A stretch of 64,000 nt of DNA from Pegea sp. RAD2-039 (lineage: Eukaryota > Chordata > Thaliacea > Salpida > Salpidae), in the NCBI GenBank assembly GCA_034620365.1, contig JAQGEQ010000142.1, forward strand, positions 1 through 64,000. Reading direction: 5' to 3'. Each line of letters begins with the position of its first letter. The first letter of the stretch is position 1. The notes under the pieces are model-generated. The model was not told the DNA's origin, searched no databases, and worked only from the letters and a program-made list of their open reading frames with translations. The translations under genes and the position numbers were made by a program. This document shows positions 1-64,000 of the stretch, in pieces.

Positions 1-1074
1 AATGACTCAAAACCCAACGGCCAACAATCATACGTTGCAACCACTGCAGTCAGGTTAGTTGAACTATTTTATTTAACTAAATTTAAATAGGTACTTGCTT
101 TTAAAATTATTTATACCATTTCCACTTTAAAATAAACCAAGAAATCGAATCATGCCATAAAAAGGTTTCATTTTTAAGGATTATTTTTAAAAATCTTTTT
201 TTTGGAGTTTTAAATTGAGATAAATATACCAACTACTTATGAGATGAAAACAAAATTACTCATTTATGATTGTAATTTACTTCTTATAAAGGTCTTAGTA
301 TATAGTAGTTTATCTTGATCATCCATCTAAACACTGCTTATTTTATTGAAATGACGAAATAATATTTGACCACTGTTGCTATTTTATCCTCAATTACGAA
401 TTTAAGTTTATTCATTTACAGCATTTAACCATTATTTTTACCCATTTTCTCTATTATAGAAGCTCAAATCTACCAGCCCCATATTTCTAAATCCAACAAG
501 CCTTTGCAAGCCAACCAAAGTCAATCTAAAACTTCATCATTGCTAGGCAAGGATAAAAAGTCTCTCATCAATGAGATTGAGAATTTAAAGCATCAGCTGT
601 ATGTTTCGCGAAAGCGTAATCAGACTCTTATGCGAAACCTGAATAAGGCAAAATCATTTCGTAATAGATGTGAATATTGCTTTCAAAAAGAACAAAATCA
701 GAAGCAAATGTATAGCACTGGAGTTAACACATTGCAAAATTATCAAAGCACTACATTTGAGAAGGTAAAATAACTCAAGTAAACATGTATATAAAAAGAA
801 TTTCTTGATCTAATCAGTCAGACTCTATACAAATTTCAAATTTAGCCAAAACTACTACTTATTTAATAAGTTACAACTAAATTGTATCTCAAAAACTTAT
901 TAGTCTACGCAATGATAGCTTTTATGAAAAACTGTTTGCCTGATTGAGCTAAACCTAATTTTTTTAAAGGCTCGTGCAAATAAGGTTTCAAAAAAATGCA
1001 ATCAATGCGACTTCAAGACATCCAATCCTAATGAAATGGATTTCCATATGATTTGGAATCATTTTGTTCCATAA
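1..1074 (+). CDS. Zinc-finger/coiled-coil protein A1, 3' part (gene runs off the left edge)
   Basis: Exons seen: 1-53 (partial), 460-764 and 970-1074 (stop TAA at 1072-1074). They match the last three exons of the complete paralogue at 51797-55553, with identical exon lengths (305 and 105 nt) and phases. The 305-nt exon encodes a basic, Leu-spaced helix (KDKKSLINEIENLKHQLYVS, then an Arg/Lys-rich stretch) that looks like a short coiled coil, followed by CEYC. The last exon carries CNQCDF...HMIWNH, a C-x2-C-x12-H-x4-H spacing that fits one C2H2 zinc finger. Both histidines are present here, unlike copy A2. A nuclear nucleic-acid-binding role is inferred from the finger only. The family is not one I recognise by name. 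The 5' exons must lie outside the window. Confidence 0.75.
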
Positions 1075-1740
1075 TCAACAAGATTATATCGACTTGTTTG
1101 TAGCATATTTGCTTCATTATGTTTTTAAGATGATTATCTTTAGTTTAAAAAGCGGAAAATTTATTTATTTTCGTTAAAGAGTTTTTCTTAATCAATTACA
1201 TCTTAATAAAAAGATATCAATTTATGATGCCAACTTAATTCAATCTGATTTAATAATTAAAAATGCGTTTTTATCTATTTCATGATGTTTCTTTTTAATG
1301 GTTTTGACTTTAATTAAATGTAAAGATCATTATGAAGATAAAACCGATCCTTTGTTTTAATGTTTGTATTTACATATTGAGTCGAAACCCAAAAATAAAG
1401 GTTGTTTAAAAAAGTGGTGAAATGTTTTTTAAAAATTTTTAATATCTTTAAAAGACTCCGGAAGAAAGCAAGAAAATTAAATTTCCAAAAGCAGAATTTC
1501 TAAATAAATTGTTTATTATTCGGAGCAGTTTACAGTTTAAAATTTTGTTTAATCAAATAATGAAAGAATTGACTTATTTCTAACTAATGAAATTTTAATT
1601 TTTGGCCCATAAAAAGAACAGAAAACATAAAGTTTACATAAAAGGTTTTACTACACTATTTTCGATAAGAAACGACTCTTAAAACTTTTGTTTAGTTTGA
1701 AAAAGTTTAAAACATTTTCAAAAAATTGTTTATATTTTAA
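1075..1740. repeat. Duplicated 3' flank of the zinc-finger genes
   Basis: AT-rich non-coding DNA. It is nearly the same as 8184-8860 downstream of A2. It also appears in reverse complement at 50880-51790 (3' of A3) and at about 63080-64000. No open frame is conserved between the copies. It marks how far the gene duplications extend. Confidence 0.7.
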
Positions 1741-1744
1741 TTAG

Positions 1745-2250
1745 TTATTATAAAAACCTTTTTTAAATGATTCACACTTCTTCAAGTTCTAAATACGTCC
1801 AATGCTTGAATACAGTGTCAGTGCATGGATGTTATATCAAGATAGTGAAATAAAAAACAATGAATTTGTTCAGGTTACTCTTACGAAATTGGTATGCAGG
1901 AAACTTAAGACTAATTAACAAAGTTATAAATAAGGTCTTAGTTTTTTAGATTTAGATACTTATGAAATTCAACGGGTTAAATACAACCTAATACTTAATT
2001 TTAAGCCTTTCCCTAATCTAGTTGACTTTCAATTTCATACTTTTTCTCCATTAGTCCTCCCCACAAGTTATATCAACGAAGATAACACACATTACATCTT
2101 AATAAACGTATATAACCTGGTACATTAATCAGAGCAAATTTCCCTTTCATACTGCACAATTATTACTCAGAGCTAGTTGCCATAAGACATTGTCATGTCA
2201 GAATCACTTGTGCTGCTCAAGAAAAAATTGAATTGTTTTAGTGTTTTCCC
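1745..2250 (+). mobile_element. LINE reverse-transcriptase tail relic (CR1/L2/Jockey-like)
   Basis: Broken frames read like the end of a non-LTR reverse transcriptase. IRPMLEYSVSAWMLYQDSEI near 1796-1855 matches the usual VRPxLEY.xxxWxPY block. It is followed near 1940-2050 by a stretch like the RR.RxDLI..FK block (DTYEIQRVKYNLILNFKPF), and near 2175-2240 by DIVMSESLVLLKKKLNCF, like the terminal 'LP..IV.A.S...FK..LD' block. Several stops interrupt it, so it is dead. The same fragment sits behind A2 (8860-9350), and a longer one is on the minus strand at 45900-46990. The family call is by motif memory and a profile search could change the clade. Confidence 0.6.
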
Positions 2251-3400
2251 AACTATAATTTTAAATTTTCATTAATTTTCTCTTTTTGTATAATTAAGAC
2301 TCTTTTAATTATTTACTGTTATGTTTTATGGAAACTCGTGAACTGGCGTGAGTTTCGTACATGTCATTTTGTACTTATATCATGATTGTTTAAAGAAATT
2401 ATTATAAATGAAGTTAAATGTAAGAAAAATTGCTACGAAAGGTGTTGGTTTCAAGCATCCCATTTCGTTTATCGTAATGAATAAATAAATAAGTTCAAAG
2501 TTTTATTACGCCAATTTAGGTAGCAAAATTTCAACCTTGAATTTCCATTCAAGTTAACTGGTAATATTTATTTCAAGATTTTTAGTGTAACTAATAATTT
2601 TAGAGTTATTTACTGTATATATAGTTATTGTTTTTTAGCTTACTTGAAAATTTTTAAGTATAATTTTTATAATTTCATTCACTTTTTCTTTTGATTTACT
2701 GCTTTCCTCTGATTTAAACTTTTATAATTTCATTTTGATAATATTATTTTAGTAATTGTAAGATCGATATAAGAATTATTAGTTTTATACCATATTTGAA
2801 ATTGATAATAAAAAGCTTAATAAATATTAAATATTTTCTTCAATTTATTTTGAAATTAAACTTACTTTTATGTACATGATATAAATTTTAATTACAAATG
2901 TCGTTTGAGGTTATTTCTATTTCTTTTAAAATTGATATTCAAACAATTTTATAATTGATTACTTATTTACTAGTGTATTGAAATTAATTTTTCATTGTTT
3001 AATCTCTGTAAAAACTACTTAAATTAACTTTTAATTAGTTTAAAATGTTATATCTTTAGTTGTATCTATATTTATAGTGTTATTATCATATTATTTATTA
3101 TCTGTCGTCAGAACTATTGTATGTTTTGTATTAGATATCTGTTATATTATTATATACTATTTATTAATATAGTTTAATAGAAATGAACCAATTTTATATA
3201 ATGGATTCCATTTTATATTTGTTTAATTGTAATCATATTTATTGCAAACAATTATCTATTTAATTTAAATTTATTTATTAAAAACATTATTTTAAATGAT
3301 ATTAATCTTATTATGGTTATTAAAAATTCTACTTTTGTTATAAAATTAATTAGAATGAATGATGCTTTCATTATCAAGATTATAATATGTCTTTATTAGC
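2250..3400. repeat. AT-rich LINE 3' flank and inverted repeat arm
   Basis: Extremely AT-rich sequence with no credible gene. Its first 350 bases recur at 9350-9720. Most of it recurs in reverse complement at 44880-45900, where it again follows the LINE tail in the same order. It probably includes the LINE 3' untranslated region. Confidence 0.55.
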
Positions 3401-5330
3401 AATCTCGATAAGATTACCCATAAATAAGCCCCCATAGTGAAATAATCATCCTCTCAAGTATCTGCTTTAAAGATGCAACTTTGTAGCTACTTATATAAAT
3501 TGAGCGTTTTAAAGGTTGTGTTCTCCAAGAATCCACCCATAAGGCCGTTAGACTAAACAGTTCATTCTTACATGACAAGCAACCAAAAACTCTCTTCCTA
3601 TGATGATCTAATTTGTGAGAATGTGTGTTAGCGAGAGGTACTCTCTTTAGGCACCTTCCGTCACATTTATTGTAATAAATAAATAAACCGAATGAAGCTC
3701 GAGTCAGAGCCCAATCTGCTCAGGTAAACCCTTGTTGCTTGAATGGATAACGAGCCTTTTAGGCTAGATCGTTATATAGAGCAGGGACATCCACAGTTCT
3801 CGCTCTTCCCTTTTGTTGTTCGCTCCACAGCCTAACACTGTTACTTGCTCTTTCTTTCTTAGAAGTTTTAAAAGCTTTCATAATTAAGTTTATAATATGT
3901 GTTTAACAGATCATTAAACGGAATATCCACAAAACATTTGATGATGATGGAATTTGAATTGTCCTGTTTGTTAATCAAATTCTAACTGGACCAAACAATG
4001 GTCAATGTCAAATGAGATCAAATTGGTAAAACTTTTACTTACTTTGAAATAAAATATTTTTCTACCCATCGATTTTTAATTATAATCTTGGGGAGGACTT
4101 GCATATCTCATGTTAGTGACAAATCAATGGGCTCTTGAAGCCATGAATGATCTAACTTTAGTGATGTTTCCTTCAGGGAAGCGATCCACATCTCTTCAAG
4201 ATCAACCCACTTGCAATCTCACCAAAGTTGTCCCTAAACAAGCCCCCATAGTGAACCAAGTCATCTTCTCAAGCATCTGTTCCTCTATAGATGTAACTGT
4301 GTAGCCACTTACTTAATTTTAGCACTTTAAAGCTTGTGCTTTCCATGAATCCACCATTAAAGTTGTTCCTTTAGAGTGTTTTCAAATTTTTTGTGGCCCA
4401 TGCACCTCTCCAATCAAGGATCAATCCACACACCTTTAGACTAAACAGTTCATTCTTACAAATACAATTGATGATCATGGATTTTTAACTGTCATGCTGG
4501 TTAATCAAATCCTAATGGACTGAAGTAATATCATTGTCAGACAAGATTAATTAGGTATTACTTTTACTTAATTTGCTATAAAATATTTTTGTAGTCATTG
4601 ATTATTAATTACAGTCTTGGGGAGGACTTTCTTACCTCATGTTAGTGACAAATCACTAGGCTTTGGCAGCCACGATAGATCTATATTTAGGGATGCTTCC
4701 TTCAGGGCAGCAGTCCACATCTTTTTAAGATCAACCCATCTGCAATCTCACTAAGGTTGCCCCTGAACAAACCCCCTAGTGAACTATGTCATCCTCTCAA
4801 GCATTTTTCGATTATAGATTCAACTGTGTAGCCACTTACTCAATTTTAGCACTTTAATGCTTATGCTTTCCATGATTCCACCATTAAAGGCGTTCCTTTA
4901 GAGTGTTTTCAAATTTTTTGTGGCCCATGACACCTCTCCAATCAAGGATCAATCCACACACCTTTAGACTAAACAGTTCATTCTTGCATAACAAGCACCC
5001 AAAAACTCCCATCGAATTAACCAAATGAAGCTTGGGTCAGAGACCCAATTGCTCGGGTAACCCCTGTTGTACGAGTGGATAGCAAGCCTTATGGCATTGA
5101 TTGTTTTATAGAGTAAAAACATCCATAGTTCTCTCTCCTCCTTTTTGTTGATTGCTCTATAGCCTAAAACTGTTACTTGATCTTTCTTTCATAGAAGTTT
5201 TTAAAGCTTTCATAATTAAGTTTAAAATATGTGTTTAACAGATATATAAACGGAATCTCCACAATACATTTGATGATTATGGAATTTTAGTTGTCCTGCT
5301 GGTTAATCAAATCCTAATCGAATGGAATTG
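3400..5330. repeat. Composite tandem repeat R2 (about 530-bp and 1.3-kb spacing)
   Basis: Modules containing 'cttggggaggactt' and 'gtgtagccacttact' start near 4086 and 4616, giving a spacing near 530 bp. Another module (TTCATTCTTACA..., AAAGCTTTCATAATTAAG) occurs near 3565/3870, 4450 and 4980/5195. A reverse-complement fragment lies at 44660-44880, next to the large satellite array. There is no coding signal: the short ATG frame at 4110-4304 is interrupted in the sister module. Confidence 0.65.
3605..3690 (+). repeat. Short dispersed repeat R3
   Basis: Core 'gttagcgagaggtactctct' followed by an AATAAATAAATAA tail. Related copies lie at 31790-31870 (minus), 34530-34585 (plus) and 60655-60730 (plus), with a stub at about 61888-61912 exactly where the B2 pseudogene begins. 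The short A/T-rich tail suggests the 3' end of a LINE or SINE, which is inference. Confidence 0.45.
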
Positions 5331-5389
5331 TTATCATTGTCAGACAAGAATAAATAGGTATTACTTTTACTAAATTTCCCATACATACA

Positions 5390-5960
5390 TTTATAGATCG
5401 GATTTTCACCTTTGAGACCCTCTGCGGTGATGGGTCTAAGGAGATAGATCTTTTACAAATATAACACCCTGTCTCTGAAATTTTAATCGAACAACGAGAC
5501 CGCAATGGTGACCATAAGATCTGTGATGGTTAACGGGGCCTTTATCCTTAGAAAATCTTCATCTTGACGCGACTGGAACCGTTCATGATCCTCTCTTGTT
5601 CTGGTTCGAATTGTTTATTCTTTTTATTGATTTATTTAATTTTTTTGATATTTTTTATTGTTTCCAGCAAAGTTTCTGGGCGAAAAGCGATTGTTGAGTC
5701 TTTAATGGTGATTATTGGAAACTTCGACGTGAACCTGACTTTTATGCTCTCACTGAGATCCCTAAACTTTGGTGACGTCATAAAAGCTTCCTATAGGGGA
5801 TAGATCTTGCACCAATATAACACCGTTTTAGTGAAATTTTCATGGGACAACGCGAGCGCAACGAACATCACAAGAGCCGTGATGCTTCACGAGGCCTTTA
5901 TTCCTAGAAAATCTTCTTTGCAATGCGACTGGAACCCTTCATTATCCTCTTTGCTTAGAT
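5390..5960 (-). repeat. Stray satellite monomers (one partial plus one fragment)
   Basis: Sequence from about 5395 to 5790 and a second fragment from about 5790 to 5960 are diverged copies of the 760-bp unit arrayed at 37768-44670, in the opposite orientation. The junction in the middle ('gacgtcataaaagcttcctataggggatag') skips part of the unit. They lie directly upstream of gene A2, where the missing 5' exons would be expected. Confidence 0.7.
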
Positions 5961-6053
5961 TCTTTTAGATTCTTTTTTCATTTCATCATTGTATTTATTT
6001 TTGTTAGATAGTTTATCTTTATCAATCACATCTTAATTATAATATATCAAGTT

Positions 6054-8183
6054 ATGATGGCGACTCTTACAGAATTTGTAAAAACAGCGATTCCAACAGG
6101 AGTGTTGAATCCCTATCTTCAGCAGCAGCACCATGCGATGCAGCAAAGCTTATATTTGAATTCTCTCAAATTATATTTGGATCATCAGCAGTTTTCTACT
6201 AGAACCTTTAACCAAGCTAAGGTTTTAAATCTTTATTATTACATTTTTTGATTGATAATAATGGAAGTTATTATGTAATAATTATAGTATATTAAATTCA
6301 TTTGCTGACAATCAAATTGTTTCACATTTAAGTATTTCGAAAATAGTGTTTTATTTATGAGTACCTTTGAAAATAGGATTTAGATCTTTTTGTTTTTTTT
6401 TTTTCATTTAAAATTATGAGATCTTCTGTTAATTTCTAAGTTTTACAAAATAATTCTTATTTACTTTTAAATTAAATAGTAAAAACGCTTACAATGATTT
6501 ACTTTTGCTTTCGTTTTCGCCAATTTACCAATTTTTTAATGATTCTTTAAAACTTTAGTCAAGTTTGACGACAAAATTCCTTCAATAATAATCCAACTAT
6601 AGTAGTTTTTCTTTATTTATTAATTTTTTTCAATGCATGGCTGCACATGAGAAATTATACAGAGCTTTCATCATACAGAAAGATAGTAGAAATGTAGATA
6701 AATATTTGCAACGCATCATATTTCATCTAACTGATAAATTATAAGATTGAAAACGACTTACTGCTCGTAAAATTAGTTATATAGTAACTTAAATAGATTA
6801 AGTAATCTTATAGTTTGAAATCACCAAAAATTATCTTGCTTCAGGATATACCTACTCATTATAAGAAAGCGTGGCTGAAAAGTGATTATCTAAATCAACA
6901 AAAATCCTCAATGAAAGAGAACAAACAATACACTGAGGTGAATTGCTGCTATTTACATTCTAACAAATATACTATTGTATTTCTAACTAATTAAACTAAC
7001 TTACACGTAGACATCGTCAATAAATCCCTGCATGAAGACCTTTATGGATAAAGTTCCTTCTTCTGATAACATCCAAAATAATAGAATTCATAAATCTGCT
7101 TTTTCTTCAATGACTCAAAACCCAACGGCCAACAATCATACGTTGCAACCACTGCAGTCAGGTTAGTTGAACTATTTTATTTAACTAAATTTAAATAGGT
7201 ACTTGCTTTTAAAGTTATTTATACCATTTCCACTTAAAAAAAACCAAGAAATCGAATCATGCCATAAAAAGTTTTCAATTATAAGAATTTTTCTTAAAAA
7301 TCATTTTTTTGGAGTTTTAAGTTAAGATAAAGATACCAACTACTTATGAGATGAAAACAAAATTACTCATTTATGATTGTAATTTACTTCTTAAGAAGGT
7401 CTTAGTATATAGTAGTTTATCCTGATCATCCATCTAAACACTGCTTATTTTATTGAAATGACAAAATAATCTTTGACCACTGTTGCTATTTTATCTTCAA
7501 TTACGAATTTAAGTTTATTCATTTACAGCATTTAACCATTATTTTTACCCATTTTCTCTATTATAGAAGCTCAAATCCACCAGCCCCATATTTCTAAATC
7601 CAACAAGACCTTGCAAACAAACAAAATTCAATCAAGAACTTCATCATTGCTAAGCAAGGATAAAAAGTCTCTCGTCAATGAGATTGAGAATTTGAAGCAT
7701 CAGCTGTATGTTTCGCGAAAGCGTAATCAGACTCTTATGCGAAACCTGAACAAGGCAAAATCATTTCGTAATAGATGTGAATATTGCTTTCAAAAAGAAC
7801 AAAATCAGAAGCAAATGTATAGCACTGAAGTTACCACATTGCCAAATTATCAAAGCACTACATTTGAGAAGGTAAAATAACTCCAGCAAACATGTATATA
7901 AAAAGAATTTCTTGATATAATCAGTCAGATTCTATACAAGTTTCAAATTTAGCCAAAACTATTACTTATTTAATAAGTTACAACTAAATTGTATCTCAAA
8001 AACTTATTAATCTTAGCGTTATGATAGCTTTTATGAAAAACTGTTTGCTTCATTGAGCTAAACCTAATTTTTTTAAAGGCTCGTGCAGATAAGGTTTCAA
8101 AAAAATGCAATCAATGCGACTTCAAGACATCCAATCCTAATGAAATGGATTTCCATATGATTTGGAATGATTTTGTTCCATAA
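6054..8183 (+). CDS. Zinc-finger/coiled-coil protein A2, 5'-shortened paralogue (273 aa)
   Basis: Exons 6054-6221, 6845-6937, 7011-7161, 7567-7871 and 8079-8183 join to an open frame of 273 residues, all with GT-AG borders and the same phases as A3. The start ATG (6054 or 6057) is not homologous to the A3 start. The first three A3 exons and the first residues of the fourth are replaced by DNA that resembles the 3' flank of A1 (around 1170-1235), which supplies the ATG. The protein keeps the Gln/His-rich segment (QQQHHAMQQ), the basic coiled coil and CNQCDF. The last zinc ligand is Asp, not His (HMIWND against HMIWNH), so the single C2H2 finger is probably impaired. It could be a functional shortened isoform or a young decaying duplicate. 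Confidence 0.7.
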
Positions 8184-8860
8184 TCAACAAGATTATATCG
8201 ACTTGTTTGTAGATATTTGCTTTATTATGTTTTTAAGTTGATTATCGTTAGTTTAAAAAGCTGAAAATGTATTTATTTTCGTTATAGAGTTTTTCTTAAT
8301 CAATTACATCTTAAAAAAAAGATATCAATTTTTGATGCCGACTTAACTCAATCTGATTTAATAATTAAAAATGCGTTTTTATCCGTTTCATTATGTTTCT
8401 TTTTTATGGTTTTGACTTTAGTGAAATGTCGAGACGATTATAAAGGTAAAACCAATCTTGTGTCTTAATGTTTGTCTTTACATATTGAGTCGAAACCCAA
8501 AAATAAAAGTTGTTTTAAAAAGTGTTGAAAAGTTCTTTAAAAAATTTTTATATCTTTAAAAGACTCGGGAAGAAAGCAAGAAGATTAAATTTCCAAAAGC
8601 AGAATTTCTAACTAAATTGTTTATTATTCAGAGCAGTTTACAGTTTAAAATTTTGTTTAATTAATTAATGAAAAAATTGACTTATTTCTAAATAATGAAA
8701 ATTTATTTTTGGCCCATAAAAAGAACAGATAACTTAAATTTTACATAAAAGTTATTGCTACTCTATTTTCGATAAGAAACGACTCTTAAAACTTTTGTTT
8801 AGTTTGAAAAAGTTTAAAACATTTTCAAAAAGTCGTTTAGATTTTAATTAGTTAATGTAA
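8184..8860. repeat. 3' flank of A2, duplicate of 1075-1740
   Basis: Non-coding and highly similar to the flank of A1, differing by scattered substitutions and small indels. The A1 and A2 duplication therefore included the downstream DNA and the LINE tail. Confidence 0.65.
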
Positions 8861-9720
8861 AAACCTTTTATAAATGATTCACACTTCTTCAAGTTCTATA
8901 TACGTCCAATGCTTGAAAACAGTGTCAGTGCATGGATGTTATATCAAGATAGTGAAATAAAAAACAATGAATTTGTTCAGGTTACTCTTACAAAATTGGT
9001 ATACAGGAAACTTAAGACTAATTAACAAACTTATATAGAAGGTCTTAGTTTTTTAGATTTAGATACTTTTGAAAATCAACGGGTTAAATACAGCCTAATA
9101 ATTAATTTTAAGCCTTTCCCTAATTTAGTTGACTTTCAATTTCATACTTTTTCTCCATTAGTCCTCCCCACAAGTTATATTAACGAAGATAACACACATT
9201 ACATCTTGATAAACGTATATAACCTGGTACATTAATCAGAGCAAATTTCCCTTTCATACTGCACAATTATTACTCAGAGCTAGTTGCCATAAGACATTGT
9301 CATGTCAGAATCACTTGTGCTGCTCAAGAAAAAATTGAATTGTTTTAGTGTTTTCCCAACTATAATTTTAAATTTTCATTAATTTTCTCTTTTTGTATAA
9401 TTAAGACTCTTTTAATTATTTACTGTTATGTTTTATGGAAACTCGTGAACTGGCGTGAGTTTCGTACATGTCATTTTGTACTTATATCATGATTGTATAA
9501 AAAATATTATTCTAAATAAAGTTATATTCGTAATAAAAACTGCTACTAATGGTGTTGGTTTCAAGCATCCCTTTTCGTTTATTGTAATGATTAAAAAAAT
9601 AAGTCCGAAGTGTTATTACGCCAATTTAGGTAGCAAGATTTCAACCTTGAATTTTCATTCAAGTTTACTGGTAAAATTTAGTTCTAGATTTTTAGTGTAA
9701 TTAATAATTTTAGAGTTATT
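8860..9720 (+). mobile_element. LINE tail relic, second copy
   Basis: Duplicate of 1745-2600: the same 'RPMLE'-like block, RR-block and terminal KKKLNCF block, with its own extra stops. The open stretch at 9455-9700 is AT-rich 3' sequence of this relic, not a gene, because the matching stretch at 2345-2600 is closed. Confidence 0.55.
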
Positions 9721-9734
9721 TACTGTAAATAACT

Positions 9735-9935
9735 CTAAACCTCTGCGGAGATGGGTCTCAGGGGATAGATCTTTTAAAAATATAACACCGTCTCTCTGAA
9801 ATTTTAATGGAACAACGCGACCGCAGTGGACACCACAACAGCTGTGATGCTTAACGGGGCTTCTGTCGTTAGAAAATCTTCATCTTGATGCGACTGGAAC
9901 CGTTCATGATCCGCTTTTGTTCTGGTTAATTGGTT
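9735..9935 (-). repeat. Stray satellite fragment
   Basis: A diverged piece of the 760-bp unit, beginning abruptly inside a LINE 3' flank ('ctctaaacctctgcggagat') and ending where the insulin-like gene flank begins near 9940. It marks the left border of the peptide-gene cluster. Confidence 0.65.
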
Positions 9936-9939
9936 ATAG

Positions 9940-10130
9940 TAATATATAAAAGTATTCAAGAAATGATCACAAGCTTTTTCAGATAAATGGTTTATTTATA
10001 TTTTTAAACCGATCATAGTTAGAATTTAGTTTCAGCTGATTGAGAAGAAACAGATAAATGTTAGAACACTGGGAAGCTTTTGATGAAACTTCAAATAGTT
10101 ACATCTTCTTCATCATCTCTTTATCACAAT
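9940..10130 (-). pseudogene. 3' flank of a lost insulin-like gene
   Basis: This stretch matches the DNA just downstream of the stop codon in all five peptide genes: the 'gaagcttttgatgaaact' block, then 'catcatctctttat' from the AATAAA region. Where the stop and last exon should follow (compare 12609 on), the sequence switches to the intergenic module instead. It looks like a sixth copy with its coding exons deleted. Confidence 0.55.
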
Positions 10131-12060
10131 TATTAAAATATTTTTTCGGTAGAAAATTCAGTTTGATTAACAAATTTTCTAATATGTTTTTGCTTCAGTA
10201 AACAACTTCATAATTAGTTAGTTTTCTAGGATTATACCTTTTAGTAGATCTCTTTCATTTTTCTACTAATCAAAGGGCTAAAAAGTCACCAAATAACTAT
10301 TCCTCACCCGATAACTTGTAACATAAAGACTTGAAGATAAATGAGATTATTAATAATTTAGGTCAAATCAACATCAGTATTAATGTGAAGCAAGTTACTT
10401 AGATAAGTTTTTATTTGAAGCTTTATTATTGAAGTTTATTTAAAAAACATAAGATGTTTCTTATAAAAACGTAACTCAAATTTTGTAAAAAATGTTGGTA
10501 ACAATTAAAAGATCAAACTATAACTACATTTTAAGCTTCAAAAAGATATTTAACTACAAATGAAAGAATCTTTAAACTTGATAATCTAGCATTATCAGTC
10601 TGCTTTGCATTCAGCTATACAAAATTGAAACTTTTCTAAACTGTAGTGAGTTAGACTTATCCATTAAACTTTAACTTTCTATATAGAAGATCATTAAAGC
10701 AATAACTTTGCTAAACTATTCTATCAAAAGCTTTTAATCAAAGTTCATCTTTCTATTTAATAGATTATTAAACCAAAGACTGATAAATTACTAAATACTC
10801 TGGTGAGTTAGTTCTTGTTAGTGAGTTCATTTAGCAATAAGTCTTAATTAAGCTTTCAATTTATTCTGAGCCAATTAATTACAATATTGTTATTGAAATC
10901 ATATGAGTATATATAAAATTTTAACCTTTGAAGAACAAACTACTAAAAGCTAATTGAAATTTGAAACAAATTCTAATAAGCATTTAGTAAGCTTAAAACA
11001 AGTCAAAGATATAAAATTGGTTTTCCTAAAGTAATTTTGTAACCTATTTATACGCCACGTGTCTTTGAGTCACAATTTCAACAGCCTTTCTAGTGGGTAA
11101 AAACCAAAAATATGAGTAAAAAAATAATACAAAATTTTCCAAAACCTTTTTCTTAAACACCTTTATTACAAATTTTTTATTTTATATATTTCAACAAATA
11201 TGGATTTTTTAATGATTTCAGTAAACGTTTAATTTGAAAACATCAACATTAAAAATTAAATAAAGTTTCAAGCTTATCAACATTAAACATTTTGCGATTT
11301 TTTATTACACTAAAGATATTCCAAATTAATTTCAAATCTAATATTTTAGTAAAAGTATAAATCTAATACTTCAACAAGAAACGTTTTATTTATGTAATTG
11401 GAGTTTTTAAAGAACATTCTGTTAATCAGCAGTAATATCATTTTCATATTAAATGACCAAGTTATTTAAATTTTATGTTTAAAATTTTCCTTAACTAGTT
11501 TGTCATTAAATTTATTTTATGATTATGATGACAAATATAATTATAACAAAATAGTTTGGAAATCAATTCAGTTTACGAATAGTTTTTACGTTTGTTTTGC
11601 AGCTTTAAATTTTCTAAGATCAAGTTAATATTTTATGAAGCTATCTAAAATCAGTAGCTCCTTTGACAAGCTTCTAAAATTAAATTCAAACAAAACTTAT
11701 ACTTTAATTAGTATTTTGAAAACATAGTGCAAAAATAAGATAATTCCAGCCATAAAAATTTCAGTTTAATTAACAGATCTTCTAATATGTAATTGCCTTA
11801 GTAAAAGAACTGAGAATTGGTTAATTTTCTAGGATTTTATAATTTGGTGGATTTTTTTGTATTTTTCTGGTTTTCAGAAGCTAAAAAGTCACCAAATAAC
11901 TATTCCTCACCTGATAACTTGTGATATAAAGATTTAATGAAGAAAAAATATTTTGTTAATTTTTTATGTGAAATCAACATCAGTATTTATGTGCAGCAAA
12001 TTACTTAGATTTGTTTTATTTCAAGCGTTATTATTGAAGTTTATTTTCATAAACTTTTTT
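10130..12060. repeat. Intergenic M modules of the peptide cluster
   Basis: AT-rich DNA with an internal repeat of about 1.6 kb. The landmark 'accaaataactattcctcac' recurs at about 10288 and 11898 here, and with changes at about 15298, 16964, 26192 and 27798. The block is repeated with each peptide gene. A conserved CACGTG (11056-11061) followed by TGAGTCA (11066-11072) recurs in the second unit. No genes are seen. Confidence 0.6.
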
Positions 12061-12608
12061 TGTGTTTTGGTAAAATGGTAAGTCAAATTTTATCTAAAAT
12101 GTTGGTGACAATTAAAATATAAAACTATAACACTAATTGATACTTTAACAAGTTATTTAACCACTAAGAAGTCTTTAAAAGTTTTTATTCTAAACTTATC
12201 AGTCTACTTTACGTTCAACTATATAAAATCAGAACTTATCTCAACTGAAATAAGTTAGAGTTATTCTTTATATTTCATCTTTCCAGAGAATAGATTTTTA
12301 AACTAATAACTGATAAATTTTTCTATCAAGTTGCAGCTGATCTTTTTCATCAAGCTCAAAATCTTTATCTAATTACTTTTATTACTAACAGATGTCAAAA
12401 TAAATTTTTTTCCAAATACTATATAAAAGTATTCAAGAAATGACCACAAGTTTCTTCAGATAAATAGTTTAAGTAAATTTTTATACCGAATATAGTTAGA
12501 AAATAACTTCAGCTGATTGACAAGAAACAGAGTAATGTTAGAACAGTGAGAAGCTTTTGATGAAACTTCAAATAGTTACATCTTCATCATCATCTCTTTA
12601 TTACTCAT

Positions 12609-13363
12609 TTAGCAAAATAGTGCCATGTAGTCCTTAGTACATGATTCGTTGCAGCATTTGGTTCGAAGACTAGACATACGGGGCCTAAAAAGAAAATATT
12701 CATTAAACTTGAAAAGTAATTTTCGCTTATTTCCTGTAAATAAATTAAATTTGTATAACTGATAAAGCTGTACAAAACTTAGTATTACTAAACCTTAAAT
12801 ATTAATTAAAAACGAAATGTATTTTTAGCTGACAAAAGTTTAATGACAACTTATACAACCCGTTTATCTTTACAATGATAATACTAATCATAGGATATTA
12901 AAACTGAAGAAGTCAACTTACAATTGATGTTTGTAAACTTGGCAATATAAGTCCAAGCTTCCTTCAGGTTGGTTAAAGACTTCAAACATATTCAATGCTA
13001 TGTAACGTTTCACTGAAGTTAAAAAGATTTTTGATAAAAGCTTTTCTACCAACTTTTCTGCCGCTTAAGTTAAGCTCGAAGTATTTCTTTAATTGAAAGA
13101 CGTTTATGAGAAATGATAAAAAACTTACAACTTGTGCAAGCCACTCTAATAAATCTTCTAAAAAAACTGTTCTTCTCGTCGTAGTAGAATTTATACAGTT
13201 TTTGTTGCTTTGTTGGACATACACACTTAAAGACAGGATAGAAATCTGCTCCACACACTGTAAGTGGGAAATCATTTTCGGCGGCACACATTGCTGCGAC
13301 ATCAGCTTGACACTGACACACATAAAGCATAGCTATTAAGAAGATTATTCCAAACTTAAACAT
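12609..13363 (-). CDS. Insulin-like peptide precursor ILP1 (133 aa, 10 Cys after the signal peptide)
   Basis: Exons on the minus strand: 13129-13363, 12922-13012 and 12609-12684 (402 nt), with GT-AG borders in phases 1 and 2. Residues 1-19 (MFKFGIIFLIAMLYVCQCQ) are a signal peptide. Residues 37-49 give VCG...CVC with C-x11-C spacing, as in an insulin B chain. RR at 69-70 is a possible processing site. Residues 119-133 are CCNESCTKDYMALFC, which fits the insulin-family pattern CC-x3-C-x8-C including the S/T/D and hydrophobic positions. Extra cysteines at 26, 47, 76 and 102 suggest two more disulfides. A secreted hormone or growth-factor role is inferred. There is no dibasic site just before the A chain. 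It is nearly identical to ILP2 and ILP3, differing from both at residue 73 (Arg for Ser). Confidence 0.82.
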
Positions 13364-13612
13364 TTTCGTAGTTTGTTAAGAATCTCAATATCTGAGGAGA
13401 AGAGAAAATTGAAAAATTACTTCATCTTAAATACAATGTTTGCATAAAACACAACAAGATAAAAAGCATCACGTTAAAGGCAAATTTTCATATAATATGC
13501 TATTAGCTAAGAGAACGATTTCGTTTTCAAATGAAAGTTATTTAGCTGTGAAGAAAATTACAACAATCTCAGTATGTTAGTAAAACTTCTTATTCAAGTT
13601 TGATTTTGAGTT

Positions 13613-13621
13613 CCTTTTATA
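13613..13621 (-). promoter_or_regulatory. TATA box of ILP1
   Basis: TATAAAAGG on the minus strand, about 250 bases before the ATG. A likely 5'UTR intron ends at a CAG/ATATTGAG acceptor near 13391, so the transcription start just downstream of the TATA box is plausible. The same box is found before ILP2 to ILP5. Confidence 0.5.
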
Positions 13622-13639
13622 TTAAAAAATGTTTGTTTA

Positions 13640-15140
13640 TTTATTTACTTTTAAATAAAAAATAATTTCAGATTTTCAAGAAACGTTTAGTTAGTAAATA
13701 AAAAACAAATAAATAAATATTTTTGTGAATTTGTATATAGAAAAGTATTTTTTTAGTTATAATATTTACAAATTTATAACAATTTACAAAAATCATCCTG
13801 GAAATTTTATCTAGTTTTAAATCTGTTTTCAAAAAGCAGCTTTAAATTCATACAATTTATTTATTAAATCGTATTAAAGTTAATATTTTTTTATAATTTT
13901 ATATCTAATTTATGTGGAATATCTTTTATGAAATTTTAGTTGTTACAATCAACTTTTATTAAATCTTTAAAAAGTTAAATTATTCAGCTATTCTTTGATT
14001 TAGTTAAAGAAGTTTTATTAATAAAAACTAAATAAATATCAAAAGTGATTTTTAGGATATATTTTAATCATTTAAAGAGAAAACTAATGAAGAAAAACTT
14101 TTTGTGATTAAAAAATCAATAATGTAGGCTGATGTATAAGGATTTTTATATAATTAAATTGTTTCTTATATGTAGTTAATTATCTAATCTACTAAGTTTG
14201 TTGATAATTTCTATTTCATACTTTTTTCTTTTATCTTATTTGTTTATAAATTTACTTGTTTTGTTTTTGTTTATATCTTCCTGGAATTTCATTTGTTTAT
14301 TTACTCAACTTTTTTCTTTCTATTTATTCAAATTTATTTGTTTGTTTAAAATATATTCGGAATTAAAACTTATTCACTTTTTATATTTATCACAAAACGA
14401 TACAATTAAATAGAAAAATAAATAATACCAAATACCACAGTTTGAATACTTTAATGAAGAAAAAAACTTACATCAACATATAAAAATAATGCCTATGTAG
14501 CATAATAATTAATCTCACTTTATTTTTCACAATTTTTTTAACTAAAGACTTTTTAAAACCATTTTCTTAAACACCGTTTGTTTGATGATTTTAATAATAA
14601 ATATTTAACCAAATATGACTTTTTCATTATATCATTAAACATTTGATTAATTTGATAACATTAACATTAAAAATTTAATAAAGTCATAAGATTATCCACA
14701 TTAAACAAATTGTGGTCTACTATTACACTAAAGATATTACTAAGTAATTTCAAATCTAATATGTTAGTAAAAGTATAACTCTAAAACTACAACAAAAAAC
14801 CTTTTCTACAAGCAATTTTGGTTTTTCAAGAACATTCTGTTAATCAGCAATGATATCATTTTCATGTTATGTGACCAAGTAATATAGATTTTATGTTTGA
14901 AATTTTCGTTAACTAGTTTTTCATTAATTTCATTTTAGCATAATGATGACAAATCTGATTAAAACAAAAAAATAAGGAAATGAATTCAGTTTATGAACAG
15001 TTTTTATGTTTTTTTGCAGTTTTATTTTTTCTTAGATCAAATTAATATATTCTGAAGGTAGCTCGTATCAGTAGCTTCTTCTACAGGCTCATATAAAAAA
15101 TCAGCCAAAATTTATAATTTAATTAGTATTTTGAAAACAT
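13640..15140. repeat. AT-rich spacer between ILP1 and ILP2
   Basis: The upstream flank of ILP1 runs to about 14500 and matches 29550-30460 upstream of ILP3. From about 14520 a partial M module begins. The Phe/Leu-rich open stretch at 14198-14413 is low-complexity AT sequence and its counterpart near 30110-30320 is closed. No gene is seen. Confidence 0.5.
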
Positions 15141-17150
15141 ACTGCAGAAAAAGAAAAATATTTTATCGGTAGAAAATTAAGATAAATTTACTAATATGTT
15201 TTTGCTTCAGTAAACAACTTGATAATTACTTAGTTTTCTAGAATTATACCTTTTAGTAGATCTTTTTCATTTTTTTACGTATCAGAGGCTACAAACTGAC
15301 CAAATAACTATTGCTGACCCAATAACATGTAACATAAAGACTTAATGAAATAAATGATATTATTAATAATTTATGTCAAATCAACATCAGTATTAATGTG
15401 AAGCAAGTTACTTAGATAAGTTTTTATTTGAAGCTTATTACTGAAGTTTGTTTAAAAAAACATTTGATGTTTCTTATAAAAACGTAACTCAAATTTTGTA
15501 AAAAATGTTGGTAACAATTAAAAGATCAAACTATAACTACATTTTAAGCTTCAAAAAGATATTTAACTACAAATGAAAGAATCTTTAAACTTTATATTCT
15601 AGCATTATCAGTCTGCTTTGCATTTAGCTATAAAAAATTAAAACTTTTCTTAACTGTAGTGAGTTAGACTTATCCATTAAACTTTAACTTTCTATATAGA
15701 AGATCATTAAACCAATAACTTTGCTAAACTATTCTATCAAAAGCTTTTAATCAAACTTCATCTTTCTATTTAATTGGTTATTAAACCAAAGACTGATAAA
15801 TGACTAAATACTCTTGTGAGTTAGTTCTTGTTAGTGAGTTCATTTAGCAATAAGCCCTAATTAAGTTTTCAATTTATTCTGAGCCAATTAATTACAATAT
15901 TGTTATTGAAATCATATGAGTATATATAAAATTTTAACCTTTGAAGAACAAACTAATAAAAGCTAATTGTAGTTTGAAACAAATTCTAATAAGCAGTAAG
16001 TAAGCTTAGAACTAGTCAAAGATATAAAGTTGGTTTTCCTAAAATAAATTTATAACCTATTTATACGCCACGTGTCTTTGAGTCACAATTTCAACAACCT
16101 TTCTAGTGGGTAAAAACCAAAAACATGAGTAAAAAAATATTCTAAAATTTTCCAAAACCATTTTGATAAACACCTTTTTTTCAAAATTTTAATTTCTATG
16201 TTTCAACAAATATGACTTTTTAAAGATTTCAATAATAGTTTAATTAATTTGATAACATCAACATTAAAAATTAAATAAAGTTTCAAGCTTATCAGCATCA
16301 AACAAATTTCGATTTATTATTACACTAAAGATATTCTGAAATAATATCAAATCTAATATCCTAATAAAAGTATTAGTTTAAAACTACAACAACAAACCTT
16401 TTTATAAGTAATTGGAGTTTTTCAAGAACGTTCTGTTAATCAGCAGTAATATCATTTTCATGTTAAATCACCAAGTTATTTAAATTTTATGTTTAAAATT
16501 TTCCTTAACCAGTTTGTCATTAAATTTATTTTATGATTATGATGACAAATCTAATTATAACAAAATAGTTAGGAAATAAATTCAGTCTATGAAAAGTTTT
16601 TATGTTTTTCTGCATCTTTAATTTTTCTTAAATTAATTTTTTGAAACGATTAGTTTCTATGTTTGTTTTGCAGCTTTATTTTTTCTTAGATCAAGTTAAT
16701 ATTCTCTGAAATTTTCTTGAATAATTAGCTCCTTTGACAGGCTTATAAAAATAAATTCAACCAAAACTTATACTTTAATTAGTATGTTGAAAACATAGTG
16801 TAAAAAAGGCAAATAATTCCAGTCATAAAAATTTCAGTTTAATTAACAAATTTTCTAATATGTTTTTGCTTCAGTAAGGGACCTGACAATTAATTAGTTT
16901 CCTAGGATTGTATAATTTGGTGGATTTTTTCTATTTTTCTGCTTTTCAGAGGTTAAAAAGTCACCAAATAACTATTCCTCACCTGATAACTTGTGATATA
17001 AAGATTTAAGGAAGACAAATTATTTTGTTAATTTTTTATGTGAAATCAACATCAGTATTTATGTGCAGCAAATTGCTTAGATTAGTTTTTATTTCAAGCG
17101 TTATTATTAAAGTTTATTTTCATCAACTTTTTTTGTGTTTTGGTAAAATG
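15140..17150. repeat. M modules in front of ILP2's 3' end
   Basis: Close copy of 10130-12060, including the CACGTG plus TGAGTCA pair near 16070. Together with ILP2 it forms a unit offset by 5075 bases from the ILP1 unit. Confidence 0.55.
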
Positions 17151-17681
17151 GTAAGTCAAATTTTATTAAAAATATTGGTTACAATTAAAAGATAAAACTA
17201 TAACACTAATTGATATTTCAAGACGAAATTTAACCACTAAGAAGTCTTTACAAGATTTTATTCTAAACTTATCTGTCTGCTTTACGTTCAACTAAATAAA
17301 ATCAGAACTTATCTCAACTGAAATAAGTTAGAGTTATTCTTTATACTTCATCTTTCTAGATAATAGATTTTTAAACTAATAACTGATAAATCATACAACA
17401 AAGTTGCAGCTGATTCTTTTTATCAAAGTCAAAATCTTTATCTAATTACTTTTATTACTAACAGATATCAAAATATATTTGTTTTCAAATGCTATTCAAA
17501 AGTATTCACGAAATGATCACAAGTTTCTTCAGATAAATAGTTTAGGTAAATTTTTATACCGAATATATTAAGAAAATAACTTCAGCTGATTGACAAGAAA
17601 TAGAGAAATGTTAGAATAGTGAGAAGCTTTTGATGAAACTTCAAATAGTTACATCTTCATCATCATCTCTTTATTACTCAT

Positions 17682-18438
17682 TTAGCAAAATAGTGCCATG
17701 TAGTCCTTAGTACATGATTCGTTGCAGCATTTGGTTCGAAGACTAGACATACGGGGCCTAAAAAAAGGATTATTCATCAAACTCGAAAAGTAATTTTCGC
17801 TTATTTCTTGTAAATAAATTAAATTTGTATAACTAATAAAGTTGTACAAAACTTAGTATTACTAAAACCTTAAATATTAATTAAAAACGAAATGTATTTT
17901 TAGCTTACAAAACTTCAATGACAACTTATACAACCCGTTTATCTTGACAATGAAAATACTAATCATAGGATATTAAAACTGAAGAAGTCAACTTACAATT
18001 GATGTTTGTAAACTTGGCAATATAAGTCCAAGCTTCCTTCAGGTTGGTTAAAGACTTCAAACATATTCAAGGCTATGTAACGTTTCACTGAAGTTAAAAA
18101 GATTTTTGATAAAAACTTTTCTACCAACTTTTCTGCCGCTTAAGTTAAGCTCGAAGTATTTCTTTAATTGAAAGACGTTTATGAGAAATGATAAAAAACT
18201 TACAACTTGTGCAAGCCACACTAATAAATCTTCTAAAAAAACTGTTCTTCTCGTCGTAGTAGAATTTATACAGTTTTTGTTGCTTTGTTGGACATACACA
18301 CTTAAAGACAGGATAGAAATCTGCTCCACACACTGTAAGTGGGAAATCATTTTCGGCGGCACACATTGCTGCGACATCAGCTTGACACTGACACACATAA
18401 AGCATAGCTATTAAGAAGATTATTCCAAACTTAAACAT
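17682..18438 (-). CDS. Insulin-like peptide precursor ILP2 (133 aa)
   Basis: Exons 18204-18438, 17997-18087 and 17682-17757, with the same lengths and phases as ILP1. The protein is the same as ILP1 except Ser at residue 73. All ten post-signal cysteines, RR 69-70 and the A-chain-like CCNESCTKDYMALFC are kept. Introns are also almost the same as in ILP1, so the duplication (or conversion) is recent. AATAAA lies a few bases past the stop, as in all members. Confidence 0.82.
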
Positions 18439-18687
18439 TTTCGTAGTTTGTTAAGAATCTCAATATCTGAGGAGAAGAGAAAATTGAAAAATTACTTCAT
18501 CTTAAATACAATGTTTGCATAAAAAACAACAAGATAAAAAGCATCACGTTAAAGGCAAATTTTCATATAATATGCTATTAGCTAAGAGAACGATTTCGTT
18601 TTCAAATGAAAGTTCTTTAGCTTTGAAGAAAATTACAACAATCTCAGTATGTTGTTAAAACTTCTTATTCAAGTTTGATTTTGAGTT

Positions 18688-18696
18688 CGTTTTATA
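18688..18696 (-). promoter_or_regulatory. TATA box of ILP2
   Basis: TATAAAACG on the minus strand, at the same place as in ILP1 and with one base different from the ILP1 and ILP3 box. Confidence 0.45.
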
Positions 18697-19493
18697 TTAA
18701 AAAATGTTTGTTTATTTAATTACTTTTAAATAAAAAATGATTTCAGATTTTCACGAAACGTTTAGTTAGTTAATAAAAAACAAATAAATAAATATTTTTG
18801 TATATTTGTATATAGAAAAGTATTTTTATAGTTATAATATTTACAAATTTATAACAATTTAAACAAATCATCCATGAAATTTTATGTAGTTTTATATCTG
18901 TTGTCAAAAAGCAACTTAAATTCACACAATTTTTTCACACGTTTTGTGTTATTTGGTAAAATGTTAAGTCAAATTTAATCAAAAATGTTGGTGACAATTA
19001 TAAGATAAAACTATAACACTATTTGAAACTTCAAAAGATATTGAACCACTAAGAAGTATTTAAAAGTTTTTTTTATAAACATATCAGTCTGCTTTACGTT
19101 CAACTTTATAAGATCAAATCTTCTCTCTACTGAAATATGTTAGAGTTATTCTATATATTTTAACTTTCCTTATAATATATTATTAAACTAATAATTGATA
19201 AATTATTCTATTATGTTGCAGCTAATCTTATTCATTGAAGTCAAAATCTTTATTTAATTACTTTTATTAGTAACAGATTTCAAAATATCATTTCTTTAAA
19301 ATACTATATAAAAGTATTCACAAAATGATCACAATCTTTTTCAGATAACTAGTTTAATTATATTTTTAAACCAAGTATAGCTATAAATTAGTTTCAGCTG
19401 ATTGAGAAGAAACAGAGAAATGTTAGAACACTGAGAGGCTTTTGATGAAATTTCAGATAGTTACATCCTCTTCATCATCTCTGCATTGCTCAT

Positions 19494-20284
19494 TTAGCAA
19501 TATAGTTGAATTAATCTTTTATTAAAGGAATGATAACAGCATCTTTTAGCAAGATCCGAAAAAGGAATTCTATGCAGTAAACGGCTAAATTGTTAAAAAA
19601 TCTATGAATTATTTTAATTTACTAAGTTAATATATAATCAATATCTTTAAAACAAGTTTTAGTTTATTTTTCAAAATTGTTAGTGATGTAATAGTAAATA
19701 GTTTCGGTGAAACACAAACATATAACTTAATTATAAAATTATTTAGATAAAAAAAAATTGAAAAATATATTAATGAAAACAAATTTACTGGCGATTTCTA
19801 ATATAGGTGCAAAACAAATTTAAAGTTCCTGGAAGGTAATTGGATCTTCGTTCAAATGTTTCTGCTAATTTTTTAGAATTGCCTGAAATTAATATATTTA
19901 TATTCTTTACATTTCTATAATATATTTCTGAACGAAAATATTTGAAACTTTTGCCTTATAAATTTAGTAAAACTTATATTTAGTCAAATATTAGTTATCA
20001 GAATAAAAGTTATTATTTAAGATTAGAATTTGTGTTTTACTTCTACATGCTACACGAAGAAATCTTCTCAGTCCACTGTTTGCAGGATTAGTCAGAATTC
20101 TTTTCAAGTTATTTTGAACAAATGGACAAACACACTGAAAAACTTTTGCAAAATCATCTGAACAGACCTTACAAAGAGGGTATGGATTTCTGTTAGCACA
20201 AATTGATTTCCAGTCAGCATTTGCTTCACATTGATAGAGATAAAGCGTTACCACTACAATGAATGTTCCAAACTTTATAAACCT
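19494..20284 (-). pseudogene. Diverged insulin-like gene ILP5, start codon missing, cysteines rearranged
   Basis: Three exon-like blocks, 20041-20284, 19789-19882 and 19494-19569, keep the family's splice phases (1 and 2) and the exact 76-nt last exon, and the joined frame is open for 137 codons. The position of the conserved ATG reads AGG and no upstream in-frame ATG is seen. B-like part: VCSDDFAKVFQCVC keeps C-x11-C. A-like part: KRCCYHSFNKRLIQLYC, where the third A-chain cysteine is Phe. An extra cysteine appears in LCKVC, so the total stays at ten. KR directly precedes CC, a better processing site than in its sisters. The rest of the frame being open argues against an old pseudogene. An unseen upstream exon or a non-ATG start is possible. 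Confidence 0.6.
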
Positions 20285-20510
20285 TTTCGTATTTTAACAA
20301 CAAATTAATTTTCTTGAAATAAACAACACTTTTTAAAATAAAGTAAAAACAAAACATAAATTAAAATATATAGTATAATGATGAAATGAAGTATTATATA
20401 CTATAATTTAAGAAAAGAAAATGATTTCTTTTAAAATTAAATATCCTTCGTTGTGTAACAATTTACAACAACTATAGAAGTTAATAATGGTACAACTTTC
20501 AACTTGAAGT

Positions 20511-20519
20511 CTTTTTATA
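20511..20519 (-). promoter_or_regulatory. TATA box of ILP5
   Basis: TATAAAAAG followed by 'acttcaagtt' on the minus strand. The surrounding 200 bases are a clear inverted match to the ILP4 promoter (23220-23480), so the promoter has persisted although the start codon has not. Confidence 0.45.
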
Positions 20520-21370
20520 GTACAACATTTTGTTTGTTTGTTTGAAAATGTTTATAGTAAAACATGACCAATTTCCTCATTATTCGAAATATTTATGTAG
20601 ATACGTAATTGTCTAACACAACGCTTTACGTAACACATTAAAAAAATATAAACAATATCTTTTCCATTTAAAATTGTCTTATACCAACACAAATGTTTAA
20701 AAATATTGTTGACATGTGATTTGCGTTTGGAAAAAGCTTATTTTTAATTGAATTTACATTAAAACTTTAAACTTTTGACAAAGTTATAATCGTCTAACTT
20801 GTTGGTATCTAAATCTAAACTCATTCAAAAACTGTTCAAACCATATAATGCAAGGCCTTTAAATTGTTACTGAAGATATTCTGCAAATTCTAAGCTAACT
20901 TGAATATATTTAAGAGTCTGATTGCCAATCACAAACAAAGTAATTTAGGCTACAAGTTTATGAAAAACAAATAATAAAAGTGATTTTAAATGCGCATCTT
21001 TAAGAGTTATAAAAACGAAGAAATATAAAACATATGAATTGTTCCATTGCTTTAAAGATTTGGTTAGGGTGCAATTCATAGTATTGCAGATGATATCATT
21101 CAGTAAGAATATGGAACAAGTATAAAATAGAAGTTATGAAAAGTTCAATAAGAAGTTTAAGTAGTATGTGAGCTGTTCCTAAAAAAGTCTATTTTTTAAT
21201 TGGTAGGAATTTCAATTTTTACTAATATTTTTCAATGAATTTCACGATCAGATTTGATTTAAAGTTCTCATAAAAAACTTGAAGGAATTGATATATTTGT
21301 ATCGCTTGGTAATGCAACGTCTATTCGTAAGAAAATTTTATTGTTTTATGTTTTGGAAGAATATCCTGTC
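20520..21370. other. AT-rich spacer, upstream of ILP5
   Basis: The first 180 bases match the ILP4 upstream region in inverted orientation. Beyond that I see no gene and no repeat that I can place. Confidence 0.4.
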
Positions 21371-21640
21371 GTTGTTTCCATGTTCTCGGTCTGTTTGATG
21401 CCAAAGTGAATGTATTTCGCTACTTTGTTATGGGGATAAAAGTATTCTTTTCTGCGATTAACCAACAATCTGATGTGATATGACCGATGGTTTCAGGTTT
21501 AGTTTTACAAACTCTTCATTTGTCTACGTTAGTAACTTCTGATAATTTTTGCTTGCAACAATGTAGTAAGTAGTGAATGACTTTGTGCTGCTACTAGTAG
21601 TCTTTTTGGTTCAACCTTAAGAAATACCGATCCACCAGTA
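21370..21640 (-). mobile_element. Older LINE relic, C-terminal part of a reverse transcriptase
   Basis: On the minus strand, fragments in shifting frames read LKVEPKRLLVAAQSHSL (near 21565-21620), KPETIGHITSDCWLIAEK (near 21445-21500) and EYFYPHNKVAKYIHFGI (near 21390-21445). That order (glu-rich AAQ block, C..C...ET..HI...C, Y..RH..VA..IH) is one I know from the end of many invertebrate non-LTR reverse transcriptases annotated as type-1 retrotransposable elements. Weak similarity may continue on both sides. It is clearly dead. The clade is not determined. Confidence 0.5.
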
Positions 21641-23370
21641 TGTCTGGTTTAAAAGCACATTTACCTTCTTTGTTCTTTTGAGTAATTGGTATTGAACTGA
21701 TTTTAACAATTGATTACAACTCGATAAAGATACTTTTTTAAAAGATTTTTTCTTGCTTAGAGAAGTTACTGATAATTTTTTCATCATCTGTTGGTGGCTT
21801 TAATTCTTTTATAAGCTACTCAACTTGTTTGGTGATAATATAATTTTTTGATAAAATTTTTCTTCTCTTTTTCCAATCACAAAAGTCATTCTAACAACTT
21901 AAATAAATATATGGAAAGTGAGGATGAAGTCTTGATCGTTTTTAGCAGATATTCTCTGTCATCCAACATATAGGAAAAGGATCATTTGTTTCAGTCCTAT
22001 ATCCGCCAGGTATTTTGTCCAACAGCTTAGACAGGACATTAGTGAGTTGGGGAAAAGTGGCGTAGGATTAAATCACCTCTAAAGATTCATAATTAATTGA
22101 TCAGTCTTCTATAACTCATACAACTGTTTGTGATTTTTAGGAATATGTGATTATCTTAACTTAAATTAACTTAAAATTATCTGTAGATAGAAACACACTG
22201 ATTTCATATATTACTACAAGTCTCAAGATGAGGAATTCAACTACCATCGACATTAAAAGGGACTCAGAATGAATTCCCGGAGAACCACACTAATGAATTG
22301 ACTAGTAGTAGAAAAAGACTCTTGTTGTTTGGTTCTACCCAATAAGTAATTCTCAATTTAATTTTTTTTAAATCTTGAGTGAAAAAATAACCAGTTAAGA
22401 AATTAGTGAAGAAATATTTTCTTTCATAAACCATTCTTGATGTCACATATAAGATTGCACTTTATCAAATGATTGTGATTTGTCATATGATTGTAAACTA
22501 TTCAGTTCTACAGGAAACTAAAGTTCTTGAAACTTGTTTGTAGTTAAATGTGTTTGGGACTCTTTTTTAAAACTATGAGTCATATTTAGTTTTTGTAGAT
22601 AGTTTAAAAATTTTGTAGCCTAAATTAATTGAGTCGAGATTGGCAACCAGACTTTTGAATCTATAAGAAAAAGTTGTATATGAAGCGACGGATTTTAGTT
22701 TTGAAAATTGATTCAATAGAAATCTAGCTGTTCGGGCAGTCATTAATATCTGTCTTAATTATAAAGCTCAGGTCTTTCAACAGGGTTTATTATTTAATTT
22801 ATTATAACTGTTATCATTACTATTATTACAATTATTAATAATATTTATTACTAGTAAGTTTCTTATATTAGTGATCTTATTAAATTAATGATAAGAAATC
22901 AGTTTCAAGTTTGCTGCTTAATTTCAAAGTTATCTTTTATATTTATAAACTACTTTGAAAAATTTACAATCCTATACTAATCTTTAGAAATATAGCTTAG
23001 CTTAGAGTTTAAAGAATATCTTTAGTAGAATTTGGAAGTTCTTACAATATATGTTTTGAAATTTTTTTAAAAGAGTTTAATTTAAATACCAGCAAGCTAC
23101 ACGATTAGAATTATATTGAACGTTTGAAACTTTAAGTGGTATAATAAATTTAAAAATAGTTTTTTTCAAATGCTAATTACATGTCAACAATATTCTAAAC
23201 ATTTTTATTGTTATAAGAAAGTTTCAAATAAAGTATATTGTTTATATTAATTTACATATACGTGAATCATTGTGTTAGACAATTACGTAATTACATAAAT
23301 ATTTAAAATAGTAATACAATTAGTTATGTTTTATTATAAACATTTACAAACAAATAAACAAATTGTAGTA
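21640..23370. other. AT-rich spacer with no recognised gene
   Basis: The left end may be more of the LINE relic. The short minus frame at 22264-22446 has no sister copy, no signal and no domain. From about 23220 the ILP4 promoter region begins. Confidence 0.35.
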
Positions 23371-23371
23371 C

Positions 23372-23378
23372 TATAAAG
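23372..23378 (+). promoter_or_regulatory. TATA box of ILP4
   Basis: TATAAAG followed by 'agacttcaag', matching ILP5 in inverted orientation. A 5'UTR intron is likely: a polypyrimidine run and CAG acceptor end at 23649, giving a leader that begins ATATTGAG and runs 27 bases to the ATG. Confidence 0.5.
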
Positions 23379-23676
23379 AGACTTCAAGTTCAAAGTTTTA
23401 ACATTGCTAACTTTTATAATTGTTGTAAATTGTTACACAACGAAAGATATTTGATTTTAAAAGAAATCATTTTTTTTCTTTAATTATATTTTAATAGAGT
23501 TTATTTTACCATTATATTATATATCTTAATTTATGTTTTACCTTGTTACAATCTGATATATTTTTAAAAGTGTTGGTTTTTATCTTGCTGCTTTTTATAC
23601 AAACAGTTTACTTAAGTTGAATCAATTTTTTAATTTTCTTTTTTATCAGATATTGAGCTATCAACAAACTACGAAA

Positions 23677-24440
23677 ATGTTCAAGTTTGGAATAATCTTC
23701 TTAATAGCTATGCTATATGTGTGTCAGTGTCAAGGTGAAAGCTCAGCAATGTGTGCGGCCAGCTACAAATCTCCGCTTCAAGTCTGTGGAGACGATTTCG
23801 ATCAGGTCTTTAAATGTGTTTGTCCAGCAAACCATCTCAATTTATATAACTTCTACTACGCTGAGAAGAACAGTTTGTTCAGAAGATTGATTCCTGTGGC
23901 TTGCAAAGATTGTAAGTATTTATTATTTCTGTTAAAGATCTTTCAATTAAACAAATATTTCGATCTAAATTGATTGGCAGTAAAGTTGGTATAAAGATTT
24001 AAAAAATCTTTAATCAAAGATGTTTTCAATTTCAGTGGATCGTTTCCTAGCCTTGTATATGTTTGATGTGTTCGAACAACCTAAAGGAAGCTTCGACTTA
24101 TATTGCCAGATGTACGAACATCACTTGTAAGTTTACTTCAACAGTTTTAATATCTTATGATTAGTAGTTTTATGGTAAACATAATCAGGTTGTATAAATT
24201 GTCATTAAAATTTTGTCAACTAAATATACATTTCTGTTTTAATTGATATTTAAACTTTTAGTAATAATGATTAGTTACAACTTTAAGAGTTATACAAAAT
24301 CAATTTAATTACAAGAAACAAACAAAAATAAATTGTCTAGTTTAAAGAATATCTCTTCTTGTAGCCCTCGTATAGCACGTCTCCAAAACAAGTGCTGCAG
24401 AGAATCATGTACTGCAGACTACATGGCACAACATTGCTAA
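23677..24440 (+). CDS. Insulin-like peptide precursor ILP4 (133 aa)
   Basis: Exons 23677-23911, 24036-24126 and 24365-24440 join to 133 residues, the only plus-strand member. The signal peptide is the same as in ILP1. B-like VCGDDFDQVFKCVC keeps C-x11-C. RR lies at 69-70. A-like CCRESCTADYMAQHC fits the insulin-family signature. All ten cysteines are conserved, while many other residues differ from ILP1-3 (for example AASYKSPLQ against AAENDFPLT). Purifying selection on the cysteine frame is therefore likely. The first intron is phase 1 in the connecting segment, as in animal insulin genes. AATAAA lies at 24447-24452. It sits divergent from ILP5, with a related promoter. Confidence 0.82.
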
Positions 24441-24452
24441 ATGAGTAATAAA

Positions 24453-26040
24453 GAGATGATGAAGAAGATGTAATTATTGGAAGATTCATCAAAAGCATCT
24501 CACTGTTCTAACATTTCTCTGTTTCTTCTCAATCAGTTAAAACTAATTTCTAACTATAATCGGTATACAAATATAAATAAACTATTTATTTGAAAAAGCT
24601 GGTGATCATTTCGTGAACACTTTTAAATAGTACTATATTTTGACATCTTTTAGTATTACAAGTAATTAGATAAAGATTTTTACTTCAATGAATAAAATCA
24701 GCTGCAACTTGATAGATTAACTTATCAGTAGTTGGTTTAAAATTCTATTATTTCGAAAATTGAAGTTTGATGAATAACTCTAACTTATTTCAGTTTAGAG
24801 AATTTTAATTTTGTAAAGTTGAATGTACAGCAGACTGATAAACTTAGATTATATGCTTTAAAAGATTTTATCTTTTGTAATTAAATATCTTTTTGAAGTT
24901 TCAAATGTTGTTAATGTTTAATGTTTAAAAATTCACAAAAATGTTTTAGAAAATATTTTTTTTTTATAAATCTTATTATAGGTTCATTGGATTTTATCAA
25001 ACAGTAATCATCAATCTACTTAAACTAAAACTGTTGGCTTTTTATTGTTGCCAAGTAAGAATTATTCAGCACGTTTAAGACAGATTCAAATGCCTTAGCA
25101 AAATGGAAATAGATGTACCGAGTAGTATTCCTTTAGTTCATTTAGAAAAGTGACATTTTTCTTAGGAACCATTGCCAGATCTTCCTGTCTTAAACCAACG
25201 GACACTATATGCATGAAATGCTTTTAATAAAAAACAAATATGAATTGTCTAATGGCAAACAAAGATTTCAAGTTAAAACAACATTTATTAAAATTTTTGA
25301 AAAAAGACGTTAGATTGATTTAAATAGTATTTGAACAGATTTGATTTTAAATGTATTAGCTTACATCAAAATATAACTAATTATACTTATTTATATAATT
25401 AATCACAATTCTTTTTCACAATTTCTCTTAACTCAAGACTTTTCAAAACTTTTTTCTTAAACACCTTTTGTTTGGTAATTTTAATATTAAATATACCGCT
25501 AAATACGGCTTTTTTGATGTTTCAGTAAAAGTTTGAATAATTTGATAAAATTAACATTAGAAAATAAATAAGGTTTCAATCCTATCACCATTAAGCAATT
25601 TGCGATTTATTATTATACTATAGATGATCTGAAGTAATTTCAAAACTAATATCTTATTATAAGTATAACTCTAAAACTACAACAAGAATCGTTTTTTTTT
25701 ATTAGTAATTGGAGTTTTTAAAGAAAATTCTGTTTTTCAGCAGTAATATCATTTTCATGTTAAGTGACCAAGTAACTTAAATTTTTTGGTTGAAATTTTC
25801 GTCATCTAGTTTGTCATTAATTTCATTTTAGGAATAGGCAACAAATTTAATTATAACAAAATAATTAGAAAATAATTTCATTTTATGAACAGTTTATATG
25901 TTTGTTTTGCATCTTTTTTTTAGATCAAGTTAATATTTTCTGAAGCTAGCTAGTATCAGTAGCTTCGTTAACAGGCTCATAAAAAAATCATCAAAAATTT
26001 ATACTGTAATTAGTATTTTGAAAACTTAGTACAAAAAAAG
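24453..26040. repeat. 3' flank of ILP4 and partial M module
   Basis: 24453-24900 matches the 3' flanks of ILP1-3 in inverted orientation. 24960-25400 has no match that I can place. 25420-26040 is a diverged M-module part facing the ILP3 unit. No genes are seen. Confidence 0.45.
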
Positions 26041-28000
26041 TAAATTATTTCAGCTCTAAAATAATCAGTTTGATTAACTAATTTTCTAATATGTGTTTGC
26101 TTCAATAAAAGACTTGACAATTAGTTTGTTTTCAAGGAATATATCTTGTACTAGATTTCTTTTGTTTTTCTGCTTATCAGAGGCTAAAATGTCACCAAAT
26201 AAAACTATTCCTCACACGATAACTTCTGACATAAAGACTTAATGATGATAAATGAAATTATTAATAGACTATTTCAAATCAACATCAGTAATTATGTGAG
26301 GCTAGTTACTTAAATTTGTTTTTATTTGAAGCGTTATTATTGATGTTTGTTTAAAAAACTTTTTATTTTGTTTATAAGAACGTATCTCAAATTTTTTTAA
26401 ATGTTGGTGACAATTAAAAGATCAAACTGTAACTACATTTGAAGCTTTAAAAAGATATTTAACTTAAAAAAAATTTTTTTAATGTTTTATTCTAACTTTA
26501 TCAGTTTGTTTTGCTTTCAGCTTTACAAAGTTAAAACTTTTCTAAACTGTAGTAACTTAGATTTATCTATTAAACTTTAACTTTCTATATAAAAGATCAT
26601 TAATCAAATTATTTTGCTATGGTATTTTAAAAAGTACTATTAATCAAACTTCGTCTTTCTATACAATAAGTTGTTAAATCACAGACTAAGAAAATACTAA
26701 AAACTCTTGTGAGTAATTTCTTAGTTCTTGTTAGTGAGTGCATTTAGCAATACAACCTAATTAAGTTTTCAATTTATTCTGAGCCAATTATTTTCAATAT
26801 TATTTATTGAAGTTACATAAATATAATTTTAACCTTTGAAAAACAAACTACTAAAAGCTAACTGTAATTTGAAACAAATTCTATTAAGCAGTAAGTATTT
26901 TTAAACAAAATCAAAGATATATAGTTGGTTTTCCTAAAGTAATTTTGTAATCTATTCATACGCCACGTGGGTTTGCTTTTCAGTTTCAACAGCCCTCCAA
27001 ATGGGTAAAAACCAAAATTATGAGTAAAAAAATAATCCAAAATTTTCCAAAACCTTTTTCTTAAACAACTTTTTTACAAATTTTTTATTTTATATATTTC
27101 AACAAATATGGATTTTTTAATGATTTCAGTAAACGTTTAATTTGAAAACATCAACATTAAAAATTAAATAAAGTTTCAAGCTTATCAGCATTAAACATTT
27201 TGCGATTTTTTATTACACTAAAGATATTCCAGATTAATTTCAAATCTAATATTTTAGTAAAAGTATAAATCTAATACTTCAACAAGAAACGTTTTATTTA
27301 TGTAATTGGAGTTTTTAAAGAACATTCTGTTAATCAGCAGTAATATCATTTTCATATTAAATGACCAAGTTATTTAAATTTTATGTTTAAAATTTTCCTT
27401 AACTAGTTTGTCATTAAATTTATTTTATGATTATGATGACAAATCTAATTATAACAAAATAGTTTGGAAATAAATTCAGTTTACGAATAGTTTTTACATT
27501 TGTTTTGCAGCTTTAATTTTTCTAAGATCAAGTTAATATTTTATGAACCTATCTAAAATCAGTACCTCCTTTGACAAGCTTCTAAAATTAAATTCAAACA
27601 AAACTTATACTTTAATTAGTATTTTGAAAACATAGTGCAAAAAAAAGATAATTCCAGCCATAAAAATTTCAGTTTAATTAACAGATTTTCTAATATGCAA
27701 TTGTTTCAGTAAAAGAACTGAGAATTGATCAATTTTCTAGGATTATATAATTTGGTGGATTTTTTTTATTGTTCTGGTTTTCAGAAGCTAAAAAGTCACC
27801 AAATAACTATTCCTCACCTGATAACTTGTGATATAAAGATTTAATGAGGAAAAAATATTTTGTTAATTTTTTATGTGAAATCAACATCAGTATTTATGTG
27901 CAGCAAACTACTTAGATTTGTTTTTATTTCAAGCGTTATTATTGAAGTTTATTTTCATAAACTTTTTTTGTGTTTTGGTAAAATGGTAAGTCAAATTTTA
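26040..28000. repeat. M modules of the ILP3 unit
   Basis: Copy of 10130-12060. The left half is more diverged: CACGTG is kept near 26960 but the TGAGTCA beside it is lost. The right half (27050-28000) is very close to the ILP1 copy. The minus frame at 26858-27040 is chance. Confidence 0.55.
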
Positions 28001-28515
28001 TCTAAAATGTTGGTGACAATTAAAATATAAAACTATAACACTAATTGATACTTTAACAAGTTATTTAACCACTAAGAAGTCTTTAAAAGTTTTCATTCTA
28101 AACTTATCAGTCTACTTTACGTTCAACTATATAAAACAGAACTTATCTCAACTGAGATAAGTTAGAGTTATTCTTTATACTTCATCTTTCTAGATAATAG
28201 ATTTTTAAACTAATAACTGATAAATTTTTCTATCAAGTTGCAGCTGATCTTATTGGTCAAGCTCAAAATCTTTATCTAATTACTTTTATTACTAACAGAT
28301 GTCAAAATATATATTTTTTCAAATACCATATAGAAGTATTCACGAAATGATCACAAGTTTCTTCAGATAAATAGTTTAATTAAATTTTTATACCGAATAT
28401 AGTTAGAAAATAACTTCAGCCGATTGACAAGAAATAGAGAAATGTTAGAATAGTGAGAAGCTTTTGATGAAACTTCAAATAGTTACATCTTCATCATCAT
28501 CTCTTTATTACTCAT

Positions 28516-29272
28516 TTAGCAAAATAGTGCCATGTAGTCCTTAGTACATGATTCGTTGCAGCATTTGGTTCGAAGACTAGACATACGGGGCCTAAAAAAA
28601 GAATTATTCATCAAACTCGAAAAGTAATTTTCGCTTATTTCTTGTAAATAAATTAAATTTGTATAACTGATAAAGTTGTACAAAACTTAGTATTACGAAA
28701 ACCTTAAAAATTAATTAAAAACGAAATGTATTTCTACCTGACAAAAGTTCAATGACAACTTATACAACCCGTTTATCTTTACAATGAAAATACTAATCAT
28801 AGGATATTAAAACTGAAGAAGTCAACTTACAATTGATGTTTGTAAACTTGGCAATATAAGTCCAAGCTTCCTTCAGGTTGGTTAAAGACTTCAAACATAT
28901 TCAAGGCTACGTAACGTTTCACTGAAGTTAAAAAGATTTTTGATAAAAGCTTTTCTACCAACTTTTCTGCCACTTAAATTAAGCTCGAAGTATTTCTTTA
29001 ATTGAAAGACGCTTATGAGAAATGATAAAAAACTTACAACTTGTGCAAGCCACACTAATAAATCTTCTAAAAAAACTGTTCTTCTCGTCGTAGTAGAATT
29101 TATAAAGTTTTTGTTGCTTTGTTGGACATACACACTTAAAGACAGGATAGAAATCTGCTCCACACACTGTAAGTGGGAAATCATTTTCGGCGGCACACAT
29201 TGCTGCGACATCAGCTTGACACTGACACACATAAAGCATAGCTATTAAGAAGATTATTCCAAACTTAAACAT
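28516..29272 (-). CDS. Insulin-like peptide precursor ILP3 (133 aa)
   Basis: Exons 29038-29272, 28831-28921 and 28516-28591, with the same lengths and phases as ILP1 and ILP2. The protein equals ILP2 except Val for Ile at residue 83. It keeps the signal peptide, C-x11-C, RR 69-70 and CCNESCTKDYMALFC. Identity extends through the introns and about 300 bases of promoter, pointing to very recent duplication or gene conversion. A collapsed or mis-joined assembly should be kept in mind. Confidence 0.82.
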
Positions 29273-29521
29273 TTTCGTAGTTTGTTAAGAATCTCAATAT
29301 CTGAGGAGAAGAGAAAATTGAAAAATTACTTCATCTTAAATACAATGTTTGCATAAAAAACAACAAGATAAAAAGCATCACGTTAAAGGAAAATTTTCAT
29401 ATAATATGCTATTAGCTAAGAGAACGATTTCGTTTTCAAATGAAAGTTCTTTAGCTTTGAAGAAAATTACAACAATCTCAGTATGTTGTTAAAACTTCTT
29501 ATTCAAGTTTGATTTTGAGTT

Positions 29522-29530
29522 CCTTTTATA
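29522..29530 (-). promoter_or_regulatory. TATA box of ILP3
   Basis: TATAAAAGG on the minus strand, identical to the ILP1 box and at the same distance from the ATG. Confidence 0.5.
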
Positions 29531-29549
29531 TTAAAAAATGTTTGTTTAT

Positions 29550-30850
29550 TTATTTACTTTTAAATGAAAAATGATTTCAGATTTTTACGAAACTTTTAGT
29601 TAGTATATAAAAAATAAATAAATAATTATTTTTGTATTGTTGTATATAAAAAAATTTATTTATAATTATATTATTTACAAATTCAAATCAATTTACAAAA
29701 ATCTTCCTGGAAATTTTATCTAGTTTTAAATCTGTTGTCATAAAGCAACTTAATTTCCTACAATTCAATCTTTTAATTGCATTTAGGTTTATATTTTTTT
29801 AGAATTTTATTTCTAATTTCTGTGAAATATCATTAATGAAATTTTAGTTTTTTCAATAAACCTTTATTCAATCTTTTAAAAGTTAAATTTAATTAGCTAT
29901 CCTTTGATTTTGTTAAAGTAGTTTTATTAATGAAAAGTAAATAAATGTCAAAAGTGATTTTTACGATGTATTTTATTCATTTAATGAGAAAACTAATGAA
30001 GAAAAATTATTTGTGATTAAATAATCGATGGTGTAAGCAGATGAAACTAAGAGTTTAGTAAAAATTAAATATCTCTTATATGTAGTTAATTACCTATTCT
30101 TTTAAGTTTGTTCATAATATTTATATCATAATTTTTCTGTTTATCTTATTTGTTTATATATTTATTTATTTTTATATATATTTTCCTTGGATCTCATTTG
30201 TTTATCTATTCAAGTTTTTTCTTTCTATTTATTCTACTTTTTTTATTTATTTAAAAAATAGTTGGAAATAAAACTTATTCACTTTTTATATTTATCACGG
30301 AACGATACAAATAAAAAGAAAAATAAATAATAGCAAATACCATAGTTTGAGGCCTGTGTTGCAGAAAAAAACTTTTCTATAAAAAAATGATTTTAAATAT
30401 ATGTATTTACATAAACATATAACAAAATATGCTTATGTAGCATAATAATTAATCAAACTTTCATTTTTTACAAATTTTTTTAAACTCTAGACTTATCAAA
30501 ATCTTTTTTTAAACTACTTTTGTTTGACAATTTTAATATCAAGTGTTTCACCAAATATGGCCTTCATTAATTATTTCAAAAAAGTTTGATTAATTTGATA
30601 ACATAAACATTAAAAATTATATAAAATTTCGGTCTTATCAGCATTAAACAATTTGTTATTTATTATTACACTAACTATGTTCTTAAGTAGTTTCAATTCT
30701 AATATCTTAATAAAAGTAAAACTCTAAAACTACAACAACAAACGTTTTTTTATAAGTAATTAGAGTTTTTAAGAACAATCAGTTAATCAGCAGTGATATC
30801 ATTTTGATGTTATTTTTGATGCATGAAGTATAACAGTAGATAATTTGAAA
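29550..30850. repeat. Upstream flank of ILP3 and M-module fragment
   Basis: 29550-30460 matches 13640-14520. 30460-30800 is an M-module fragment that stops where the D/LINE block begins. No gene is seen. Confidence 0.5.
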
Positions 30851-30899
30851 AAAAGATTTACTATAATGGGATAAAATGAATAACATTTATAAAACTAAG

Positions 30900-31330
30900 A
30901 TTGTGCAACATTAAAATGGTTTGACTTTAGCGTGATCCGCAGTTGATAATCTAAATAATAGAATGTCTCATCGCAATTACTTTCAAGTTTTATTGTCCGG
31001 TAAAAGAAAAAAAATTCTTAAGCTATATACCAGTTAATATGGGCATATAAAAGTGCAACATTTGTCGGTAGAAATGATAACCCATCAAGGTAGAATTAAC
31101 AGAGAAGTATATAAGTTAACGCTAAATAGATCAGGAATTAGTCTAATAATAAGAATTAAGATGTGTTTAAGCTGCCGGCATTCTAAATTATGTGTAATTA
31201 AGAAACAGAAATGATAAATTAAACAAATGAACTTAATTGTTAAGCATAGAAATGTCAACCAAAATCTTCTTTTAAACAGGGACTCTTTGTATAACAATCT
31301 TTATCAAAATTTGACTCATATTCTTAGAAA
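30900..31330 (-). mobile_element. Probable LINE tail relic, inverted partner of 61270-61680
   Basis: The minus strand here matches the plus strand of 61270-61680 over several hundred bases ('gacatttctat' block, 'tatatagcttaag' block, 'ggacaataaaac'). Weak frames such as GYHFYRQMLHFY resemble the His/Arg-rich end of a non-LTR reverse transcriptase, but the match is poor. The inverted pairing is certain; the LINE assignment is not. Confidence 0.35.
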
Positions 31331-32089
31331 ATTAGAATAATATATCACACATACTTCATAAAAATAAGATTTATTAGAAGTTACTTTTTTTGATAAATAA
31401 ATGAACAAAATATTAATAGCAATTTGGCAGAGTCTAAATCTTTTAGAGACTTTTAGAAAAAATTAGAATTAATTTTTTTTGAAGACTCCATACTAATTTA
31501 TTTCATTATTACTACAACCTTAAGTTTCTAATGAAATTTAATCATTTATTTTTTTTAGTTTTAACCTGAATGTTTTAATCCTTAGTTTTAATTAATGATT
31601 AATCATTCTGTTTACAATCAACAATTTTTACTTTTTTATAAAATACTTATCATCTTTACGTGGCAAGACATTTTTGCGCAACTTAGGTTATTATTGGTTA
31701 ACACCTTAGTCATTTAGATTATATGATTTGCTGATTTAACAAGGTTAGTGAGTACCTTCAGACTTATTAAGAATTGATTCAGTGTATTTATTAAGTTTAA
31801 TAAATGAGAAGCAAGGTGTCTGAAGAGAGAACCTCCCGCTAACACTCATTCTCACAAATAATTTCTATTTTAATTTTGTACAATTTTATTTTTATTTGAT
31901 AATTTCGAACACCAATTCTTTGTATGACAAATAATGAAAAAGAAATTAATTTTTATCTATCAGAAAAATTGAAATTTTAAACAAAGTTTTAAATAACTAG
32001 AAATGTTAATCAGCTTATAACATTATGAGAATATTTTATCAATTTATATCTTCTTAATTAAGATATTTTATTTTTATTTTTCTTGAAAA

Positions 32090-32765
32090 ATGCAATCCCC
32101 GTCAACTGAAACTCTTAAGGAAGAGTTTTCAGGTATACAAATCACATGTAATAATGACAAAGAAACACAATTTTGGAGAGATTTCTACAATGTAGTTAGT
32201 ATATTCTAATAATTTTTTTTTAATCTTTTAGATCTTAGATTTAAAAAACTTTATTTTTAAGTACAAAATACGTAATCTAATTTATGCAATTACATTTATA
32301 ATTCAGAGTAAGCTAGAAGTTGACAATCAAGAATTATCAATGATAGATGAGTATCTTCGATTAAATCCTCTCTGGGATAGTACAAAAACGCGTTTGTAAA
32401 GAAATGAACTTTATCTTGTATAATTTTTATTAAAAATTGTATTTTTTACAGGAAATATAATTTATTTAATCGTTAAAAAAAAACTATAGCTTTAAATACA
32501 TAAAGGTTCCATTTTTTATTTTAAGTTTTGTAAAATTAATATCCTAAAAAAGCTAAAACAAAAGTAAATATTAATTGATTAGGTTCAACAAGAGCTTGGT
32601 CATTTGGATGAAAAAACAACAGAAAAACCAAGGAGAGCTGAAACTGTTAAAAAAAGTGGAAATGAAGCTAACCCAAAAACTCCAGCAACAACAATGACTA
32701 AGAAGAAAAATAGTGCTTCTAAGACCTTTGTCAGAAAAAAAGCGATACAGCAAGAGGAGCCCTAA
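32090..32765 (+). pseudogene. Small basic protein gene D1, damaged copy
   Basis: Exon-like blocks 32090-32194, 32307-32375 and 32583-32765 correspond to the three exons of D2. The start MQSPSTETLK and FWRDFYNV are kept. At the end of the second block the donor that is TTG/GTTAGT in D2 reads TGG/GATAGT, so splicing there should fail and reading on gives a stop at 32399. In the last block an A-run after residues VRKK is one base longer than in D2, which changes the C-terminus to AIQQEEP. In the older frame a Ser/Lys-rich tail (SKSSESSSTSKTKRS) is still readable in the DNA. The family is unknown. Confidence 0.55.
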
Positions 32766-33239
32766 ATCAAAATCTTCAGAAAGCTCATCTACTTCCAAAA
32801 CTAAAAGATCTTGGTCTAATTAAAAGAAAAATTGAAAATATACTTCTAGCTACAAATTAAAAATAAAAAACTTCGAAACATTGTATTTCATTTTTTTAGT
32901 AATTACAAAAATAATCTATTTCTGCAAGAATTTTAAACATAAATACAAAAATCTAATTCTATGTTTAAAGGGTGGGTTTTTATTATTTTTGAGTAAAACA
33001 GTCTAAATAAAAGTTATTAAAACAGGACTACTTAAACAAAGTTTAGGAAGTTGAAGTAAGAAGACAAATGGCTGATAAATTGAAACTTTCTGGAAGAAAA
33101 TAGAATTATCTAATTTGCTAAGAATGTACAAACTTAACATTTTGAAAGTTTATTAGGAAACCTCAAACTTGAGAACTTACATCAATATTACAATAAAAGT
33201 TTTTCCATTAATAATCTTGAAAAAGAATGTATTAAACGC

Positions 33240-33900
33240 TTCTACTGGTTTGCTATCGCTGATATTAAGCAAAAAATTATATTTATATTTGATAACAAGC
33301 ATATAAAGCAAATGAGGTTTAAATGGTTCTGCATTAAATGTAGAACTATGAACATAACAACTACCTCCTTTAATTCTAATATTACCCTGTTATCCGACAT
33401 CAGCAAATCTAAACTGATTGATTTGAATAAAGTTGTATCTGAAATTGGCAACGATGTTGTCAAAAATAACGAAAAAATTTATAGTTTGCCAAATCATTGG
33501 ATGAACTTGATGTGTCTACATGGAAACCTGTCACATGGGTTTCGGTGGTCGGTGATTGTGATTCCAACAAAAATGCTAAAGTGGTGCAACTTCTTGCAAA
33601 GTATGTTACTGACACGACATATTTCTTACTGACACGTACGAAGGCAGAGAAAACAATGTCGTCATCTTTTATGTCTGTAAGACTAATAAAGAAGATGACA
33701 GTAATTTCCTTTAAGATGTGTTCTTAAAACCGTAGTGGTATTGACGTTCCAAAGGTATTGAGAATCAAACTATGAGCGAAAACATGAGATCATCAAAGAT
33801 CATTTAAAGATCATCAAAGTGTCTTTTAAGGAAAATTGGGACAACGGAAAAATTCTTGCCAAGCTGTATAAACTGAAATTTGAGAAAATAATGGACTGAG
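33240..33900 (+). mobile_element. Relic resembling a LINE ORF1 with a PHD-like end
   Basis: Broken frames: FKWFCIKC near 33310-33345 resembles the closing W-x-C-x2-C of the PHD-type finger in CR1-like ORF1 proteins. Then SEIGNDVVKNNEKI, WVSVVGDCDSNKNAKVVQLL (near 33530-33590), and much later VSFKENWDNGKILAKLYKL (near 33820-33880), like the ORF1 'RPLKV.....E....IL..A..L' block. It has stops and frame changes, and a sister lies on the minus strand at 58660-59250. The spurious minus frame over it is ignored. The identification is tentative: these could be pieces of a host gene. Confidence 0.4.
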
Positions 33901-36190
33901 TTGAATTTAATGTAAGAACGATAGCTCAAATAATATCCAACTTTTGAAAGAGGAATTTAACCGAAATCAAAACCAACAACTATCTGATTTTATATACATA
34001 ATTTGAGGCCCAATATGGGCCTTTATAATTGTCAAAGTTTTTCAAAAATTGTAGAAAAACAACCTGTCCCACCACTTTTTTTTCACATTCCCTCAGCACA
34101 GAATTGTGATTATCATCTATTATAAATATTATATACATATATTATATCCCAAGACATCAGTTCATAGAAAGCAATCCTCAAATCTCACAAGCGTCAAAAA
34201 TACAATTATTCTATTATTTCATTTATGACAGGAAACATGCAGGAAACTTCATATGAAATAAGATAGTTACAAACATCGTCGTAGCTTTTAAAATTTGGAT
34301 AAGGTAAAAAATTTACGTATTAAAAACAGCTGATATGTTGTTTCTGAAAATATCCAGGGATTAATTTACTTTAATAAATTCTATCTTATTTTTCACTTTT
34401 TTTGTGCTTCGATGAAGCTGAAATTCATCTTTGGGTTACATCTTTTGCTTTTTGTAAGCTTTTTTAACTAACCTTATGCATATTAATTGTGAGATGCTGA
34501 GATATTGATTGTAAGTTATTTTTTTTTGGGAGGTACTCTCTTCAGACGCTTCGTTAGCATTTATTCGAATAAATCAATAAAGTATTACTTAATATAGCTT
34601 TTATTATATTCATTGGTGTATAACATAAATTTTTTTAAAGCTAAATAATAGCTACAGAAGTAGATTATTACTAAATGATTGAATGAATATCATTAAATAT
34701 GTACATTTTCAAAATAAGTCTTACCTTAAAACTGTTTAGTTATGCTATTAAAAGGCTTAAGATATTAAAAATTTTTAATTATGCTTAAGATTTACGGTAT
34801 ACAAATTTTTTCTTGAATGTATAAGAAGATAATATAATATTAGTTTTGGTAAGTATTAAAGACAACTAAAAAGTGAAATTACTATTAAATACAAACATTT
34901 TTTATATTAGTAAAACAGTTTTGTTATATAAACAAATACACTAATAAATAAACTTAATATGTGAACCTTGTCTATAAATAAAATTAGTTTATAATTAAAA
35001 CACAAATTACTTGTAATTACAAACATGTTCGATATTTATCAAAAAATTTTGTTATATAAATTCTAATTTCTTAAAATATCATTTCAATATAAATATTTAT
35101 TTTTTAACTGATCAATTTATAACTTTATATGAGATAGAATTTAATGCATGCTTAAATTGATAAAAAGATTTTAAAATATTTATCCAAGCTTTATACAAAT
35201 CTTAAAATTTAATTTTAAATAGAAAGCTTTCCATTTGTTAAATAATCATATGATTCAACAGTATTAAGCTTGGTATAATTTGATGGTTAAATTTATTTTA
35301 AATAAGATTATTTTCAAGGATCAACTTGTTTTTTTTTCACAGTATGCTGATTTAGTATGTTTAAAACTTTTGTAGATCTGTAAATATAGTAGAAATGGAA
35401 CTCATAAAAAATAATGATCCTACTTTATGAGTTTAAAAAAGTTAATAGTGTTTATTGTGGTGTTTCCTAGCCTGAGTTTAAAAAATTTAACAAGCTGATG
35501 AAGATCTTTTGATATTTGTCAAAAATATCAATACTACTTTTGAAATTACTGAATAAATAAGTATTCTAAAAAAATATATAAGTTATTCTATTTTTATTTT
35601 TTTATTAATTTTTATTTTAAAGTCATTCTCCTATACTACAATATTATGTTATCTCAATTTTAAACAATAGAATTTTCTGTTAAAAAAAGTATTTATCTAT
35701 AAAATTTTTTTATGGTTTTAAAATAAGTATTTAGTCATGAGGCAAGCAGTACAAACATTTTTAGCTTCTAAATAAAAGCTTTTAATATATTGATGTTGTA
35801 AATAAATTAAACTATTGCATCTTTTTATTTTGTTATACCCATTTTTATTACCCATTTGCTGTATACTAAAAAATTTTTAGGAGATTTCACAAATTTTTGC
35901 ATTGGTCACTTTAGAGTACAATTTTATTTTGATACTTGAAATTTAAGAGTATAATTTTTAGATTGTTTATATCATTTTTCTATAATAAAATTTTCAGTAA
36001 AAATATTTTTCATAACGTAAACACAATCTAAATTTTCGAGATATTTTTTATTTAATTTATATTTATGCATGACGTAATCTATATTGAGAGAAATTTTACG
36101 AATAGTTTGTAATTTCTTTTTATAATTTTAAATATAGTTTAATAATGTTTCACTTGTAGGTTTTTAAGATTGTTAAATCTTCGGAGAACA
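33900..36190. other. AT-rich spacer
   Basis: Holds the right end of the inverted-duplication arm (to about 34040), an R3 repeat copy at 34530-34585, and otherwise AT-rich DNA in which I see no gene. Confidence 0.4.
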
Positions 36191-36949
36191 ATGAATTTAA
36201 CAGATCTTCAACTTTTGCTCAATATTGCGTCATCAGCTCTCTTTTCATTGTATTTTATGATTAAGATATTAATCTTAATCTGTAAAAAAATTAAAAAGAA
36301 AAGAAAAAGCGACTCTGCTGATCTTAGATTGATAAGAGCAAAAAATTTTAAAGTCATGAGACCAGTGAACACGGATAGATTTTACAGTGTTCCATTGAAT
36401 GCTCAACGTTCAATGATCTCAAAGTACCAAGGATCTAGCATTATCGATTTAACAAAAAATTCTGATCCTCACCCAAGTACCTACAGTGACCCTCACAAAT
36501 CAACTCAGCTCGACTCAAGCCTTCAAGAAAACAGTGAAATTTCTGGTTTACGCAAAATACCACTACGAAACTTATCTACTGCTGGAACCCAATCTCATTT
36601 TACCGCTGGAGATAATGAAGATGCCTATTCCTTTGCTGAAGATGAAACAAGCTTTAGTTATTATCACCAACCTATTTATGGTAATTGCAGCTATACATCG
36701 CAACCAGGTCCATCTCGAGTGAATTTCCCAAACCTTGAATCTACTGGCTTAAGTTCTACTCAAATTGAAAATAATTTTTTAGGAGATGAAGAAGACTATG
36801 ATTACGCCTTTCCAATGGAGTCACATTTTAAACCTGGAACATTTCAAGACGGCAAGCAAAAAAATGTTAATCAAACCGGAAAAGGTTTGCGTGATGTGGA
36901 TAAACCAAGGAAAACCCAATCTCACGCTTTCAGAAAATATCCAGGTTGA
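36191..36949 (+). CDS. Single-pass membrane protein, intracellular tail unstructured (252 aa)
   Basis: One open exon from the first ATG (36191) to TGA at 36947-36949. An upstream TTG in the same frame is not a likely start. Residues about 8-31 are hydrophobic (LLLNIASSALFSLYFMIKIL) and are followed at once by a stop-transfer cluster, KKIKKKRK (32-39). The predicted orientation is therefore a very short outside part and a long inside tail. The tail is Ser/Asn/Gln-rich, has a small repeat (SDPHPST/SDPHKST near 91-105) and an acidic Tyr patch DEEDYDYAF (199-207). It has base composition well above the flanks in G+C, as expected for a real exon. AATAAA lies at 37063-37068. It is the only gene here without a second copy. 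No family is recognised. Confidence 0.65.
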   Translation: MNLTDLQLLLNIASSALFSLYFMIKILILICKKIKKKRKSDSADLRLIRAKNFKVMRPVNTDRFYSVPLNAQRSMISKYQGSSIIDLTKNSDPHPSTYSDPHKSTQLDSSLQENSEISGLRKIPLRNLSTAGTQSHFTAGDNEDAYSFAEDETSFSYYHQPIYGNCSYTSQPGPSRVNFPNLESTGLSSTQIENNFLGDEEDYDYAFPMESHFKPGTFQDGKQKNVNQTGKGLRDVDKPRKTQSHAFRKYPG

Positions 36950-37767
36950 AAAAGCAAGCTGCTCAATAAACAACATAAAAGGAAATGGAAAGTAATTTCT
37001 GATAACGACTTAAATTTTCTACATTTTTCACTTTTGTAACCAAAACTATATTTTTCTACTAAAATAAATGGAGCACATATGATTTATGATTCATTGCATA
37101 ACACTGCAATTAATACAAGATTTTGTTGTTAATATTTCTCGATACTTGGCAAGAAACTTACTTTTAATACTTGCTTTCTTTTTGTAAATAAGTTTGTACA
37201 TTTTTTAAGGGATTTATTCGTGTATTATATAGTTTCAGTTTGGATCATATTGTAAACGACTTTCTTTTTGATGCCATTTTTCTGTTTAAATGGTTTTTCT
37301 AGTAATAAAAACTCTATAATAATTAAATAACTGGAAAATAATATATTTGAAAATTTCAAATAAAATTTCTTTTTGGCTTTATTTTTGATGATTTCCCAAT
37401 TTTCTATTCATATCGTTTTCCTATTAACTTATTTTTTTTATCATTAAAAATTATGCATCTCAAAAAAAATGGTTTTATCATTATATATATCTAGCATTTC
37501 AAAAACATTGCTCTAATTACATAATTTTTTGTAAATATTTATTTTTGTATAATGAGATATTTTATTAGTATAGTGAGAGTTAGAGTACGATATCATAAAA
37601 AATCTTACTGGTTTCTTAAATCAAACATTTAGGGGGATGTAGAAGCTTAGAAAAGAAAGAAAGCAAAAATAAAAATAAAGATAAACTAGAAAGTATTGAT
37701 TGGGATGTCAACTAAAATGTTGAAACTTTTAATAGGATTCAAAGAATCAAACAAGAAGAAAAGAGGA
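36950..37767. other. 3' region of the membrane-protein gene and spacer
   Basis: AT-rich, with the likely polyadenylation signal at 37063-37068. I see no other gene before the satellite array begins. Confidence 0.4.
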
Positions 37768-40700
37768 TTATGAAGGGTTCCAGTCGCGTCACAATAAAGA
37801 TTTTCTAGGGATAAAGGCCCTGTAAAGCATCACGGCTCTTGTGGTTTCCATTGCGTTCGCGTTGTCCCATGAAAATTTCAGTTAATTTTTTTCATTAAGT
37901 TTAGAAGCTGCAGCTAAACGATCGATTTTAGTGAAACATTTTGGCCGGCGCTAAACAGCTGATTTAGAACTGGTATCGACCGTGGGAATTCAAAAAAGGG
38001 ACAGAGCAAAAACAAGTGATTAAGAAAATGTGAGAAAGGGGGCTCACCTGGGTGCATAAGAGGAGTCTTCGCCATTTAGAAATGGGCTGGAATATTGTTG
38101 GTTTTTTGTTGATCCACAGAAGAGATAGGAAGCTGTTGATGACGTCACCAAAGTTTAGGGATCTCAGTGAGAGCATGAAAGTCAGGTTCACGTCGAAGTT
38201 TTCAATAATCACCATTAAAGACCCAACTGTTGCATTCCGCCCAGAAACTTTGCTGGAAACAAATATAAAATTCAAATAAATCAATAAAAAGAATTAAAGA
38301 GTCGGAGCATAAGAAGAATTAATAATGTAGGGTTCCAGTCGCGTCACAATGAAGATTTTCTAGAGACAAAGGCTCCGCAAGGCATCACGGCTCTTGTGGA
38401 CTCCGTTGCCTTAGCGTTGCCCCATGAAAATTTCAAAGAGACGGTGCTATATACAAGCAAGATCTATCCCCTGATACCCATTACTGCAGCAGGTCTTTAA
38501 ATAGAAAAACCGATAACAAAATGTAGGTATGGGAAGTTGACAAACTACATCTGTAATTCTGGGAAAAGCTGTGGCTCTAAGGGCTAAGCCAGTATGAAGC
38601 ATTCCAAGAAGGCGTCTTGGGACTCTGCAAAGTACTGCATGGTTGCCTTCGGTTGTAAGTTTACAATCTGCAGCTGAAGGCTCGATTTTTGTGAAACATT
38701 TTGGCTGGCGCTAAACAGCTGATTTAGAACTGGTATCGACCGTGGGAATTCAAAAAAGGGACAGAGCAAAAACAAGTGATTAAGAAAATGAGAGAAAGGG
38801 GGCTCACTTGGGTGCATAAGAGGAGTCTTCGCCATTTAGAAATGGGCTGGAATATTGTTGGTTTTTTGTTGATCCACAGAAGAGATAGGAAGCTGTTGAT
38901 GACGTCACCAAAGTTTAGGGATCTCAGTGAGAGCATGAAAGTCAGGTTCAAGTCGAAGTTTTCAATAATCACCATTAAAGACCCAACTGTTGCATTCCGC
39001 CCAGAAACTTTGCTGGAAACAAATATAAAATTCAAATAAATCAATAAAAAGAATTAAAGAGTCGGAGCATAAGAAGAATTAATAATGTAAGGTTCCAGTC
39101 GCGTCACAATGAAGATTTTCTAGAGACAAAGGCTCCGCAAGGCATCACGGCTCTTGTGGTGTCCGTTGCCTTAGCGTTGCCCCATGAAAATTTCAAAGAG
39201 ACGGTGTTATATACAAGCAAGATCTATCCCCTGATACCCATTACTGCAGCAGTTCTTTAAATAGAAAAACCGATAACAAAATGTAGGTATGGGAAGTTGA
39301 CAAACTACATCTGTAACTCTGGGAAAAGCTGTGGCTCTAAGGGCTTAGCCAGTATGAAGTATTCCAAGAAGTCGTCTTGGGACTCTGCAAAGTACTGCAT
39401 GGTTGCCTTCGGTTGTAAGTTTACAATCCGCAGCTGAAGGCTCGATTTTTGTGAAACACTTTGGCTGGCGCCAAACAGCTGATTTAGAACTGGTATCGAC
39501 CGTGGGAATCCAAAAAGGGACAGAGCAAAAACAAGTGATTAAGAAAATGAGAGAAAGGGGGCTCACTTGGGTGCATAAGAGGAGTCTTCGCCATTTAGAA
39601 ATGGGCTGGAATATTGTTGGTTTTTTGTTGATCCACAGAAGAGATAGGAAGCTGTTGATGACGTCACCAAAGTTTAGGGATCTCAGTGAGAGCATGAAAG
39701 TCAGTTTCACGTCGAAGTTTTCAATAATCACCATTAAAGACCCAACTGTTGCATTCCGCCGAGAAACTTTGCTGGAAACAAATATAAAATTCAAATAAAT
39801 CAATAAAAAGAATTAAAGAGTCGGAGCATAAGAAGAATTAATCATGTAGGGTTCCAGTCGCGTCACAATGAAGATTTTCTAGAGACAAAGGCCCCGCAAG
39901 GCATCACGGCTCTTGTGGTGTCCGTTGCCTTAGCGTTGCCCCATGAAAATTTCAAAGAGACGGTGCTATATACAAGCAAGATCTATCCCCTGATACCCAT
40001 TACTGCAGCAGGTCTTTAAATAGAAAAACCGATGACAAAATGTAGGTATGGGAAGTTGACAAACTACATCTGTAACTCTGGGAAAAGCTGTGGCTCTAAG
40101 GGCTTAGCCAGTATGAAGTATTCCAAGAAGTCGTCTTGGGACTCTGCAAAGTACTGCATGGTTGCCTTCGGTTGTAAGTTTACAATCCGCAGCTGAAGGC
40201 TCGATTTTTGTGAAACACTTTGGCTGGCGCCAAACAGCTGATTTAGAACTGGTATCGACCGTGGGAATCCAAAAAGGGACAGAGCAAAAACAAGTGATTA
40301 AGAAAATGAGAGAGAGAGGGCTCACCTGGGTGCATAAGAGGAGTCTCGCCACTTTGAAATGTGCTGGAATATTGTTGGTTTTTTGTTGATCCACACAAGA
40401 GATAGGAAGCTGTTGATGACGTCACCAAAGTTTAGGGATCTCAGTGAGAGCATGAAAGTCAGGTTCACGTCGAAGTTTTCAATAATCACCATTAAAGACC
40501 CAACTGTTGCATTCCGCCCAGAAACTTTGCTGGAAACAAATATAAAATTCAAATAAATCAATAAAAAGAATTAAAGAGTCGGAGCATAAGAAGAATTAAT
40601 CATGTAGGGTTCCAGTCGCGTCACAATGAAGATTTTCTAGAGACAAAGGCTCCGCAAGGCATCACGGCTCTTGTGGTGTCCGTTGCCTTAGCGTTGCCCC

Positions 40701-43700
40701 ATGAAAATTTCAAAGAGACGGTGCTATAAACAAGCAAGATCTATCCCCTGATACCCATTACTGCAGCAGGTCTTTAAATAGAAAAACCGATAACAAAATG
40801 TAGGTATGGGAAGTTGACAAACTACATCTGTAATTCTGGGAAAAGCTGTGGCTCTAAGGGCTAAGCCATTATGAAGTATTCCAAGAAGGCGTCTTGAGAC
40901 TCTGCAAAGTACTGTATGGTTGCCTTCGGTTGTAAGTTTACAATCTGCAGCTGAAGGCTCGATTTTTGTGAAACATTTTGGCTGGCGCCAAACAGCTGAT
41001 TTAGAAATGGTATCGACCGTGGGAATCCAAAAAAGGGACAGAGCAACAACTAGTGATTAAGAAAATGAGAGAAAGGGGGCTCACCTGGGTGCATAAGAGG
41101 AGTCTTTACCACTTAGAAATGGGCTGGAATATTGTTGGTTTTTTGTTGATCCACAGAACAGATAGGAAGCTGTTGATGACGTCACCAAAGTTTAGGGATC
41201 TCAGTGAGAGCATGAAAGTCAGGTTCACGTCGAAGTTTTCAATAATCACCATTAAAGACCCAACTGTTGCATTCCGCCCAGAAACTTTGCTGGAAACAAA
41301 TATAAAATTCAAATAAATCAATAAAAAGAATTAAAGAGTCGGAGCATAAGAAGAATTAATCATGTAGGGTTCCAGTCGCGTCACAATGAAGATTTTCTAG
41401 AGACAAAGGCTCCGCAAGGCATCACGGCTCTTGTGGTGTCCGTTGCCTTAGCGTTGCCCCATGAAAATTTCAAAGAGACGGTGCTATAAACAAGCAAGAT
41501 CTATCCCCTGATACCCATTACTGCAGCAGGTCTTTAAATAGAAAAACCGATAACAAAATGTAGGTATGGGAAGTTGACAAACTACATCTGTAATTCTGGG
41601 AAAAGCTGTGGCTCTAAGGGCTTAGCCATTATGAACTATTCCAAGAAGGCGTCTTGGGACTCTGCAAAGTACTGCATGGTTGCCTTCGGTTGTAAGTTTA
41701 CAATCCGCAGCTGAAGGCTCGATTTTTGTGAAACATTTTGGCTGGCGCCAAACAGCTGATTTAGAAATGGTATCGACCGTGGGAATCCAAAAAAGGGACA
41801 GACAGAGCAAAAACAAGTGATTAAGAAAATGAGAGAAAGGGGGCTCACCTGGGTGCATAAGAGGAGTCTTTGCCACTTAGAAATGGGCTGGAATATTGTT
41901 GGTTTTTTGTTGATCCACAGAAGAGATAGGAAGCTGTTGATGACGTCACCAAAGTTTAGGGATCTCAGTGAGAGCATGAAAGTCAGGTTCACGTCGAAGT
42001 TTTCAATAATCACCATTAAAGACCCAACTGTTGCATTCCGCCCAGAAACTTTGCTGGAAACAAATATAAAATTCAAATAAATCAATAAAAAGAATTAAAG
42101 AGTCGGAGCATAAGAAGAATTAATCATGTAGGGTTCCAGTCGCGTCACAATGAAGATTTTCTAGAGACAAAGGCTCCGCAAGGCATCACGGCTCTTGTGG
42201 TGTCCGTTGCCTTAGAGTTGCCCCATGAAAATTTCAAAGAGACGGTGCTATAAACAAGCAAGATCTATCCCCTGATACCCATTACTGCAGCAGGTCTTTA
42301 AATAGAAAAACCGATAACAAAATGTAGGTATGGGAAGTTGACAAACTACATCTGTAATTCTGGGAAAAGCTGTGGCTCTAAGGGCTAAGCCATTATGAAG
42401 TATTCCAAGAAGGCGTCTTGGGACTCTGCAAAGTACTGTATGGTTGCCTTCGGTTGTAAGTTTACAATCTGCAGCTGAAGGCTCGATTTTTGTGAAACAT
42501 TTTGGCTGGCGCCAAACAGCTGATTTAGAACTGGTATCGACCGTGGGAATCCAAAAAAGGGACAGAGCAAAAACAAGTGATTAAGAAAATGAGAGAAAGG
42601 GGGCTCACCTGGGTGCATAAGAGGAGTCTTTGCCACTTAGAAATGGGCTGGAATATTGTTGGTTTTTTGTTGATCCACAGAAGAGATAGGAAGCTGTTGA
42701 TGACATCACCAAAGTTTAGGGATCTCAGTGAGAGCATGAAAGTCAGGTTCACGTCGAAGTTTTCAATAATCACCATTAAAGACCCAACTGTTGCATTCGC
42801 CCAGAAACTTTGCTGGAAACAAATATAAAATTCAAATAAATCAATAAAAAGAATTAATGAGTCGGAGCATAAGAAGAATTAATCATGTAGGGTTCCAGTC
42901 GCGTCACAATGAAGATTTTCTAGAGACAAAGGCTCCGCAAGGCATCACGGCTCTTGTGGTGTCCGTTGCCTTAGCGTTGCCCCATGAAAATTTCAAAGAG
43001 ACGGTGCTATATACAAGCAAGATCTATCCCCTGATACCCATTACTGCAGCAGGTCTTTAAATAGAAAAACCGATAACAAAATGTAGGTATGGGAAGTTGA
43101 CAAACTACATCTGTAATTCTGGGAAAAGCTGTGGCTCTAAGGGCTAAGCCATTATGAAGTATTCCAAGAAGGCGTCTTGGGACTCTGCAAAGTACTGCAT
43201 GGTTGCCTTCGGTTGTAAGTTTACAATCCGCAGCTGAAGGCTCGATTTTTGTGAAACATTTTGGCTGGCGCCAAACAGCTGATTTAGAAATGGTATCGAC
43301 CGTGGGAATCCAAAAAAGGGACAGAGCAACAACTAGTGATTAAGAAAATGAGAGAAAGGGGGCTCACCTGGGTGCATAAGAGGAGTCTTTGCCACTTAGA
43401 AATGGGCTGGAATATTGTTGGTTTTTTGTTGATCCACAGAAGAGATAGGAAGCTGTTGATGACGTCACTAAAGTTTAGGGATCTCAGTGAGAGCATGAAA
43501 GTCAGGTTCACGTCGAAGTTTTCAATAATCACCATTAAAGACCCAACTGTTGCATTCCGCCCAGAAATTTTGCTGGAAACAAATATAAAATTCAAATATA
43601 TCAATAAAAAGAATTAAAGAGTCGGAGCATAAGAAGAATTAATCATGTAGGGTTCCAGTCGCGTCACAATGAAGATTTTCTAGAGACAAAGGCTCCGCAA

Positions 43701-44670
43701 GGCATCACGGCTCTTGTGGTGTCCGTTGCCTTAGCGTTGCCCCATGAAAATTTCAAAGAGACGGTGTTATATACAAGCAAGATCTATCCCCTGATACCCA
43801 TTACTGCAGCAGGTCTTTAAATAGAAAAACCGATAACAAAATGTAGGTATGGGAAGTTGACAAACTACATCTGTAATTCTGGGAAAAGCTGTGGCTCTAA
43901 GGGCTAAGCCAGTATGAAGTATTCCAAGAAGGCGTCTTGGGACTCTGCAAAGTACTGTATGGTTGCCTTCGGTTGTAAGTTTACAATCCGCAGCTGAAGG
44001 CTCGATTTTTGTGAAACATTTTGGCTGGCGCCAAACAGCTGATTTAGAACTGGTATCGACCGTGGGAATCCAAAAAAGGGACAGAGCAAAAACAAGTGAT
44101 TAAGAAAATGAGAGAGAGAGGGCTCACCTGGGTGCATAAGAGGAGTCTTCGCCATTTAGAAATGGGCTGGAATATTGTTGGTTTTTTGTTGATCCACACA
44201 AGAGATAGGAAGCTGTTGATGACGTCACCAAAGTTTATGGATCTCAGTGAGAGCATGAAAGTCAGGTTCACGTCGAAGTTTCCAATAATCACCATTAAAG
44301 ACCCAACTATTGCATTCCGCCGAGAAACTTTGCTGGAAACAAATATAAAATTCAAATAAATCAATAAAAAGAATTAAAGAGTCGGAGCATAAGAAGAATT
44401 AATCATGTAGGGTTCCAGTCGCGTCACAATGAAGATTTTCTAGAGACAAAGGCCCCGCAAGGCATCACGGCTCTTGTGGTGTCCGTAGCCTTAGCGTTGT
44501 CCCATGAAAATTTCAAAGAGACGGTGTTATATACAAGCAAGATCTATCCCCTGATACCCATTACTGCAGCAGGTCTTTAAATAGAAAAACCGATAACAAA
44601 ATGTAGGTATGGGAAGTTGACAAACTACATCTGTAACTCTGGGAAAATCATTGGCTCTAAGGGCTTAGGG
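37768..44670. repeat. Tandem satellite array, about nine units of 760 bp
   Basis: The landmark 'ggttccagtcgcgtcac' recurs at 37776, 38331, 39091, 39850, 40608, 41368, 42132, 42891, 43651 and 44411. Spacing is 758-764 except the first unit (555, with an internal deletion of about 205). Units are a few percent different, and variants (for example 'gagagagagggctcac' at about 40308 and 44108) recur in non-adjacent units, a sign of conversion or unequal exchange. The unit is much richer in G+C than its surroundings. Each unit has long open frames on both strands, but these recur simply because the DNA does. Diverged monomers lie at 5390-5960 and 9735-9935. See the findings for a possible coding ancestry on the minus strand. 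Confidence 0.9.
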
Positions 44671-44880
44671 AACTGCTTCAATGATGGATTCATGGAAAGC
44701 ACGAGCTTTAAAGTTCTCAAATTAAGTAAGTGGCTACACAGTTGCATCTATAGTACAACATATGCTTGAGAGGATGACTTACTTTCGGGGTTTGTTCAGG
44801 GACAACATTAGTTAGATTGCAATTGGGTTAATGTGATAAGATGTGGACTGCTACTTTGAAGGAAGTTATAATAACTAATA
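44670..44880 (-). repeat. R2 fragment, inverted copy
   Basis: Reverse complement of the R2 module at about 4160-4380 ('agtaagtggctacacagttg', 'gatgtggactgct'). As on the left side, R2 stands directly between satellite DNA and the AT-rich LINE flank. Confidence 0.65.
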
Positions 44881-45900
44881 TAAAATTGAATCCACTTTTT
44901 AAAATTGTTTTATTTTTATTAAACTCTATTAATAAATAGTATAAAATAATATAAATAATATCTAATACAAAATATACAATAGTTCTGACCACAGATAGTA
45001 AATAATAAGATAATAAAACTATAGATATAAATCCAACTAAAGATTTGATATTTCTAATTAATTAAAAGTTATTTGGGAGAGCTTTTACAGAGATTTATTA
45101 ATGAAAAGCTAATTTCAATACACTACTAAATAAGTATGTTATCAATTATAAAATTATTTGAATAACAATTTTAAAAGAAATAAAAATAACTTCAAAACGA
45201 CATTTGTAATTAAAATTTATTTCATGTACATAAAAATAAGCTTAACTTTAAAATAATTGAAAAAAATTATTTAATATTCATTTTGCTTTTTATTATCAAT
45301 TTAAAATATGAAACAAAACTAATAATTCATATATTGAATTTACTATTACTAAAATAATATTATTGAGATGAAATTATAAAAGTTTAAATCAGAGGAAAGC
45401 AATAAATCAAAAGATAAAATTTCGCATTTATTGAAATAAATAAATAAATAAATTAAGTCAATGAAAATATAAGCATTAAAGTGGAGAATTTCCAAATAAG
45501 CTAAAAAACAATAACTATATATACAATAAAAACTCTAAAATTATTAATTACCCTAAAAATCTAGAAATAAACATTATCAGTAAACTTGAATGAAAATTCA
45601 AGGTTGAAATCTTGCTACCTAAATTGGCGTAATTACACTTTGAACTTATTTATTTATTCATTACAATAAACGAAAAGCGATGCCAGAAAACAACAGCTTT
45701 CGTAGCAATTTTTATTACGAATATAACTTTATTTAAAATAATTTTTGTATACATTCACGATATAAGTACAAAGAGAAATGTACGAAACTCATGCCAGTTC
45801 AGGAGTTCCCATAAATATAACAGAAAATAATTAAAAGAGTTGTAATTATACAAAAACAGAAAAATAATCTAAATTTTAAAATTATTATTGGGAAAATACT
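44880..45900. repeat. AT-rich inverted repeat arm, partner of 2250-3400
   Basis: Reverse-complement match to the LINE 3' flank on the left side of the window. No coding content. Confidence 0.55.
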
Positions 45901-46990
45901 AAAACAGTTCAATTTTTTCTTGAACAGCACAAGTGATTCTGACATGACAACGTCTTATGGCAACTAGCTCTGAGTAATAATTGTGCAGTATGAAAAAGAA
46001 ATTTGCTCTGATTAATGTACCAGGTTATATACGTTTATTAAGATGTAATGTGTGTTATCTTCATTGTTATTACTTGAGGGGAGGACTAATGGAGAAAAAA
46101 GTATGGAATTGAAAGTCAACTAGATTAGAGAAAGTTTTAAAATTAAGAATAATGTTGTTTTTAACCCGTCTATTTTCAAAAGTATCTAAATCGAAAAAGC
46201 TAAGACCTTATTTATAAGTTTGTTAATTGGTTTTATGTTACCAGTCTTGTAAGAGTAACCTGAACAAATTCAATTTTTTTTATTTCACTATCTTGATATG
46301 ACATCTATACTCTGACACTGTATTCAAGCATTGGACGTACATACAACTTGAAGAAGTGTGAATCATTAAAAAGAAGTTTTTACATTAAAGTACTAATAAC
46401 CTAAACAAGATTGATCAATTTTGCAAAGACTATGAAACTTATGTGCCAATGAAAGTCAGATTTCCCAGTAGCTCCAAGATCTAGAACCAAAGATGTTTTT
46501 GGAATAATAAATCCATTGATAGAATATCAGATATCTATATATCAGAGGTTTATGAAATGTACTAGCTGTTTATGTGACCAATTTATTGGTTCATACTTTG
46601 TACGCTGGATTCTAAGCTGCCATTTCATAAACCAGTTTTCAACAATAGGTAGAGCTGTTTGAAGTTGTAAAGCATGAAAAAGCAATAGCTTAATGTCATG
46701 TAAATATGCTTTATGATTTCATCATTTTATTGGATTATTGAGAATTACTGGAAATTAAACAACTGGAACAGATATTACTTGATTGCCGTTGAAGCAAAGT
46801 AGAAATTAAATAAATGTCTGACTGAACCGCGTGTAAGTAGAAGTCCGGTTCAAAAATTCTAGATGTTATCTTCCGTCTCCAACGCTATAAGACTATTGAA
46901 AGTATATTCAATATAATACTATCCTTATCCTGATAACTATGGAGGTTTGCACGTCCTTAAATAATCCAACAAGAGTTAATTATAAACTAA
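45900..46990 (-). mobile_element. LINE reverse-transcriptase relic, longest copy
   Basis: On the minus strand: LQTALPIVENWFMKWQLRI (about 46600-46665) like the 'LQ.DL..I..W...W.L..N' block, INGFIIPKTSLVLDLGATGK and SDFHWHISF (about 46450-46520) like 'Y.ING......KDLGV..S.DL.F..HI', then the same tail blocks as at 1745-2250. This is the order expected at the end of CR1/L2/Jockey-type reverse transcriptases. Many stops interrupt it. It extends about 550 bases further 5' than the copies behind A1 and A2. Confidence 0.65.
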
Positions 46991-47263
46991 ACCGAAAATT
47001 ATAATTAGTAAATGAATTTTTCTTTATGATAAACCAGCGAGATTTTTTCTTAAGTTTTTTTATTTTAAAAGAACTCATTATTTTTTGTTACTTAAGATTA
47101 TAGAAATGGAAATTTTTAGATACTTACAAAGATTATAAATACAATCTTTAAAGAAATGTTTTTTTTTTGCAAAAACAAAACAACAAAACACTTTTAATAG
47201 TTTTAATAATGACGGTATTATAGCAAAATTATTGATAATGACATTACATCAAGCTTTGAGAGG

Positions 47264-48430
47264 TTAGTTTTGATTAATTTTTACTTCTAAGCCACAAACT
47301 GAATTACCTACTGAATTTTCAGCTTTTACTGCCAGCTATAACGAATTATGTTATTATTATGATTACGCAATGATAAAATTATCACCTGTAGTATGACGTG
47401 ATCTACAAAATGCTTTTTGTCAAGAACTTTCAGTGACATAATATGGTAAGCATTGCTTCTAGAATTTTGAAATGAAATAACTTCTATTTGAGAGAGAACG
47501 GTATTCAACGATATATCTTTATTTATAGTTACAAATTGAGGACAAGGAGAAACAAACTGAGGCTTAGAATACTTAAAATCCATCATAGCAAGGCTTCGTG
47601 TTACGTAAGAACATCTAAAATATTAATAAGTTTTAGTAGATGACGTCATCGATAAACTAATGTCATTACTCTTTTATATTTTCGTCACACGCTTTAATAG
47701 CTATTTTAAGCGGTTGCTTTGATTGGTTAAACAGCTTTTCTAATTGAACAGTGCCGTAAACATCGATTGATAAAAAATCGGTTTCTGCAAGTTTACAATT
47801 TAAATAAATTAATAAATAAGGACTTTTTTTGTCTAATTATAATCACCAATAAAACTGGAGGTATTTCCTGGAATTGTCAGCTCACCAATTAAAAGCTGAG
47901 TTATTCTGGGATTTGTCTTTTCAATAAGGAAAAGCGGATAGACAAAATCTTTATGTTTTGTTACAATGCTTGAGTCGATGAAAACTTAAAAGAAGGTAAC
48001 TGAATATTAGAATATGTGTTAAATATGTAATCAGCTTACTTAATTCGTCTTGACATTTCGATATACAATGAAGTTTTATAGGAAGATCTTTTTGATTTAG
48101 ACTGTCTAAAAAGTAATTATGATAAAAAGAAAAAAAATATAATCCATAAGTTAAGTTTAGAAAGAGAGTAAATTAAAACAAAGATGTTTTAATAATGTAA
48201 TTATTCATAAGAGATTACAGTGAAAAAGTTTTAATGAAAAATTATTTGATGTTTAATTATTTAAATCTTAAAATTTTTAAAGAGATAAAATGCTACCAAG
48301 CCAAACAATTTTGCTAAAACCTACCAACTGGTTGTTCTTCAATAAAAGTAAGATTTAGTTCTGCTTCTGTTGCTTCAATATTTATGAAGAAAAGCAGAAA
48401 ACACAAATGTTGAAAAGAAGTAAACAACAT
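47264..48430 (-). CDS. Secreted HYR-like domain protein B3 (241 aa)
   Basis: Six exons: 48325-48430, 48040-48105, 47847-47984, 47670-47784, 47386-47614 and 47264-47335 (726 nt), all GT-AG. The later five match B1 in phase. Residues 1 to about 21 (MLFTSFQHLCFLLFFINIEA) form a signal peptide. Residues about 160-236 look like a HYR/Ig-type domain: KPQFVSPCPQFV at the start and LAVKAENSVGNSVCGLEV at the end, giving the typical CP near the front and V.A.N..GN..C.L.V at the back. The protein stops five residues later (KINQN), so unlike B1 it has no hydrophobic tail and should be soluble. It is divergent from B1, sharing a 787-base upstream region. The HYR call is from motif memory. Confidence 0.7.
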
Positions 48431-49217
48431 TTAAAATTATTTGAAATAAAAAAACATGTTCAGTTTGAACTTAATTATAAAATGTTGGCTGAAAGTAAGT
48501 TTAGTTGAGTTGAAGGAATTTTTTTTTCACTGTCGTTAAAATAATTACAATTTACAAAAATTACATAAAATATAACTTTATAAGTGAACTGAGGCTAATG
48601 AGATAAAATAAAATAACTAGACTCATAAATAGTAACTACAATAAAAGAGAAGTATTTTTTAAACGTTTATTTCCAAAAACTTTCCCGAAGTATTCCTTTT
48701 AAATACTTAAAGCTGTTATTAAATTCTTTTTATAGTTACAAAAAAAGTCTTATTTAAAAATTTAAAAAAGAAAATAAACTGAGTTTAAGTAATTGTTTAC
48801 TTGAATGAGCTAAACCATTATGACGTCATAACTGACTCAACTTAATAAAATTTTATAACAATGGAGTTATTAAATTCTGTCTGAGATTATTTTATTTATT
48901 AAAAAGATGATAAGTTTCAATTTGCTATTTATATGAATTTAATTTTTATAAGCTGGTGGAAGTAAGGTACAAGCTTCTTACAGTAATAAATTAAGTAGCT
49001 AGTTGATAGTAGTTAAGATCATTATTTGTTTAGACTTAAGAAAGTTGAATAAAATAATGAAGCCTTAAATTAAGTAAATTTTCATTTCTATAAGTTGCTT
49101 GTTGCATATGTATTTTTATTTAAATATAAACTTAACTAAATTTACTGTTTTTTAGTCGATCTTAGTAAGTGAGCAATCAATTTTCGGACAGATTTTCTGA
49201 TTTTAAATAAACGTGAG
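48431..49217. promoter_or_regulatory. Shared upstream region of the divergent B3 and B1 genes
   Basis: 787 bases between the two start codons. It contains a palindromic TGACGTCA (48821-48828) and, five bases on, TGACTCA (48833-48839), textbook CRE and AP-1 cores near the middle of the interval. No TATA box is convincing. That these sites act is inference. Confidence 0.4.
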
Positions 49218-50764
49218 ATGTGGTTTTATTCATTTCAAAATTGGATTTTGTTAATTATTATTATTGTGAAACTTGGAGTTGAAGCTAGTGACTTGGAAAC
49301 TGAAATATATAATGGTACAGACTCTACTCTAATCTTACATCAACAGGTTAGTTCTTGAATTTTAAACTTAGGTAAAAAGGCATAAATTCATTTTATTGAA
49401 ATTGAAAATAGTTCAGTTTTGATCAATTTTAGTTTTTTATATTTAAAGCTATTTTTCATTTCAATTTTTTTCTTTTTTTATCGATATTAATTGAATTAAA
49501 TATTAAGTTTCAAAATATTTTTCTCCGTTTTTACAAGTAACCAAACTGTAATTTCTAACTTTTAAGAATTTTAAACTAATTCAATTTCAGATCAGCTCAT
49601 AACATAGATATTATTTCAGTTCTTATCTAAAATTTTATCCAAAGTTGCAAAATTTCAATAATTTAATTTTGTTAGCTTCACTTTCATTAACTTTTATGTC
49701 ACTGTTAATCAGTATTTGAGATAATATAATAAAAGAAAAAAATCTAAATAAAAAATGATTTTCTTGATTTTGAAATGAAGAAAACCATGTTAACATATGA
49801 AGATGACAAAATTAATTCACCTGTTGTATATCCAACTCATCAAATTATTGGTAGAAAAAAGGAGACTGAAGATTTAATAAACATTACACCTAATGATAAA
49901 ACTGTGAACGACATAAGTAAGTTAAAAGCAAGATGTCTAAATTAATACACAACACAAACACTTTTTATAAGTCTAAAGTTTGAATATCATCATTCAGTTT
50001 TTTTCGATATAAATGAAGAGTGGATTTTATCTATCAAGGAACTTGATGGAGCAAAATTAGATCTCTCAGTTGGAAACTTTTCATCGCCTGGAAATAAATC
50101 CACTTTTGTCGGTAGTTATTTGTAACCTTTAATCAATACACTTGTAAATTTCTCTGTTCTAGAAAGCGATATATTTAAACTTGTAGATGAGCCAGGAAGC
50201 AAAATAGGTGGTCAATTATTAGTATTTAATAAAAATTATGAGGATATAGAACAGCCAAATGATTTTGTAATCAAAGCTTGTCAAGTAGACAGGTGATTGC
50301 GTTTCTATTTTATAAAATCGTCACTACTTTAGTTGTTCTAGATGCCAATATTTTCAAAAAAGGTTGATTGCTTTAAATCTTAAAAGTCTTAAGCCTCAAC
50401 TTATTGGTCCTTGTCCCAAAGAAGTTATAATACAACATCAAGAAAATATAAATTTAATTAATTTTGCATCTTGGTTACCAGAAGATAATAAGCAAGCTGT
50501 TACTCGCTCTATACTATCATTGGAGTTAAATGAAAGAAAAGATGCTACTAACTACACCCTGATACAGGTAATAACGCAATAACGATGTCATCATGTGATA
50601 ACGAGTTGTTTTTATAGTTAGCAGTAAAAGTCCAAAATACTGCGGGACATTCTGATTGTGGAGTTGATCTTTTTATAGCCAATGCTGCTGAAGACTACAG
50701 CAAATCAAACATAAAGTCTATTCTCTTTACAGTATTTGTTATTTGTTATTTCGTTTTCTTGTAA
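49218..50764 (+). CDS. Membrane-tethered HYR-like domain protein B1 (293 aa)
   Basis: Six exons: 49218-49346, 49781-49916, 49998-50111, 50163-50292, 50342-50567 and 50618-50764 (882 nt), all GT-AG, with short introns of about 50-430 bases. Residues 1 to about 23 (MWFYSFQNWILLIIIIVKLG) form a signal peptide. The middle has no domain I know. Residues 188-265 look like a HYR/Ig-type domain: KPQLIGPCPKEVII at the start and LAVKVQNTAGHSDCGVDLFI at the end. Residues 278-293 (ILFTVFVICYFVFL) are a hydrophobic C-terminus right at the stop, as in a GPI-anchored or tail-anchored cell-surface protein. A surface adhesion or recognition role is inferred from the fold only. The second exon's acceptor (AAG at 49778-49780) is the least certain border. 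Confidence 0.75.
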
Positions 50765-51796
50765 AATCCACGATCTTTGATTTAGCTTGTGAAAATTGTT
50801 TATATCACCTCTAGTTGACGTTCTTACAAGTTATTTGACTTTATATTAATTTTGTGTAACTTTAACGGTAAACATTTTTTGTTACAAGAAACTGAGCTTA
50901 TTTCAAAGTCTTTATTTTGAGAGCTGTAAAATTCAAATCAACAAGCTAAGAAAAATATTTTGTTAAAGATAGCTGAAAGCTAATACTAGCAGCCTCGTTT
51001 GTTTTATTAATAAAATGAATCTAACCTATGAGTCTATCATATTTGAAATTTGGTAAGAAAGTTTGTTGATTAGTGATTACAAACAACACCGTTTCATTTA
51101 TTGCTGATTTTTTTCCAGCTTTAATAGTTTAATGACTTTTCAGAATTCCTTTTAAACTTTTTCAAACTAAAGTTTCAAGAATCATTTCTTATCGAAAATT
51201 GTGTTGCAATAACTTTTTTTTAAACTTTAAGTTAACGGTTCTTTAGATGGGCCGAGAAAAAAATTTTCATTATTTAGAATTGATTCAATTTGTTTAATTA
51301 TTTAATTAAACAATATTTTAAACTGTATATTTCTCTGAATAAAAAACAATTTAGTTAGAAATTCTGTTTTTAGAATTTTATTATTCTTACTTTCTTCCTG
51401 ATTCTTTTGAAGGTATAAAAATTGTTTGAACAAGTTTGTACAACTTTTTTAAAAGAACTTTTATTTTTAGGTTTCAACACATTATGTAACAACAAACATT
51501 TATATAAAAAGATTGGTTTTATCTTTATAATCGTCTCTACATTTCACTACAGTCAAAACCATTAAAAAGAAACATGATGAAACAGATAAAAACACATTTT
51601 AAATTTTTATAACCAGATCGATTTTACAGCTAAGTTGCCATGTTAACTTCATGTCTTTTAACCAAATACAATTGATTAAGATAAACCAGACTCTTTAACG
51701 AAAAAAATACATTTTCAGCTTTTTAAACTAAATATAATCAACTTAAAAACATAATGAAGCAAATATGCTACAAGCAAGTCGATATAATCTTGTTGA
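50765..51796. repeat. Convergent 3' flank between B1 and A3
   Basis: AT-rich. The part from about 50880 is the reverse complement of the A1/A2 3' flank. The whole stretch recurs at 62960-64000 behind B2. No gene. Confidence 0.6.
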
Positions 51797-54700
51797 TTAT
51801 GGAACAAAGTGATTCCAAATCATATGGAAATCCATTTCATTAGGATTGGCTGTCTTGAAGTCGCATTGCTTGCATTTTTTTGAAACTTTATTTGTACGAG
51901 CCTTTAAAATATTTAAATTTAGCTTAATGAAGCAAACAATTTATCATCAAAGCTATCATAATGCATGGATTAAAAAGTTTATAAGATATGATTGGGTTGT
52001 AACTTGTTAAATATGAATTGGTTATAGTGTCTGACAGATTATATCAAGAAATTCTTCTTTTACACATATTTAATTGAGTTATTTTACCTCCTGGAATGTA
52101 GTGCTTTGATAACATGGCAATGTGCTAACTCCAGTGCTATACACTTGTTTCTGATTTTGTTCTTCTTGAAAGCAATATTCACATCTATTACGAAATGATT
52201 TTGCCTTGTTCAGGTTTCGCATAAGAGTCTGATTACGCTTTCGCGAAACATACAGCTGATGCTTTAAATTCTCAATCTCATTGATGAGAGACTTTTTATC
52301 CTTGCCTAGCAATGATGAAGTTTTAGATTGACTTTGGTTGGCTTGCAAAGGCTTGTTGGATTTAGAAATATGGGGCTGGTAGATTTGAGCTTCTATAATA
52401 GAGAAAATAGGTAAACATATTGGTTAAATGCTATAAAAAGTTTAAATTTAATTTGTAATTGAAAATAAATTAGCCTTAGCGATCAAAGATTATTTCAATC
52501 TTTTTATAAAAAAGCAGTGTTTATAATAAGGATAATAAATCAGGATAAGGTACTATATACTAAGACGTTTTTAAGAAGTAAATTACAATTATAAATTAGT
52601 AGTTTATTCTTCGTCTCATAAGTAGTTGGTATCTTTATCTCAACTTAAAACTCTCAAAGAAGGATTTTTATGAATAGTTCTTATAAATGAAAACTTTTTA
52701 TGGCATGATTCGATTTCTTGGTTTATTTTTAAGTGGAAATGGTATAAATAATTTTAAAAGCAAGTACGTATTTAAATTTAGCTAGATAAAATAGTTCAAC
52801 TAACCTGACTGCAGTGGTTGCAACGTATGATTGTTGGCCATTGGGTTTTGAGTCTTTGAAGATAAAGCAGATTTATGAGTTCCATTATTTTGGATGTTCT
52901 CAGAAGAAGGAGCCTTATCCATAGAGGTCTTCATGCAGGGATTTATTGACGATGTCTACGTGTAAGTTAGTTTAGTTAGTTAGAAATACAATAGTATATT
53001 TGTTAGAATGTAAATTGTAACAAATCACCTCAGTGTGTTGTTTGTTTTCTTTCATTGAGGATTTTTGTTGATTTAGATAATCACTTTTCAGCCACGCTTT
53101 CTTATAATGAATAGGTATATTCTGAAGCAAGATAATTTTTGATGATCTTAAACTATAAGACTACTTAATTTATTAAAGTTACTTTATAACTGATTTTACG
53201 AGCAGTAGGTCGTTTTCAATCTTATAGTATATCATTTAGCTTAAATATGACGCGTTATACGTTGATTAAAAGTTATGAACAATCATTAATCATTTGATAA
53301 AGTGGCGAAATCGGCAGCAAAATTAAAACATTCCAAGCGTTGTAACTATTTTGATTTACAAATGAATAAAGATGTAGTTTTTAAAACATAAAAATTAACT
53401 GAAGATTTCCTAAATCAAAAACATGAACAGAAAAAAGAAGATTTAACTCCAATTTTGAATACTAGTTTTAAATAAAAAACTAGTTTTGAAATGCATAATT
53501 GTATAACAGTTTGATTGTTAGCAAATCAAATTAATAAATTATAATTTTTAAATAATATTTTTGATAATTATCTATCAAAAAGTGTAGTAATAAAAATTGA
53601 AAACCTTAGCTTGGTTAAACGTTCTAGTATAAAACTGCTGATGATCCATAAATGATTTGAGAGAATTCAAATACAAGCTTTGCTGCATCGCATGGTGCTG
53701 CTGCTGAAGATAGGGATTAAAAATTCCTGTTGGAATCGCTGTTTTAACGAATTCTGCTGGGTTGTTTTTAGGTAAGTCTGGGGAAATAATAAGAAAAAAT
53801 AAAAATTTCTGAATTTTATTATTTTGTTAATAAAACAGCATAAAAAAATAAATAAATTGTTACTAGTTGCTTACTAGCTGGATAGTTAACTCCTTGATAG
53901 TTTATTTTAAACACATCTCGTTGATATTGAGATCTATCAAAACTCATTGCAGACTGAGTTAGATCATAATGTGAGATAGTATTAGTCGAAGCAAAGTGTG
54001 AAACATCAGTAGGTGCTTTATTATCAGGTGAATGAATTGGCTCTTGATGTGATGTTTCTTCGAACCTTTTACCATCAGCTAATTTCTAGACGAGTTGGAA
54101 ATGAATAAAAATAATAATTAACATGTAACAATAATTTGTATCTAGGTTCTTATTAAATTAATCAGCAAAAGCATCATAATTATAAAAGTTATTATTGAGT
54201 AAATAATTTTAAATAGTTTTTAGCTAACATTGCTAACTTAAATTTGTAGACTTTTGGAAACATCAGTTATAAACATAGAACAAAAATATACTATTAAAAC
54301 AACTTTACAAAGTTGATATTGTATCTTATAAAAAACAGCCATAGTTTATTTTGTGCGATAGATTAATACTTCTCATTATTTGTCTTTGATTAAACTGAAA
54401 ACATGGGTTGTTAAAAATAAGTGATGTTAAAGACAAAATAAAAGCTTTCCACTAATTTTATGAGTGAATTGTATATTCTTAAAATGCTAAACTAATAATA
54501 GTTATCACAATTAATTTAAGAGAACAGGTAAAACACCTAATAGAACTATAAAACCAGTTGTTTCTAAATGAGCAATTGCTACATTTCCGTCGGCATACGA
54601 TAAGTAAACAACAACTATTATTTGTTATTTTAAGAGTACAAATTGAAATAAGATAGCTGTAAAGAATCAGGAATTTATCAATAATTTATTTAGATAGTAA

Positions 54701-55553
54701 CTATTTCTTACAAATTTGTTCTATAAAGGAATTTCAAAATAAAGTTACTGTTTGTAAAAAATATTGTTTTTTAATGGGGGACACTGCATTTACAGTAAAA
54801 AAATTAAATCATTTGTTATTGTGTACTTTATATGATAAAAATATTAATATATATTTTATGAAGCAAAGTCGAAACAAATAACCAGTCAAATAATTTTGGA
54901 AAACAAAAAGGGTTATACCCGAGTATTGTTATTTATTAATCGTTTAAATGCATTAAAAAAATTTTTATTGATCTATTTTAGGTAAAAATTGACAGAAATA
55001 TGATTTAAAACTATGTAAAAACGTATTAAAGCGTTTTTAAAACAATACCTGGTGATGATTAGATATTTCAGAAGTTAATTGTTGTCCAAATAGCTGTCCA
55101 TTAGATGAGACTACAGTAGGGTAAAATCCTTGTGGTCTTAGTAAAGAGTCGGTCATTTGTTGAGGCGATGCTTCTATCTATTTATTTAAGTTACGTTAAA
55201 TTATAAGTTAATTTATCTTTACCAATATCTTTTCGATTCCAATTATGTTATCAACTTTTGAATCAAAAACATTTTAAAATAAAGTTAATTCGGATTATAT
55301 CTGAAACTTTTTTGTTTATAATTTCATCCTTTTGTTTAGTAAATTAGAGAATGATAGTATCTCAATTTAAATAAAAAGTACTTTTAAATAAACTAGTTAG
55401 CTTTTTTTATGATTTCTAAAAATGAGAAATAAAATATAAATAACTAGAAATCATTTAAAAGTAATTAAACGAGCTTACATTTGTTGCTTTGTCAGAAGCA
55501 GATGTAAATAGTTTTGAGTTTTTGTCCATAAGTTTTCTTGAAGAATCATACAT
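51797..55553 (-). CDS. Zinc-finger/coiled-coil protein A3, complete gene (413 aa)
   Basis: Eight exons: 55479-55553, 55049-55177, 53875-54085, 53605-53777, 53029-53121, 52805-52955, 52088-52392 and 51797-51901 (1242 nt), all GT-AG with matching phases. The start MYDSSRKLMDKNSK is the first ATG of the open frame. The first half is Ser/Gln/Asn-rich with no domain, including QQQHHAMQQ. Residues about 308-350 are a basic Leu-spaced helix (SLINEIENLKHQLYVSRKRN) and CEYC follows. The C-terminus has CKQCDF...HMIWNH, one C2H2 finger with C-x2-C-x12-H-x4-H spacing and Met in the usual Leu place. The layout suggests a nuclear regulatory protein with a terminal finger, perhaps dimerising by the coiled coil. 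It is the only full copy in the window and the reference for A1 and A2. Confidence 0.78.
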
Positions 55554-58490
55554 TTACTTCAATTTGCAAAAACCTTGTTTTCTGTAAATAATTTGAATTA
55601 TTCAATGGTTTTCAACAATTAAACAAACTATTACAACTATTACAGACTTAGTAATTTCAACAAATATTTTCGGTAAAATGTTGAGTTTCTATTAAGAATA
55701 CTTTTAAAAAATCTTTAGAAATACCTATCTTAAATAATACCAGAGGTAATTGAGGTTACTGAGAATCTAAAAAAATAAATAACTAAAATACAACTGACTA
55801 AGAACCTAAATCAGTAGAACCAAGCTTTTCTTTGTAGCAGTTACAGATCGAAGGCATAAATGAATCAATTTTTTTTCTAACAGTGCTGATTTTGTTTACT
55901 TAAAACAGCTTATCAAGATGAAACACGCGCTTAAAAATAGAGTTACGAAGAAATCGTGATTAATTTTTATTTTATTATCTTTTAACACTATTACAAAATA
56001 TTAAAACTTTTCAGCTGTTAAACAAGATATAGCTTCTATTTATATTTTAATTCTATTATTTTATAGTTAAAACATTAAAATAATTTTTGTTCAATAATAA
56101 AAGTATTAAGAATTACAATCTGTCTAAGCGATTACAAAAGATTAGTTGGTGAGACCATAAAGAAAAAATACTCCTGAAAACTATCGACATATCTTAAATA
56201 GAATTTAAGTAATTTAGATTTGGTAAAATTTATTAACTTTCTTTTCACAGACATTTAACTTCACCAGTTTGATGTATATTATACTTTATTCTTTACTTAT
56301 TGTTGTAAAACTGTCTGCATAGCATATTTATAAGATTAAATTAGCTTAAACAAACTAAAAACTTATTTTTTTACTTTGTACTTTGGATTTACAAATGACT
56401 TGGTTAATAAATACAAAATTTAAATACCCACTATTTACTACGTAGACGTTTAAATAATTAATTTATTAAAGTTAAAAGTAAAAATCTTTATGTGATTCCA
56501 ATATATATAGTTTTTAGCCTTTTACTGAAAACATTTTTCTTAGTTTGTTCAAACTTTAAAGATTTATATTTCAATAAAAATCATTTTAATAATAGTTTAA
56601 ATAAAGATACTTTTTTATAAATCTGCATTAATCCTATTTCAAAATTTAAGCAAATATTTTGTTGTGATTTTAATTAATAAGAGAAAAAAATGTATCTATA
56701 TGACTTTTATTCTCAGTATTCCATTTCAAGCAGACCAATTACTAAATAGTTTCGGCAAAACAATTGATCTTAAAGATGAATTTATTCAGTTAAAAATAAA
56801 GTTTTAAAATCAAAATCTGGATGCATCAAAACCTTTACAGGTTTGTTTGTTATTTGTTTACATTTAGCTCAATTTTCTTTGCAATCAATTCAAATTTATT
56901 ACAAATTTTTCAGGATTATCACATAGTAGCTTGCTTTTTATACTTTTTGTATATATAATAATGAATAGAAATACAATTTTGTTTTCATAGTGACTGCCCT
57001 TTGACTGTTTATTTAGTATAAGACTATAAGAAATAATAATAAAAAATTGAAAAATATTCGATTCTGACTAACATCAAGATTCACTTTTTATTTATTTCAC
57101 TTCTCAACTATTAAACTGTTCGGAGTTAATTTTTTGTTAATGGTTTCTTATTTCGAATTTCTCTAAGTTATTTTTCTGAATTAAAGTAAACCACTGAAAA
57201 AGCTGTTTAAGTAAGTCAAACAAAATAGTCTATTTTAAGAAATATGAGGTTGATGTAAGTCCAAAATGGTTTCTTTATAAGTTATCAACAAGTTAAGCTT
57301 ATTCAGCAAATTAGTTAAGTTTGCTTTATTTTTTGAAACTATCAACTAATCAGTTTATTTAATCTAAAACTATAAACATAAATAATTAATCAAAAAACGT
57401 TTGAATCTGACAGATAGATTCACTTTCTCTTCACTGTGCAAGTTATTATAATAAAGTTATTTATTATATTTGAGACTCATTTTAAAATTGAAATTAAAAA
57501 AATACAATAAAGAAATGAAGAAAACTTTTAATCCAGTGATAATTATGCTGTAGACTTTAACTACATATTAGCAGTTAGATTGTTATCTTTGAAACATAAT
57601 ATACTGACAGATACTTAGCAAACAGCTTAAAACGTATACAAGAAATAAATTTAAAACTGCTGGCGTTCCAAGCTAGTAGAAAACAATTTTGTGCATAATA
57701 TAATAAGATATATTGTCAGACGAGTTACTTGCAGTAATAATATCCCAAGATCTATTAATTTAATATTAGGGCATAATGTCATAATAAAAAAAATTTGTTA
57801 AATTGGTGTTGTTAAAGAAGGTAAACTTAATGAATGGATGGAAGTAAAAAAAATAAAATTTTTGGTGAGAATTGCACAAAACTTGTGATTGAGTTTTACA
57901 TGAAGAGTAGAAATATAGTATCTTTAAATAAAAAAATATAAATTGATAAGACTAATCACACAATTTTACAAGGTTATTAATAAATATAATTATTTAGAAC
58001 TTTTTGTTAATTTCATATTTTATAAAAACAATGCTTTGAATGACAAATAAAAAAAGGAAAAGAATTTTCATCTATCTGAAAAATTTAGAATTAAGGTTGG
58101 AAACAATATGAAACTATTTAAAGTCTCAGCAATCAGGAAAATTTGCAGCATAAATTTCTAATTGGTTTAAAACTGAAAACTTTAATCAATAAGAAAATAA
58201 TAAGCAGGATTTTATTCACTTTAATAAAATTTAGAACATTTTGTGAAACATTTTAAAAATATTCTCTTTTTTAAATCTGTAATGGAGTAATGACTATAAG
58301 TAATGACAAATAAGTATGATTTAATAGTTACAACACTAAATCATCTTTTACTATTCATAACTATAAAAATCAGATTTTGACCCCTCGCTGAAGCTAATAA
58401 ATCTGATAACTTAAATGATTTTTAAACATTCCGATAATCGACATTCATTAGTAACTTTTTTAAAAACTTTTAAACTATTTGTATTATTTG
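55554..58490. other. AT-rich spacer upstream of A3
   Basis: About 2.9 kb of AT-rich sequence that should hold the A3 promoter. I find no open frame, repeat or motif in it that I can support. Confidence 0.4.
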
Positions 58491-58659
58491 AGAAGTTTTG
58501 ACAATTATAAATGCCCATTTCGGGCCTCAAACTTTTTATTTGAAATCAGTTGGTTGTTTCTTCTGATTTCAGTTAAATATCTCTTTCAAAACTTCCTTAT
58601 TTCTAGAGCAATCGTTCTTACATTGATACAATGTCCTTCAGTCAAATATTTTCTCAAAT

Positions 58660-59250
58660 TTTAGTTTATACAGATTGGCAAGAGTTTTTCGGTTGTCCCA
58701 TTTTGCTTAAAAGACACTTTGATGATTTTTCAATGATCTTTGTTGATTTCAGGTTTTCGCTCATAGTTTGATCCTTAAAACCTATGGAACGTCTACAATA
58801 TTACGGTTTTAAGAACAAATCGCAAAAAAAATAACTGTCATCTTCTTTATTAGTTTTACAGACACCAAAGGTGACGACTTTGTTTTCTCTGCCTTTTGTC
58901 TACAGTAAGTTTTTGTACGTGTCAGTAACATTTTTTGCAAGAACTTGCACCATTTTAGCATTTTTGATTGAATCAAAATCACCGACCACCCATACCCATC
59001 TGACAGGTTTCCTTGAAGAAACATCAAGTTCATCCATTGATTTGGCAAACTAAATTTTGTTTTGTTATTTTTGACAACATGGTTGCCAATTTCAGATACA
59101 ACTATATTCAAAACAATCGATTTTGATTTGCTGATGTCGGAAAATAGGTTTTAATTAGAATTAAAGTAGGTAGTTGCTATGTTCATTGTTTTACATTTAA
59201 TGCAGAACCATTTAAACCTCATTTGCCCTATATGCTTGTTATCAAATATA
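58660..59250 (-). mobile_element. LINE ORF1-like relic, second copy
   Basis: Minus-strand sister of 33240-33900, with matching broken frames (VVSEIGNHVVKNN, MNLMFLQGNLSDGYGWSV) and separate stops. The plus frames 58479-58664 and 58871-59053 over and beside it are shadows. Confidence 0.4.
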
Positions 59251-59749
59251 TAAAAAATTTTCTTGCTTAATATGATAAGGTGATAGGAAAACAGGAGGAG
59301 AAATTATTTATCTTATTGCAAGAGAAAAGCGTTTTTTGTAGGATTGAGGAAAGTCATCAAATTTGAGGTTTCCTAATAAACTATTCAACATGTTAAGTTT
59401 GTACTTTCGTAGCAAGTTATTATTTTCTTTCCGGATAGTTTCGATTTATCAGCAATCTGTCTTCTTACTTCAACCTGCTAAACTCTGGTTAAGAAGTCCT
59501 CTTTTGGATACTGTTAATAAAACTTTCTTACTCAAAAATAATAAAAAAAAACACTCTTTAAACACAAAGGTAACGTTTTGTAATTATGTTTAAAATTCTT
59601 CTAGATTATTTTTGTAATTATTTAACTAAATGAAATACAATGTTTGGAAGTTTTTTATTTTTGATTTTTAGCTAAAAGTAAGTTACGAAATTTTTTTAAT
59701 AACACAAAGATCTTTTAGTTTTAGAAGTAGATGGGCTTTCTGAAAATTT

Positions 59750-60427
59750 TCATTTAGGGCTCCTCTTGGTGTACCACTTTTTTCTAACATAGGTGTTAGA
59801 AGATTTTTTCTTCTTAGTCATTGTTGTTGCTCGAGTTTTCGGCTTAGCTTCATTTCCAATTTTTTCAACAGTTTTAGAACTCTCTGGATTTTCTGTTGTT
59901 TTTTCATCGAGATGACCAAGCTCTTGTTGAACCTATTTAAATAATATTTACTTTTTGTTTAGCTTTCTTAAGATATTAATTTTATAAAATATAAAACAAA
60001 AAATTTGAAACCTTATGTAACTAAAGGTGTATTACTTTTTTAAATGATGAAACTAGTTTTATTTCTTGTATAAAATACAATTTTTAATTAAGATTCTACA
60101 AGATAAAGTCCATTTCTTTCAGAGATAAGTTTTAATACTAACCAAGAGAGGATTTGATCGAAGAATCTCATCCATTTTTGACAATTCGTGATTGCCAACC
60201 TCTAGCTTACTCTGAAATATAAATGTAATTGCACAAATTAGATTACGCGTTTTATACTTACCAATAACGTTTTTGAAATCTAAGATCTAAAGGATTTTAT
60301 ATAAATTATTAAAAAAACTAACCACATTGTAGAAGTCTCTCCAAAATTGTGTCTCTTCGTCATTATTACATGATATTTCTATACCTGAGAACACTTTTTT
60401 AAGAGTTTCAATTGACGGGGATTGCAT
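59750..60427 (-). CDS. Small basic protein D2 (118 aa)
   Basis: Exons 60323-60427, 60143-60211 and 59750-59932 (357 nt), all GT-AG and phase 0. The protein begins MQSPSIETLKKVFSG, has a mixed acidic/aromatic first half (FWRDFYNV, KMDEILRSNPLL) and a Lys/Thr/Arg-rich second half (TMTKKKKSSNTYVRKK), ending YTKRSPK. The stop TGA stands where D1 has TCA. Downstream the DNA still reads KFSESPSTSKTKRS in frame, so the ancestral protein was about 20 residues longer. The basic C-terminus suggests a nuclear or nucleic-acid partner, which is inference. No family is recognised. Reading frame and splice sites are intact, unlike D1. Confidence 0.6.
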
Positions 60428-61270
60428 TTTTCATGAAAAACAGAAGTAAAATATCTGTAAATAAGATGATAAAAATATATAAAAATACTCAAAAGATGCT
60501 ATATGCTAATTAACATTTCAAGTTAAATAAAACTGTTTAAAATTTCAATCTTTCAGATAGATGAAACTTCTTTTCGTTTTCATTATTTGTCATACAAAGA
60601 ATTGTTGTTTGAAGTTATCAAATAAATTTATAATTATAAAGAATTAAAATATATATTATTTGTGAGATCGGGAGGTTTTCTGTTAAGGCACCTTCCTTCT
60701 CATACATTAAACTTAATAAATACATTGAATCAATTCTTACTAAGTCTGAAACTGCTCCCTAACCTTTGTGTCTCAGCAAATTATATAATCTAAATGAATA
60801 AGGTGCTAACCTATAGCTATAAGTTGCGCAATAATGTCTTGCCACGTAATGATGAGAAGTATTTTATTAAAAAGTAAAAATTGTTGCTTGGAAAAAGGAG
60901 GATAAACCACGATTAAAACTAAGCATATTAATTGAATTAATTTAAGTACAAATTAAATGTAGCTTGTAGTACTAATAAAATAAATTTAAACAATGTCTTC
61001 AAATAAACTTATTCTGTTTTTTCTATAAGTCTGTAAAAAGATTTCAACTCTGCTCATTTAATAAAATTATTTTGTTGATTTATTTAACAAAATGTAACCT
61101 CTACTACTTTTTTTAAAACAATTTTCTCGTTTTCGTCTGCTTAGACTTAATGTCAACTAATATATTTAACTTCATTTGTATACCTCTTGAGAGTTATGAC
61201 AAAATCTTTTCTATTAAAGCTTATTTGTTTGAAGTATGTTTGATAAATTATTCTGACTTCAAAAGAATTT
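60428..61270. other. D2 upstream region with R3 repeat
   Basis: Continues the inverted-duplication arm to about 60880 (R3 copy at 60655-60730). The rest is AT-rich, with no gene seen. Confidence 0.4.
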
Positions 61271-61680
61271 GAGTAAAATTTTGAATGGTTTTGTTACACC
61301 AACAGTCCTTGTTTAAAACAAGATTTGGGTTGACATTTCTATACATAACACTAAGTTCATTTCTTTTACCCATCGCTTCTGTTTCATAAATTGAGATATT
61401 TCTGAAAGTCAAGAAATTAAACACAGTCTAATTCTTATGTTTAGACTTTTTCCTTATCTATTTAAATTTCAATTTTAAACTTCTCCGTTAGTTCTATCTT
61501 GATGGGACATCAATTCAGACAACAAACATTGCACCCTTATAAGCCTATATCAACTTGTGTATAGCTTAAGAAAGTTTTTTGTTTTACCAGGCAATAAAAC
61601 GTGGAACAAATTGCAATCAGAACTTGTTTTTAATAAACTGTCTACTGCTGATCAGGCAAAAGTTAAATCCATTTAATATT
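61270..61680 (+). mobile_element. Probable LINE tail relic, partner of 30900-31330
   Basis: Frames such as GHQFRQQTLHPYKPISTCV followed by a Phe/Arg-rich stretch weakly resemble the end of a non-LTR reverse transcriptase. Multiple stops. The inverted pairing with 30900-31330 is clear. Confidence 0.35.
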
Positions 61681-61915
61681 TCACAATTATTGTTTTTAAA
61701 CTGTAATTCCTTTTGTCTCAAACATATTAGTAATACTTTTTTCAAATAATATACTGTTATACTTCATTGAAATTTCTAAACTATTAAGTGTTACCTCTAT
61801 CTCTCTGTATACAACTCACATATATTAATTTTGAATTGATAACTTCTATTACATACAATAGTATGGTTAAAAATGAATGATTGTTAGTAAGAGGTGCTCT
61901 TTAAATGTCACTGTT

Positions 61916-62990
61916 AATCAGTATTTGAGATAATTTAATAAAAGAAAAAAATCTAAATTAAAAATGATTTATTTGGTTTTGCAAAGAATACAACCATGTT
62001 GACATATGAAGATGACAAAATTAATTCACCTGTCGTATCTCCAACTCATCAAATTATTGGTTGAAAAAAGGAGACTAAAGATTTAATAAACATTACACCT
62101 TATGATAAAACCGTGAACGACATAAGTAAGTTAAACTCAAGATGTCTAAATTAATACACTTTTTATAAGTACAATCACTTTTTATAAGTCTAAACTTTGA
62201 ATATCATCTTTCAGTTTTTTTCGATATATATGAAGACCATCAGTGGATTTTATCTATCAAGGAACTTGATGGAGCAAAATTAGATCTCTCAGTTGGAAAC
62301 TTTTCATCGCCTGGAAATAAATCCACTTTTGTCGGTAGTTATTTGTCACCTTTAATCAATACACTTGTAAATTTCTCTGTTCTAGAAAGCGATATGTATA
62401 AACTTGAAGATGAGCCAGGAAGCTAAATAGGTGATCAATTATCAGTATTTAATAAAAATTATGAGGATATAGAACAGCCAAATGATTTTGTAATCAAAGC
62501 TTGTCAAGTAGACAGGTGACTGCGTTTCTATGTTAATAAATCGTCACTACTTTAGTTGTTCTAGATGCCAATATTTTTAAGAAAGTTTTTGCATTAAATC
62601 TTAAAAGTCTTAAGCCTCAACTTATTGGTCCTTGCCCCAAAGAAGTTATAATACAACATCAAGAAAATATAAGTTTAATGAATTTTGCATCTTGGTTACC
62701 AGAAGATAATAAGCAAGCTGTTACTCGCTCTATACTATCGTTGGAGTTAAATGAAAGGAAGGATGCTGCTAACTACACCCTGATACAGGTAATAACGCAA
62801 TAACGATGTCATCATGTGACAACGAGTTGTTTTTATAGTTAGCACTAAAAGTCCAAAATACTGCGGGACATTCTGATTGTGGAGTTGATCTTTTTATAGC
62901 CAATGCTGCTGAAGACTACAGCAAATCAAACATAAAGTCTCTTTACAGTCTTTGTTATTTGTTATTTCGTTTTCTTGTAAAATCCACGAT
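61916..62990 (+). pseudogene. HYR-like gene copy B2, pseudogene of B1
   Basis: Close duplicate of B1 from inside its first intron onward (homology starts at 'tgtcactgttaatcagtatt', 49697 in B1 and 61917 here). The signal-peptide exon is absent. Exon-like blocks: 61987-62125, 62215-62334, 62386-62515, 62565-62788 and 62839 on. Damage: TGA in the first block (IIG then stop), TAA in the third (DEPGS then stop), a 2-base loss in the fourth, and a 5-base loss near 62940 that replaces the hydrophobic tail. The second block has a 6-base in-frame gain. Splice sites are still intact, so decay is recent. Confidence 0.8.
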
Positions 62991-64000
62991 CTTTGATTTA
63001 TCTTGTGAAAATTGTTTATATCACCTATAGTTGACGTTCTTACAAGTTATTTGACTTTATAATAGTTTTGTGTAACTTTAGCGGTAAACATTTTTTGTTA
63101 CAAGAAACTGAGCTTATTTCAAAGTCTTTATTTTGAGAGCTGTAAAATTCAAATCAACAAACTAAGAAAAATATTTTGTTAAAGATAGCTGAAAGCTAAT
63201 ACTAGCAGCTTCGTTTGTTTTATTAATAAAATGAATCTAACCTATGAGTCTATCATATTTGAAATTTGGTAAGAAAGTTTGTTGATTAGTGATTACAAAC
63301 AACACCGTTTCATTTATTGCTGATTTTTTTCCAGCTTTAATAGTTTAATAACTTTTCAGAATTCCTTTAAACTTTTTCAAATTAAAGTTTCAAGAATCGT
63401 TTCTTTTCGAAAATTGTGTTGCAATAACTTTTTTTAAACTTTAAGTTAACGGTTCTTTAAATGGGCCGAGAAAAAATTTTCATTATTTAGAATTGATTCA
63501 ATTTGTTTAATTATTTAATTAAACAATATTTTAAACTGTATATTTCTCTGAATAAAAAACAATTTAGTTAGAAATTCTGTTTTTAGAATTTTATTATTCT
63601 TGCTTTCTTCCTGATTCTTTTGAAGGTATAAAAATTGTGTGAAAACTTTTTACAACTTTTTAAAAAGCTTTTTTGTACAACTTTTTTAAAGGAACTTTCA
63701 TTTTTAGGTTTCAACACATTATGTAACAAAAAACATTTATATAAAAAGATTGGTTTTATTTTTATAATCATCTCTACATTTCACTACAGTCAAAACCATT
63801 AAAAAGAAGCATGATGAAACAGATAAAAATACATTTTTAATTTTTAAAACCAGATCGATTTTACAGCTAAGTTGCCATCATAACTTCATGTCTTTTAACG
63901 AAGCTACAATTGATTGAGATAAACTAGACTGTTTAACGAAAAAAATACATTTTCAGCTTTGTAAACTAAATATAATCAACTTAAAAACATAATGAAGCAA
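62990..64000. repeat. B2 downstream flank, duplicate of 50765-51760
   Basis: Matches the B1/A3 convergent spacer to the last base of the window ('aaaacataatgaagcaa', which in the other copy stands about 25 bases before the A3 stop). The short minus frame at 63583-63771 is a chance frame, closed in the sister. Confidence 0.65.

Follow-up and report, generated by a model that had tools for sequence, protein, structure and literature searches.

The genes described here quite likely form a lineage-specific branch of the insulin superfamily that is relaxin-type in character, has been amplified in arrays, and has five predicted disulfides and a putatively retained connecting domain. Kinship with the insulin superfamily is probable and is the best reading of the family. 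The A-chain motif, the relaxin A chain found in the PDB and the phase-1 intron all speak for this kinship as originally proposed, although the B-chain similarity is weak and the Pfam scores lie under the cut-off.

The window (the whole 64,000-nt stretch of DNA that was analyzed) contains four intact three-exon genes, three of type A on the minus strand and one of type B on the plus strand (Table 1). The original prediction had placed a cluster of five genes at 9940..29530. Four intact genes were confirmed, but the fifth place is occupied by a broken copy of another type, and the region 9940-12600 is flanking DNA, largely repeats, because the first gene ends at 12609. The broken copy, a member of a third type (C), no longer has a start codon, and the third of its A-chain cysteines is changed to Phe. 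It has gained an extra cysteine at position 38 and retains the equivalents of C26, C47, C76 and C102, but not the full ten cysteines. In a self-comparison of the window, the duplicated blocks showed a match of ~74-91% to one another in both orientations, and some stretches between the blocks are single-copy as seen in the window. No tRNA genes were found in the window using ARAGORN, and no Rfam family reached its gathering score there.

Table 1. Coordinates of gene copies and duplicated blocks in the window
Feature	Position	Strand	Remarks
Type A gene 1, exon 1	13129..13363	-	Putative leader, B-like domain (C26, C37, C47, C49), start of connecting domain (C76)
Type A gene 1, exon 2	12922..13012	-	91 nt; connecting domain, C102
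Type A gene 1, exon 3	12609..12684	-	76 nt including stop; A-chain CCNESCTKDYMALFC
Type A gene 2, exon 1	18204..18438	-	
Type A gene 2, exon 2	17997..18087	-	
Type A gene 2, exon 3	17682..17757	-	
Decayed type C copy	19494..20284	-	Exon remains 20284-20041, 19882-19789, 19584-19494
Type B gene, exon 1	23677..23911	+	
Type B gene, exon 2	24036..24126	+	
Type B gene, exon 3	24365..24440	+	A-chain CCRESCTADYMAQHC
Type A gene 3, exon 1	29038..29272	-	
Type A gene 3, exon 2	28831..28921	-	
Type A gene 3, exon 3	28516..28591	-	
Gene-carrying duplicated blocks, outermost ends	10134..30812	.	Self-comparison and match to other contigs

Joining of the three exons at GT-AG boundaries results in precursors of 133 aa that end in CCNESCTKDYMALFC (three copies) or CCRESCTADYMAQHC (one copy). 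Full spliced models were made for 8 of the 25 exon-1 matches in the genome (five in the window and three elsewhere), and the predicted A-chain exon size of 76 nt holds for the type A and B genes of the window. The same intron plan was observed in all five types (A-E, one modelled member each): both introns are GT-AG, the first is of phase 1 and lies inside the connecting segment, and the second is of phase 2 and separates the connecting segment from the A chain. The insulin-like intron plan that had been proposed is therefore upheld for the phase-1 intron and corrected to phase 2 for the second. In every type the final residue of the chain is a cysteine, with the stop codon located immediately 3′ of it. 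As regards the putative 5′UTR intron of the original prediction, a pyrimidine-rich CAG precedes the ATG by 28 nt in type A and by 27 nt in type B and might serve as a splice acceptor, either in cis or in trans.

The types were compared using alignment A1, which holds one sequence per type (five in all) and leaves aside copies that are nearly identical, the decayed copy of the window and a broken A-like copy on contig C278. Ten cysteines, at positions 26, 37, 47, 49, 76, 102, 119, 120, 124 and 133 in type A/B numbering, are invariant across the five types, each represented by one modelled member. The A-chain signature CC-x3-C-x8-C is located at the C-terminus, and the B-chain-like C37-x11-C49 is located C-terminal to a hydrophobic leader (judged by eye), which in types A and B bears a further two cysteines (16 and 18). 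Both spacings fit all five types, and the A chains of all five also fit the PROSITE PS00262 pattern. In the window, CC-x3-C-x8-C occurs four times compared with 0.09 expected from shuffles, but these occurrences are not independent, since a single gene type accounts for three of them. The two chain motifs were thus found as originally predicted, and the same is true of the fixation of the extra cysteines 26, 47, 76 and 102, which extends even to the decayed copy. Within the B-like segment, every type has an extra cysteine two residues ahead of the second B-like cysteine, and in type A a proline is found six residues past C37.

When the family was checked against Pfam Insulin (PF00049), as had been suggested with the original prediction, four of the five types matched (14.9 bits for A, 9.8 for B, 8.7 for C and 16.0 for D), but all scores were under the 23-bit cut-off and no match was reported for type E. 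Insulin was the top Pfam family for types A, C and D, while Ins_beta (cut-off 21 bits) was the top family for B and E, always under the cut-off. The Insulin alignment spans nearly the whole profile for types A and B. The type D match (E 0.025) begins at residue 71 and skips the proposed B chain, and this type also matches the unrelated families Mlo (E 0.079) and T4_UVSX_C (E 0.15). The Ins_beta matches of types B (E 0.12) and E (E 0.008) cover the A-chain end only. PDB searches were performed with types A, D and E singly and with a family profile, and the top match was a relaxin A chain for type A (E 0.16), type D (E 0.058) and the profile (E 0.024); for type E, no chain in the PDB matched with an E of 10 or less. 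Using hhalign, the alignment comprised 20 A-chain columns only, with a probability of 33.9% and a pairwise E of 0.00043. A search of NCBIfam gave nothing relevant.

Shuffled sequences with fixed cysteines were used as controls. No Insulin or Ins_beta match was obtained from ten shuffles (five each of types A and D), and no insulin or relaxin chain was obtained from the three of these that were searched against the PDB. However, three of the ten shuffles matched some Pfam family of no relation (E 0.00085 in one case), and two of the three matched unrelated PDB chains (E 0.57-0.81), so the weak E-values should not be over-read.

Insulin-type hormones usually have three disulfides and a connecting peptide that is short or discarded. 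For the present family, we infer secretion, fold, disulfides, processing, receptor and hormone role as follows. By means of its leader, the precursor would enter the secretory pathway. The three insulin bonds would be C119-C124, C120-C37 and C133-C49, and C26, C47, C76 and C102 would pair in two more bonds linking the connecting domain with the core. The connecting domain is probably retained, giving a single-chain or one-cut hormone, because its cysteines are fixed and there is no basic cleavage site common to all types ahead of the A chain. The hormone would then act extracellularly on a relaxin-type LGR or an insulin RTK.

As a variant of the main reading, a two-chain hormone may also be considered, in which a convertase would cut at the basic pair R69 R70 (type A numbering) and the connecting segment, despite its cysteines, would be either held by disulfides only or removed. 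All five types keep the RR pair, but P0002, by eye a relative of type C, has RG at this position. Likewise, type D has RR shortly N-terminal of its A chain, but inspection of alignment A1 by eye revealed no dibasic site common to all types ahead of the A chain. We consider the two-chain arrangement rather doubtful, with odds that overlap those of the main reading.

Somewhat less probable still, and in our opinion unlikely, is that these genes encode an unrelated lineage-specific family of cysteine-rich secreted peptides, for example defence, reproductive or mating peptides, whose C-terminus converged on the A-chain spacing. Convergence would account for Pfam scores under the cut-off, for the matches of type D to unrelated families at similar E, and for a profile alignment limited to the A chain, but it must contend with the agreement among the B-C-A order, both spacings, the PS00262 residues, the phase-1 intron and the relaxin A chain in the PDB. 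The absence of insulin or relaxin matches among the same-cysteine shuffles (0/10 in Pfam and 0/3 in the PDB) also argues against it. A structure model of exon 1 only, which has low confidence (mean pLDDT 58.8), shows no continuous helix over C37-C49, and the lack of a B helix is in favor of convergence, as is the observation that the connecting-segment cysteines are as invariant as the supposed B-chain ones. The pattern of divergence between types A and B points the same way, in that the leader protein is identical (dN 0) and the mature part is fast. In terms of selection, the exons of A and B (identity 0.76-0.81) are not better conserved than their introns (0.78-0.81) and dN/dS is 0.46-0.55, or 0.51-0.63 with the leader excluded, which indicates modest constraint.

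The 25 exon-1 matches in the 105.7-Mb genome fall into the five types, and the identity to type A is 66% for B, 35% for C, 26% for D and 26% for E. Aside from one broken A-like copy, the three exons are present in 14/14 A and B copies. The same genome contains a separate insulin-like gene that scores over the Pfam cut-off. A scan of viral contigs with alignment A1 yielded no relatives. A search for the rotifer spliced leader (sequence given in PMC3795323) found no copy, either exact or with up to 3 mismatches, which lends no support to a rotifer origin, although leader genes could be absent from the assembled contigs. TTAGGG arrays on contigs C125, C139 and C342, together with the lack of matches to Chitin_bind_4 and Col_cuticle_N in searches run without a positive control, argue against an arthropod or a nematode. 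A COX1 search of this genome returned nothing. It is very improbable that the copies are mostly non-functional members of a decaying array carried by segmental duplication: the broken type C copy, the stop inside two of the 25 exon-1 matches, the A-B divergence that is alike in exons and introns, and the small contigs and one contig end composed of array sequence would be in keeping with decay, but the other 23 matches are stop-free (although one is the broken type C copy), five divergent types preserve the ten cysteines as well as both splice phases, and on other public contigs all three relatives of exon 1 keep its five cysteines.

A family in which ten cysteines persist through strong divergence, with two inside the connecting peptide, would illustrate how the insulin fold can acquire a third covalent module. 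The repeated array also offers a natural series for hormone-gene multiplication and decay. Tentatively, and at somewhat less than even chances, the family may represent a new hormone class within the insulin superfamily, one whose connecting domain is kept as a structured third module, fixed to the core by two extra disulfides, and whose types, at least five in number, have arisen via array amplification.

Relaxin-type peptides act through an LGR-type receptor, vertebrate relaxin B chains carry an RxxxRxxI/V motif, and IGF has a C-terminal D/E extension past the A chain. The family resembles relaxin in that its best PDB match is a relaxin A chain. Unlike relaxin and dilp7, it has four extra cysteines, two of which are in the connecting domain, no RxxxRxxI/V in the B-like segments (alignment A1, by eye) and no common cleavage pair ahead of the A chain. 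It is also unlike IGF, as there is no D/E extension and the stop comes right after the last cysteine in all five types. Types B and E are similar to nematode beta-type insulin-related peptides in that their A-chain segment matches Ins_beta, a likeness that is under the cut-off and confined to the A-chain end.

Among the matches listed, excerpts of the open-licence literature contained no insulin-like family with the same ten-cysteine arrangement. As excerpted, PMC4772807 describes the A chain of relaxin/INSL peptides as terminating on the last cysteine, which is also where the A chain of the window family ends. PMC8286064, in excerpt, describes a phase-1 intron in the C domain for all ambulacrarian insulin genes studied and an additional intron of phase 2 for dilp7 and multinsulin genes; compared by phase, the family is like dilp7-type genes in having both. 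Like locust aIGF, it has ten cysteines and five predicted bridges, a likeness in number (PMC8220825, in excerpt). According to an excerpt of PMC7357564, insect aIGFs have a C-terminal extension, in many an arginine-rich region with an additional bridge, and the present family has none. Echinoderm multinsulins and octinsulins, as far as the excerpted text of PMC8286064 goes, have up to eight cysteines and typical KR cleavage sites, compared with ten cysteines here and no KR pair before the A chain that is common to the types, and multinsulins typically have four coding exons compared with three here, where an extra untranslated exon is possible. The family is nevertheless like these genes, which are multicopy, clustered in some genomes and in some cases equipped with added cysteines, and it shares the phase-2 intron with the multinsulins (PMC8286064, in excerpt).

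Ten cysteines are invariant across the five sequence types (A to E) of an insulin/relaxin-like gene family, one sequence having been aligned for each type, and types A, B and C occur in the window. Protein identity to type A is 35% for C and 26% for both D and E. All five types carry a phase 1 intron followed by a phase 2 intron. The five exon-1 cysteines were also kept in all three proteins found on other public contigs, which were assigned by eye as relatives of A/B, C and E.

Kinship with insulin and relaxin is indicated by the motif CC-x3-C-x8-C, which forms the extreme C-terminus in every type, and by a C-x11-C segment upstream of it, also in every type. All five types fit PROSITE pattern PS00262. 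The best PDB sequence match was a relaxin A chain, with E-values of 0.16 for type A, 0.058 for type D and 0.024 for the family profile. Pfam reported Insulin for four of the types and Ins_beta for two, every score being under the curated cut-off (23 and 21 bits, respectively). None of ten shuffles with the cysteines fixed (five of A and five of D) matched either Pfam family, and the three of these ten compared with PDB matched no insulin or relaxin chain. According to passages of PMC8286064, the C domain of ambulacrarian insulin genes has a phase-1 intron, and dilp7 and multinsulin genes have an additional phase-2 intron; the plan of types A to E agrees with this at the level of intron phase. 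A chain that terminates on its last cysteine is described in part of PMC4772807 as a relaxin/INSL class trait.

Against this, the similarity scores are low and come mainly from the A chain. In type D the Insulin match starts at residue 71, beyond the proposed B chain, and two unrelated Pfam families also match this type (E 0.079 and 0.15). In the single-type PDB searches, which covered A, D and E, no chain was matched by type E. Of the ten shuffles, three gave a hit to an unrelated family in Pfam, in one case at E 0.00085, and of the three compared with PDB, two matched unrelated chains (E 0.57-0.81), so the E-values quoted for kinship are supportive only when taken together. Structure prediction of exon 1 alone gave a poor model, without a helix between C37 and C49 (type A numbering, 133 residues). 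In type A, C37 is followed six residues later by a proline, which would be unusual within an insulin B helix.

The window covers bases 1-64000 of contig C79 in a 105.7-Mb, 387-contig assembly. By self-comparison, its region from about 10.1 to 30.8 kb consists mostly of duplicated blocks. The original prediction had placed five genes here; the blocks carry four intact ones, and the fifth is a broken type C copy, whose lesions are listed in the table beside the other repeats and open frames of the window.

Features of the window
Feature	Position	Strand	Observation
Type A gene 1	13363-12609	minus	spliced model
Type A gene 2	18438-17682	minus	spliced model
Type A gene 3	29272-28516	minus	spliced model
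Type B gene	23677-24440	plus	spliced model
Decayed type C copy	20284-19494	minus	start codon gone; third A-chain Cys replaced by Phe; one extra Cys
Tandem satellite	37896-44668		unit about 760 bp, about nine copies; GC about 0.42, against 0.22-0.30 over most of the window
Match to diverged piece of this satellite	5373-5794
Long direct duplication	1-2621 and 7109-9731		94% identity; perhaps a mobile element; more diverged inverted relatives near 51150-53256
Repeated 114-codon open frame	429-770, 7536-7877, 52082-52423
Direct duplication, about 2.1 kb	49696-51762 and 61905-64000		94% identity
Open frame, 259-267 codons	36146-36949	plus	no Pfam match

Each intact gene has coding exons of 235, 91 and 76 nt and GT-AG introns, the first in phase 1 and the second in phase 2. 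In all four, AATAAA lies 6 nt past the stop codon, which points to a possibly very short 3′ UTR. Any two of the three type A proteins differ by one or two residues, and type A and B proteins are 66% identical. A further point against the kinship comes from comparing A with B: coding sequence and introns are about equally alike, dN/dS is 0.46-0.55 (0.51-0.63 without the leader) and the leader protein is identical, so that the mature part evolves fast.

Type A exon 1 matched 25 places in the genome, two of them with an internal stop, and full spliced models were made for eight. We assigned six of the 25 to A and eight each to B and to C; the rest are one broken A-like copy and two more divergent ones (D and E). 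The three-exon set is complete in all six A and all eight B copies. Type C also has intact copies outside the window: the modelled one carries an ATG together with the ten invariant cysteines, and six of the seven type C places other than the window copy show an A-chain exon containing its four cysteines. Bases 26241-30000 of contig C43, which lie next to an array on that contig, match window 8768-5017 at 96.9%. C43 therefore probably represents either the second haplotype or a duplicate of the window locus, with a differing copy order. More broadly, C43:1-30000 is the probable counterpart, as other haplotype, of window 5017-30812, copies differing in order and number. Array sequence covers most of the bases read on contigs C334 (entire), C335 (10,000 of 12,717) and C218 (10,000 of 10,089), and the true copy number is therefore uncertain.

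The product would most likely be a secreted hormone with an insulin/relaxin fold and three canonical bonds, together with two further ones among C26, C47, C76 and C102. The connecting domain between the B-like segment and the A chain, which bears two of these four additional cysteines, would probably be retained. All five types keep the basic pair R69-R70, but P0002, an exon-1 relative of type C, reads RG there; the five-type alignment contains no basic pair ahead of the A chain common to all types. Because of the relaxin-like traits, an LGR would be favored as the receptor, with an RTK as the alternative.

Also in favor of the kinship, the genome has a classical insulin-like gene at another place (C1:2086068), which scores 29.6 bits, over the Pfam Insulin cut-off. 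Its sole modelled intron is in phase 2, and its A chain reads CC-x3-C-x9-C, one residue over the usual pattern. A second, weaker Insulin match (C15:451606; 23 positions, 19.1 bits) is under the cut-off.

Passages of PMC8286064 describe insulin genes in multiple copies that form clusters in some genomes, some of them multinsulins with eight cysteines, and locust aIGFs with ten cysteines are described in part of PMC8220825. Types A to E bring together a high copy number, ten cysteines and connecting-domain cysteines, without a C-terminal extension.
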